40,493 bases of DNA from IMG/VR virus record IMGVR_UViG_3300020159_003753, positions 1 through 40,493 of that record; one strand, 5' to 3'. Below, piece by piece: positions 1 to 40,493 of this stretch. The translations under genes and the position numbers were made by a program. Each line of letters begins with the position of its first letter. Within the stretch, counting starts at the first letter, position 1. This DNA is from a virus. The notes under the pieces were generated by a model. That model had not been told where the DNA came from, made no database searches, and saw nothing but the letters and a program-made list of their open reading frames with translations.

Positions 1-66
1 ACTGCGGAAAATGTCAGCGTCGATGATGACGATATGGCATTCTTCGAGAAACTTGCTGCTGAGTAA
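1..66 (+). CDS. C-terminal end of a plus-strand gene with acidic tail (possibly gp32-like)
   Basis: Only the last 21 codons are in the window, ending in TAA at 64-66. The visible tail contains DDDDMAFFEKLAAE, a run of four Asp followed by a short amphipathic end. The single-stranded DNA-binding protein gp32 of T4-like phages ends in such an acidic tail, used to contact replication partners, so a gp32-like protein is possible. The fragment is too short to prove this, and any protein with an acidic C-terminus would fit. The gene is followed 28 bases later by a strong terminator, so it is the last gene of its transcript, and it converges on the minus-strand tail genes. Confidence 0.6.
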   Translation, partial: TAENVSVDDDDMAFFEKLAAE

Positions 67-94
67 TTTCTATTAGAAAACCGTAGATGTTTTC

Positions 95-119
95 AGGGGG
101 ACTTCGGTCCCCCTTTTTT
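95..119 (+). terminator. Rho-independent terminator with UUCG tetraloop
   Basis: AGGGGGAC (95-102), loop TTCG (103-106) and GTCCCCCT (107-114) form a perfect 8-bp stem closed by a C(UUCG)G tetraloop, followed by a T run to 119. It terminates the plus-strand gene ending at 66. The stop codon of the converging minus-strand gene lies at 118-120, inside the T run. Read on the minus strand the stem is not followed by a T run, so it looks one-directional. Confidence 0.93.
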
Positions 120-2568
120 ATATCAGCGTGACAGTTGTAAATGCTGTTGGGTGAGAAAAGTCTCTAGCCAATGCTCGAGTGAATGAACTATCTGCAGTTC
201 TTGCGTTCGCTTTTGGTATATTTTGTTTTGGTGCAGCCGATGGATTCGCAGATGTCTGTGTAGTGTTATTCACAACAACTGGCGCTTGAGGCGCTTGAGC
301 AGTCATTTGATTTGATGCCAATTGACTGCTTTGTTGCTGCACAGAAGCACCAAGATCACTTTGAATTGGTGTAATTGTTGATGCAGGCGCGCTGCTGTTT
401 GCATATGAACTGCTTGTTTCCGTAGAAGTTGATTGTGTTGGTTCTGCAGAAGATGCAACCATTGAAGAACCAGAACTTTGTGCCGCACTCTGTGGTGCCA
501 CACTTGCTGGTGGTTTCGATCCAGTTTCTGGTGAAGCAACTTTGCCATTATTCGCCACTGCAACAGGAGCACCTGGTTTGTATGGATTATCTGGTGTTGG
601 TCCACGTTTTGCAGATTCAATTGGCTCAACATGCCACGTCTCTCCACGAACTGGACGAACAAATCCATACTTTGCCATCAATCCAAGTTCAATTGCTTTA
701 TTTGCATCAGTTGAATTGATGTCAATTGCTAATCCACTCTCATGACGACTTCTTCCTGGAGGTGCGGCATTAGGTGGACCAATTTTAGCATATAGAGCTG
801 CTTGTTCTTCTGAACTACGATATCCTGAGTTTACTTGGATCTTTTGTCCTGTCTTTTCATTATATTCTTTTGCAAGTGCTGCAAATCTTTCTTTGAGTTG
901 AGGATTTAGCCCATTCAAATTTACACTGCTGTCTTTCAATCTAACATACTTTGCCAGATCATTTCCTGATGGTCCGCCACCAAAGAAACCTTTAGCACTT
1001 GCAATAGCACCTGAAACAGCAGATCCAACATTGATTGATGCACTTTCAAATAATGATGGTGTTGCTGGTGCCTTCGGAGCAGCCCCAACTTGACCAGAAG
1101 CTGCAGGTGTTGTTGGAGTTTTTGCTGCTGTCGCTGAACTTTGTTGTTCTGCTTGCTTCATAACTTTATCATCATAGAGCTCTTTCTCTGCATCACTCAA
1201 TGCTGAAAATTCATTCCATAATTGATAGAGATCCCATGCCAGCCAAACACTACCAACAACAGTTACAGCTGCGCTCACCCAACCTAAAATTGGAACAGTT
1301 GCAAGACCACCAGCAAGGGCAAGTCGTGCTCCAATTTTAGCAAATAGAGATGGTGATTTTTTTGCAACAAACTTTACAAAAAGATCCCAGACTTTTGATT
1401 TTGTTGCTTTCACAACAGCAGTTTGTGCTATCTTCTTCACTGCAACAGCACCACCAACTGCTCCAGCAACACCAGCTGCACTGGCTCCTGCTTGAAGTTT
1501 TATATCTGTCTTTTGTGCTGTAATCTGATTTTGAATTGCTGATGTAGCACCAGAATCTCCACCCTCACGAGCCATTGTCGCCTGTTCTTTTAGAAAATCT
1601 GGATTATACTGTTCTAGATTCGGATCTCTAAATGAATCAACAGCAGAGTATGCCAAGTAACCACCTGCAGCACCAGCAAGTAGTCCACCCATTCCAAGAC
1701 CACGCATACCGCCACCACGACCCATGCCACCACGACGACCACGACGACCACGACGACCACCACGACGACCTCTTCTTCCGCGACCACCGCCGCCACCACC
1801 CAAAAGATCAAGCCAACTACTATCGTCAGCAGCTTCGATATCATCCTCTAGTTCATCAAGTCGTTCATGAACAGTTTTCTGTGCTTTGGTTGATGGTCCA
1901 AGACTCTTCCAAATAGAATCAACTGTATCTGCAAGACGAATCATTGGATCTTCATCAGCCATAATAGCCTTTGTTAGATTCTCAGTTCTGCCTTTGAGTG
2001 CAACATCTTTGCTTACAATTTTATTTGTTTCGCGGTCTTTATATCTTCCGCCACCAGCCATTCTCTCATCGAAATAATACTGAGCTGATTTTACGTCTGG
2101 TGAAGACTTCCCAGTCATAGCCTTTCGAATCGTTTGAATATCCTTTTGTATGCCAACCACAATCTTCTTTATCGATTTGAAGTCTTTTGAAACTCTTTCA
2201 TTCTTTTTAGCAGAAACTTTTTCTTGTTTCTCGCCAGATTTCTTGAACTTATCGAAAAAGTCACGAGCCTTCTTCACTTCCTCGTCGCTTGCTCTTGCAT
2301 ATTTGAGAGAAAGTGCTCTACCAGCCTTTTCTCCAACAAAGCCTTCTAGAAATCCACTCAAAAACCCTGTGGTCTTTTCAGTTGCAATTTGCCACTGCTC
2401 TTGAATTTCTCTTTGTTTTCTTAAAGTTGAAACAAGACCAAGTCCTTCAGTCTCAGAACGAATTGCTTCCTCTAGAAGATTCGCATTCTTCTGAGAAGTC
2501 TTTCCTTCGAGTTCTCGTAATTGTTCTCGAAGTTTTTTTATGTCTTTGTCTGAGATATTACTTTTCAT
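118..2568 (-). CDS. Tape-measure/hub-like virion protein with C-terminal M15 (VanY-type) peptidase
   Basis: This is an 816-aa modular protein. Residues about 1-250 are charged and look like coiled coil. Residues 257-291 are a Gly/Arg run. Residues about 290-310 and 410-450 are hydrophobic and could span a membrane. Residues about 545-650 match the M15 D,D/L,D-carboxypeptidase fold, with SRHESGLAID giving zinc ligands His609 and Asp616, and TWHVE giving His646. The last 160 residues are Ser/Thr/Gln/Ala-rich and low in complexity. The M15 family cuts peptidoglycan cross-links. The gene follows a gp26-like chaperone and a 64-aa protein by ATGA overlap, the position where tape measure proteins usually sit after tail assembly chaperones. 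I therefore infer a tape-measure or hub protein with a cell-wall-cutting domain. The peptidase is clear; the tape-measure role is not proven. Confidence 0.8.
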   Translation of the reverse strand: MKSNISDKDIKKLREQLRELEGKTSQKNANLLEEAIRSETEGLGLVSTLRKQREIQEQWQIATEKTTGFLSGFLEGFVGEKAGRALSLKYARASDEEVKKARDFFDKFKKSGEKQEKVSAKKNERVSKDFKSIKKIVVGIQKDIQTIRKAMTGKSSPDVKSAQYYFDERMAGGGRYKDRETNKIVSKDVALKGRTENLTKAIMADEDPMIRLADTVDSIWKSLGPSTKAQKTVHERLDELEDDIEAADDSSWLDLLGGGGGGRGRRGRRGGRRGRRGRRGGMGRGGGMRGLGMGGLLAGAAGGYLAYSAVDSFRDPNLEQYNPDFLKEQATMAREGGDSGATSAIQNQITAQKTDIKLQAGASAAGVAGAVGGAVAVKKIAQTAVVKATKSKVWDLFVKFVAKKSPSLFAKIGARLALAGGLATVPILGWVSAAVTVVGSVWLAWDLYQLWNEFSALSDAEKELYDDKVMKQAEQQSSATAAKTPTTPAASGQVGAAPKAPATPSLFESASINVGSAVSGAIASAKGFFGGGPSGNDLAKYVRLKDSSVNLNGLNPQLKERFAALAKEYNEKTGQKIQVNSGYRSSEEQAALYAKIGPPNAAPPGRSRHESGLAIDINSTDANKAIELGLMAKYGFVRPVRGETWHVEPIESAKRGPTPDNPYKPGAPVAVANNGKVASPETGSKPPASVAPQSAAQSSGSSMVASSAEPTQSTSTETSSSYANSSAPASTITPIQSDLGASVQQQSSQLASNQMTAQAPQAPVVVNNTTQTSANPSAAPKQNIPKANARTADSSFTRALARDFSHPTAFTTVTLI

Positions 2569-2759
2569 CTACTTCTTTGAGCCTGTGCCAATTTGAGTTT
2601 TTCGTTTTGTTCCTTCACATGATTTTCTAAGAGTTTCACATAAATCTGTTTTTCCCAGGGAATTAGATTATCTAATTCTGACAACGAATATTTGTGGTGT
2701 TGCATCAATGTAAAATTCGTTGCGTAGTAATTCTTCAAACTATCATAACCAAGCGTCAT
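2565..2759 (-). CDS. Small conserved baseplate hub/tail assembly protein
   Basis: A 64-aa protein with ATGA overlaps on both sides, with the gp26-like gene upstream and the 816-aa gene downstream, so the three are probably translationally coupled. The core SELDNLIPWEKQIYV, an acidic helix followed by a Trp-Glu-x-x-x-Tyr helix, resembles small second chaperones that accompany tail assembly chaperones before tape measure genes. The C-terminal third is a charged helix (KEQNEKLKLAQAQ). No catalytic motif is seen. It is probably real because of its tight packing and coherent protein-like composition, but the chaperone role is inferred from position and general look only. Confidence 0.7.
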   Translation of the reverse strand: MTLGYDSLKNYYATNFTLMQHHKYSLSELDNLIPWEKQIYVKLLENHVKEQNEKLKLAQAQRSR

Positions 2760-3475
2760 TCGAAAAAATTTAGAACGCCCTCCAAAACCATATTATGATT
2801 ATTATTACACTTTGGGCATGTGATGTCTTGTTCTAGTACAACCGATGGTGCGCTGACAAAAAATTCTTTTATTGCTTTTACATGCTCAAGAGATAAATCA
2901 TCGAAAAATGCAGCTAATTCTTCTTTGCTAATATCTTCTTTTTTATACGTTTGATTTTCATCATAGATGTAATCTAGGTACTCTGATATAATTTCATATC
3001 CACCATCTTGAAACTTATCATCAAGTAAAGATTGAGGTAAAGTCAATGAAGGATATCTCATACAAACGCCAATATCCTTATTCAATGCAATAATCTTATT
3101 ATGTTGTTCACTGAATCTATACTTGATGTTCTTCAGATCAAGAGAAAATTCTACAACATGGTTGCATGGTTCTTCATTGACAACATGTGCGCATGTATAC
3201 ATTAGATCAGAGGTTTCACCAACAGAATTGATTCTTAGATGTATGAAAAACATCTCAACATCGAAGATTGGAAGAGACTCAACATCGATATCATCTAAGC
3301 AGCAATTTGAAATGATCTGCTTGATTGTTTTTAGAATGTCTTGTAGATCCTCTGATTCTTTTGCCATGAGTAGAAGTTTTTCTTCTTTGACAAGAAATGG
3401 TCTGTATCGAACTTTCTTATCTAAGGATTTCAAATACACTTCATGAATTGGATGTTCAATTTTAGGTAAAGGCAT
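2756..3475 (-). CDS. gp26: Baseplate hub assembly protein, gp26-like (T4 baseplate family)
   Basis: This 239-aa protein starts with MPLPKIEHPIHEVYL, followed by RYRPFLVKEEKLLLMAKES, the signature of the T4-like baseplate hub protein family that includes gp26 (T4 gp26 is about 208 aa). In T4 it helps assemble the central hub. Four cysteines (C95, C104, and the pair C220-P-K-C223) could form a zinc-binding knuckle joining the middle to the C-terminus. The start is supported by GGAG 8 bases upstream (TATGGAGTAAATTATG read on the minus strand). It is followed by an ATGA overlap with the 64-aa gene. T4 gp51 is a possible alternative name because these chaperone-like proteins are similar. Confidence 0.8.
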   Translation of the reverse strand: MPLPKIEHPIHEVYLKSLDKKVRYRPFLVKEEKLLLMAKESEDLQDILKTIKQIISNCCLDDIDVESLPIFDVEMFFIHLRINSVGETSDLMYTCAHVVNEEPCNHVVEFSLDLKNIKYRFSEQHNKIIALNKDIGVCMRYPSLTLPQSLLDDKFQDGGYEIISEYLDYIYDENQTYKKEDISKEELAAFFDDLSLEHVKAIKEFFVSAPSVVLEQDITCPKCNNNHNMVLEGVLNFFE

Positions 3476-3495
3476 AATTTACTCCATAGTTTAGT

Positions 3496-4245
3496 TTACC
3501 AACTTCCAGTTGCACCACCACCAGCAAATCCACCACCACCACCTTTTACTGGTTTTGGTTTTACTACTGGTGCCACTACTGGTGGCATTGTACGCTCTTG
3601 TCCTCTATTTCCTACTGCTGTTGGTGGCGTAGAACCATTTGGTCTGTTTTGTGATTGTCTTGGCTGCTCAGAGGCAGGAAGTGCCGTGTTGAAGTTCCCT
3701 GGAAGCCAATAATCATATCTGAATGTGACTGGAAGACGATGAATATCATCACCAGCCCAATTGAGCGCAAGAGTTCCAACGGATATTGGAAATGCAGAGA
3801 ATAAGACTGCAGAGTATATTTTTTTAGAAGTTTGAGATGATATGTTATCACTTGTCGCTACACCATCAAACTGGCAGATCTCGATCTGAGAAGAGATATA
3901 CTCATCTTTATAACGAGGGTTGTAGTTATTGATCGGAATAACTCCGTTCATCCAGCGATCAAATAGTTTCTTTTCCCACATGTCACCAGCGCAGATAAAA
4001 TTGAGAGTGATATCACCAAAGGCAACAGGACTGGCTGCAATTGGCTCAGGAACTCCGTAGTATCTGTTATCAATCGCGTTTACACTATATGAAGGAAGTT
4101 CAGTGGTCTCGCATTGGAAGCGAAGATCGTATGTTGCAAGGTCGGCAATTCCAGTTGGAGGAGCGATGCGAACTTCAAATTTCGCTGCTCTTGCAAAATC
4201 ATTATGTTTGTCGAAGTGATTTAGAAAGTCTGAGACCTTGAACAT
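3496..4245 (-). CDS. Tail tube-like protein of the gp19/gp54 family with Gly/Pro-rich tail
   Basis: A 249-aa protein. Residues about 1-185 resemble the T4 gp19-type tube fold: an N-terminal FARAAKFEVRIAPP strand, ETTELPSYSV, and GDITLNFICAGDMWEKKLFDRWM, the strand-helix region typical of tube subunits. The last 60 residues are Pro/Gly-rich (ending GGGGGFAGGGATGSW) and look disordered. The main tube gene of T4-like phages usually sits beside the sheath gene, which is not here. A tube initiator like gp54, or a second tube protein at the baseplate end, is therefore more likely than the major tube subunit. It overlaps the upstream gene as TAATG and is separated by 20 bases from the gp26-like gene. 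The tube family is fairly secure; the exact role is inferred. Confidence 0.72.
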   Translation of the reverse strand: MFKVSDFLNHFDKHNDFARAAKFEVRIAPPTGIADLATYDLRFQCETTELPSYSVNAIDNRYYGVPEPIAASPVAFGDITLNFICAGDMWEKKLFDRWMNGVIPINNYNPRYKDEYISSQIEICQFDGVATSDNISSQTSKKIYSAVLFSAFPISVGTLALNWAGDDIHRLPVTFRYDYWLPGNFNTALPASEQPRQSQNRPNGSTPPTAVGNRGQERTMPPVVAPVVKPKPVKGGGGGFAGGGATGSW

Positions 4246-4796
4246 TACTTTTTATACACCATCTTTTCGGTAGGTAAGAATATCGCTGTTTCCCAGTTGT
4301 CAGGCTCGATATAGATCAAAGAGGAACGAATGTGACTCAGCAGATATCTCTTGATACAAGGCTCGAACAATTTATATCTTCTAGAGGAAGCCAACAAAGC
4401 ATAAGAAAGATTGAATCGAGTCGTATCGTCATATTTATCGTTGTTTACGAAATCATATAGTCTGTCTAAGAGAGCCAAACGACTTCCTGGATCCAAATAA
4501 TGAAGGTTCATGCCAAGAAATCCATCTGAGTACATTTCCATCGGAATTACAAGTGGAAATTTATCATAAACAGGAAGAATATCTTTGAGTTTTGGATCAT
4601 AGTGATAGAAATACATTCTACCAACAAATGCTTTCGCTGAGATTCTTTTAGCGTCATTGAGGATATTTGATCTGTTTGATGGCATTCGAAGAGCCGAAAC
4701 ACGATCTCTGAGCCAAGCCTGTGCTGCTGAAGTTCTTGGTTTGATTCCAGAAGCAGCAAGTTGAGCGTTGACCTTATCGATAAGAGATGTTGCCAT
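4245..4796 (-). CDS. Conserved T4-like virion protein, possibly gp2-like DNA end protector
   Basis: A 183-aa protein with the central motif GRMYFYHYDPKLKDILPVYD followed by FPLVIPMEMYSDGFLGMNLH and a helical, basic C-terminus (KRYLLSHIRSSLIYIEPDNW). The pattern is familiar from T4-like phages, where I recall it annotated as the DNA end protector or a structural protein. I cannot confirm which from memory. It lies immediately downstream of gp4 with a TAATG overlap. In T4 genes 2 and 4 are also neighbours, and both act in head completion on the packaged DNA end. This supports a gp2-like reading, but T4 gp2 is, as I recall, longer. It is surely a real gene; the name is tentative. Confidence 0.6.
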   Translation of the reverse strand: MATSLIDKVNAQLAASGIKPRTSAAQAWLRDRVSALRMPSNRSNILNDAKRISAKAFVGRMYFYHYDPKLKDILPVYDKFPLVIPMEMYSDGFLGMNLHYLDPGSRLALLDRLYDFVNNDKYDDTTRFNLSYALLASSRRYKLFEPCIKRYLLSHIRSSLIYIEPDNWETAIFLPTEKMVYKK

Positions 4797-5230
4797 TAGA
4801 TTCCTAAATCGTCCTCAGTAATAACTCTAAATTTCCAGTTTCGATCTTTACAATACTCAACTGCAGCTTTCCACTTTGCCTCATTCACGCCCCATGTCAC
4901 AACTTCTTTGATGTAACTTCGAGTTATTTTAGTTTTCTTTTGAGGAGGAACGGACTGACTCTTTGGTTTTACTTCTAGAATCATCGCCTCTGATATACCT
5001 GTCTTATTTCGAACTCGAACGAAAAAGTCAGGAAAATATCGATGCCAACTATTGTCAATAGGCGATAAATAAGGTATGATTATTTCCTCGTTTGACCATT
5101 CGATCACACTTGGATTATCGTCCAAGTGCACCATTACTCGGCGTTCCCATAATGATCGATACCATATGTTCGTGGGGTCACCTAAATATTTATTGGTATT
5201 TTTCGGACTAAATTTACCGCTGTAAGCCAT
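4796..5230 (-). CDS. gp4: Head completion nuclease gp4
   Basis: A 144-aa protein close in length to T4 gp4 (150 aa) and sharing its N-terminus and blocks: MAYSGKF, KYLGDPTNIWYRSLWERR, RYFPDFFV, ILEVKPKSQ..PP, and WGVNEAKWKAAVEYC ending in FRVITEDDLG. The PD...EVKPK arrangement matches a PD-(D/E)xK-type nuclease core. In T4 gp4 is needed to finish the packaged head so that tails can attach. The ATG at 5230-5228 is chosen because MAYSGK matches T4; an upstream TTG would add one residue. No Shine-Dalgarno sequence is visible, and a TATAAATA late promoter motif lies only 5 bases upstream, so the message may be almost leaderless. It is divergent from gp48, with 22 bases between start codons. Confidence 0.9.
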   Translation of the reverse strand: MAYSGKFSPKNTNKYLGDPTNIWYRSLWERRVMVHLDDNPSVIEWSNEEIIIPYLSPIDNSWHRYFPDFFVRVRNKTGISEAMILEVKPKSQSVPPQKKTKITRSYIKEVVTWGVNEAKWKAAVEYCKDRNWKFRVITEDDLGI

Positions 5231-5234
5231 CAAG

Positions 5235-5242
5235 TATTTATA
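5235..5242 (-). promoter_or_regulatory. T4-type late promoter motif TATAAATA for the minus-strand genes
   Basis: Read on the minus strand, 5242-5235 is TATAAATA, the exact T4 late consensus that normally sits at about -13 to -6. This predicts a transcript starting near 5229, at or inside the gp4 ATG (5230-5228). The 22-base gp4/gp48 gap is otherwise nearly empty. On the plus strand the same gap gives AGGG about 7 bases before the gp48 ATG, a weak ribosome binding site. The motif match is seen; activity is inferred. Confidence 0.6.
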
Positions 5243-5252
5243 GGGTCTCTAA

Positions 5253-6437
5253 ATGGCAAATCAACAATCTACTCCTGCAGATGCAAAACGAAACGCTCAG
5301 CCTACATTGAGCAATTCACCCACAGGAGTAAATAAAAGCCTAGTCAAAAATCCATTCAAATTTGACGACCTTCGATTTCCATTGAACGTAGGAAACACCG
5401 AACGACATCTTCATTGGATCAAGTTTATTCCGATGATTCAGAACAAATCTGAATATTCAGTGAAAACTCAGAACGTAGCATCTTTCGCTGACACGAACCG
5501 CAGAGCTGGGTTGGGAGCTGGATCATCAAATGCTCTCGGAGATGATGCTGCATCAAGAACAACTGCAGGTCTCGGAACTATCATAGCCGCTGAAGGTGTC
5601 ATCAATAATGCAGGAGAGGCTGTAAGCGCTGCTCTTGGTTCTCCTAAAGACTTGGGAAGATTTGCAGGTGAACTTGCAGGTGGTGCAATTTCTTCTGGTA
5701 TTGGTCTTGCGGCTTCCGCTTTTATTGTTTCTGGGATCGATCTAACTCGTAAAACTCGCCGCGCGGCAGCGACCATCTCTCTTTATATGCCAGATACAGT
5801 AACTCAACAATTGGTGAATGATTACGATCAAGTGAGTTTGACGCAGGCATTAGGTAAGGCTGGTTTGGGAGCTCAAGTTGGCAGTGATATTTTAGGTGGA
5901 ACTGAAAGTTCAGTTATGGCAGGATTGGGTGCGACTCGAGGAACTGGAACTGGCGCTGAGGCGGCAGGTTTGATTGCTGAGAAAACTGGAAACTTTGGTG
6001 CAGGTATCACGGATGTTTTATTATTTTCTGCTGGGTTGGCATTGAATCCTCAGGTTGAATTGTTGTTCAAGAATATTCAAAACAGAGAATTTTTATTTGA
6101 TTTCAAGTTTGCTCCAAGAAACGTGAAAGAAGCAGAGGCTATTCGAGAAATTGTGAAGAAATTTAGATTCTTCGCTGCTCCAGAAATCCCATCTAATGGT
6201 CGTGGAAGATACTTTATCCCACCATCAGAATTTGATATTGAATTTATGGTAGGTCCGTACAGAAACGCAAATTTGCCTAGATTATCAACTTGCGTATTGC
6301 AAGGCATCGATGTAAACTATGGAAGTGCTGGTCAATGGACTGCATTCAAAGATGGTATGCCAGTAGAAATTAGCATGCAGCTTCGATTCAAAGAAGTCGA
6401 AATTATGCACAAGAAACTTATCGACGAAGGTTACTAA
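5253..6437 (+). CDS. gp48: Baseplate tail-tube cap/junction protein gp48
   Basis: A 394-aa protein (T4 gp48 is 364 aa). The C-terminal half carries the family signature: NPQVELLFKNIQNREFLFDF, KFAPRN, IPPSEFDIEF, STCVLQGIDVNYG and FKDGMPVEISMQLRFKEVE. This tube-like domain sits at the junction between baseplate hub and tail tube. Between residues about 80 and 240 are long Gly/Ala/Ser-rich helical stretches (GRFAGELAGGAISSGIGL), one possibly amphipathic or membrane-like. It is the first gene of the long plus-strand baseplate operon and ends in a TAATG overlap with gp53. The related gp54 is the main alternative, but the RxFxFxFKFAPR block followed by VNYG is typical of gp48. Confidence 0.85.
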   Translation: MANQQSTPADAKRNAQPTLSNSPTGVNKSLVKNPFKFDDLRFPLNVGNTERHLHWIKFIPMIQNKSEYSVKTQNVASFADTNRRAGLGAGSSNALGDDAASRTTAGLGTIIAAEGVINNAGEAVSAALGSPKDLGRFAGELAGGAISSGIGLAASAFIVSGIDLTRKTRRAAATISLYMPDTVTQQLVNDYDQVSLTQALGKAGLGAQVGSDILGGTESSVMAGLGATRGTGTGAEAAGLIAEKTGNFGAGITDVLLFSAGLALNPQVELLFKNIQNREFLFDFKFAPRNVKEAEAIREIVKKFRFFAAPEIPSNGRGRYFIPPSEFDIEFMVGPYRNANLPRLSTCVLQGIDVNYGSAGQWTAFKDGMPVEISMQLRFKEVEIMHKKLIDEGY

Positions 6438-7117
6438 TGAAGTATTTCGAGTCATTCCCAAAAACATTATATACCTTTGACAAAAACACAATCAATGTCA
6501 ATGCAGTAACAAACATTTTTGCAAGAAATAACTTCCTCAGAGAAGTTGCAAATAATGTTGAACTTTCTTATGAGTATCTGATTGTTGATGAAGATACGCC
6601 CGACACTTTAGCGCATAAAGCATATGGAGATCCATATAGAAGTTGGATTATTCTATTGTTCAATAACATAAGAAATCCATACTATGATTGGCCAATGCGC
6701 GCAGCAGTTTTGGATGAGTACATCCAAAATAAGTATTCTATGACTCTACAAGAAACACAAACAACTGTTCATCATTATGAAAGAGAAATCAAAACTACTG
6801 CTATGTATGCTGGTGTTATTCTAAATGAAACAATCGAATCTTCTAGAATCAGTGAGTATTCTGTAAATTATACAACAAATGCGATCGCTAATCAAACTGT
6901 CTCTCTTCCAACGGAAGCAGATTCTTCTTTGATCATTTCTAGTGAGACAGCCACATATCCGACATATACTGTAACAATTTTGACAAAGAATAAAGCAGTT
7001 TCTATCTATACTTATGAACAAGAAGAAAACGAAAAGAGAAGAAAAATTAGACTCCTTGATCCAATCTATCTTGATAGAGTTGAGAATGAATTTAGGCAAT
7101 TGATGACAAATGGCTGA
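6437..7117 (+). CDS. gp53: Baseplate wedge subunit gp53
   Basis: A 226-aa protein (T4 gp53 is about 196 aa). The central block DTLAHKAYGDPYRSWIILLF followed by NNIRNPYYDWPM is the conserved gp53 feature (T4: ELANAIYGNPQLYWVLL, then DPYYGW). The C-terminus ENEKRRKIRLLDPIYLDRVENEF also parallels T4. In T4 gp53 completes the wedge and binds wedges to the hub. Residues about 100-185 are an insertion-like, Thr/Ser-rich segment that makes it longer than T4's. It starts in a TAATG overlap with gp48 and ends in an 8-base overlap with the gp27 gene. Confidence 0.88.
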   Translation: MKYFESFPKTLYTFDKNTINVNAVTNIFARNNFLREVANNVELSYEYLIVDEDTPDTLAHKAYGDPYRSWIILLFNNIRNPYYDWPMRAAVLDEYIQNKYSMTLQETQTTVHHYEREIKTTAMYAGVILNETIESSRISEYSVNYTTNAIANQTVSLPTEADSSLIISSETATYPTYTVTILTKNKAVSIYTYEQEENEKRRKIRLLDPIYLDRVENEFRQLMTNG

Positions 7118-8423
7118 AGAATATCTGAACAATTCATCAGATGGAGTATTTGGTTCTAAGGATTTCAAATTCAATTCCTTGGAACTTATCAACTCAGGTG
7201 GACAAAGCCTTGATCTGAGACAGATATATGTTGAAATGCAAATTTTTCAAGACATATATGCAAGTGTTATGTATGGAGAAATTTTGATCAATGATGGTAA
7301 CGATGTATTCAGCAACTTTTATCTTGTTGGTAACGAGTATCTGAGAGTCAGCGTTGATAAGCCAGGATTGTCTAGACCGTTCGAAAGAACATTTAGAATT
7401 TTTAAAACATCATCCCGTTCTCCCAGCACAGATTCTGGACAAACATATAAATTGCATTTTTGCTCAGACGAGATGATCACGTCTCAGCAATTGCTTGTGA
7501 GTAAGGCATATAAATCAACAAAAATCAAGAATGTGGTTTCTGACATCCTAACTCAAGAACTCAAGGTTGATGCGTCTAGAATTGCATCGCTGGAAGATAC
7601 TTCTGGAAATTTCGATTTTATTATTCCAAATTATCGTCCACTTGAAGCCATTCAATGGGCGACAGCAAGAGGATATGATCAAAAGAAGTTCTGTTATTTC
7701 TTTTTCGAAAATAAGAATGGTTTCAATTTGACTTCTCTTCAAACTCTTATCAAACAAAAACCGTATAAGACATTGAGATATGAAATCAAGAATTCAGAGA
7801 GAGATCCTGCTAATAATAAAGACTCTATCGATAATCTAGATATTCTAAATGATTTTGATATGCTCACATCGATCTCTAATGGAGCATTTTCTTCAAGACT
7901 TATGTTGGTTGATCTATTCAATCAGAGTTATGATTTTGCAGATTACAATCTAAACATTGCAGAATCCCAAGGTAATTTGATAAACAAATTCAAACCTGTG
8001 AACACATTCAAGAATGCTAAAGATCAAACGCTTTTTGATTCTAAAGAATCATTTTTTAGAACATATCTTTCAATCAATGACACAGTGTCAGAAAAGAGTA
8101 ACGACGTAAAGTATTGGTTGTTGCCAAGAGCAATGCATATGGTTATGCTCAATCATTTCAAAATCAAAGTTATAATTCCTGGAGATATTGAACTCAAGGC
8201 TGGTGACGTTGTGAATTACGAATTTCCAATGTTCGAGTCCGCAAATCAATCAGGTAAAAAATTAGATAAAAAGAGAACTGGTAAATATCTAGTCACTTCT
8301 GTGAATCATAAATTTACAGAAGATATGTTTGAATCAATTGCAGAATTAGTGTCTGATTCTTATGCTGAAGAAGTTCCAGGCGCAAAAGAAGGCTTGAATA
8401 GATTATCAAAGAAGGGTAAGTGA
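7110..8423 (+). CDS. gp27: Baseplate central hub protein gp27
   Basis: A 437-aa protein (T4 gp27 is 391 aa). Motifs consistent with the gp27/phage late control D fold are spread through it: an N-terminal beta barrel region (YASVMYGEILINDGNDVF), PNYRPLEAIQWATARGYD in the middle, and IPGDIELKAGDVVNYEFPMF followed by GKYLVTSVNHKFTEDMFES in the C-terminal barrel. gp27 forms the trimeric ring holding the gp5 spike at the end of the tail tube. Its place directly before gp5, sharing a TGATG overlap, agrees. It overlaps gp53 by 8 bases. Confidence 0.85.
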   Translation: MAEEYLNNSSDGVFGSKDFKFNSLELINSGGQSLDLRQIYVEMQIFQDIYASVMYGEILINDGNDVFSNFYLVGNEYLRVSVDKPGLSRPFERTFRIFKTSSRSPSTDSGQTYKLHFCSDEMITSQQLLVSKAYKSTKIKNVVSDILTQELKVDASRIASLEDTSGNFDFIIPNYRPLEAIQWATARGYDQKKFCYFFFENKNGFNLTSLQTLIKQKPYKTLRYEIKNSERDPANNKDSIDNLDILNDFDMLTSISNGAFSSRLMLVDLFNQSYDFADYNLNIAESQGNLINKFKPVNTFKNAKDQTLFDSKESFFRTYLSINDTVSEKSNDVKYWLLPRAMHMVMLNHFKIKVIIPGDIELKAGDVVNYEFPMFESANQSGKKLDKKRTGKYLVTSVNHKFTEDMFESIAELVSDSYAEEVPGAKEGLNRLSKKGK

Positions 8424-9994
8424 TGCCAGGAGCAAAGAAAAATTTTATCGGACTTGAGGGATTTATCTGGTGGATTGGGATCGTAGAAGATCGCAATGAT
8501 CCAGAGCAGCTTGGTCGTGTCCGCGTGCGTTGCTTTGGTTGGCACACGGAAGATAAAATCAAAATCCCAACTGATACGCTTCCTTGGGCACATCCTGTAA
8601 TTCCAGTAAACAATCCAAATAGTTATACGCCAAAAGAAGGTGATATGGTTTTTGGGTTTTTTATTGACGGTGATAGTGCGCAGAACCCAGCAATTATGGG
8701 GGTTTTGCCAGGAAAGCCAGACAAGAAACCAAACTATCAAAAAGGATTTAGCGATCCTGGAACAACACTCAGCGTTCGCCCTAAAAAGCCAAATGATAAT
8801 GCTGAGCAGTATCCAAAATCAAAATATACAAAAGAACCAACAACAAATAGACTTGGTCGCGGAAAACCAGAAGGAACCATTATTGAGACAAGAAAAAAGA
8901 ATCTCAAGAAAGGTATCAAATCAGCTGGTGGTGTTTCTTGGAGTGAACCTGCACCAGCCTACGCAACAAAGTACCCATACAATAATGCATTGGAGACAGA
9001 GTCTGGTCATGCATTAGAGTTTGATGATACACCTGGAAAAGAAAGAGTTCATTTGGCTCATCGAAATGGATCATTTATTGAGATTGATAGCGCAGGTAAT
9101 CGAGTAGAACGAGTGCAAAAAGATAATTACACTGTGATCATGGGAAGCGATTACATCTATATCAAAGGCAAAGCAGCGATTACAGTTGATGGTGATTTCA
9201 ATATGAAAACATCAACAATCAATATTGAGGCAAAAGCCATCAATATGGCAGCTGATGGTGATATTCGAATCAAAGGTCGCTCAGTAAAAATTGAATCAAC
9301 AAGTGGAATGGATCTAAAAGCTGGTGGGTCTGGAAACTTCACCTCTGGTGGCAAACTTTCTCTCAAGGGCGCAACTGCTGCTCTTGCTGGTGCAACAGTC
9401 GATATTCCTGCAGGAAAAATTGGGCTACAATCTGGATCTGCATCAAGTGCATCTGGAACTGGATTGAAGGGTGGCGGATCCACACCATCCACAGAAGAAG
9501 TATCTGAAGCGGCAAATTCCGCAGCAAATGTTGCTTCTGGAGGAATTGCTGCAGAAAGTTTAGAGGAAGTTGCAGTGACATCGAAAAAGGTTTCAATATC
9601 AGAAAAATCTATGCTCGGTAAGGCATTAGAGGGTGTAACTTCGACTGTATCATCTGTATTTACAGAAGTCAAAAATGTCGCTGATGGACTTCTAAAGGAC
9701 TTTGCTTCAAATCTTGTTCCGTTGGGAGAACTAACAGACAGAACGTTCTCATTCGAAGGAATGGTGAATGACTCTAAAGGTTCTATCTTGAGTCTGAAAG
9801 ATGATCTGAAGTATACTCTCCTGAATAAAATTGATCAGGTTTCTACAGAAGCGTTGAATCGAAATATAGAATTCAATCCAGATTCAGACATAAAGGCTGC
9901 AATTGCGTCGACGGTAACAAATGTTGTTGTGGATAAAATTGGTAAGAGAATATACCCAAAAACTGAAACGATTATCGGCGGAGGAGATGGCTGA
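8423..9994 (+). CDS. gp5: Baseplate spike gp5, lacking the lysozyme domain
   Basis: A 523-aa protein from ATG 8423; a GTG one codon earlier is possible but less likely. Residues about 5-90 are the gp5 OB-fold (WWIGIVEDRNDPEQLGRVRV, then WAHPVIPVN, GDMVFGFFIDGD and NPAIMGVLPG). Residues about 190-320 are a VgrG/gp5C-like needle of short repeating strands (GSFIEIDSAGNRV, ITVDGDFNMKTSTINIEAKA). T4 gp5 has a lysozyme domain between these two; here only about 100 Lys/Pro-rich residues separate them and no lysozyme-like sequence is seen. The last 180 residues are Ala/Ser-rich then helical, with no counterpart known to me. As the puncturing spike it would be capped by gp27 above; a cell-wall enzyme must come from elsewhere. 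Confidence 0.88.
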   Translation: MPGAKKNFIGLEGFIWWIGIVEDRNDPEQLGRVRVRCFGWHTEDKIKIPTDTLPWAHPVIPVNNPNSYTPKEGDMVFGFFIDGDSAQNPAIMGVLPGKPDKKPNYQKGFSDPGTTLSVRPKKPNDNAEQYPKSKYTKEPTTNRLGRGKPEGTIIETRKKNLKKGIKSAGGVSWSEPAPAYATKYPYNNALETESGHALEFDDTPGKERVHLAHRNGSFIEIDSAGNRVERVQKDNYTVIMGSDYIYIKGKAAITVDGDFNMKTSTINIEAKAINMAADGDIRIKGRSVKIESTSGMDLKAGGSGNFTSGGKLSLKGATAALAGATVDIPAGKIGLQSGSASSASGTGLKGGGSTPSTEEVSEAANSAANVASGGIAAESLEEVAVTSKKVSISEKSMLGKALEGVTSTVSSVFTEVKNVADGLLKDFASNLVPLGELTDRTFSFEGMVNDSKGSILSLKDDLKYTLLNKIDQVSTEALNRNIEFNPDSDIKAAIASTVTNVVVDKIGKRIYPKTETIIGGGDG

Positions 9995-10887
9995 TGGGAT
10001 TCGTCACAAAAGCGGAAGCATATATTATTTCTGAACTCAAATCTACTGTAATGGATCGCCTTCACATGGGTGGATCATTTCTTCAGCAGGTCCCAACTGT
10101 CACAGTCGGTGGATTACCTGTTGCAATTAGAGAAGGGGGTGGATTGGGTGCTCTTGGTGGTCAGCTTGGGGGAATCATCGGTCAAATTCAAGACGCTGCA
10201 GGTCAACTTTCAAACCTAGTAGAAAACCCAATGGGAGCTCTTGAATCTGCAATCGGCGATCAAATTTCAGGTCTGACTTCTACGCTTGGAGATGCTGCAC
10301 TCACCTCTGTTCTCTCTGGTGGACAATTATCATCGCTCACCACTGCATTGGGTAATATGCAAACCTCATTCTCTTCTTTTCAAACACACACCAGCCAGTT
10401 ATCTGGACTCACAGAGTCCGTTAGCGACTCTGTTCCAGATCTAAAAAAGTTGATGAATACTGGAAATACACTCAAGAGTCTGGGGACTGATACTGCAGAC
10501 GACTTTATAAAAAACACCGCTTCGGCACTATTCGCAGATGATAGTCTACAGGGAGTTACGAATAAACTACAATTGGATGTTGCAAGAAATCTGAATCTCA
10601 TCAAAACACTAAATCCAGTCGCCAATTCTTCGCAGATATCCACTCTTGTATCGGAGACGATAACACTACTAAATAATCAAAAAAGCACTCTCGATGATAT
10701 AAGAACGGCAGACGTGAACAACTTTGCAAACTCGGTGAATAAAGTAGAATATGCAACTTCTGCCATTGGTTTAGCCTCGCAATTTGCAGACACAGATAGC
10801 GTGACATATAGCCTCTTCAATAAAGTCGGAAAGGGTAGCGTGGTAACTTCTTTGAGCACAGCATTGGATAGCGCAACACTAGAATGA
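9994..10887 (+). CDS. Unknown helical virion protein between gp5 and gp25
   Basis: A 297-aa protein with no family I recognise. Residues about 45-100 are Gly-rich (GGGLGALGGQLGGIIGQIQD). The rest is built of Ser/Thr/Leu heptad-like helices (SSLTTALGNMQTSFSSFQ), suggesting a long coiled coil. There is one Cys-free hydrophobic stretch but no signal peptide. It sits between the spike gp5 (TGATG overlap) and gp25 (ATGA overlap), so it is expressed with the baseplate. A role at the spike tip or as an accessory hub or chaperone protein is possible, because the slot after the spike often holds tip or PAAR proteins, but it has no PAAR repeats or metal-binding motif. Confidence 0.75.
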   Translation: MGFVTKAEAYIISELKSTVMDRLHMGGSFLQQVPTVTVGGLPVAIREGGGLGALGGQLGGIIGQIQDAAGQLSNLVENPMGALESAIGDQISGLTSTLGDAALTSVLSGGQLSSLTTALGNMQTSFSSFQTHTSQLSGLTESVSDSVPDLKKLMNTGNTLKSLGTDTADDFIKNTASALFADDSLQGVTNKLQLDVARNLNLIKTLNPVANSSQISTLVSETITLLNNQKSTLDDIRTADVNNFANSVNKVEYATSAIGLASQFADTDSVTYSLFNKVGKGSVVTSLSTALDSATLE

Positions 10888-11276
10888 GTCTAATTGCAAG
10901 AAAATTTTCGGATTTTGACCTCGACTTCACAGCACATCCTGTGACGAAAGATATATCCAAAAAACTCAATGAGAATGCAATTTCTCAATCAATTCGAAAC
11001 CTTCTTCTCACAGGTCACTATGAAAGACCATTCAAGCCAGAACTTGGATCAAACCTAAGAAAGTTTCTATTTGAACCAATTGACAATGTCACAACTTCGT
11101 TGATTCAAGATGCAATCTTTCAGACTCTAAAGAACTATGAGCCAAGAATTGAGATTCAAGAAATCACTGCTGCTCCAAATTACGACGAAGATCGATATGA
11201 TATAACATTATCTTTCTTTGTTCGTAATACAATCGAACCTATAACTGTAACATTCTTTTTAGAACGAGTACGCTAA
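10884..11276 (+). CDS. gp25: Baseplate wedge subunit gp25 (gp25/lysozyme-like family)
   Basis: A 130-aa protein matching T4 gp25 in length (132 aa) and motifs: SIRNLLLTGHYERPFKPELG, the family's core 'NLL.T..GER.F.P..G' block, and NYEPRIEIQEI, the conserved Glu-Pro-Arg motif that packs at the heart of the wedge. gp25 joins the wedge (gp6/gp7/gp53) to the sheath and is conserved across contractile injection systems. The family name includes 'lysozyme', but it is structural and no catalytic dyad is needed. It overlaps the previous gene as ATGA and directly abuts gp6. Confidence 0.93.
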   Translation: MSLIARKFSDFDLDFTAHPVTKDISKKLNENAISQSIRNLLLTGHYERPFKPELGSNLRKFLFEPIDNVTTSLIQDAIFQTLKNYEPRIEIQEITAAPNYDEDRYDITLSFFVRNTIEPITVTFFLERVR

Positions 11277-13349
11277 ATGGCTAATTCAGATGCAAAACTC
11301 AAAGTCGCAGAACTAGACTTTGATAAAATTCGAGATAATCTAAAGGCTTATCTCAAGTCTCAATCAGAATTTAGCGATTATAATTTTGAAGGATCAGGCA
11401 TGTCTGTGCTTCTTGATCTTCTTTCATATAATACTCATTATATGGGATATTATTTGAATATGGTTGCTAATGAGATGTTTATTGATACTGCACTCACTCG
11501 TCAGTCTGTTGTGTCTCATGCTAAACTTCTTGGATATACTCCTCGCTCTAGAGTTGCTGCTCGCGCTGCAGTTGATCTGACAATTACTCCAGTTGCAAAC
11601 GACTCAAACAGTGCTGTTCTAATTCCTCGATTTACTCGCTTTGTTTCTGAGAGCAAGGATGGCGCCAACTATGTTTTTGTTACGCCATCAAGCAGAATTG
11701 CAACAAAAAATTCTGATACTGGATTGTTTGTAGTTGAAAATGTAGAAATCAAAGAAGGACAGCCAACTGGATTCACATTCGCATATGATGAGCAAACAAA
11801 CCCAAAACAGTATTTTGAAATTCCTGATGGGGGAATTGATACTGAAACACTAAAAGTTTCTGTTCAAGTATCAGCAGAAAATGCCAATTTAGAATCATAT
11901 ACATTATCTCAAGACGCGACAGATGTTGATGCAAATGCAAGAGTTTATTATCTTGAAGAAAATAAGAATGGAAAATATCAAATCTATTTCGGTGATGGAA
12001 TTATCGGAAAGAAATTGACAAATGGTAATATTGTTGTCGTATCTTATATTGTAACTAGCGGATCTGATGCAAATGGATTGCGCTCGTTCAAACTTCTCGA
12101 TACCATTTTAGGCGGAAATACATCAGTAGATGTCACACTAGTGAATGAATCTTCTTCTGGTGCTGCTGCAGAAACTATCGATAAGATTCGCTTTACTGCT
12201 CCAAAGGCATACATTTCTCAAAATCGTGCTGTAACAAAGAACGATTATATTGCTCTTGTAAATCGCGATTATCCATATTTTGATGCAGTCAATGTATGGG
12301 GTGGTGAGGAAGTGAATCCTCCTGTATATGGAAAGGTATTCTTCTCAGCAAAGCCACTTGGTGGATATGAGATTACTGCAACTGAAATTGAACATGTCAA
12401 AACAAATATTCTAAAGCCATTCAGTGTTCTTACTGTGACACCAGAATATGTTCCAGCTGATTATAACTATGTGAATGTGCGCGCTGAAGTTTGGTATGAT
12501 CCAACAAAAACCAATAAAACTTCTTCTGAGGTCAACGCTGCAGTTATTGCTGCAATTCGCGGTTTTGCATCAACAAATCTAAACAGTTTCAATTCTATCT
12601 TTAGAGTTTCTCAGATTTCTAGAGCTGTTGATGACTGCGACAATTCAATTGTCAGCAATGATATCTTCATCTCTCTCGAGAAACGTTTCTTTGCTGATAG
12701 CACGAAACGTCTATCTTATACACTTGATTTCAATACTGAACTGATCCAAGGAACAGTGAGTGATCATATACAAATTACTCCATCATTCAAATACTATGAT
12801 GAGACTGGTGTCTTGAGAGATTGCTATATCGAAGAAGTTATCCAATCATACACTGGAGTTGATGACATTTCTGTTCTTGCTCCAGGTAGTGGGTATACAA
12901 CAACACCTGAAGTAATCATCGAAGGTGATGGACAAGGCGCAACAGCTGAAGCACTGATTGTAAATGGACAAATAAAGAAAATTGTGGTCACAAATACTGG
13001 TTCTGATTATACATCAGCAAGCGCAAGAGTTGTTGGTGGTGGTGGAGTTGGCGCTCTACTTGATGTAAACCTTCAGGGAAGAACTGGTCGTCTAAAGATC
13101 TATTACTTTGACGAAGTTTCTCCAGTAAAGAAAACAATTGATGCAAATATCGGTGTCATTGATTATAAAACAGGTATTGTGAAAATCAACAATTTCCAAC
13201 CTGTTTCTGTATCTGATCCGTTTGGAACTCTAGTCGTTCATGCAATACCAGCAAGAAAAGTATTCTCATCGTCACAAAATAAAATTGTGACTATGGATCT
13301 ATCTGATCCTGGAAGCGTAACAACAGTCATTACACCAGTTGTGGGCTAA
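11277..13349 (+). CDS. gp6: Baseplate wedge subunit gp6 (baseplate J-like)
   Basis: A 690-aa protein (T4 gp6 is 660 aa). The N-terminus SDYNFEGSGMSVLLDLLSYN, followed by THYMGYYLNMVANEMFIDTA and SVVSHAKLLGYTPRS, is the gp6/baseplate J start. Later, YQIYFGDGIIGKKLTNGN and KAYISQNRAVTKNDYIALV are also typical. gp6 dimers form the continuous inner ring of the baseplate. Residues about 530-600 contain an extra GSGYTTTPEVIIEG module that recurs in the neighbouring wedge proteins. It begins directly after gp25 and is 2 bases from gp7, so these are cotranscribed. Confidence 0.92.
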   Translation: MANSDAKLKVAELDFDKIRDNLKAYLKSQSEFSDYNFEGSGMSVLLDLLSYNTHYMGYYLNMVANEMFIDTALTRQSVVSHAKLLGYTPRSRVAARAAVDLTITPVANDSNSAVLIPRFTRFVSESKDGANYVFVTPSSRIATKNSDTGLFVVENVEIKEGQPTGFTFAYDEQTNPKQYFEIPDGGIDTETLKVSVQVSAENANLESYTLSQDATDVDANARVYYLEENKNGKYQIYFGDGIIGKKLTNGNIVVVSYIVTSGSDANGLRSFKLLDTILGGNTSVDVTLVNESSSGAAAETIDKIRFTAPKAYISQNRAVTKNDYIALVNRDYPYFDAVNVWGGEEVNPPVYGKVFFSAKPLGGYEITATEIEHVKTNILKPFSVLTVTPEYVPADYNYVNVRAEVWYDPTKTNKTSSEVNAAVIAAIRGFASTNLNSFNSIFRVSQISRAVDDCDNSIVSNDIFISLEKRFFADSTKRLSYTLDFNTELIQGTVSDHIQITPSFKYYDETGVLRDCYIEEVIQSYTGVDDISVLAPGSGYTTTPEVIIEGDGQGATAEALIVNGQIKKIVVTNTGSDYTSASARVVGGGGVGALLDVNLQGRTGRLKIYYFDEVSPVKKTIDANIGVIDYKTGIVKINNFQPVSVSDPFGTLVVHAIPARKVFSSSQNKIVTMDLSDPGSVTTVITPVVG

Positions 13350-13351
13350 TT

Positions 13352-16300
13352 ATGTCTGTGACAGAAAAAACAATATCTGCGCTGGTTCAAACACAGTTAC
13401 CTGATTTTATCAGAGCAGATCACCCAAAGTTTCAGCGTTTCATTGAGTTGTATTATCAATGGCTAGAAACAAATAATCCAGACGGTGTTTCTAATACTGC
13501 TGGCAATACAATCTATCATGCTATGAATATTGATTCATATCGTGACATTGATAGCACACCATCTGAGTTTATTCGATACTTCAAACAAGAAATATTACCA
13601 TATTTTCCAGAAAGAACTGCACTCAGCACTGAAAAGATTTTGAAAAGTGCAAGAGAGTTTTATAGCAAAAAAGGTAGCGAAGAATCGCTCAAGTGGTTAT
13701 TCAAAGCATTATTTGCCGAAGATATTGAAGTTGTTTACCCGAAAGAAGAAATTCTAATTGCATCGGATGGTAAATGGCTAAAACCAAAAGCATTTCAGAT
13801 TACGTCTAGTGATTCAAACAAAAGTGTAAATGTGCAACTTCTGAATAAGAGAGTTGTAACAGGAACTGAATCAGGTGCAACTTGTGTTGTTGAAACTGCA
13901 AATCGAACCATTGATAAAACAAATGGAAAAGAAATTATTGAGATTTATGTCTCAAACGTAAAGCAGTATTTCAATAATGGCGAAAAAATTAGCATTACTT
14001 ATGTCGATGAACAAGGTGAAGAAAGAGAGTTTCTAGAAAGAATTGTTGGTACAATCTCTAATATCAAAGTTGATTCGAATATTAGAACAGATCCAACACA
14101 GCGTCGTCGTGGATTATATTATAACATCGGTGATCCAATCGTTGTTGTTGGTGGTCTTGGTCTTACAGGTGAGGCAAATGACGCAGTTGCAATTGTCGGT
14201 AATGTAACTCTTGGTTCTATTGAATCCGTCACAACCAGATTTCCTGGATATGGATATCGTCTATATTCAAATACAGAAGTTATTGTCTACCGAAGCACAG
14301 GCGATGATCCTCGCTCTAACTCTTTCACCGATTTGCGCGTTGTGGTTCTAAATGAGACTGTTGATGCAAATAGCGAAAAGAATTTTTCTGAGAGCATCAC
14401 ATATGATCGATCTGTAATCGATTATACAAGCAGCAGTCTTATTAGTGCTGCAAATTTGCAAGCACTCACTCTAAACAACAGAAACGTTCTATTGAACGTA
14501 ACAGAAACAGATAAAGACGATTATTTTATCAATAATGAACTTTTCTGGGCAAATGGAACAAACTATATTGATGCAAAATTCACAGGTAAAGTTGCAACTC
14601 CTAATAATACAATATTTGGATTGAGTGGACCAACAAATAACACAGGCGGTCTTTTGTTATACGATGTTCAAGTTGCAACTGGACTTACTGTTGAGACAGT
14701 TCTTTCGGGTCAAACGCTTCGCGCACTCAACGAAGGTGGCAGCGGAAAGGTCTTTACTATAAACTCAGTGACAAGCAATAATGTTCCAGCAAATGCAGAT
14801 AGTAAACTTATACAATGTTTAGACTTTGTGACTGAGAGTACAGGTGGAATTGCACTTGTTTCTGTTCTCAATGGTGGTGCTGGATTTAGACAATCGCCAA
14901 CTTTAGGAATTGAGTCTCATTACGATACTCAATTATCAGCAGCATATGATTATGAAAATGATGATCAACGAGTTCTAAAGAGACAAACTTGGCAGACATT
15001 CAAAGATCTTGGTTTGATCTCGCATGTTCGCATTCTAAATGGCGGATCGAATTATTCAGTAAATGACACCTTTGTATTTCATGGTCGTGGATATGGTGGT
15101 TCTGGTCGAGTAAAAACTGTCGGCGCAGGAGGTCGTATCACATCTGTTGAGATTACAAATAGAGGTGAAGGATATCTTGCACGACCAGAAGTTTTTGTGA
15201 CACGAGCAAGTCAGACATTGACTTCTTTGACAGGAACAGTAAATGTATCAACTGGCAGTCGCGTAGTTATCGGAACAGGAACATCTTTTGCTGGAAGTGG
15301 TGGTGCGAACACTCGCCACCTAATCAAAGTCAATAATGAAATTCGTCGTGTTGTGAGCGTAGTAAATAACACATATCTGGTTGTAAATAGCGAATTCAAG
15401 AAAACAGGAACTGGAAATACTATTCAGCGTTTAGATGGAACAGAGCCAGTGCTAACGGCATATCTATTTGGCGATGGCGTTGAAAATATTGTAAACACTT
15501 CTGCAATTGGTCGCGTAAAAGATATTCGCCTCATTTATCGTGGCTATGATTATGTTGCCACACCAAACGTTTCTATGAAGGTTCTTGATACTGTTATCAA
15601 TCCAGTTCCAGAATCTAATGTGTTTTACGAAACTGAGTATGCTTATCAGGGAAGCAGTTTAGCAACGGCAACATTTAGAGCAAATGTGAAGTCGTATAAC
15701 ACAACCACTGGTGTTCTTAGATTATATGATTATTCTGGAGTATTCAGCAATACTTCAGATTTGATCACAGCAAATGGCGTTTATTGCAACTCTAATCTTT
15801 CAATGAACGTTCCAGCTCCAGAGCAATATGCATCTCAAGTTATTGCTGATGGGCTTCCAAACCCAATGAAGTATGGTAATGGTCTTGCGAAAGCAAAAGC
15901 CTTCTTCGCTAATGGATTGATCGAGTTCAACGGATTCTATTTGAATACTGATGGATTTACTAGTGCTGATAAAGTTATTCAAGATAGTAAGATCTATCAT
16001 AACTTCTCTTATGTTGTTGAATCAGAGAAAAGTTTAGTAGATTATGAAACGACAATCAAAAATATTGCTCATCCAGCAGGTATGTCGTTGATTGCAAAGA
16101 CTATTTCTAAGCAAGACATTGAAAGAGCAGTTGAGCATTCTTCAAATGTCACTGCAATATTATCGAAGAACAAAACTGATGGTGCTGGAGCTGGAACAGT
16201 TACTGTTGCAAACTCATACTCAAATGTGGTTGTAGGCACTTCTACTTTGTTTGTTCCAGCCCCATCAAGCGTTGATTATGCAAATAATAGAGTAAACGTT

Positions 16301-17158
16301 GGTGATCTATTGATCATCGATAATGAGGCTGCAGTTGGCAGACTTCCAATCAGTAGAGTCATTTCAAATGTAGTAAGCAATACGCAACTTCAAGTATATG
16401 GTGACTTTATCTATCGTGGACAAGGTTTAGCAACAAGTAATACAATGTTCCTTCGAATTCTTGGCGCTTCAGACGCCACTGGAAACGAGGTTATTGCTCT
16501 TCCAAACTCTCGTTATGATGGACTTTATGCAGGAAACTTGGCGCTAAATCCTGATGCTCCGATTGTTTCTGTAAATAATATTATTCGAATTGGTGGAGAA
16601 GTTAGAGAAGTTATCTCTGTAACAAATGCGACGCATTTTGTCGTAAATAGTGATTTTCAAACATATTCAAGTGGTAAAGCCCTTGAAATTCTATCAAACA
16701 CTCGCCTCGTCATATCAGGAAATGCGAATGTGTTGAGTGAGTATGTTGTAGTTGGAGACAATGTCTCATTGAATATTGCTACTGCAAATGTGTACACAGC
16801 ACAAACAGGAACAGTCACTGTGTATGATACTAATACAACTGTTGTTGGTACTGGAACTTTATTCACAACGCAATTGGTAGCCAATGACTATATCATGGTT
16901 GCAAACCAGGTTAGACAAGTAATAAATATCTCTAATGCGACTGTTTTGACTGTTGACTCGCCTTATTCATCTAATACCAATGATATAATTTACTTGAAGA
17001 GAGCAACATCTCAAAACGCTAGAGTAAATGCAATTATAAGCAACTATATTGATCTCAACCTTTGGTTCTATGGAAATGTGACTTCTTCTGTGTATCATGT
17101 TGTTCCAAATCTTGCAACTAGCCATAAATTTAGTATTGTAACGCTAACAGGAAATTGA
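13352..17158 (+). CDS. gp7: Baseplate wedge subunit gp7
   Basis: A 1268-aa protein, longer than T4 gp7 (1032 aa). The N-terminal 130 residues (LPDFIRADHPKFQRFIELYY, then FYSKKGSEESLKWLFKALF) are typical of the large wedge protein following gp6 in T4-like marine phages. The rest is a chain of beta modules. One type reads GxGY..P.V (for example GGSNYSVNDTFVFHGRG). Another, seen at least three times, reads VVGTGTLF...VVSV.N.T.LVV. In T4 gp7 links the wedge to peripheral proteins such as gp10. Position after gp6 and before gp8 agrees. The C-terminal third seems expanded by module duplication. Confidence 0.85.
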   Translation: MSVTEKTISALVQTQLPDFIRADHPKFQRFIELYYQWLETNNPDGVSNTAGNTIYHAMNIDSYRDIDSTPSEFIRYFKQEILPYFPERTALSTEKILKSAREFYSKKGSEESLKWLFKALFAEDIEVVYPKEEILIASDGKWLKPKAFQITSSDSNKSVNVQLLNKRVVTGTESGATCVVETANRTIDKTNGKEIIEIYVSNVKQYFNNGEKISITYVDEQGEEREFLERIVGTISNIKVDSNIRTDPTQRRRGLYYNIGDPIVVVGGLGLTGEANDAVAIVGNVTLGSIESVTTRFPGYGYRLYSNTEVIVYRSTGDDPRSNSFTDLRVVVLNETVDANSEKNFSESITYDRSVIDYTSSSLISAANLQALTLNNRNVLLNVTETDKDDYFINNELFWANGTNYIDAKFTGKVATPNNTIFGLSGPTNNTGGLLLYDVQVATGLTVETVLSGQTLRALNEGGSGKVFTINSVTSNNVPANADSKLIQCLDFVTESTGGIALVSVLNGGAGFRQSPTLGIESHYDTQLSAAYDYENDDQRVLKRQTWQTFKDLGLISHVRILNGGSNYSVNDTFVFHGRGYGGSGRVKTVGAGGRITSVEITNRGEGYLARPEVFVTRASQTLTSLTGTVNVSTGSRVVIGTGTSFAGSGGANTRHLIKVNNEIRRVVSVVNNTYLVVNSEFKKTGTGNTIQRLDGTEPVLTAYLFGDGVENIVNTSAIGRVKDIRLIYRGYDYVATPNVSMKVLDTVINPVPESNVFYETEYAYQGSSLATATFRANVKSYNTTTGVLRLYDYSGVFSNTSDLITANGVYCNSNLSMNVPAPEQYASQVIADGLPNPMKYGNGLAKAKAFFANGLIEFNGFYLNTDGFTSADKVIQDSKIYHNFSYVVESEKSLVDYETTIKNIAHPAGMSLIAKTISKQDIERAVEHSSNVTAILSKNKTDGAGAGTVTVANSYSNVVVGTSTLFVPAPSSVDYANNRVNVGDLLIIDNEAAVGRLPISRVISNVVSNTQLQVYGDFIYRGQGLATSNTMFLRILGASDATGNEVIALPNSRYDGLYAGNLALNPDAPIVSVNNIIRIGGEVREVISVTNATHFVVNSDFQTYSSGKALEILSNTRLVISGNANVLSEYVVVGDNVSLNIATANVYTAQTGTVTVYDTNTTVVGTGTLFTTQLVANDYIMVANQVRQVINISNATVLTVDSPYSSNTNDIIYLKRATSQNARVNAIISNYIDLNLWFYGNVTSSVYHVVPNLATSHKFSIVTLTGN

Positions 17159-17165
17159 AATATCA

Positions 17166-19199
17166 ATGAAATCTCTCATAACACCTCTTTTTAGCAATTT
17201 TCTCATTGATAGAATCAAAGACGATCTATCTAACTCATCTGTTTGTAATGCATATATTACAATCGGTCGATCAAATTCCTTTACAGGAAATGATCCAGCT
17301 AATGTTGAGAATGTAATTTATACCACTAATAGTAAAAATGAATTCTACTATAGTATGGTTGGTATGAAGAAGATTTATGAGTCAGATATGCAACCAGTTA
17401 TTTCTAGAGTCGACTGGGCATCTGGAACGACGTATGACACATATGAAGATCATATTGAGATTTTCTCTTATGTTGATTATCATAATCTTGGCTCAGCAAA
17501 TTCTAATGCGAATACAATTCTAAGCGGCACAGTCGGTATTACAACAAACTCTAATGTTGTGGTAGGCACTAGCACCACATTTACTTCGTATTTGTTTCCT
17601 GGCGATACAATTTCAATCAATAATAGAACAAAGAGCGTTGTTTCTGTAACGAATAACACCTCACTCGTTGTGAATAGTGTTTTCTCGAATACAAATTCAA
17701 GTCAGTCACTAACTCTACTTTCAAATAGTCAAACTATCGTTGGCATAACTGCAAACTTTGTTGGTAATGTTGGAACAGGTAATGTTGTTATTGTTGGCGA
17801 AGATGCTCGCGAGGTCGTTTCTGTCAGAAGTAATAAAGTTATTTCTCTAAATGCCAATGCTGCATATTCAAATTCAAGCGTGACAGTGCAACGACGAGAT
17901 AATACTTATCCTCAAGTTGCAAACACTTTTTATGTTCGCAATAATCGCGATCAAATTTTCAAATGCCTGTTCAATGGCAATAATGCAATCTCTACTGTAG
18001 AACCAACGATCGACATCGATGGACAACTTCCAGAGAATCCATTCATCGTTACATCAGATGGATATCGCTGGAAATATATGTATACGATTCCACCTGGTCT
18101 GAAGCAAAAGTTCTTCACGAAGCAATGGATGCCAGTTGTAACAGACAGCGCTGTGGTTGCTGGATCTAAAGATGGAAGAATCGATATTGTACGAGTTCTT
18201 TGGGGTGGCTCTGGCTACTCAGCTGGTGGAAATACAAATACAGGAAGTTTCCTTTCTGTGACAAATACCGATGGATCTGATGCAAGATTACTGGCTCGCG
18301 TCTCAAACGGAAATATCACCTCAGTGACGGTTCAGATCGGTGGTAATAATCACACTCGTGGAACCATCACAGCAAACAATATTCTTGCAAATCGTTTAGA
18401 TCCTGCAACTCTAAATGGTACATTCAATATTGATGGCTCAACTTATGTGAATGCAAACACGGCGAATGCAAGTACGACAAGATTCCTCGGTAATGTATTT
18501 GTGAATGACATTGTCACGATAAATGGTGTCTCTAGAAATGTCGTTTCAATTGTAAATAATACAATCCTGCAAGTAAACACTCCATTTATCCATGCGGCAA
18601 ACACTCAAACTGCAGTAATTACTCGATCAAATGCTGTGTTCGATATTCAAATCGGACCTTCTGGTGGTCATGGGTCGAACCCTGCAAGAGAACTTCGTGC
18701 GCATAGTCTAATGATTTGCGTAGAATTGAACGATGATACAGATGGAAATAAGATTCCAATCAGTGATTCTACAACGAACTTCAAGTTCAATCAAGTCGGT
18801 CTCCTTGTAAATCCATTGATTGCAAATAGTGCATGGTATGCAAATCTAACAAATTATCGTGCTACGACTCGCCTCATTGTCAGCGATCCGACCGTCGCAG
18901 AGTTTGTGAATGGAGAAACAGTGTTTATCGGTTCCTCATTAGCTGCAGCCAATGCAGTAGCGAATGTTGCTCACTGGTCCGCAGGGGATAACTATCTGTA
19001 CATAAATAACATCACAGGGGTGTTTCCTGTTGCGGCTCAAGTGCGTGGTGCTAACTCGGGAATTACGACTCCGATTCTATCGGTCTCAAACTCAGAGATA
19101 AAGCCATTTAGCGGTGATTTGATATACATGGAAAATAGAACAAATATCACTCGTGTAGATAATCAAATCGATCAAGTAAAAATTGTACTGTCATTTTAG
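17166..19199 (+). CDS. gp8: Baseplate wedge subunit gp8, expanded by inserted beta modules
   Basis: A 677-aa protein, twice T4 gp8 (334 aa). Core gp8 elements are present in order: CNAYITIGRSNSF, SRVDW, QIFKCLFNGNNA, SDGYRWKYMYTIPP and the C-terminal DLIYMENRTNITRVDNQIDQ, which matches T4's end (GEMIYMENRPPI). At least three copies of a beta module (VVVGTSTTFTSYLFPGDTIS, ending VVSVTNNTSLVV) are inserted at about residues 120-180, 190-245 and 425-490, explaining the extra length. gp8 joins gp7 and gp10 in the wedge. It starts 7 bases after gp7, and the next gene follows after 10 bases. Confidence 0.9.
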   Translation: MKSLITPLFSNFLIDRIKDDLSNSSVCNAYITIGRSNSFTGNDPANVENVIYTTNSKNEFYYSMVGMKKIYESDMQPVISRVDWASGTTYDTYEDHIEIFSYVDYHNLGSANSNANTILSGTVGITTNSNVVVGTSTTFTSYLFPGDTISINNRTKSVVSVTNNTSLVVNSVFSNTNSSQSLTLLSNSQTIVGITANFVGNVGTGNVVIVGEDAREVVSVRSNKVISLNANAAYSNSSVTVQRRDNTYPQVANTFYVRNNRDQIFKCLFNGNNAISTVEPTIDIDGQLPENPFIVTSDGYRWKYMYTIPPGLKQKFFTKQWMPVVTDSAVVAGSKDGRIDIVRVLWGGSGYSAGGNTNTGSFLSVTNTDGSDARLLARVSNGNITSVTVQIGGNNHTRGTITANNILANRLDPATLNGTFNIDGSTYVNANTANASTTRFLGNVFVNDIVTINGVSRNVVSIVNNTILQVNTPFIHAANTQTAVITRSNAVFDIQIGPSGGHGSNPARELRAHSLMICVELNDDTDGNKIPISDSTTNFKFNQVGLLVNPLIANSAWYANLTNYRATTRLIVSDPTVAEFVNGETVFIGSSLAAANAVANVAHWSAGDNYLYINNITGVFPVAAQVRGANSGITTPILSVSNSEIKPFSGDLIYMENRTNITRVDNQIDQVKIVLSF

Positions 19200-19209
19200 G
19201 TAAAAGTTC

Positions 19210-22200
19210 ATGGAATTCAACATAGATCCATATTACGACGATTTCAAAGAGAACGCATTAGATAATAACTACATGAAGATTCTCTTCAAGCCTGGTCGTG
19301 CTGTTCAGGCTCGTGAACTTACACAGATTCAGTCTATTTTGCAGAATCAAATCAAGGCATTTGGTGATCACGTTTTCCAAGATGGCTCTCCAGTTATCGG
19401 CGGAAACATGACACTTGACAATACTTGCAAATGGGTGAAACTCGAAAAGACCTATAACACGGTTGATGTTGATGTTGCTGATTTTGAAAATCGCGTCATT
19501 GTAAATACTTCTGGAAATGTCCAAGCAAAGGTTCTAGCAACTTATTACCCACTTGAAGGCGACCCAACTCTTATGGTTCGCTACATGACAGGAAACGAAT
19601 TCGGCTTTGCAGATACTGTTAGAGTTGCTGGCGAGACAACTGAGGCAAGAACACTATCCACAAACACCAGCGGTCTCGGCACCGTGGTTTCTATCAACGA
19701 AGGTGTCTTTTATGCAGATGGATACTTTGTAAAAGTTCTCGATCAAACTGCTGTTGTAAACGCATATTCTTCTTCTGCAAATGTCAAAATTGGTCTAGAG
19801 ATCAACGAAGAAATTGTTGACAGTGAGATTGACACAACGCTTTTAGACCCAGCACAGTCTTCTTTCAATTACCAAGCTCCTGGTGCTGATCGCTATCAAT
19901 TTAGTTTAGTTCTAACAACACGACCACTTGATACTGTTGTCGACGAATCGAAGTTCTTCGAACTCATGCGTGTTGAGAATGGTCTTATTACCAAACAAGT
20001 CAAATATCCAGTTTATGCTGAACTCGAGAAAACTCTTGCTCGCAGAACATACGATGAATCTGGCGACTACACAGTCAAGCCATTCCGTGCATCAATTGTC
20101 AACGGTCTAGACGATGATCAATACACAATTGCGATCGAACCAGGAAAGGCTTATGTAAAGGGATTCGAGTTTGAAACACTTGGCACAATGAAGGTCAACG
20201 TTGACAAACCTCGTAGCGCAGCAGATGTAAAATCGCTTTCTGAAGTTGACGTCGACATCTCATATGGCAATTATGTATTTGTCACAGGACTTCGCGGAAA
20301 TACAGTAACTTCTGTTGGCTTCCCAAATTTCTTGGCATCAGAAAAGGTTGATCTACACTGCGTTGATACATCATCAGTGAATATCGGTCTAGGTTATAAT
20401 GCAAATACGCAAACGTATCAAAATACAAAAATTGGTTCAGCAGAAATTAGAAACTTTGTTAGATACAGCGCTGCATCAAATACTCAATTCGATTCAAACG
20501 GTGCGTTCAAACTTTATTTGTCAAATATCTCTTTAGAACCAATCGTTGCAAAGGTCGGTGGTGCTTCTGATAATGCTAAATCAATCACGTTTAGCGATAA
20601 ATTTTCTCAGAAAAGCAGCGCCTATGTAAATGCAACAGTAACGATTCTTCCAGTATCACTGACTGCAATCGGTAACGTATCAAAAGCCAACGTATATAAG
20701 GGTGGATACACAGTAAACGCAAACAGTGCAACCGCAAACGTATTCGCTTCTCCAAATATTGCAATTGGTGATGTTGTTCGTATCGGCGATGATGTTCGTG
20801 AGGTTGTATCAATCGATGACCCAAATAATCGATTCACAGTCAATACTGAATTCTCGCAAACAATAATTGGAACTGGTACTGCTGCTCCATTACAAATCTT
20901 TAGACAGAATACATATTCTTCTAATGTTGTAAATCAAAGTAGAACAATCATGCATTATGATGGTTCTACTAAAAAGGCGACGCTCGATCGAGAGTTCGAT
21001 GATGGTGCTAAGATTGGCGGTGCGGTTGCCAACGCTGTAACAGTTGTTCAGCTGAACTTCAAAATTGATCAATTAGAATCAGTTATTTCTGGTAATGTGA
21101 CTTCTAATATTGCTGATGTGAAGCCAAACGTTTCTATGAACGTTTCTGGATATTCAAAATATCTAACAGGCGAGACTTCGTTTGAAGACACACAAAAGAA
21201 AGCATTAGTTTTCAGACTACCAAGAACATATGCAAAGCGATCAACACTTCAGAATGTTGACTATGTGCACAATAAGATTATTTTAGGTCGTAGCAATAAT
21301 TCTACCGTTGGTGAGTTTACAATTTCTCAAGGAAATGGTCTTGAAAGTTATGAGTCAATCCCATGGGCACAATCAACTGGATCTGTTCAAGATAATCTAA
21401 TCGTTGTTGTGAGAAATAATGGTGGAAATACTATCTACTCAAACGGTGAGGTTATTCAACTTACTGCGTCAAACGTAGAAGTCTCTTCATCATCTTTGAA
21501 AGTCAAGACAAATATCGCAGACATAACTGCAGTTGATATTATTGTTTCTGTAAAAGTCAATGATGCAGAGGATAGAATTAGAACTAAGAATTTCTATAGT
21601 AATACTGATTACTCTGGAACTTCTTCTAACTTCACATATCCTGTAGCAGAAAATGGTACTGTGACAGTTACTGTTTCGAATTTTGGAACCGTTGCAAACA
21701 TCAACACAGCGCAAGGACTAGTATTCTTAGGAAACACGCAGTTCAATACTGTTCGCCCTGGCGATTCAATCAGTTTGTTTGTTCCTGATGTCGTAAAGAT
21801 CAATAAGATTCTTGCTGGAAATACAACACATTATCCAGATGCAACTAACGTTCGTGATATTACGAACAATTTCTATGTCGATTATGGTCAAAGAGATGAT
21901 CGCTATGATCATGCCAAGATCATCTTGAAGGATGGATATGATTCACCAATTGCAAAACTATTGGTTCATGTGGATTATTATGAGCATATTTACTCTGAGG
22001 TTTCTGATAAGACAACGTTCTTCTCAGTAGACTCATATCCACAGAGTCACTATACAAATGGAATTATTCCGATCTATACATCTTCAACAGGCACAGTTTA
22101 TAATCTAAGAGATTGTTTAGATTTCAGAGCAACTCAAACATTGGGTGATGGATCAGGTGGGTATACAATTCCTAAAATTCCTTCACCTGATGAAACATCT

Positions 22201-23433
22201 GAACTCTCATATGATTATTATCTACCTCGTATCGACAAACTTGTATTGTCAAAAGATAAAGAGTTCAGAGTTATCAAGGGTAAAGCTGCAGCGCAGCCAT
22301 TACCACCCGCAGATACTGATGATTCAATGACTTTGTATACAATGTATCTACCACCATACGTGGCAGATGTTCGTGAAGTTCGTATGAAGTATCGTGAAAA
22401 TCGTCGCTATACGATGCGTGATATTGCATCGATAGATAAAAGACTTGAGAGAGTTGAGTTCTTCACATCGCTGAACAATGTTGAAAAACTTGCGATGGCA
22501 GATAAAACTCAATATGAAGATGGCACTGAGAAAGAGAAATACGGTATTGTTGGTGAGAATTTCACCAACTTCAACATCGTTGATTATAAGAGCCCAGACT
22601 TCAATGTTGCTCTTGAAAATGGATTCATGATTCCTGCAATGAAGGTTTTCTCCTTGGGACTAAAGACAATCGATAGAGAGAATACAGCACTCAATCGTAA
22701 AACAGTATGCTTGAATTACAGTGAAGAACCAGCAATTGTACAAAGTCTTGCTTCTGATAAGGCAGTTTCTGTTCAACCATTCTTGTTTGGGCAGTTCAAT
22801 GGAAGCATTGTTCTCACCCCAGAAACAGATACTTGGGTTTCAGAAACATTGAAACCAGAAGTTATCACAGTTCCAGAAAAGATTATTGAAAAAGAAACTG
22901 TAATCAGAGAGAAAGTAATTGAGCCACCTGCTCCACCAACTCTACCTCCACCAACAGGAAATAGTGATGTCATTATCATCACCAATCCATTCCTTCCACC
23001 ACCTCCAACAAGCAATGATGATATTATTATCATTGCACCAGAAGATCCATTCAGACCAATTATTGATGATGGCAGAGATAGAAAACCTGCAAATGAAGAT
23101 TTGAATATTCTTCCATCATACCCAGAGTTTGGTGGATTCGAATTTGACCCATGGTTTAGAATTTCCCCAATCAATTTTGGCGTAAATTTCACCTTTGGTG
23201 CAACTGGTTTTAGTGCGGGTAATTTATTCTCAAATGGTGGATTGTTCAATGAATCATATTGGGCACCTGCTCCAATTGAACCAGAAATAACAATTATTCA
23301 ACCTGAGCCAAATTATGAATCATCTGTTCCAACAGTTCTACCTCCATTGAATCTAGATAGTGCAGCCACGCTTGATTCAGGCGGTGGTGGCGGAAAGGCA
23401 GTACTTGAACGCTATGATTATGATAAAGAGTAA
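19210..23433 (+). CDS. Large baseplate/fibre-network protein with DUF4815-like N-terminus
   Basis: A 1407-aa protein. The start FNIDPYYDDFKENALDNNYM, followed by KILFKPGRAVQARELTQIQS, matches the DUF4815 family of virion proteins in marine T4-like phages. Residues about 500-570 hold another copy of the wedge beta module (IGDVVRIGDDVREVVSIDD). After a helical region (DKRLERVEFFTSLNNVEKLA) comes a Pro-rich, acidic linker around residues 1215-1290 (PPAPPTLPPPTGN, FLPPPPTSNDDIIII) and a Phe/Gly-rich end. It probably plays the part of T4 gp10-type peripheral proteins that carry fibres, judged from its position after gp8. The function is inferred; the family match is moderately sure. Confidence 0.8.
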   Translation: MEFNIDPYYDDFKENALDNNYMKILFKPGRAVQARELTQIQSILQNQIKAFGDHVFQDGSPVIGGNMTLDNTCKWVKLEKTYNTVDVDVADFENRVIVNTSGNVQAKVLATYYPLEGDPTLMVRYMTGNEFGFADTVRVAGETTEARTLSTNTSGLGTVVSINEGVFYADGYFVKVLDQTAVVNAYSSSANVKIGLEINEEIVDSEIDTTLLDPAQSSFNYQAPGADRYQFSLVLTTRPLDTVVDESKFFELMRVENGLITKQVKYPVYAELEKTLARRTYDESGDYTVKPFRASIVNGLDDDQYTIAIEPGKAYVKGFEFETLGTMKVNVDKPRSAADVKSLSEVDVDISYGNYVFVTGLRGNTVTSVGFPNFLASEKVDLHCVDTSSVNIGLGYNANTQTYQNTKIGSAEIRNFVRYSAASNTQFDSNGAFKLYLSNISLEPIVAKVGGASDNAKSITFSDKFSQKSSAYVNATVTILPVSLTAIGNVSKANVYKGGYTVNANSATANVFASPNIAIGDVVRIGDDVREVVSIDDPNNRFTVNTEFSQTIIGTGTAAPLQIFRQNTYSSNVVNQSRTIMHYDGSTKKATLDREFDDGAKIGGAVANAVTVVQLNFKIDQLESVISGNVTSNIADVKPNVSMNVSGYSKYLTGETSFEDTQKKALVFRLPRTYAKRSTLQNVDYVHNKIILGRSNNSTVGEFTISQGNGLESYESIPWAQSTGSVQDNLIVVVRNNGGNTIYSNGEVIQLTASNVEVSSSSLKVKTNIADITAVDIIVSVKVNDAEDRIRTKNFYSNTDYSGTSSNFTYPVAENGTVTVTVSNFGTVANINTAQGLVFLGNTQFNTVRPGDSISLFVPDVVKINKILAGNTTHYPDATNVRDITNNFYVDYGQRDDRYDHAKIILKDGYDSPIAKLLVHVDYYEHIYSEVSDKTTFFSVDSYPQSHYTNGIIPIYTSSTGTVYNLRDCLDFRATQTLGDGSGGYTIPKIPSPDETSELSYDYYLPRIDKLVLSKDKEFRVIKGKAAAQPLPPADTDDSMTLYTMYLPPYVADVREVRMKYRENRRYTMRDIASIDKRLERVEFFTSLNNVEKLAMADKTQYEDGTEKEKYGIVGENFTNFNIVDYKSPDFNVALENGFMIPAMKVFSLGLKTIDRENTALNRKTVCLNYSEEPAIVQSLASDKAVSVQPFLFGQFNGSIVLTPETDTWVSETLKPEVITVPEKIIEKETVIREKVIEPPAPPTLPPPTGNSDVIIITNPFLPPPPTSNDDIIIIAPEDPFRPIIDDGRDRKPANEDLNILPSYPEFGGFEFDPWFRISPINFGVNFTFGATGFSAGNLFSNGGLFNESYWAPAPIEPEITIIQPEPNYESSVPTVLPPLNLDSAATLDSGGGGGKAVLERYDYDKE

Positions 23434-23452
23434 TAGTAAATAGAGAAAAAAT

Positions 23453-26400
23453 ATGGCAATTACAACACAGACTGGTAAAGTTGTCGTCGACACAAATTTG
23501 ATCCCTTATATCCGAGGGAGAGAAGTTGAATTTTTGGCTTACAACATGAAGCCTTATAAAACTGCAAGAATGTTCTTCGATGACGTTGCAGTAAATGGTT
23601 TCTGTCAGTCATCAAATAAAGTAGTTATTGATGCCAAAAAGGCACTCAAGTATACAGACAGCAGAAGCGTTTCTTCTGGCGCGAATACAACAATAACTCA
23701 AAATGACTATTTGTATCAAGGTGATAGTTATACAAGTAATACATTTGTTGCCATCATCGAAAGCAGTATTGCAGACGAACTAATTCTCAGAAATATATCT
23801 GGTATGTTCAATGAGGGTGCTCAAGTTTATGCTGCGAATGCAAACACAAAGATTGCATATGCTCGAGCCAATGTTGTTTCTATAAATGATACTGTGACCG
23901 CTGATGTATTTTATCCTGGAGAGGGTGTCATTTCTCTTCTCACAAATTCATATGCCTCAGTTCTAGCAACATCTGGTCCAAATATCGTATACTTGAAACA
24001 AAATTATTTGAATCTAAACATTGCTGCTGTTGCTGGTACTCTTGCAGTTGCTGCAAATTCATATAGTCCAGGAGATATTGTGTATCAGACATCTGACTCA
24101 GCTCAGAGATATGATAGAGCAACATTCCGCGGAATCATGAAGTATATCAATGCACAAGGAATGATTGCAATTGAACCAATTTATGGCGAATTTGAAGCAA
24201 ACTCTAGTTCGTCATATATTTGGAATGCGTCAAATACATCTGCTCCAGCTGTAAATGCAACAAGTTATATTGGAACATCATTCTATTCTACGAACACAAG
24301 TGTAATTCCATTTATCAGAAGTATTCAAAACACCTCTACTGCAAATTGCAGAGTGCTTTCTTATAAGCATTCATCTGGTGTGATTGCAAATAATAATTCT
24401 GACTCTACCACAATTATCTTGAATAACCTTGACAATAGTGGAACAATCAATGGAAATTTGATTTACTTCTGTTCAGGAACTGGTGTTGGTGAGTCAAGAT
24501 CTATTGTAGGCACCTCTACTGTTGCAAATACAACAGTCGTAAGTCTTGGAGGTGCACTAACATTTACACCAGACGCGACAACACGATATTCTATCGGAAA
24601 TCAAATTGTCGATGAGTATGGCGCAGTCTCTGGATTATTTCACATCCCATCGTTCCCTGGATTCAAATTCAAAACAGGAAATCGTATCTTTACGATAACA
24701 GACACTGTTCGTTATAATGATCCAGATTTTGGAATGCGTGCTGCTGCGACTTATGCTGCTTCTGGTATTCTACAAACGACACAGCGTATTCAGACAACAC
24801 CTGTATTATCACCACTACCAGAAACGGATGGTAATTCCGCTGTTGCTCCATCATCTCCTTCTGATAGACCTGCAACTGGAACACCAGTAAAGCCTCCAGT
24901 TACTGGGTCAACAGCATCAACAATTCCAAGAATCCCATTAGGCGATGGCATGGCGCAGACATTCTTTGTGCCAAAGCCAAAATCAAATAAGCAGGATTAT
25001 GGTCTATACTGCACCTCTATTGATCTTTTCTTCAAGAGCAAGCCATCTCTTGCAACTTATGAAAAGAATTCTGTAACTTTGACAAGAGGCTCTCTACAAC
25101 TTCCTGTAACTGTTCGAATTGCAGAAGTAGAAAACGGATATCCAACAAAGAAGTATCTTGCATCTAAGTCTGTAAATGCAAAGGATGTAAAGGTATCATC
25201 TCTCCCAAGCACAAATGATCCAACAACAAGCACAAAGTTTACATTTGACGATCCTGTGTTCCTAGAACCAAATCGCGAGTATGCAATCCTTGTTGGCTCA
25301 GACTCTCCAGATTATGAGTTGTTCATTGCTGAACTTGGTGCTGATGTTCTTGGAACTGGTACAACATCTACTGTTCGTATTTCAGAACAGCCGTATGCTG
25401 GATCATTCTTCCGATCACAAAACTCAACGACATGGACGCCATATCAAAATCAAGATTTGATGTTTGTTCTAAACAAGGCAGTTTTTGATAGTTCTGGCAG
25501 TGTAACGTTCAATCTAGATGCTCCACCAGTTGCGAATATCGATATTGATCGTGTGATGCTTACATCAACTGATTTGAGTTTCCCTGTTGGACTTATCGAT
25601 TATAAAATGAAAGGCGTGTATTCTGCAACTCTAGATCGCGAAACCATTGGTGTTGACCTTGAACCAAATAGACCAGTTGAGTTTGGAACATTGCTTGATA
25701 AGTCTGCTAAAAACTCAATCAACAGAAGAAAATTGATTCAAGGAAACGCAAATAGCGTTCTACTAACTGTCGATATGTCATCTTCTGATTCCGATATTTC
25801 ACCAATATTGAATTTAGAGAGACTTGCAATTACTGCAGCGACCTTCTCAATCAATAATGCTGGATTGTCAAATACTAAAATTGCAATCACAAACTATGGT
25901 ACTGGATATACAAATACTCCAAATATCGTAGTTGGCAGCTCAAACAATACTGTGAATACTGCAGCACTTGCATTCAAGAGCGCATATTTCCCAAATCCAA
26001 CATACAATATTGGATTATATGCGATCACTATCTCTGGTGGCGGTGGATCTGGTGCAGCTGGATTTGCTGTTGCAAATACTGACGGTGCAAATAAGATCAA
26101 TGCGATTGTTCTGACTCATATGGGTAGTGGTTATGTAACTACTCCAACAGTGGCTGTCAATGCACCAACAAATCCAACTGGAAATGTAACTGCAACTGCA
26201 GTTGTTTCTGGTGAAGATGGAAAGAGTGGTGGTAATATTCTTGCGAAATATGTTACAAGAGAAATTGTTCTAGAAGATGGATTCGAATCTGGAGACTTGA
26301 GAGTATTCATGGACGCAATTCGTCCAACAGGAACTGATGTTCTCGTGTACTATAAAGTTCGTTCTGGAGATGATCCAGAAACAATTGGAGATAAGAGCTG

Positions 26401-26635
26401 GAAGTTGATGAGCAAGGTGAAAGATGTTTATTCTAGAAATACAAATACCTTTATTGGGCTAGAATATCGACCATCTCTTGATGAAAATAAAATCAACTAT
26501 ATTGAGAATGGCGTTTCTTATCCAATCGGTGGAACATTCAAGCACTTCCAAATCAAGGTGTGTATGATTACTAGCGACCAATCATTGATTCCAAGAGTCA
26601 AAAATCTAAGAATCACTGCTGTACCAGAGGGTTGA
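23453..26635 (+). CDS. Large virion structural protein, probably baseplate periphery or fibre attachment
   Basis: A 1060-aa protein. The N-terminus DTNLIPYIRGREVEFLAYNM, followed by KPYKTARMFFDDVAV, is a start I associate with large structural proteins beside the DUF4815 gene in marine T4-like phages. Residues about 470-500 are a Pro/Ser/Thr linker (SDRPATGTPVKPPVTGS). The second half is beta-rich with GTGYTNTPNIVVGSS and MGSGYVTTPTVAV modules (residues about 810-910), also found in the gp6 and gp7 homologues. It ends in a compact domain (FKHFQIKVCMITSDQSLIPR). No enzyme motif is seen. Its exact role is unknown. It is followed after one base by the 75-aa gene. Confidence 0.78.
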   Translation: MAITTQTGKVVVDTNLIPYIRGREVEFLAYNMKPYKTARMFFDDVAVNGFCQSSNKVVIDAKKALKYTDSRSVSSGANTTITQNDYLYQGDSYTSNTFVAIIESSIADELILRNISGMFNEGAQVYAANANTKIAYARANVVSINDTVTADVFYPGEGVISLLTNSYASVLATSGPNIVYLKQNYLNLNIAAVAGTLAVAANSYSPGDIVYQTSDSAQRYDRATFRGIMKYINAQGMIAIEPIYGEFEANSSSSYIWNASNTSAPAVNATSYIGTSFYSTNTSVIPFIRSIQNTSTANCRVLSYKHSSGVIANNNSDSTTIILNNLDNSGTINGNLIYFCSGTGVGESRSIVGTSTVANTTVVSLGGALTFTPDATTRYSIGNQIVDEYGAVSGLFHIPSFPGFKFKTGNRIFTITDTVRYNDPDFGMRAAATYAASGILQTTQRIQTTPVLSPLPETDGNSAVAPSSPSDRPATGTPVKPPVTGSTASTIPRIPLGDGMAQTFFVPKPKSNKQDYGLYCTSIDLFFKSKPSLATYEKNSVTLTRGSLQLPVTVRIAEVENGYPTKKYLASKSVNAKDVKVSSLPSTNDPTTSTKFTFDDPVFLEPNREYAILVGSDSPDYELFIAELGADVLGTGTTSTVRISEQPYAGSFFRSQNSTTWTPYQNQDLMFVLNKAVFDSSGSVTFNLDAPPVANIDIDRVMLTSTDLSFPVGLIDYKMKGVYSATLDRETIGVDLEPNRPVEFGTLLDKSAKNSINRRKLIQGNANSVLLTVDMSSSDSDISPILNLERLAITAATFSINNAGLSNTKIAITNYGTGYTNTPNIVVGSSNNTVNTAALAFKSAYFPNPTYNIGLYAITISGGGGSGAAGFAVANTDGANKINAIVLTHMGSGYVTTPTVAVNAPTNPTGNVTATAVVSGEDGKSGGNILAKYVTREIVLEDGFESGDLRVFMDAIRPTGTDVLVYYKVRSGDDPETIGDKSWKLMSKVKDVYSRNTNTFIGLEYRPSLDENKINYIENGVSYPIGGTFKHFQIKVCMITSDQSLIPRVKNLRITAVPEG

Positions 26636-26636
26636 T

Positions 26637-26864
26637 ATGAGCGACAAAGCAAGAGTGAGTGATAATTTGCATTATGTAAAAGATATGAACAATTTTGCAA
26701 TATTGAACACAAATAAGGCGTCAGTTGCAAAACATCAACAGAAGATTGCTGAATTGCGAAGAGCAAAGATGGTCGAGGAAGAAATAAATACTTTGAAATC
26801 AGAAGTTTCAGAAATGAAAACTATGCTAACCCAAATACTGAAGGCAGTCGGCGGCGAGAAATAA
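26637..26864 (+). CDS. Small coiled-coil protein
   Basis: A 75-aa protein of mostly charged heptad sequence (RRAKMVEEEINTLKSEVSEM, ending KTMLTQILKAVGGEK), predicted to be a helical coiled coil. It is squeezed between two structural genes with one-base gaps on either side. The tight packing and good composition support a real gene. It might be a fibre connector or assembly chaperone. I do not recognise a named family. No catalytic residues are visible. Confidence 0.72.
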   Translation: MSDKARVSDNLHYVKDMNNFAILNTNKASVAKHQQKIAELRRAKMVEEEINTLKSEVSEMKTMLTQILKAVGGEK

Positions 26865-26865
26865 C

Positions 26866-28077
26866 ATGGCAAATACAATAAATGTTGCAGAAGTAACAAC
26901 AAGCAATACATTCAATCAATGGAGAATATCAACAAATCTGTTGAGAGATGATGTAAATGAAATTGCTCGTGGTGATTTTTACAAGTACGCTGGAAATGTT
27001 ATCATTGAGAGTGGTTATGTTCGCATAAACAATGCCAGCGGTGGTGTTGTACTTGATGTCAAAGATGACACGAATATCGACGGCACTCTCACAGTATTCA
27101 ATATCGAAGTTGACAATTCTTCGAATCACCTTTATGTCGACGCTGGTGATATCAAATTTCGCCGCATGGGTGCAACGGATCTATTTGCAGTCAATACAAA
27201 TACTGTATTCTATGGTGCAAATGTCACAGTTGCTAATGCTACGCATGGAACACTCAATGTAAATGTTCAAACTGTGAGAATCAACGTTGGCGCTACGATG
27301 AACATCGCTAATGCCTCTGGTGGTGTGACACTCAACATCCATCCACACACATATATTTTTGCAAATGTAAACGTTACTGGTACACTGAATGTAACTAATA
27401 ATGTATTTGCATATAATCTAAATGTTGCAAGTAATACTGCAACAGGCAATCTAGTTGTTCGTCAATTAGCGAATATTTCAAACGCAAATATAACAAACGC
27501 ATACATAAAGACCTTGACAGTTGAAGATCCTATTCTTGCACCATCTGTAAGTGATAGTGACAAGTACGTTCTTCGATTCTCATCATCTTCTGGTGGTGAT
27601 GGATATTTCCGTGTTCGCCGTGGACAGACTGCAGGAACAGCTAATGCTGATCTTCACTGGGATGAAACCGCAGGTTCCTGGAAGATTGAATACAATAATC
27701 TCCCAGCAAATGTTGTTATGGGCAACATTACTGCAAACTTCAAATCTACAAAGGATTATATTGAGAGTTCAACTACTGGTGGAGCAATTTCAGTTGATTT
27801 GACATCATCAAATTGGTTCAAGTATACACTGAACGCTTCCTCAGTATTTACGTTTAGAAATGCACCATCAAATGGTCTTTCTGTGACATTCTCTCTTATT
27901 CTAATTCAAGATGGTACAGGTGGCAGAACTATAAGTTTTGCTAACACGGTTTATTGGTCTGGTGGATCAATTCCTCCTGCAACCACTGGAGCAAGTAGCA
28001 AAGATCTTTGGACATTTACAACATACGACGGTGGTTCAACATATGTTGGAACATTGGCAGTAAAAGATTTCAGATAA
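26866..28077 (+). CDS. Beta-rich tail fibre-like protein
   Basis: A 403-aa protein. The start TSNTFNQWRISTNLLRDDVN resembles the opening of marine phage fibre or whisker proteins. The middle (residues about 50-210) is made of short, Asn/Val/Thr-rich strand repeats (NITNAYIKTLTVED, VNVTGTLNVTNNVFAYNLNV), suggesting a trimeric beta-helix shaft. The C-terminus (SGGRTISFANTVYW-like core, GGSIPPATTGASSKDLWTFT, YDGGSTYVGTLAVKDFR) resembles receptor-binding tips that recur in marine phage fibres. It follows the 75-aa gene by one base and precedes the first YNPG-repeat gene by 9 bases. The fibre role is inferred from fold-like composition. Confidence 0.72.
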   Translation: MANTINVAEVTTSNTFNQWRISTNLLRDDVNEIARGDFYKYAGNVIIESGYVRINNASGGVVLDVKDDTNIDGTLTVFNIEVDNSSNHLYVDAGDIKFRRMGATDLFAVNTNTVFYGANVTVANATHGTLNVNVQTVRINVGATMNIANASGGVTLNIHPHTYIFANVNVTGTLNVTNNVFAYNLNVASNTATGNLVVRQLANISNANITNAYIKTLTVEDPILAPSVSDSDKYVLRFSSSSGGDGYFRVRRGQTAGTANADLHWDETAGSWKIEYNNLPANVVMGNITANFKSTKDYIESSTTGGAISVDLTSSNWFKYTLNASSVFTFRNAPSNGLSVTFSLILIQDGTGGRTISFANTVYWSGGSIPPATTGASSKDLWTFTTYDGGSTYVGTLAVKDFR

Positions 28078-28086
28078 TAGCATAAA

Positions 28087-30303
28087 ATGCCAAAAAGAAT
28101 TGATGAGTTAGTCAAGACATGGGTTTCTGGCGCGCAGCGTGGAAGCACTGTCTTCAATACTCATGGAACAATGAGTGTGCCATATGGCAGAAACAGAATG
28201 ACTGTTTCTGGTCGTGGTGGTTCAGGAAATTGCCTTGTTCCAGGCAATATTGCAACGTATACTGGAAATAGTGCGGCGTCTTATAATGTTGGTTCTCCAG
28301 CATCATACAATCCTGGATCTGCTGCAACATATACAGGAAATAGTGCCAATTACAATTTTGGTAATCCTGCATCATATACAGGAAACACAGAAATACCTGC
28401 TAGTGGTGGGAATAATGCAAATTATAATCCTTGTGTGACAACATATAATCCACCTCTCATTTCGGGATATAATGCAGGTGGTTTCGGTGGAGCATTATAC
28501 AATACAGGAAATATTGCTGGCTACACTATCGGAAATATTTCTGGATACAATACAGGAGTTGGCACAACATATAATGCGCCAACTCCAGGTGGTTATAATC
28601 CTAGAACAATTAGTGGATACAACTCAGGATCTGCTTCATATACACCTGGTAGCATAGCAGGTTATGTGCCTGGTACAAATAATATCGCATCATACTCTGG
28701 TAATAGTGCTGCATATAACACTGGCAATCCAGTTGGATATACTGGTAACACAATTTCTGCATATAATCCAGGAAACCCAGCAACATACAATCCAGCGCAA
28801 GTGAATTGGTATGGTGTCATTATTGAGACATTCTTCGATGAGGGATATTATTACTATCAACAAATTGCATTTGAAGGAAATGGAACGTCAATTGGATGTC
28901 CACTACCAAATGATGGTAGTGTGGTTACGCCAACCAACTTCCCCAATTTTCCAGGATTTGTTGTTGGTGGTGGTCAAATGGTTTATTTCTATGACCTCAA
29001 CTTCTCATGTTCTCCAGCATTTCCTGGAAACCCAGCAACATACAATCCAGGAACTGCTGTTTATAATCCTGGAAACCCAAGCAGTTATAACCCAACAAAT
29101 ATTTCTGGTTATAATGCAGGTTCTGCATCAACATATAATGCTGGCACAATCTCCGCATATACTGGCAATATTGTTGGTGGATATACTGGAAATAATGCAA
29201 ATTATAATACTGGCAATCCTTCTGGATATACTGCTGGTAACGCAAATGCATACAGCGATAACAACTCAATATACAATCAGCCAACCGCTAATTATAATGC
29301 AGGCAATATCACAAGTTACCAAGGAAACACTGCAGTTTATACACCTGGTAATGTTGCGGGTCTAGATTGTTCTGGAGCAACAATTACTGGATATAATCCA
29401 ATTGGTGGATCAAATCCATTGTATAATCCAGGTAACCCTGCATCATATACTGACAATAATATAAGTGGATATAATCCTGGCGCCCAGACATACAATACTG
29501 GAAATGTTGATTATAATCCTGGCACTCCATCTGGATATACAGGAAATAACGTAGCATCATATAATGCTGCTGGAAATGCAAATTATAATACTGGATCAAC
29601 AGCAACATATAATCCAACAAGTATTGCTAATTATAATCCTGGCGTTCCTGGAACTTATACAGGAAACAATATTGACACATATAACTCAGCAGGAAATAAT
29701 CCAGTATATAATACTGGAACTCAAGTCTATAATGCTGGAAGTCCAAGTAATAGTGGCGGTAATCCTGCAACTTACAATGAAGGCGTATGTGCCTCATATA
29801 GCGGAAACAACATTGCTAGTTATAACCCACCAAGTGGTGGTGGCGGTAACTGTTGCTTTGTTGCTGGAACTCTTGTTACGATGTCAGATCTCACGACTAA
29901 AGCGATTGAGGAGATCGTTATTGGAGACAAGATTCTATCATTCAATGAATCAACCAACGAACTTGAAACCAATGAGGTTGAGACATTACTTGCTCCAATT
30001 CGAACAGAAATCTTTGAATATATTCTTGAAACTGGTCAAGTTATTCGTGCTACAGATGATCACCCAATGTTTGTACAAAATAAGGGATGGGCTTCGCTCA
30101 ATCCAGCAAAGACGTTATCAAGTTATAAGAACATGACAAATATCCACTTTGTAGAGGTTGGCGATCAATTCATCGATATGAATCAAAATGCATTGAAGAT
30201 TGTTTCTATTGGAAGTGTAAATACAACAGAGAAAGTTTATACCTTTACCAATAAAAATAAGTCTAGCCCAAACTATTTTGCTAATGGAGTTCTTGTAGGC
30301 TAA
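28087..30303 (+). CDS. Tyr-Asn-Pro-Gly repeat fibre, N-terminal half, ending in a Hint domain
   Basis: A 738-aa protein. Residues 1-50 (VKTWVSGAQRGSTVF, then VSGRGG) form a cap shared with the 760-aa protein at 33304. Residues about 52-585 are 7-8-residue units such as ASYNPGS, ATYTGNS and ANYNTGN, each built round a Tyr. They are interrupted at about residues 238-315 by a non-repeat insert rich in Tyr and Phe (FFDEGYYYYQQIAFEGNGTS). Residues 590-738 are a Hint (hedgehog/intein) domain (CFVAGTLV, TDDH, NYFANGVLVG). The stop TAA overlaps the ATG of the next gene, whose protein goes straight on with the same repeats. I read the two genes as one fibre split at the end of an intein-like domain. 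It is probably a tail fibre or virion adhesin; the function is not proven. Confidence 0.85.
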   Translation: MPKRIDELVKTWVSGAQRGSTVFNTHGTMSVPYGRNRMTVSGRGGSGNCLVPGNIATYTGNSAASYNVGSPASYNPGSAATYTGNSANYNFGNPASYTGNTEIPASGGNNANYNPCVTTYNPPLISGYNAGGFGGALYNTGNIAGYTIGNISGYNTGVGTTYNAPTPGGYNPRTISGYNSGSASYTPGSIAGYVPGTNNIASYSGNSAAYNTGNPVGYTGNTISAYNPGNPATYNPAQVNWYGVIIETFFDEGYYYYQQIAFEGNGTSIGCPLPNDGSVVTPTNFPNFPGFVVGGGQMVYFYDLNFSCSPAFPGNPATYNPGTAVYNPGNPSSYNPTNISGYNAGSASTYNAGTISAYTGNIVGGYTGNNANYNTGNPSGYTAGNANAYSDNNSIYNQPTANYNAGNITSYQGNTAVYTPGNVAGLDCSGATITGYNPIGGSNPLYNPGNPASYTDNNISGYNPGAQTYNTGNVDYNPGTPSGYTGNNVASYNAAGNANYNTGSTATYNPTSIANYNPGVPGTYTGNNIDTYNSAGNNPVYNTGTQVYNAGSPSNSGGNPATYNEGVCASYSGNNIASYNPPSGGGGNCCFVAGTLVTMSDLTTKAIEEIVIGDKILSFNESTNELETNEVETLLAPIRTEIFEYILETGQVIRATDDHPMFVQNKGWASLNPAKTLSSYKNMTNIHFVEVGDQFIDMNQNALKIVSIGSVNTTEKVYTFTNKNKSSPNYFANGVLVG
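28240..29838 (+). repeat. YNPG/YSGN-type coding repeat array, interrupted by an insert
   Basis: The DNA encodes about 60 degenerate units of 7-8 residues centred on Tyr, for example ASYNPGS, NYNTGNP and GYTGNN. Many DNA copies contain TATAATCCAGG-like 10-12-mers because YNPG is coded with similar codons. The array breaks at about 28800-29030 for a non-repeat insert. It is a protein repeat, not a CRISPR or intergenic repeat. Confidence 0.9.
29851..30300 (+). other. Hint (hedgehog/intein) domain without the C-terminal HN of an intein
   Basis: The protein segment opens CCFVAGTLVTMSDLTT; Cys590 is the expected N-terminal nucleophile. The block-B motif is RATDDHPMF (Thr656, His659). The last block is YFANGVLVG, directly before the stop codon. 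Active inteins usually end in His-Asn followed by Cys, Ser or Thr. Here Val-Gly and a stop replace them, so full splicing is not expected. Known family behaviour suggests only the N-to-S acyl shift at Cys590, leading to cleavage or transfer of the repeat part to a nucleophile. Confidence 0.88.
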
Positions 30304-31688
30304 TGGCATATAATCCAGGAAATCCAGCAACATATAACCCGACTACTGCGGTTTACAATTCACCAATACCAGGTGGAGTGTACTGGTCAGCATCATTTTA
30401 TGTCGCTGCGGTTGACCTTGATGTTTTATTTCCTAACGATCCAGTTGGTCCTTATCCACAAAATGGTATGGGACCATTACCAAGTCCGCTAAATGCATAT
30501 CTCAATTACGCAGATCATGGTGATGGAAGCATAGGTCCAACAGCTGTTTATGTTTACTATACTTCTTTTGGATTTACTCCTCAAACTCCTGGCACAGATA
30601 CAGGAGCATACAATGCTGGTAATCCTGCAACATATTCTGGAAATACAGAAATACCACCAGAAGTTCCAGGTAATGCAGTATACAATCCAGGAACATGCGC
30701 AACATATTCTGGAAATAACACTGCATCATACAATCCAGTAGTTACAAACTACACTGGAAACAATTGGACTGGTGGCTATAACCCAACGAATATTTCTGGT
30801 TACAATGCTGGAAGTGGAATTGTGAACTGGAACGCAACAATTTACTATGAAGTAGAAAAAAGAATTTCTGCTCCTGGACAAGACCTAGAGTATTCAGTAT
30901 TTGTAAGTGATACAAACTATGCTTCTGGTTCAAATCCAACTTGCCCAGCGCCAGCATCAACTACAAATGGCAACATAAACAGCGTATCTGTTGGATTACA
31001 ATATTATGAAGTCGATTATGTTTGCACACCATCACCAGCAACAAATACAGCCAACTACAACGTTGGTAGTCCAGCAAACTATATTGGAAACACTGAGAAT
31101 TATAACGCTGGCAATCCTGCAACCTATTCAGGCAATAATATTGATGTGTATAATTCTGGTGGAAATCCAGCAACATATAATGCGGGCACTCCATCTGGGT
31201 ATACTGGTAACAATTCTGGTGGATATTCTGGAAATACTGGAACTGGAAGTTATGTCAGCAACAGCGCAAATTATAACTCAGGAAATCCAGCATCATACAG
31301 CGGTAACAATATCAGCGGCTACAATGCTGCTCCTCCACCAAGTTACAATGTTGGAAACCCAGCAACTTATCAAAGCAACACAATCAGTGGATATAATGTA
31401 GGAAATATTGCAACATATACAGGAAACTTCACTGGAAGTTATTCTGGTAATTTTGCATCATCTTATAATCCAGGAAGCGCAAGTACATATAACTTCCCAA
31501 TTCCAGGAACTCCTGGAGAGCCTGGATATGCCTTTGGTGTATACTTCCCAGGTGGTTCTGTTTGTGCTCCAGGAACTTATGTTTCACCTCAATCTATCAG
31601 TTACTATTTCGAGGGTCAAGAAATTGACTACAAGAATTATCCAGTAGTCGTTCCTCCAGGTGGACAAATAGTTGTAACAGTCGAATAA
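30303..31688 (+). CDS. Tyr-Asn-Pro-Gly repeat fibre, C-terminal half
   Basis: A 461-aa protein opening directly with repeats (MAYNPGNPATYNP) and no N-terminal cap. It contains two non-repeat inserts: residues about 20-95 (GGVYWSASFYVAAVDLDVLF) and residues about 176-255 (VNWNATIYYEVEKR). It ends in a cap (FGVYFPGGSVCAPGT; YPVVVPPGGQIVVTVE) shared with the 760-aa protein at 33304 (YPVTVPSGGQIVVKIE). It starts in TAATG at the stop of the Hint gene, so translation is probably coupled. Residues of the upstream protein without its Hint domain, plus this one, equal a longer relative of the 760-aa fibre. It is followed by a leader and an oxygenase gene. Fibre role inferred. Confidence 0.82.
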   Translation: MAYNPGNPATYNPTTAVYNSPIPGGVYWSASFYVAAVDLDVLFPNDPVGPYPQNGMGPLPSPLNAYLNYADHGDGSIGPTAVYVYYTSFGFTPQTPGTDTGAYNAGNPATYSGNTEIPPEVPGNAVYNPGTCATYSGNNTASYNPVVTNYTGNNWTGGYNPTNISGYNAGSGIVNWNATIYYEVEKRISAPGQDLEYSVFVSDTNYASGSNPTCPAPASTTNGNINSVSVGLQYYEVDYVCTPSPATNTANYNVGSPANYIGNTENYNAGNPATYSGNNIDVYNSGGNPATYNAGTPSGYTGNNSGGYSGNTGTGSYVSNSANYNSGNPASYSGNNISGYNAAPPPSYNVGNPATYQSNTISGYNVGNIATYTGNFTGSYSGNFASSYNPGSASTYNFPIPGTPGEPGYAFGVYFPGGSVCAPGTYVSPQSISYYFEGQEIDYKNYPVVVPPGGQIVVTVE

Positions 31689-31734
31689 ATAAGTTATAAT
31701 TCTATATTCATGCACTAATGCAGTGGAGTTTGTT
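31683..31734 (+). promoter_or_regulatory. Late-promoter-like leader of the first oxygenase gene
   Basis: AATAAATA at 31684-31691 matches the cyanophage-type late motif NATAAATA and is followed by GTTATAAT (31693-31700). GTGGAG at 31723-31728 is a good ribosome binding site 6 bases before ATG 31735. The whole block is nearly repeated at 35581-35626 before the second oxygenase, which supports a shared function. The GTG inside GTGGAG is unlikely to be the start. Confidence 0.65.
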
Positions 31735-32298
31735 ATGCCTCAAGTCATCAAATATAATCGCGTTCTATCTAAATTTGCTGTCGCGTCTGACTTTCTCAAT
31801 CAAGAAGAAGTTGATATTCTTCTTAGTATTGAGAAAAAACTGATGTTTGGTAAAGACCAACAAAATAGCAAAAATAAAGCAGACATCGCAATCGTCACTC
31901 CAAACCAAGAAACGCAATGGGTGTTCGATAAATTTTCTTCAGTTATTGGTAGAATCAATATCGATTTCTTTATGTACGATATTGATGGATTTGACTCATT
32001 TCAATTTGTAAAGTATAAAAAGGGGCAAGATTGCGGTTGGCATTACGATGTTGACTTTGCATATATGAATTGGGAACGCAAAATTTGTGCCTCAATTATT
32101 CTTACTGATCCAGAAGAATATTTGGGCGGTGAACTTGAAGTTATGTCAACAGCTGATCCAGAAGAAGTTGTTCCACTAAAACCTGCACTCGGCGATATAG
32201 TGTTTTATGCACCTTGGATGCCAGCTAGGGTTTCTCCAGTAACATCTGGAATTCGTAGAACTCTCAACACTTGGGTCATGGGCAAGAGAGGTTGTTAA
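31735..32298 (+). CDS. Prolyl-4-hydroxylase-like 2OG-Fe(II) oxygenase, missing the distal His
   Basis: A 187-aa protein of the double-stranded beta-helix P4Hc type. Metal ligands expected are HxD (WHYDVD: His103, Asp105) and a distal His. The paralogue at 35627 has WMPHRV, but here the sequence is WMPARV, Ala164. The 2-oxoglutarate-binding Arg174 (SGIRRTL) is kept. Loss of one iron ligand should weaken or end normal hydroxylase activity, so this copy may be inactive, regulatory or altered in chemistry. It follows a YNPG-repeat gene and a promoter-like leader, and is joined to the glycosyltransferase gene by a TAATG overlap. The start is ATG 31735, preceded by GTGGAG. The family match is strong; the substrate is inferred. 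Confidence 0.88.
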   Translation: MPQVIKYNRVLSKFAVASDFLNQEEVDILLSIEKKLMFGKDQQNSKNKADIAIVTPNQETQWVFDKFSSVIGRINIDFFMYDIDGFDSFQFVKYKKGQDCGWHYDVDFAYMNWERKICASIILTDPEEYLGGELEVMSTADPEEVVPLKPALGDIVFYAPWMPARVSPVTSGIRRTLNTWVMGKRGC

Positions 32299-33260
32299 TG
32301 AAAATATTTGTCAGCATTGTCTCTTATAGAGACCCACTACTCTATCAAACTGTAAAGAATTTGATGGACAATCAATCGCAGCTGACAAAGGTCACATATG
32401 GGATTTTTGAGCAAACTGATTTCCCAGAAAGTTTAGAGTCAATGCATCCAGAAATTACTCAACATAAAAATGTTCGGTATAAAAGAATTGACGCGAAATA
32501 TTCAGACGGTGTCGGTTGGGCAAGACATCTAAATTCACTTCAAGTGGACGACGAAGATTTTTATTATCAAGTCGATTCTCACATGCTGTTTGATAAAAAT
32601 TGGGATCGATATCTAATCAACGATTTCAAACTTGGGATTCAGCAACATCAAACAGATCGTATCATTATTGATGCGAATTGCGGCAACTTTAGAATGCAAG
32701 AAGATGGAACTCCATGGATCGATCGTCATGGATCAATTACGGTAAAGGCAGGTTATTGGTCTTTCCACGAAAACTATATTCTTGGAGCGCATGGAGAGTT
32801 TAGAGAAGCAACTACAGATTTCTTACATCCAACAATTCATCTATTTGCAGGTAACTTCTTTACTCATTCTGATTGGGTTCGAAATGTTGGGATGAATCCA
32901 AGAATCTTCTTCGAAGGAGAAGAACAATACATGACTTTGGCTTCGATCGCTGCTGGATATAAACTCTGCGCGCCTAGACAAATTCACTGCTATCACCTGC
33001 AGGATACGCATAATTATATTACAAAACAAGATGTAAATCGAGTCGTTCCATCTGAACAAATTCAAAGAAATCGTGAAAAATCGAAAAAAGAATTCCAGAT
33101 GTTCTTAGACAGTCTCAGTGATGAATTCTTCGAAGAATACCGTAAATATTCTGGGGTAGATTATATCAATCGAAAACTTGAGAATCGTGCGATATCAAGA
33201 AGTATTATTCTTCCTCCAAACGTGGTGAACGATTGGGAGATTCCTGATCGATACGATTGA
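32298..33260 (+). CDS. GlcNAc-type glycosyltransferase (PF11397/GT60-like), candidate hydroxyproline glycosylator
   Basis: A 320-aa protein starting at ATG 32298 in TAATG; an in-frame ATG at 32271 lies inside the previous gene and is not preferred. KIFVSIVSYRDPLLYQTVKN opens it like other GlcNAc (PF11397) proteins, followed by GVGWARHLN, YYQVDSHMLFDKNWD with the DxH-type motif Asp93-Ser-His95, FAGNFFTHSDWVRNVG, FFEGEEQYMTL and HCYH (230-233), a possible further metal ligand. The founding member, Dictyostelium Gnt1 (GT60), adds GlcNAc to a hydroxyproline of Skp1 made by a prolyl 4-hydroxylase. Here it is coupled to P4H-like genes and placed between two Pro-Gly repeat fibres, so glycosylation of fibre hydroxyproline is the natural guess. 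The donor sugar and acceptor are not shown by sequence. Confidence 0.87.
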   Translation: MKIFVSIVSYRDPLLYQTVKNLMDNQSQLTKVTYGIFEQTDFPESLESMHPEITQHKNVRYKRIDAKYSDGVGWARHLNSLQVDDEDFYYQVDSHMLFDKNWDRYLINDFKLGIQQHQTDRIIIDANCGNFRMQEDGTPWIDRHGSITVKAGYWSFHENYILGAHGEFREATTDFLHPTIHLFAGNFFTHSDWVRNVGMNPRIFFEGEEQYMTLASIAAGYKLCAPRQIHCYHLQDTHNYITKQDVNRVVPSEQIQRNREKSKKEFQMFLDSLSDEFFEEYRKYSGVDYINRKLENRAISRSIILPPNVVNDWEIPDRYD

Positions 33261-33303
33261 TTCGGAAATACTAAATATCCAAACTAGCCATGGATTTTAG
33301 TAG

Positions 33304-35586
33304 ATGCCACTACATACAGACCTGTTGAAAAGTTGGGTTGGGTCCGCTTTGCGCACAACGACCACTTTCAATAACACTTCCAGCATAACAATTCCATACG
33401 GAAGGTTCAACGCTCTTGTTTCTGGGCGTGGTGGTACTGGCACAAATGCAACTCCTGGCACTGCTGCAACTTATTCTGGAAATAGTGCTGCATCTTACAA
33501 TTCAGGAAGCCCAGCGACTTATAATGTCGGCAACGTCGCCTCGTATTCTGGAAATACTGTTTCTGGATACAATGCAGGAAATCCAGCATCATATAATCCT
33601 CCAGTTCCTGCAAGTTATACAGGAAACAACGCAAACTATAATTCTGGAAATCCAGCATCATATAGCGGCAACAATCCTGCTTCATATTCTGGAAATAATG
33701 CCAACTATAATGCTGGTAGTGCTGCATCATATTCAGGAAACAACATTGCTTCATATAATCCTCGCAATGTCGCTGGATATAATGCTGGTAATATTGCATC
33801 GTACAATCCCACAAATATTGCTGCATATTCTGGAAATAATGCAAACTATAATGCTGGAACTCCTGCATCATATAATCCTCAGACTATATCCGCATACAAT
33901 CCAGGTTCTGCAAACTATAACCCTGGATCACCAGCATCATATTCTGGAAACAATCTTGCTGGATACTCTGGTAACAGTGCAAATTATAATGCAGGCAACG
34001 TAGCATCTTACAATCCGCAAAACGTAGCAGCATATAATCCAGGATCTGCAAATTACAATGCTGGTAATGCTGCAACATATAATGCACCAACTGTGGCCAA
34101 CTACAATCCAGGTTCCGCAAACTATAACGCTGGAACTGTAGCATCATATAATCCAGGAAGTATTGCTTCTTACAATCCACGCAACGTTGCTGGATACTCT
34201 GGTAACAACGCAAACTTCAGTCCAGGAAACGTTGCATCATATAACCCACGCAACGTTGCTGGATATTCTGGAAACAATCAAAATACAAATCCAGCCAATC
34301 CAGCATCCTGGATTTCAATGTTTTATGTGAATGATACTGGAATGGCTTATTTGTTTGGGGATGAAATAGTTTATATTGGACCAACAGCTTATCCGCAAAG
34401 TGGTGGTGGTTCTGCGCCTGGACCAACCAATGCTTATGGATCTACAAATGAGCTCGGTACTGTTAACGTGTATATTACATACCAGCAAATTCCAGGAGAA
34501 CCAGGAAATCCGACTGGTGTTTATAATCCAGGATCTGCAAATTACAATGCTGGTAATGCTGCAACCTATAACTCACCAACTGTAGCAAATTATAATGCAG
34601 GTTCAGCAAATTACAACGCTGGCACTGCTGCAAGTTATTCTGGTAACACTATTGCTTCGTATAATCCACGCAATGTGGCAGGATATTCTGGCAATAATGC
34701 AAACTTCACACCAGGAAATGTTGCATCATATAATACTCGCAACATTGCTGGCTATTCTGGAAATGATGCAAACTATAACACTGGAACAGTAGCATCATAC
34801 AATCCTCGTAACGTAGCAACATATAATCCAGGATCAGCAAATTACAATACTGGCTCACCAGCATCATATTCTGGAAACAATCTTGCTGGTTATTCTGGAA
34901 ACAGTGCGAACTATAACACTGGAACACCAGCATCGTATAATCCAAGAAACGTTTCCACATACAATCCAGGAAGCGCAAACTACAATGCTGGTAGTGCTGC
35001 AACATATTCTGGTAACAACATTTCTGGTTATAATGTTGGCAACGCAGCAACATATAATCCTGGATCAATTGCTTCGTATTCTGGAAATAATCTTGCCAAT
35101 TATAATGCAGGCAATCCAGCAACATACAATCCTGGAAATCCTGCAACATACACAGGAAATAATTTGGCAAATTATAATGCTGGCAATCCAGCAAGTTATA
35201 ATCCTCCTGTGCCTGCATCCTATAGTGGAAATAACATTTCAGGATACAATGCTGGCAATCCAGCAACATACAATCCACAAAATCCTGCATCATATTCTGG
35301 CAATACAGCTGCTACATATAATGCAGGTAGTGTGGCAACATACAATCCACCAATTCTTGGTACTCCTGGAACCGCAACAAATGTTCTTGGTGTATATTTC
35401 CCAGGTGGCGCTGGTGCTTCAGCAAATTATAATGCAGCACCAGGAAGTACAATTGCTGGATACAATGCAGGTCAACTAGCACCATATGTGCCAGAAACAC
35501 CTGTTGATACTAATGTTTACCCAGATTCAGCAAACTACCCAGTAACGGTTCCATCTGGTGGACAAATAGTTGTAAAGATTGAATAA
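33304..35586 (+). CDS. Complete Tyr-Asn-Pro-Gly repeat fibre (760 aa)
   Basis: Residues 1-45 are the cap (LLKSWVGSALRTTTTF, IPYGRFNALVSGRGG) shared with the 738-aa protein. About 85 repeat units of 7-8 residues follow (ASYNPGS, NYNAGNP, GYSGNNA). One non-repeat insert lies at about residues 335-405 (WISMFYVNDTGMAYLFGDE). The C-terminal cap (LGVYFPGGAG; YPVTVPSGGQIVVKIE) matches the 461-aa protein. It has no Hint domain, so it represents the unsplit form. The composition is almost only Tyr, Asn, Gly, Ala, Ser, Pro; Pro usually precedes Gly (NPG), the sequence prolyl 4-hydroxylases prefer. Upstream (33270-33277) ACTAAATA is one mismatch from the late motif. It is probably a surface fibre; the mechanism is unknown. 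Confidence 0.85.
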   Translation: MPLHTDLLKSWVGSALRTTTTFNNTSSITIPYGRFNALVSGRGGTGTNATPGTAATYSGNSAASYNSGSPATYNVGNVASYSGNTVSGYNAGNPASYNPPVPASYTGNNANYNSGNPASYSGNNPASYSGNNANYNAGSAASYSGNNIASYNPRNVAGYNAGNIASYNPTNIAAYSGNNANYNAGTPASYNPQTISAYNPGSANYNPGSPASYSGNNLAGYSGNSANYNAGNVASYNPQNVAAYNPGSANYNAGNAATYNAPTVANYNPGSANYNAGTVASYNPGSIASYNPRNVAGYSGNNANFSPGNVASYNPRNVAGYSGNNQNTNPANPASWISMFYVNDTGMAYLFGDEIVYIGPTAYPQSGGGSAPGPTNAYGSTNELGTVNVYITYQQIPGEPGNPTGVYNPGSANYNAGNAATYNSPTVANYNAGSANYNAGTAASYSGNTIASYNPRNVAGYSGNNANFTPGNVASYNTRNIAGYSGNDANYNTGTVASYNPRNVATYNPGSANYNTGSPASYSGNNLAGYSGNSANYNTGTPASYNPRNVSTYNPGSANYNAGSAATYSGNNISGYNVGNAATYNPGSIASYSGNNLANYNAGNPATYNPGNPATYTGNNLANYNAGNPASYNPPVPASYSGNNISGYNAGNPATYNPQNPASYSGNTAATYNAGSVATYNPPILGTPGTATNVLGVYFPGGAGASANYNAAPGSTIAGYNAGQLAPYVPETPVDTNVYPDSANYPVTVPSGGQIVVKIE
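33450..35355 (+). repeat. Long YNPG/YSGNN coding repeat array
   Basis: Degenerate 21-24-bp DNA units encode 7-8-residue protein units with one Tyr each. Some stretches are nearly identical at a distance, for example the block encoding YNPGSANYNAGNAATYN occurs near 34036 and again near 34525, suggesting internal duplication. The array is broken once by a non-repeat insert at about 34300-34520. Confidence 0.9.
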
Positions 35587-35626
35587 ATATAGTATAATTT
35601 GATATTGCAAATGTAGTGGAGTGAAT
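35581..35626 (+). promoter_or_regulatory. Late-promoter-like leader of the second oxygenase gene
   Basis: AATAAATA at 35582-35589 overlaps the stop codon of the repeat fibre and is followed by GTATAATTTGATATT. GTGGAG at 35616-35621 lies 5 bases before ATG 35627. The leader matches the one at 31683-31734 in order and much of the sequence (GAATAAATA, TATAATT, ATATT, AGTGGAGT), so the two oxygenase genes seem to carry copies of the same control region. Confidence 0.65.
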
Positions 35627-36226
35627 ATGGCATTCAAAGTGCAAAAGTATGTTCGACGCTTAGAACAATATTGCGTCGTAAATAAAGCATTCACTGAAGA
35701 TGAGTGCGACAAGATCATCGATCTTGAAGATCTACAAAAGTTCCAAAAAGGTGGCGTTGGAAGCGGACCGCAAGGAAAGGTGGATAAGAAGGCTCGTGAT
35801 AGTGATATCATGTGGCTTATGCAAGATCAAAACTCGGATTGGATTTTCCAAAAATTTGGTCATCTAGTTTCTCTTGTCAACTATGATCACTTCATGTATA
35901 ATATCGATGGCTTCGAAGCCTTTCAGTATACTGTATATAAAGCCAAAAATAAACAACACTATGATTGGCATATCGATGCTGATAATACTAGCGCCAACTA
36001 CATTCGTAAAATAAGTGCATCTATTATTCTTACAGACCCTGACGATTATGATGGCGGAGAATTGCAAGTCGTTCCTCATGGACGAGTTGATGATCCATTC
36101 AGTGTAAAATCAAAACGTGGTGATGTTGTATTCTTTTCTTCTTGGATGCCCCATCGTGTTTCTCCAGTAACCTCTGGTATTCGCAAATCATTGGTATGTT
36201 GGGTTATGGGCGAAAGGACTCATTGA
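35627..36226 (+). CDS. Prolyl-4-hydroxylase-like 2OG-Fe(II) oxygenase with complete metal site
   Basis: A 199-aa paralogue of the 31735 protein (shared blocks YNIDGFEAFQ, KISASIILTDPDDYDGGEL, SPVTSGIRKSL). All expected ligands are present: His115-x-Asp117 (WHIDAD), His176 (WMPHRV) and the 2-oxoglutarate-binding Arg186, ten residues after the distal His as in P4H-type enzymes. It should hydroxylate a protein or peptide using O2, Fe(II) and 2-oxoglutarate. Proline in the NPG repeats of the gene just upstream is the best candidate. The ATG at 35627 is preferred over GTG at 35621, which belongs to GTGGAG. Next gene starts one base after the stop. Substrate inferred. Confidence 0.9.
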   Translation: MAFKVQKYVRRLEQYCVVNKAFTEDECDKIIDLEDLQKFQKGGVGSGPQGKVDKKARDSDIMWLMQDQNSDWIFQKFGHLVSLVNYDHFMYNIDGFEAFQYTVYKAKNKQHYDWHIDADNTSANYIRKISASIILTDPDDYDGGELQVVPHGRVDDPFSVKSKRGDVVFFSSWMPHRVSPVTSGIRKSLVCWVMGERTH

Positions 36227-36227
36227 T

Positions 36228-36974
36228 ATGAAAAATTGGTTCAAAGTTTGGGGCAATGATGTGATGGAATTCTATTGCCATCCTGATTTTGAGGATATTA
36301 TTCCTCCTCCTCGTCCAGCAGTAAAATATCTTCCGAAATGGTTCAAAGATCTTGCGCCAACATTTGATGCTGGTAAACGAGATATTTTTGGTAATCCAAC
36401 AATGACTGCAAAGAAATGTTTGCCAATGCTCGATGCAATGTCTTTAGGATTCACAATGCCACTTGCTGGTGATTTACACGTTTCAACAAATCATAACTGC
36501 ACTCAAATCGAAATCAAAAATCCGCCAGCATTTGCTGTTGCAGAGTTTCATGATGCTGCTCAGGTTGGTGGAAAGGCTGCGCTTGGATTCAAACATGGTA
36601 ATCCAATCAAATTCATCAACCGTTGGGTGATCAAGACAAAGCCAGGTTGGTCGACTTTGTTTATTCCTCCAGTCAATCACTTTGATCAACCATTTAGATG
36701 TTTGGGTGGATATGTTGATACTGATGAGTATCCAAAAGAAGTAAATTTCCCTGGTGCGTGGCTTGTTCCAGACTTCGACGGAAGTATTCCTGCAGGAACT
36801 CCATTGGTAACAGCAATTCCAATAAAGCGAAACTCTTTCAACAATAAAAAACCAAAGATCAGAAAGATGATGCCAAGCGAACAAAGAAAGATTTTGAAAA
36901 TACAAAAAACACAAGAGAGCCGCACTCACCACTATACTTGGGAATTGAGAAAGAGAAAACACGAAGATGAGTAA
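36228..36974 (+). CDS. Unknown beta-rich protein, paralogue of next gene (DUF6065-like look)
   Basis: A 248-aa protein. Features seen are HPDFEDIIPPPRPAVKYLPK, a KKCLPMLDAMSLGF block, RWVIKTKPGWSTLFIPPVNH, GGYVDTDEYP and DGSIPAGTPLVTAIPIKR, then a basic C-terminal tail (MPSEQRKILKIQKTQE). The order resembles proteins of the DUF6065 type, but I cannot verify this. It shares its layout (Cys-x-x-Met-x-Asp, then Pro-Ala-Gly-Thr-Pro near the end) with the 267-aa protein that follows, so they are distant paralogues. AAGGA 11 bases upstream serves as the binding site, and the gene follows the second oxygenase after one base. A role with the oxygenase/glycosyltransferase set is possible from context only. 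Confidence 0.72.
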   Translation: MKNWFKVWGNDVMEFYCHPDFEDIIPPPRPAVKYLPKWFKDLAPTFDAGKRDIFGNPTMTAKKCLPMLDAMSLGFTMPLAGDLHVSTNHNCTQIEIKNPPAFAVAEFHDAAQVGGKAALGFKHGNPIKFINRWVIKTKPGWSTLFIPPVNHFDQPFRCLGGYVDTDEYPKEVNFPGAWLVPDFDGSIPAGTPLVTAIPIKRNSFNNKKPKIRKMMPSEQRKILKIQKTQESRTHHYTWELRKRKHEDE

Positions 36975-37770
36975 ATTATTCAATATCTTTTCAAAGAGTG
37001 ATGTGCCTGACCTGCAATTTGTCGATAGCACAAGACAAGTCTACACGCACTATCCAGTTCTGATGGCAAAAGATGTAAAACCATTTTTCAAAGAATTTCA
37101 AGAAAAAGAACAAGGAACATATAACTTTCCAGGATGTCCTGGAATGCACGATTACTCGCGCATGGGTTATTTGATTACTGCATGGATTGATATTCATATC
37201 AAAGCAAACAAAGCAGGTACTGTAATTCGTCTTGGTACTGATTCTAGAGATAAAGGCGCAAAACCAAAAGGAACACCATTTCAAAATCCAATGGAAATTG
37301 CACCACCGCAACTCGAAATTAGAGACGCATTTCCAATGTCAACTGATGTAACAAATGGAATGTTTACATTCAAGGATGATATTAAACCTACTGCTTGGAA
37401 CATGCCTGGACCGTGGAAAATCTTTGGTAAAAAAAATGTTTCTGCACTTCTTCTTCCTGCATACTATCATTGCCCATTTCTAGATGACTTATACCTATAT
37501 CCTGGGGTTGTGGACTATCGAGAGTTTACAACCGCAAATATCATCTTCTCTCCGAAGAAAAAGATTGAGATCACAATTCCTGCAGGAACTCCGATGTTAC
37601 ACGTGATTCCTTTCAAGACTACTGAAGATTTTAGTGCATCATATGGTCCAGGAACAGTGGAGCAGTTAGATTCGCATAAATCGCCTAAGAAATTCTACGA
37701 AAGTAACTGGTATCGAAAGTATTATATGATCAAAAAGAAGTTCAAACTAGAGAAAATCACTGGAGATTGA
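36967..37770 (+). CDS. Unknown protein, paralogue of the preceding gene
   Basis: A 267-aa protein. It shows FPGCPGMHDYSRMGYLITAW, PTAWNMPGPWKIFG, LLLPAYYHCPFLDDLYLYPG and KIEITIPAGTPMLHVIPFK, aligning by order with the 248-aa protein upstream (notably IPAGTP followed by a hydrophobic strand and IPxK). The C-terminus is basic (YRKYYMIKKKFKLEKI). Its ATG lies inside the previous gene (8-base overlap), so the pair is translationally coupled. Cupin-like or jelly-roll folds would fit the strand pattern, but no full metal-binding motif is visible. Function unknown. Confidence 0.7.
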   Translation: MSKLFNIFSKSDVPDLQFVDSTRQVYTHYPVLMAKDVKPFFKEFQEKEQGTYNFPGCPGMHDYSRMGYLITAWIDIHIKANKAGTVIRLGTDSRDKGAKPKGTPFQNPMEIAPPQLEIRDAFPMSTDVTNGMFTFKDDIKPTAWNMPGPWKIFGKKNVSALLLPAYYHCPFLDDLYLYPGVVDYREFTTANIIFSPKKKIEITIPAGTPMLHVIPFKTTEDFSASYGPGTVEQLDSHKSPKKFYESNWYRKYYMIKKKFKLEKITGD

Positions 37771-37782
37771 ACTTTTTAGAGC

Positions 37783-37825
37783 GGATTCCCCAGGTTTATA
37801 AATAAGAAAATAAAATGGGGATTCC
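37783..37825 (+). promoter_or_regulatory. Late promoter TATAAATA inside an RBS-hiding hairpin
   Basis: TATAAATA at 37797-37804 is an exact T4 late consensus, giving a predicted start near 37810. GGATTCCCC (37783-37791) can pair with GGGGATTCC (37817-37825) with one T-T mismatch, and the right arm contains the GGGGA ribosome binding site of the ATG at 37829. RNA read through from upstream could hide this site. RNA starting at the late promoter lacks the left arm and would leave it free. Confidence 0.72.
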
Positions 37826-37828
37826 TAA

Positions 37829-38164
37829 ATGGCGCAATTTGTAGAATTAGATCTAGACCAAGGAACGGATCTCTCCTATAATCTAGACCTCACACAGGAT
37901 GATGGAAGCCCACTCAATGTGACTGGCTACACATTCTCATCATCTATTCGTAAATCATATTACTCGACGAACGTGACAGCAAATCTCGTTGTCACAGTCG
38001 CCAATTCAGTCAGTGGAAATGTTGTGCTGACAATGAACTCTGCCATTTCGGCTAACATCAAGGCTGGCAGATACCTTTTTGACGTAAAGCAAAAAAATGC
38101 CGCCAACACAACAACAAGAATTATTGAAGGGATCATAACGGTACTGCCTCAGGTAACAAAGTAA
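37829..38164 (+). CDS. Small beta-sandwich virion protein before the collagen fibre
   Basis: A 111-aa protein with the pattern [20 protein letters not shown], then [19 protein letters not shown] and [14 protein letters not shown], ending [15 protein letters not shown]. This is a strand-rich domain of the kind found just upstream of collagen-like fibres in marine phages, and resembles the N-terminal domain of baseplate upper proteins of siphophages (BppU). It may be a fibre base or connector. It has its own late promoter (TATAAATA at 37797) and is 1 base from the collagen gene. Function inferred. Confidence 0.78.
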
Positions 38165-38165
38165 C

Positions 38166-39998
38166 ATGACTTCGATAAAGGTTACTGCAGCTAACCCGAC
38201 CATTCGAACCACAGTAAATCCAACTGACACTTCTCAAGTAAAGGTTTCAACTGCTCGTGGTGGCGCTGGTCCACAAGGTCCTGGTGGTCCTCAAGGACCA
38301 ACTGGTCCTCAGGGTGTTGCTGGACCAACAGGACCATCAGGCGGTCCTCAGGGACCAAGTGGACCGTCTGGTCCATCTGGTGCATCTGGTCCAAGTGGAC
38401 CAAGCGGTGCTTCTGGTCCGAGTGGTCCGAGTGGTCCATCTGGCGTTCGTGGTCCAACAGGTCCTCAAGGACCACAAGGTGAAATTGGACCGCAAGGTCC
38501 ATCTGGTCCATCAGGTATTCGTGGTCCACAAGGTCCACAAGGCGCGATTGGTGCAACAGGACCGCAAGGTCCATCTGGTCCATCTGGTCCTCAAGGTGCG
38601 CAGGGTTTTGCTGGTCCTCAAGGTCCATCTGGACCAAGAGGTCTTGTTGGTGCTGCGGGTCCTCAAGGACCAACAGGCGTTACTGGATCAACTGGTGCTC
38701 AAGGTCCACAGGGACCAACAGGTGTAACAGGTTCTCGTGGTCCACAAGGACCAACTGGCGCAACAGGCAATACAGGCGCAACTGGTCCAACGGGACCAAG
38801 TGGTGCGCAAGGCGATAGAGGTTTTGCTGGACCACAAGGTCCAACTGGTGCGCAGGGTTTAGTTGGTGCTCGTGGTCCAACTGGTGTTACTGGTGACACA
38901 GGAGCAACAGGTCCGCAAGGTCCAACTGGCGCACAAGGTCCAGCTGGTGCTCGTGGTCCACAAGGTCCGCAAGGACCAACAGGTGCAACAGGTGCTCAAG
39001 GTCCAACAGGTCCATCTGGAGCACAAGGTGATAGAGGTTTTGCTGGACCACAAGGTCCAACTGGTGCGCAAGGTCTAGTTGGTTCAGCTGGTCCACAAGG
39101 TCCATCTGGACCGCAAGGATTGATAGGCGCGCAAGGACCAACTGGTCCTCGTGGTCCACAGGGCATTGCAGGTCCACAAGGTCCTCGTGGTGCTTCTGGT
39201 GCATTGCAACATTGGGCAGTTGTAACATATAATTATACTGCAAGTGATGGTGATCGACTTGTTGCAAATACAACAGTCAATGGTCCATTTACAATTACAT
39301 TACCAAATACGCCAGTTGCTGGTGGTTATGTGCAAGTTACTGATGGTGATAATTGGAATACAAATCCAGTTTATGTCACATCATTAGATAATACGATTGA
39401 AGGTCAGAGTCAGCCAGTCTCACTTGACATTCGTGGTGTGACTGTAGAATTTATTTACAATGGAACAACTTGGGAAGTTACTGCAACAACTGGTCGTCGT
39501 GGACCGCAAGGTGTCAAAGGACCGCAGGGACCAATTGGTCCACAAGGACCAAAAGGTGATCGAGGTTTCTCAGGTCCACAAGGACCTCAAGGTCCATCTG
39601 GTCCACAAGGAAGTTTAGGTCCGCAAGGTCCATCTGGTCCTTCTGGACCACAAGGTGAGCGTGGCGGCAGTATTCGTATTTCTGGCACTGTGCCAAACAC
39701 TAATGTTCTTTTTGCGATCACTGGAGCATCTGTTGGTGAAGCGTACATTGTAACAGCATCTGGTCATATTTGGATTTGGGATGATTGTCCTGGTCCTGCT
39801 CAGTGGATGGATGCAGGTCCATTTATTGGTCCAACTGGTCCAACTGGTCCCACAGGAACTGTCGGTCCACAAGGTCCACAAGGAACAACTGGTCCACAAG
39901 GACCTCAAGGACCAATCACAGCATATACATTTGATGGCGGATCGCCAATAAATAATTACACTAACGGTCCTGCCTTTGATTGCGGCGGAGTAAACTAA
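38166..39998 (+). CDS. Collagen-like tail fibre
   Basis: A 610-aa protein. After a 34-residue head ([20 protein letters not shown]), residues about 35-345 are Gly-x-y triplets ([10 protein letters not shown]), followed by a globular domain (residues about 346-442: [32 protein letters not shown]), a second triplet stretch (about 443-500), a second small domain ([36 protein letters not shown]) and a short third stretch. Collagen-like phage proteins form trimeric fibre shafts. I see Pro always at the first place after Gly (G-P-Q/S/T), not before Gly, apart from the short GPG near residue 39. Adjacent to the P4H and glycosyltransferase genes. It ends exactly where the next gene starts. Confidence 0.92.
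38268..39200 (+). repeat. Collagen-like Gly-x-y coding repeat
   Basis: About 104 triplets [15 protein letters not shown] and similar, with one visible interruption (GPSGGPQ). GGTCCA, GGACCA and GGTCCTCAAGG-like words repeat throughout. The local GC is higher than in the neighbourhood because Gly and Pro codons dominate. Further triplet stretches lie at about 39492-39665 and 39827-39915. Confidence 0.93.
39947..39954 (+). promoter_or_regulatory. Possible late promoter motif before the last gene
   Basis: AATAAATA matches the NATAAATA form and lies 44 bases before ATG 39999, inside the 3' end of the collagen gene. The same motif appears by chance inside other AT-rich genes, so the evidence is only positional. 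Confidence 0.35.
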
Positions 39999-40493
39999 AT
40001 GCCTTTTATTCAATTTCAGTTTCGCAGAGGTACAGTATCAGACTGGGCAACTGCTAACACAGTGCTTGCTGATGGTGAGATGGGTATCGAAACAGATACA
40101 GATCTATTCAAAATCGGCAACGGAACTCTTGGTTGGAATGCTCTTCCATATGGAGGATTGACAGGCAATACTGGTCCGCAAGGACCAACAGGACCACAAG
40201 GTGTCGCTGGACCACAAGGTCCTGCAGGATCTTTCGGTGGTGCAACATTTGATTATACATTTAGCACAAATACAGTCAACACAGATCCAGGAACTGGTCG
40301 TCTAAAATTCAATAGTGGAGATGTGACGACAGCATCTCAACTCTATATCGACAATTTAGATGATTCATCAATCAATGTACACAACTTTATTGTTACGATT
40401 GATGACTCAACGTCAACAATCAAAGGTCACTTCAAAGTAAGTAACAAAACAAATGCAAATGATTTTGCATTGTTTACAATTAGCAGTCTTATC
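39999..40493 (+). CDS. Mtd-N-like fibre protein with short collagen stretch (5' part only)
   Basis: At least 165 codons, open to the window end. It starts MPFIQFQFRRGTVSDWATAN, then VLADGEMGIETDTDLFKIGN and WNALPYG, which is the N-terminal motif of phage fibre proteins of the major tropism determinant N-domain type (RRGT..W..AN.VL..GE.G.E.DT). A short collagen stretch ([20 protein letters not shown]) and a beta-rich shaft (FDYTFSTNTVNTDPGTGRLK) follow. The ATG comes directly after the previous stop. It is probably a receptor-binding fibre; the tip lies outside the window. Confidence 0.85.
   Translation, partial: MPFIQFQFRRGTVSDWATANTVLADGEMGIETDTDLFKIGNGTLGWNALPYGGLTGNTGPQGPTGPQGVAGPQGPAGSFGGATFDYTFSTNTVNTDPGTGRLKFNSGDVTTASQLYIDNLDDSSINVHNFIVTIDDSTSTIKGHFKVSNKTNANDFALFTISSLI

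What the first reader, a model, noticed from the sequence alone, without database searches (positions are those of the whole stretch)
28087..37770. Candidate phage pathway for hydroxyproline glycosylation of Pro-Gly fibres
Seen: two P4H-like oxygenase genes (31735, 35627) each directly follow a Tyr-Asn-Pro-Gly repeat fibre gene, and a GlcNAc/GT60-like glycosyltransferase (32298) is translationally coupled to the first oxygenase. Known: in eukaryotes a prolyl 4-hydroxylase makes hydroxyproline on Skp1, and the GT60 founder Gnt1 puts GlcNAc on it. Inference: the phage encodes a two-step 'hydroxylate, then glycosylate' modification for its own fibre repeats, where Pro precedes Gly as P4H enzymes prefer. 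This might harden, solubilise or disguise the fibre. I know of no described phage system of this form.
Basis: partly seen in the sequence, partly recalled or inferred. Interest (0 to 1): 0.93.

Follow-up and report, generated by a model that had tools for sequence, protein, structure and literature searches.

The report
Phage tail-fibre chemical modification cassette
Aquatic tailed phages carry a conserved gene block in which a repetitive fibre gene is followed by an oxygenase, two DUF6065-family proteins and a swappable protein-modifying enzyme (usually a sugar transferase, sometimes a sulfate transferase), so these phages probably decorate their own fibres chemically, but the idea that the mark is sugar on hydroxyproline in Pro-Gly units is not supported.

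Summary
The genes are real and at the stated coordinates. The GT (32298-33260) hits PF11397 (E 2.6e-28); its model (pLDDT 94) is nearest to polypeptide GalNAc-transferases. Both oxygenases are PF13640, closest to PKHD/PiuC hydroxylases and then P4H. Their linkage is the strong result: fibre-OX-Da-Db-GT recurs in IMG/VR contigs, and all 38 distinct loci with enough upstream sequence have the oxygenase. In GT-less cassettes another modifying enzyme appears (sulfotransferase, or JmjC plus a second oxygenase). That supports a modular fibre-modification locus.

(1) The oxygenase coupled to the GT (31735) has lost the distal iron-binding His (Ala/Ser in its whole clade; His in every other homologue scanned), though it is under purifying selection; the intact oxygenase is 35627. 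(2) Pro-Gly is not the common denominator: several GT-bearing fibres have 0-1 PG per 100 residues, while sulfotransferase-only fibres have the most. Tyr/Phe-Asn is the dipeptide enriched in GT-bearing fibres. (3) GT60 enzymes also use Thr, so hydroxyproline is not implied.

Best reading: ox2 hydroxylates repeat side chains and the GT glycosylates a hydroxyl on the fibre, residue unknown. No published description was found in the papers searched.

The parts
28087..30303 (+). Repeat fibre 1, 738 aa, degenerate Tyr-octad repeats, C-terminal Hint domain (residues ~589-738)
   Evidence: conserved N-terminal fibre domain
30303..31688 (+). Repeat fibre 2, 461 aa, conserved C-terminal fibre domain; PG not above chance
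31735..32298 (+). ox1: 2OG-Fe(II) oxygenase paralogue, HxD present, distal His replaced by Ala; purifying selection
   Evidence: PF13640
32298..33260 (+). Glycosyltransferase, PF11397, DSH motif, fold nearest polypeptide GalNAc-transferases; starts in the TAATG overlap with ox1
33304..35586 (+). Repeat fibre 3, 760 aa, Tyr-octad repeats, conserved N- and C-terminal fibre domains
35627..36226 (+). ox2: 2OG-Fe(II) oxygenase with complete HxD...H and Arg; the oxygenase type found in all cassettes
   Evidence: PF13640
36228..36974 (+). Da: DUF6065 (PF19541), phrog_7084; weak dUTPase-like (beta-clip) fold match
36967..37770 (+). Db: DUF6065-related paralogue, phrog_7084; overlaps the Da gene by 8 bp
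38166..39998 (+). Collagen-like tail fibre (neighbour; poor substrate for a collagen-type P4H: no Pro in the Y position)
   Evidence: PF01391; 80 of 132 GXY triplets have X=P, none Y=P

Best explanation
The region is a phage fibre-modification cassette. SHOWN: a repeat fibre gene, a 2OG oxygenase, a pair of DUF6065-like proteins and a PF11397 glycosyltransferase form a conserved co-oriented block in many aquatic phage contigs, and loci without the GT carry a sulfotransferase or additional JmjC/2OG oxygenases instead. INFERRED: the enzymes act on the neighbouring fibre. The ox2-type oxygenase hydroxylates side chains in the Tyr-rich repeats. The GT, a retaining polypeptide O-glycosyltransferase by fold, adds a sugar to a hydroxyl on the same fibre, either the new one or a Ser/Thr. 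Da/Db act as fibre-binding or assembly partners. ox1 is a non-catalytic or altered paralogue kept as a partner or scaffold. The modified residue and the sugar are unknown.
For: Conserved gene order in distinct contigs. All 38 Db loci with at least 3.5 kb upstream have OX, and all but three have a fibre detected by HMM; the exceptions seen have a repeat fibre by inspection. PF11397 and DSH motif. Fold nearest polypeptide GalNAc-Ts, E 1e-11. ox2 active site intact. Cassette genes co-diverge, Mantel rho 0.27-0.70, each above its null maximum. PF03567 sulfotransferase in the slot between OX and Da of GT-less L218, with a homologue in L216/L108/L109/L213. JmjC plus 2OG-Oxy_5 in the other GT-less group. 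Fibre repeat type shifts with enzyme set: Tyr/Phe-Asn 3.1-11.4 per 100 aa in 36 GT+ fibres vs 0-3.2 in the six JmjC cassettes. An isolate cyanophage, S-CREM1, has a Db-like gene beside a tryptophan halogenase and a run of 2OG/JmjC oxygenases downstream of a gene annotated collagen-like.
Against: No chemistry was observed. Independent evolutionary contrasts for GT versus repeat type are only two, and the Tyr/Phe-Asn threshold used there was set after seeing the data. GT and sulfotransferase coexist in L019 and L022, so they are not strictly alternative. One GT at 41% identity (L036) follows a large non-cassette protein with no oxygenase. Da-type genes occur alone in haloarchaeal viruses, so DUF6065 is not specific to fibre modification.
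Confidence: 0.6

Rival explanations
1. The GT and the oxygenase both modify the fibre but independently: the GT glycosylates Ser/Thr (or Tyr) in the repeats directly, like GalNAc-Ts or the T. cruzi GT60 enzyme, and the oxygenase hydroxylates another residue (Pro, Asn or other). There is no hydroxylate-then-glycosylate order.
For: Fold nearest Ser/Thr polypeptide GalNAc-Ts. GT60 includes T. cruzi polypeptide alpha-GlcNAc-T (PMC6939170). Ser+Thr are 9-41% of all GT+ fibre cores. L036 has a GT with no oxygenase beside it.
Against: Near-constant physical linkage of the close GT clade to OX, and the use of another hydroxyl-directed enzyme (sulfotransferase) in GT-less cassettes, fit a hydroxyl-supplying first step, though they do not prove it.
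Confidence: 0.22
2. One reading: P4H-type hydroxylation of Pro in Asn-Pro-Gly units by ox1/ox2, followed by GlcNAc transfer to hydroxyproline.
For: PF11397 contains the Skp1 Gnt1 type; Bacillus and algal P4H are secondary PDB matches; PG is enriched over shuffles in fibres 1 and 3.
Against: ox1 lacks the distal His. PG is 0-1 per 100 aa in many GT+ fibres (L009, L015, L019, L022, L083-L092, L227) and highest in GT-less sulfotransferase cassettes. PKHD/PiuC is the better profile match.
Confidence: 0.06
3. The enzymes make or decorate a host-surface polysaccharide or a small metabolite, as proposed for cyanophage clusters with halogenase, carbamoyltransferase and 2OG oxygenases.
For: Published interpretation of related cyanophage clusters (PMC7824862); 2OG oxygenases are common in cyanomyoviruses.
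Against: Constant position directly behind a repeat-fibre gene, enzyme set shifting with repeat type, polypeptide-GT fold, and no NDP-sugar or other polysaccharide genes among the ten proteins of the 28-40 kb part of the window that were profiled.
Confidence: 0.1
4. Da and Db are dUTPase-like nucleotide enzymes and the block is a chance neighbourhood of metabolic and tail genes.
For: Foldseek matches of Da to dUTPases; S-CREM1 Db-like gene annotated triphosphate nucleotidohydrolase.
Against: Match is weak (E about 1e-3, TMq about 0.3) and Pfam gives DUF6065, not dUTPase. The order is conserved across strongly diverged contigs, which is not chance.
Confidence: 0.02

Closest known systems
Skp1 PhyA-Gnt1 pathway (GT60) of Dictyostelium and Toxoplasma
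   Same: 2OG oxygenase plus PF11397-family GT on a protein substrate
   Different: Here the oxygenase is nearer PKHD/PiuC, the substrate would be a viral fibre, hydroxyproline is unshown and Pro-Gly is not conserved; linkage is by operon
Mimivirus L230/R699 collagen lysyl hydroxylation and glycosylation
   Same: A virus encoding hydroxylase and GT activities for its own repetitive protein (R699 assayed in PMC9546862; L230 from general knowledge)
   Different: Giant eukaryotic virus, collagen hydroxylysine; different GT family (general knowledge); not known as one operon behind the fibre
Polypeptide GalNAc-transferases (GT27)
   Same: Nearest solved fold, DXH motif
   Different: About 12-17% identity, only about 320 aa (no room for a lectin domain), PF11397 by sequence
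Cyanophage tail-region 2OG oxygenases (phrog_61) and halogenase/2OG clusters
   Same: Same oxygenase family, near tail genes
   Different: No PF11397 GT match in the phage isolate collection; read as polysaccharide/metabolite chemistry in PMC7824862
PKHD-type hydroxylases (PiuC/YbiX)
   Same: Best profile match of the oxygenases in PDB and NCBIfam
   Different: Far below NCBIfam cut-offs; chromosomal, not fibre-linked (general knowledge)

Membership tests
PF11397 / GT60-like glycosyltransferases | Pfam PF11397 profile above gathering score | tested here: met
   99.9 bits vs cut-off 21, E 2.6e-28
PF11397 / GT60-like glycosyltransferases | GT-A retaining fold with DXH-type metal motif | tested here: met
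   Invariant D93-S94-H95, E208, E209, H233 in 40 sequences; Foldseek to GalNAc-T at E 1e-11
PF11397 / GT60-like glycosyltransferases | UDP-GlcNAc donor and hydroxyproline acceptor (Gnt1 function) | not testable with these tools
   Needs enzyme assay; the family also holds a T. cruzi polypeptide GlcNAc-transferase
Prolyl 4-hydroxylase | 2-His-1-carboxylate iron triad (ox2) | tested here: met
   H115, D117, H176, R186
Prolyl 4-hydroxylase | 2-His-1-carboxylate iron triad (ox1) | tested here: not met
   Distal His is Ala or Ser in all six members
Prolyl 4-hydroxylase | Closest relatives are P4H rather than other 2OG hydroxylases | tested here: not met
   PiuC/PKHD 1e-9 vs P4H 4e-6 to 4e-4; NCBIfam PKHD models match, below cut-off
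Hydroxyproline-glycosylation pathway on Pro-Gly fibres | Pro-Gly repeats conserved in GT-bearing fibres | tested here: not met
   PG 0-5.5 per 100 aa, about zero in many GT+ fibres
Hydroxyproline-glycosylation pathway on Pro-Gly fibres | Oxygenase, GT and repeat fibre co-occur in relatives | tested here: met
dUTPase family (for Da) | Significant sequence or close fold match | tested here: inconclusive
   Foldseek E about 1e-3, TMq about 0.3; no dUTPase Pfam hit

The most novel reading that the evidence does not exclude
Aquatic tailed phages carry a modular post-translational modification locus for their fibres: a constant OX-DUF6065 core with swappable modifying enzymes (PF11397 glycosyltransferase, PF03567 sulfotransferase, JmjC and extra 2OG oxygenases, possibly halogenase in cyanophages) that co-evolves with rapidly changing repeat sequences to diversify receptor-facing fibre chemistry.
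Probability: 0.45. Interest if true: 0.88.

Novelty: new variant of a known kind. Interest (0 to 1): 0.72.

Why it matters
Phage fibres set host range and adsorption. A locus that rewrites fibre side chains with hydroxyl, sugar and probably sulfate groups would add a layer that sequence-only host prediction cannot see. It would also give candidate roles to two opaque groups: the 2OG oxygenases so common in aquatic phages, and DUF6065. The modular pattern makes the question directly testable by coexpression and mass spectrometry.

Tried and rejected
Collagen-like fibre 38166 as the P4H substrate: Pro is in X, never in Y, and PG occurs once. ox1 as the active hydroxylase partner of the GT: distal His lost. 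ox1 as a decaying pseudogene: dN/dS about 0.07-0.13, though dS is near saturation. A named phage isolate with the GT: none by tblastn. GT relatives in bacterial genomes are only 25-29% identical, mostly SAR86 and other Gammaproteobacteria. GT sequence profile against PDB: no hit. Papers: no hit for DUF6065, and none of the papers found by the searches run was seen to describe fibre hydroxylation plus glycosylation in phages; their full texts were mostly not read. Strict exclusivity of GT and sulfotransferase: rejected, since L019 and L022 have both.

Full report
OBSERVATION. Pfam puts both oxygenases in PF13640 and the 320-aa protein in PF11397 at 2.6e-28. The ox1 stop codon overlaps the GT start as TAATG. 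The fibres are built on a degenerate eight-residue Tyr repeat. YNPG is enriched over shuffled sequence but is a minority of units (10 of 77 Tyr sites in fibre 3), and PG is not above chance in fibre 2, the fibre directly before ox1.

RELATIVES. The GT, oxygenase and Db profiles were used to pull IMG/VR loci, and the neighbourhoods were annotated in scripts. Outside the window's own clade the order is fibre - OX - Da - Db - GT on one strand. In the window's clade the order is fibre1(Hint) - fibre2 - ox1 - GT - fibre3 - ox2 - Da - Db. After collapsing Db at 95% identity there are 51 loci: 34 have the GT right after Db, 5 have it upstream (window type), and all 38 with at least 3.5 kb upstream have OX. 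An HMM-detected fibre precedes OX in 35 of the 38; GT-less loci whose fibre the HMM missed (L119, L192, L194) have one by inspection. The loci were collected with several seeds, so these are not random-sample frequencies, but the Db-seeded scan did not select on OX or GT. Pairwise distances of GT, OX, Da and Db correlate above their permutation maxima.

GT-LESS CASSETTES. In the L108/L109/L213/L216 group and in L218 the place between OX and Da is taken by a sulfotransferase-like gene (PF03567 E 4.8e-10 in L218; a 'PKTGT' homologue with no Pfam hit in L216). In the other GT-less group (L119, L137, L151, L188, L192, L194, L198) Db is followed by a JmjC/cupin protein and a 2OG-FeII_Oxy_5 protein. 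Two GT+ loci also carry the sulfotransferase (L019, L022) and two also carry an Oxy_5 (L032, L034). The core is therefore OX plus Db (with Da in most), with modules added or exchanged.

REPEAT TYPE. Over the fibre cores, [Tyr/Phe]-Asn is 3.1-11.4 per 100 aa in all 36 GT+ fibres, 0-3.2 in the six JmjC-type cassettes, and 0.4-5.1 in the four sulfotransferase-only cassettes. Pro-Gly is 0-5.5 in GT+ (near zero in L009, L015, L019, L022, L083-L092, L227) and 7.6-12.9 in sulfotransferase-only cassettes. In L101 the aromatic is mostly Phe (FN 44, YN 10), so Tyr hydroxyl is not the sole acceptor. On a Db tree the GT state changes about three times, and in the two well-supported independent contrasts [Tyr/Phe]-Asn goes with the GT while PG does not. 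Two contrasts cannot be significant, and the threshold was chosen after seeing the data; this is suggestive only.

ENZYMES. ox2 has H115, D117, H176 and R186. All scanned homologues outside the ox1 clade have the distal His; the ox1 clade has Ala or Ser. ox1 sits on a long stem and shows dN/dS of about 0.07-0.13, so it is maintained but probably not a normal iron enzyme. The oxygenase profile is nearest PiuC/PKHD (1e-9), then Bacillus P4H (4e-6) and algal P4H (4e-4). The GT model (pLDDT 94) is nearest polypeptide GalNAc-transferases and keeps a DSH motif. GT60 contains both the Skp1 hydroxyproline enzyme and a T. cruzi polypeptide GlcNAc-transferase (PMC6939170). Da folds with moderate confidence and resembles dUTPases only weakly.

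KNOWN CONTEXT. 2OG oxygenases near tail genes are common in cyanomyoviruses, and phrog_61 proteins resembling EGLN3 are widespread in marine phages (PMC12774648). Cyanophage clusters with halogenase and 2OG oxygenases were read as polysaccharide or metabolite chemistry (PMC7824862). S-CREM1 shows a halogenase, a Db-like gene, a JmjC gene and a run of 2OG oxygenases downstream of a gene annotated collagen-like; the translated protein is Gly-rich rather than a GXY collagen. Mimivirus R699 glucosylates galactosylhydroxylysine on collagen (PMC9546862). No match to this GT was found in the phage isolate collection by tblastn.

VERDICT. A fibre-modification cassette is well supported by linkage and by exchange of modifying enzymes; the chemistry is inferred. 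The hydroxyproline/Pro-Gly/ox1 version is disfavoured.

Noticed in passing
window 29851-30303 (fibre 1 residues ~589-738): C-terminal Hint domain (AXH/Hint/intein hits; starts CFVAGT, has TDDHP, ends NYFANGVLVG) on a phage fibre; fibre 1 of L003, L004 and L006 has a matching C-terminus. Suggests self-cleavage or attachment of the fibre.
   Followed up: partly
L261 (Synechococcus phage S-CREM1) 5372-13489: Tryptophan halogenase, Db-like gene, JmjC and a run of 2OG oxygenases in a row downstream of a gene annotated collagen-like.
   Followed up: partly
L183, L182 and other Hafunaviridae records: DUF6065 (Da-like) occurs as a solo gene in haloarchaeal tailed viruses such as HF2 and HSTV-2, near the baseplate module.
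   Followed up: partly
L227-L243, minus strand, e.g. L228:13651-14961: A second OX-Da pair without a detected Db on the opposite strand, about 6 kb after the cassette start of the GT.
   Followed up: no
L036:3779-10897: A 41%-identical GT directly follows a 2042-aa protein with no oxygenase or DUF6065 nearby.
   Followed up: no
L117:11981-13552: GT ORF of 523 aa instead of about 320, possibly an extra domain.
   Followed up: no
window 11277-13349: Baseplate wedge protein nearest to Pelagibacter phage HTVC008M and Methylophilales phage Melnitz (about 40%).
   Followed up: no

What the first reader, a model, noticed from the sequence alone, without database searches (positions are those of the whole stretch)
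29851..30330. Intein-like Hint domain splits a fibre gene, with a stop-restart where splicing would rejoin
The Hint domain of the 738-aa protein ends YFANGVLVG then TAA, and the ATG of the next gene overlaps that TAA (TAATG). The next protein resumes the same repeats (MAYNPGNPATYNP) and ends in the same cap as the unsplit 760-aa paralogue. So the Hint domain occupies an intein's place, lacks the C-terminal His-Asn needed for splicing, and the missing C-terminal cleavage is replaced at gene level. The first half could be cleaved at Cys590 or linked by thioester to a nucleophile, perhaps on the virion or host surface.
Basis: partly seen in the sequence, partly recalled or inferred. Interest (0 to 1): 0.85.

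Follow-up and report, generated by a model that had tools for sequence, protein, structure and literature searches.

The report
Phage fibre ending in intein-like domain
A tail-fibre protein of an uncultured contractile-tailed phage ends in a self-processing, intein-like domain that stops exactly where the last catalytic amino acid should be, and the rest of the fibre is made as a separate protein; relatives show that phages repeatedly put such domains at break points in tail proteins, which nobody appears to have tested.

Summary
P0001 (28087-30303) ends in a complete HINT-fold domain (Cys590-Gly738), and the next fibre gene P0002 (30303-31688) starts at TAATG. The predicted fold is closest to BIL (bacterial intein-like) domains. 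The stop falls at the position of the terminal Asn, and Gly738 sits where the penultimate His should be. Three distinct relatives with the Hint (L001, L002, L006) keep Cys1, [TS]DDH, the missing His-Asn and the 1-bp overlap. So it is not a frameshift or assembly error.

The Hint does not cause the split. Relative L003 is split twice without a Hint, and L019 is split with a degenerate one. TAATG is ordinary here (5 of 25 same-strand junctions). No fused fibre was found. The predicted pair of states does exist in another tail protein, VrlC: continuous with one or two His-Asn-bearing Hints in some phages, and cut into two genes exactly after a Hint-like domain in Stenotrophomonas phage DLP_6.

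Best reading: a C-terminal, splicing-incompetent, BIL-like domain under purifying selection. It probably does the first acyl-shift step at Cys590 and cleaves itself off or transfers the fibre to a nucleophile. Catalysis is inferred, not shown.

The parts
28087..30303 (+). P0001, fibre N-part: N-cap, YN-G repeats, Gly linker, C-terminal HINT domain; TAA stop
28087..28230 (+). N-terminal cap (MPKRIDELVKTW...VPYGRNRMTVSGRGGSGN), shared with P0003 and relatives
29833..29850 (+). Gly-rich linker SGGGGN before the Hint
29851..29853 (+). Cys589, the -1 residue; a Cys-Cys pair is also seen in L001, L002, L006, L009 and L014
29854..30300 (+). HINT domain Cys590-Gly738 (149 aa); closest fold is that of BIL domains
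30052..30063 (+). Block B motif T656-D-D-H659 (SDDH in L002/L006)
30268..30303 (+). Blocks F/G: ...YFANGVLV-G then TAA; Gly738 at the His position, stop at the terminal Asn position
30301..30305 (+). TAATG stop/start overlap, conserved in L001, L002, L006 and L007
30303..31688 (+). P0002, fibre C-part: resumes YN-G repeats, carries the C-cap; starts MAYNPGN
33304..35586 (+). P0003, unsplit 760-aa paralogue with both caps and no Hint
23453..26635 (+). P0007, VrlC-like C-terminal part without a Hint; homologue of the Hint-bearing VrlC proteins

Best explanation
P0001 carries a C-terminal, splicing-incompetent HINT domain of the bacterial intein-like (BIL)/Hedgehog working type. Shown: complete HINT fold by prediction; Cys1 and the block B His present; terminal Asn absent because translation stops at that very position; the state is old, conserved and under purifying selection; the C-terminal part of the fibre is encoded by the next, overlapping gene. 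Inferred: Cys590 attacks the preceding peptide bond (N-S acyl shift) and the resulting thioester is resolved by water or another nucleophile, so that the repeat region is freed from the Hint with a Gly-rich, Cys-ended C-terminus, or is joined to a nucleophile. C-terminal cleavage is not needed because stop-restart already delivers the C-part as its own chain.
For: Fold: AF2 model best matches BIL2 6y75 (Z 22.6, rmsd 2.0, 144 aligned), BIL 2lwy (Z 19.6), then inteins (up to 18.9) and Hedgehog 1at0 (16.4); model residue 158 (Gly738) pairs with residue 142 of BIL2, whose last residue is N143. Conservation: L001, L002 and L006 keep Cys1, [TS]DDH, the missing His-Asn and TAATG while the Hint has diverged to about 50% identity; the four form one clade (support 0.986). 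Purifying selection on the Hint: dN/dS 0.10 (window-L001) and 0.05 (L002-L006), lower than the rest of the fibre. C-terminal Hints without His-Asn in other phage proteins (L009, L010, L011, L013) also keep Cys1 and TDDH; the L010/L013 loss looks independent, as their nearest relative L056_c still ends VHN plus 5 residues. VrlC has continuous His-Asn Hints followed by K or R, not C/S/T (L048, L052, L054), while DLP_6 has VrlC cut into two CDS at the same point. A review describes BIL domains as autocleaving, with B-type sharing intein motifs except the C-terminal one (PMC7765530).
Against: No biochemical data exist for this family. L019 has a HINT-fold module without Cys1 at the same place and L003 has none, so the chemistry is not indispensable for the fibre. 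The DLP_6 Hint-like domain is from another subfamily (no block B His, His-Asn kept plus 8 residues), so it is an analogy, not the same lineage. Cys1 and block B His could be kept for folding. Only a few independent sequences exist.
Confidence: 0.55

Rival explanations
1. Inert relic or structural tip: a HINT fold recruited as a C-terminal module or spacer of the fibre piece, without autocatalysis.
For: The same position carries a Hint, a degenerate Hint without Cys1 (L019) or a Pro/Gly-rich EFESEV tail (L003), as if modules are exchangeable.
Against: Cys1 and [TS]DDH are kept in all four window-type Hints and in L009-L013 despite deep divergence, while His-Asn is free to go; dN/dS is low.
Confidence: 0.22
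2. Ligation in trans: the thioester at Cys590 is attacked by the free N-terminus of P0002 (Ala or Ser after Met removal), rejoining the two fibre halves by aminolysis.
For: Stop-restart supplies a free N-terminus next to the Hint; P0002-like proteins start MA or MS; a BIL domain is reported to ligate without side-chain nucleophiles (Aranko 2013, cited in PMC7664689).
Against: No Cys and no conserved Ser/Thr at the P0002 N-terminus; L003 and L019 keep the pieces apart without a catalytic Hint, so rejoining is not required.
Confidence: 0.1
3. Covalent coupling to the host surface or to another virion protein through the thioester at the fibre tip.
For: C-terminal Hints after Gly-rich linkers also occur in a Gp38-type adhesin (L014) and, as degenerate forms, in proteins of jumbo phages.
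Against: No acceptor is known; nothing in the sequence points to one.
Confidence: 0.1
4. Assembly or sequencing frameshift in a normal, splicing intein.
For: Repeats resume after the junction.
Against: Same junction in four other contigs; L002/L006 end VLTY*, not VLVG*; no His-Asn in either frame at the junction.
Confidence: 0.01

Closest known systems
Bacterial intein-like (BIL) domains, e.g. C. thermocellum BIL (2lwy) and T. thermophila BUBL1 BIL2 (6y75/6tmm)
   Same: Fold, Cys1, TxxH, small size without endonuclease, no +1 nucleophile; related phage VrlC Hints end His-Asn followed by K/R like A-type BIL
   Different: Terminal His-Asn missing because the gene stops there; the domain is at the C-terminus of a phage fibre; the C-flank is a separate overlapping gene
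Hedgehog/Hog C-terminal autoprocessing domain
   Same: C-terminal HINT domain that needs only the N-S acyl shift; no terminal Asn chemistry required
   Different: No sterol-recognition region; acceptor unknown; phage tail protein
Class 1 (mini-)inteins, e.g. Ssp DnaB, gp41-1
   Same: Same fold and N-terminal half of the active site
   Different: No His-Asn, no C-extein in the same chain, no +1 Cys/Ser/Thr: cannot splice
Split VrlC of Stenotrophomonas phage DLP_6
   Same: Gly-rich linker plus C-terminal Hint-like domain, 1-bp stop/start, and the C-part of the same protein as the next CDS
   Different: Different Hint subfamily: keeps His-Asn and 8 residues, lacks the block B His; different protein

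Membership tests
Intein (class 1) | Cys/Ser at position 1 | tested here: met
   Cys590
Intein (class 1) | Block B TxxH | tested here: met
   T656DDH659
Intein (class 1) | Penultimate His and terminal Asn | tested here: not met
   ends VLVG*, stop at the Asn position
Intein (class 1) | C-extein in the same polypeptide with +1 Cys/Ser/Thr | tested here: not met
   Stop codon; P0002 is in another frame and starts MAYN
Split intein | N- and C-intein halves on separate genes | tested here: not met
   Hint is whole (aligns to residues 1-142 of BIL2) and P0002 begins with repeats, not a C-intein
HINT superfamily | HINT fold and N-terminal motifs | tested here: met
BIL domain, A-type | Conserved C-terminal His-Asn | tested here: not met
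   His-Asn absent in the window, L001, L002 and L006
BIL domain, B-type | Intein motifs shared except the C-terminal one; N-cleavage | tested here: inconclusive
   C-terminal motif absent as described in PMC7765530, but no B-type profile was compared; cleavage not testable with these tools
Hedgehog Hog domain | C-terminal Hint plus sterol-recognition region | tested here: not met
   Protein ends with the Hint; no further region

The most novel reading that the evidence does not exclude
Phages use HINT domains as programmable joints in tail proteins. The same break is made by an internal His-Asn Hint (post-translational) in some phages and by a stop-restart after a truncated Hint (translational) in others; the remaining N-terminal thioester chemistry then joins the fibre tip to its partner fibre chain or to the cell surface.
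Probability: 0.12. Interest if true: 0.9.

Novelty: new variant of a known kind. Interest (0 to 1): 0.62.

Why it matters
Autoprocessing at the end of a phage fibre would be a new way to mature or anchor receptor-binding proteins. The comparison of VrlC (continuous with one or two Hints, or cut into two genes at the same point) makes the trade between protein-level and gene-level cleavage directly testable in a cultured phage, DLP_6. I found no paper on it in the open-access library searched; most subscription journals are not held there.

Tried and rejected
blastn of the locus against 50,697 phage records: no match. tblastn of the Hint finds mostly true inteins in phage helicases, terminase, RNR and RecA-like proteins. 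The N-cap has no match in cultured phages. A genome-contig scan gave only distant Hints, not examined further. Frameshift or readthrough joining the two ORFs: no conserved shift site was seen by eye and no His-Asn would be restored; rejected. Split intein: rejected. Profile comparison of the L019 domain with the Hint was weak (hhalign probability 4.5), but its predicted fold is HINT (pLDDT 74; Foldseek best 2lwy 8e-6). The best-scoring Pfam family for the Hint is AXH (9e-11, above cut-off), but all top structural matches shown are HINT. Literature searches on phage Hint domains gave nothing on this architecture.

Full report
Observation. The window is the tail locus of a contractile-tailed, T4-type phage: baseplate tail-tube cap, wedge, hub/lysozyme and further wedge genes, a VrlC-like protein in two CDS (19210-23433 and 23453-26635), a tail-fibre protein (26866-28077), then the fibre genes in question. 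P0001 (28087-30303) has an N-terminal cap, many YN-G repeats, a GGGGN linker and a C-terminal Hint. P0002 (30303-31688) starts in the TAATG overlap, resumes the repeats and carries the C-terminal cap. P0003 (33304-35586) has both caps in one chain.

What the domain is. Pfam Hint passes its cut-off and Intein_splicing matches nearly full length, below its cut-off; the intein N-terminal model also matches weakly. A profile of three Hints finds BIL domains in the PDB at 4e-10. AlphaFold2 with nine sequences gives pLDDT 84 and pTM 0.80. The best solved relatives are the T. thermophila BIL2 (Z 22.6, rmsd 2.0) and the C. thermocellum BIL (Z 19.6), followed by mini-inteins and Hedgehog. The last residue, Gly738, pairs with residue 142 of BIL2, whose terminal Asn is 143. 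So the stop codon takes the place of the terminal Asn and Gly that of the penultimate His. Cys590 and T656-D-D-H659 are present.

Is it an artefact? No. L001 (IMG/VR 3300005662_000279), L002 (3300047564), the near-identical L007 (3300044591) and L006 (3300035670) have the same architecture, the same missing His-Asn and the same TAATG. The L002/L006 type ends VLTY* and its Hint is only about half identical to the window's. All four distinct Hints form one clade (0.986), so the loss of His-Asn is old and has been kept. dN/dS is 0.10 and 0.05 in the two usable pairs, below that of the rest of P0001 and of P0002.

What the split is. The split does not depend on the Hint. In L003 the fibre is in three pieces, the first two ending in Pro/Gly-rich tails with EFESEV. 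In L019 two pieces carry, at or near the end, a module without Cys1 that is predicted to have a HINT fold. A tree of the neighbouring glycosyltransferase shows Hint, degenerate Hint and no Hint scattered among close relatives, with weak support inside. More distant phages (L029/L030) have a single unsplit short version. The 1-bp overlap itself is common here, 5 of 25 junctions. So the site is an exchangeable end of a fibre piece, and the Hint is one of the modules placed there.

Wider pattern. Hints recur in phage tail and structural proteins, usually behind Gly- or Pro-rich linkers: a Gp38-type adhesin (L014), L009, and proteins with two or three tandem Hints (L010-L013, L043, L056). A second, degenerate family with His-Asn but no block B His ends proteins in L032 and in Xanthomonas, Erwinia and Stenotrophomonas phages. 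Most telling is VrlC. In L054 it is one continuous chain with one Hint and in L048/L052 with two tandem Hints, each ending His-Asn followed by K or R, which suits BIL-like cleavage rather than splicing. In phage DLP_6 VrlC is two CDS joined by TAATG; the first ends in a Gly-rich linker plus a Hint-like domain, and the second begins about where the chain resumes after the Hint in L054 (DLP6_C residue 12 aligns with L054 1520; DPLAQSF at 1518).

How it probably works. In C-terminal phage Hints that have lost His-Asn (window clade, L009, L010-L013), Cys1 and [TS]xxH are always kept. That asymmetry is what one expects if only the first step, the N-S acyl shift, is used, as in Hedgehog and in N-terminal cleavage by BIL domains (PMC7765530; PMC7664689). 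The likely outcome is release of the fibre N-part from the Hint, or transfer to a nucleophile. Which nucleophile is not known. Rejoining to P0002 is possible but not required, since relatives without a catalytic Hint keep separate pieces. All catalysis here is inference.

Membership. It is a HINT-superfamily domain. It is not a class 1 intein and not a split intein; it fails the A-type BIL criterion (no His-Asn); B-type BIL is the nearest described category but was not tested with a profile. It works like a C-terminal autoprocessing domain if it works at all.

Novelty. A new variant of a known kind: BIL-like domain, C-terminal, in a phage fibre, truncated at the Asn codon with the C-part in the next overlapping gene. 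The VrlC comparison raises the interest, because it suggests that post-translational and translational cleavage are interchangeable at such joints. All records found of the fibre family are from metagenomes, and nothing has been tested at the bench.

Noticed in passing
window 31723-32298, 32271-33260, 35621-36226: Two 2OG-Fe(II) oxygenases (PF13640) and a GlcNAc-type glycosyltransferase (PF11397) lie between and after the Pro/Tyr/Asn/Gly-rich fibre genes, suggesting that the fibres may be hydroxylated and glycosylated.
   Followed up: no
window 38166-39998: Collagen-like Gly-Pro-Gln repeat protein of 610 aa; possibly another substrate for the oxygenases.
   Followed up: no
window 19210-23433 and 23453-26635: The window's own VrlC is in two CDS, cut at a different point from DLP_6; the first ends in a Pro-rich region and GGGGG.
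   Followed up: partly
L042/L060 (Stenotrophomonas phage DLP_6), record 157096-164237: VrlC is cut into two CDS (TAATG) right after a C-terminal Hint-like domain.
   Followed up: yes
L048, L052, L054: Continuous VrlC tail proteins with one or two tandem in-frame Hints ending His-Asn-Lys/Arg.
   Followed up: partly
L056 2502-5225: Protein ending in three tandem Hints, preceded by a degenerate Hint-like stretch ending LVHN.
   Followed up: no
L014 5017-6465: Gp38-type tail-fibre adhesin (PF05268) with a C-terminal Hint ending THNSNNC.
   Followed up: no
L041 5420-5839 (Xanthomonas phage PhiXhv-12): After a protein ending in a Hint-like domain, the next 1-bp-overlapping gene looks like a stand-alone Hint-like domain.
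   Followed up: no
L003 8001-11635: Fibre in three pieces; the first two end in the same Pro-rich, Gly-rich EFESEV tail, so an end module has been copied within one genome.
   Followed up: no
window 29854-30180: Pfam AXH (ataxin-1/HBP1 module) scores 9e-11 on the Hint and HBP1 AXH structures appear weakly in the PDB profile search; unexplained cross-match.
   Followed up: no
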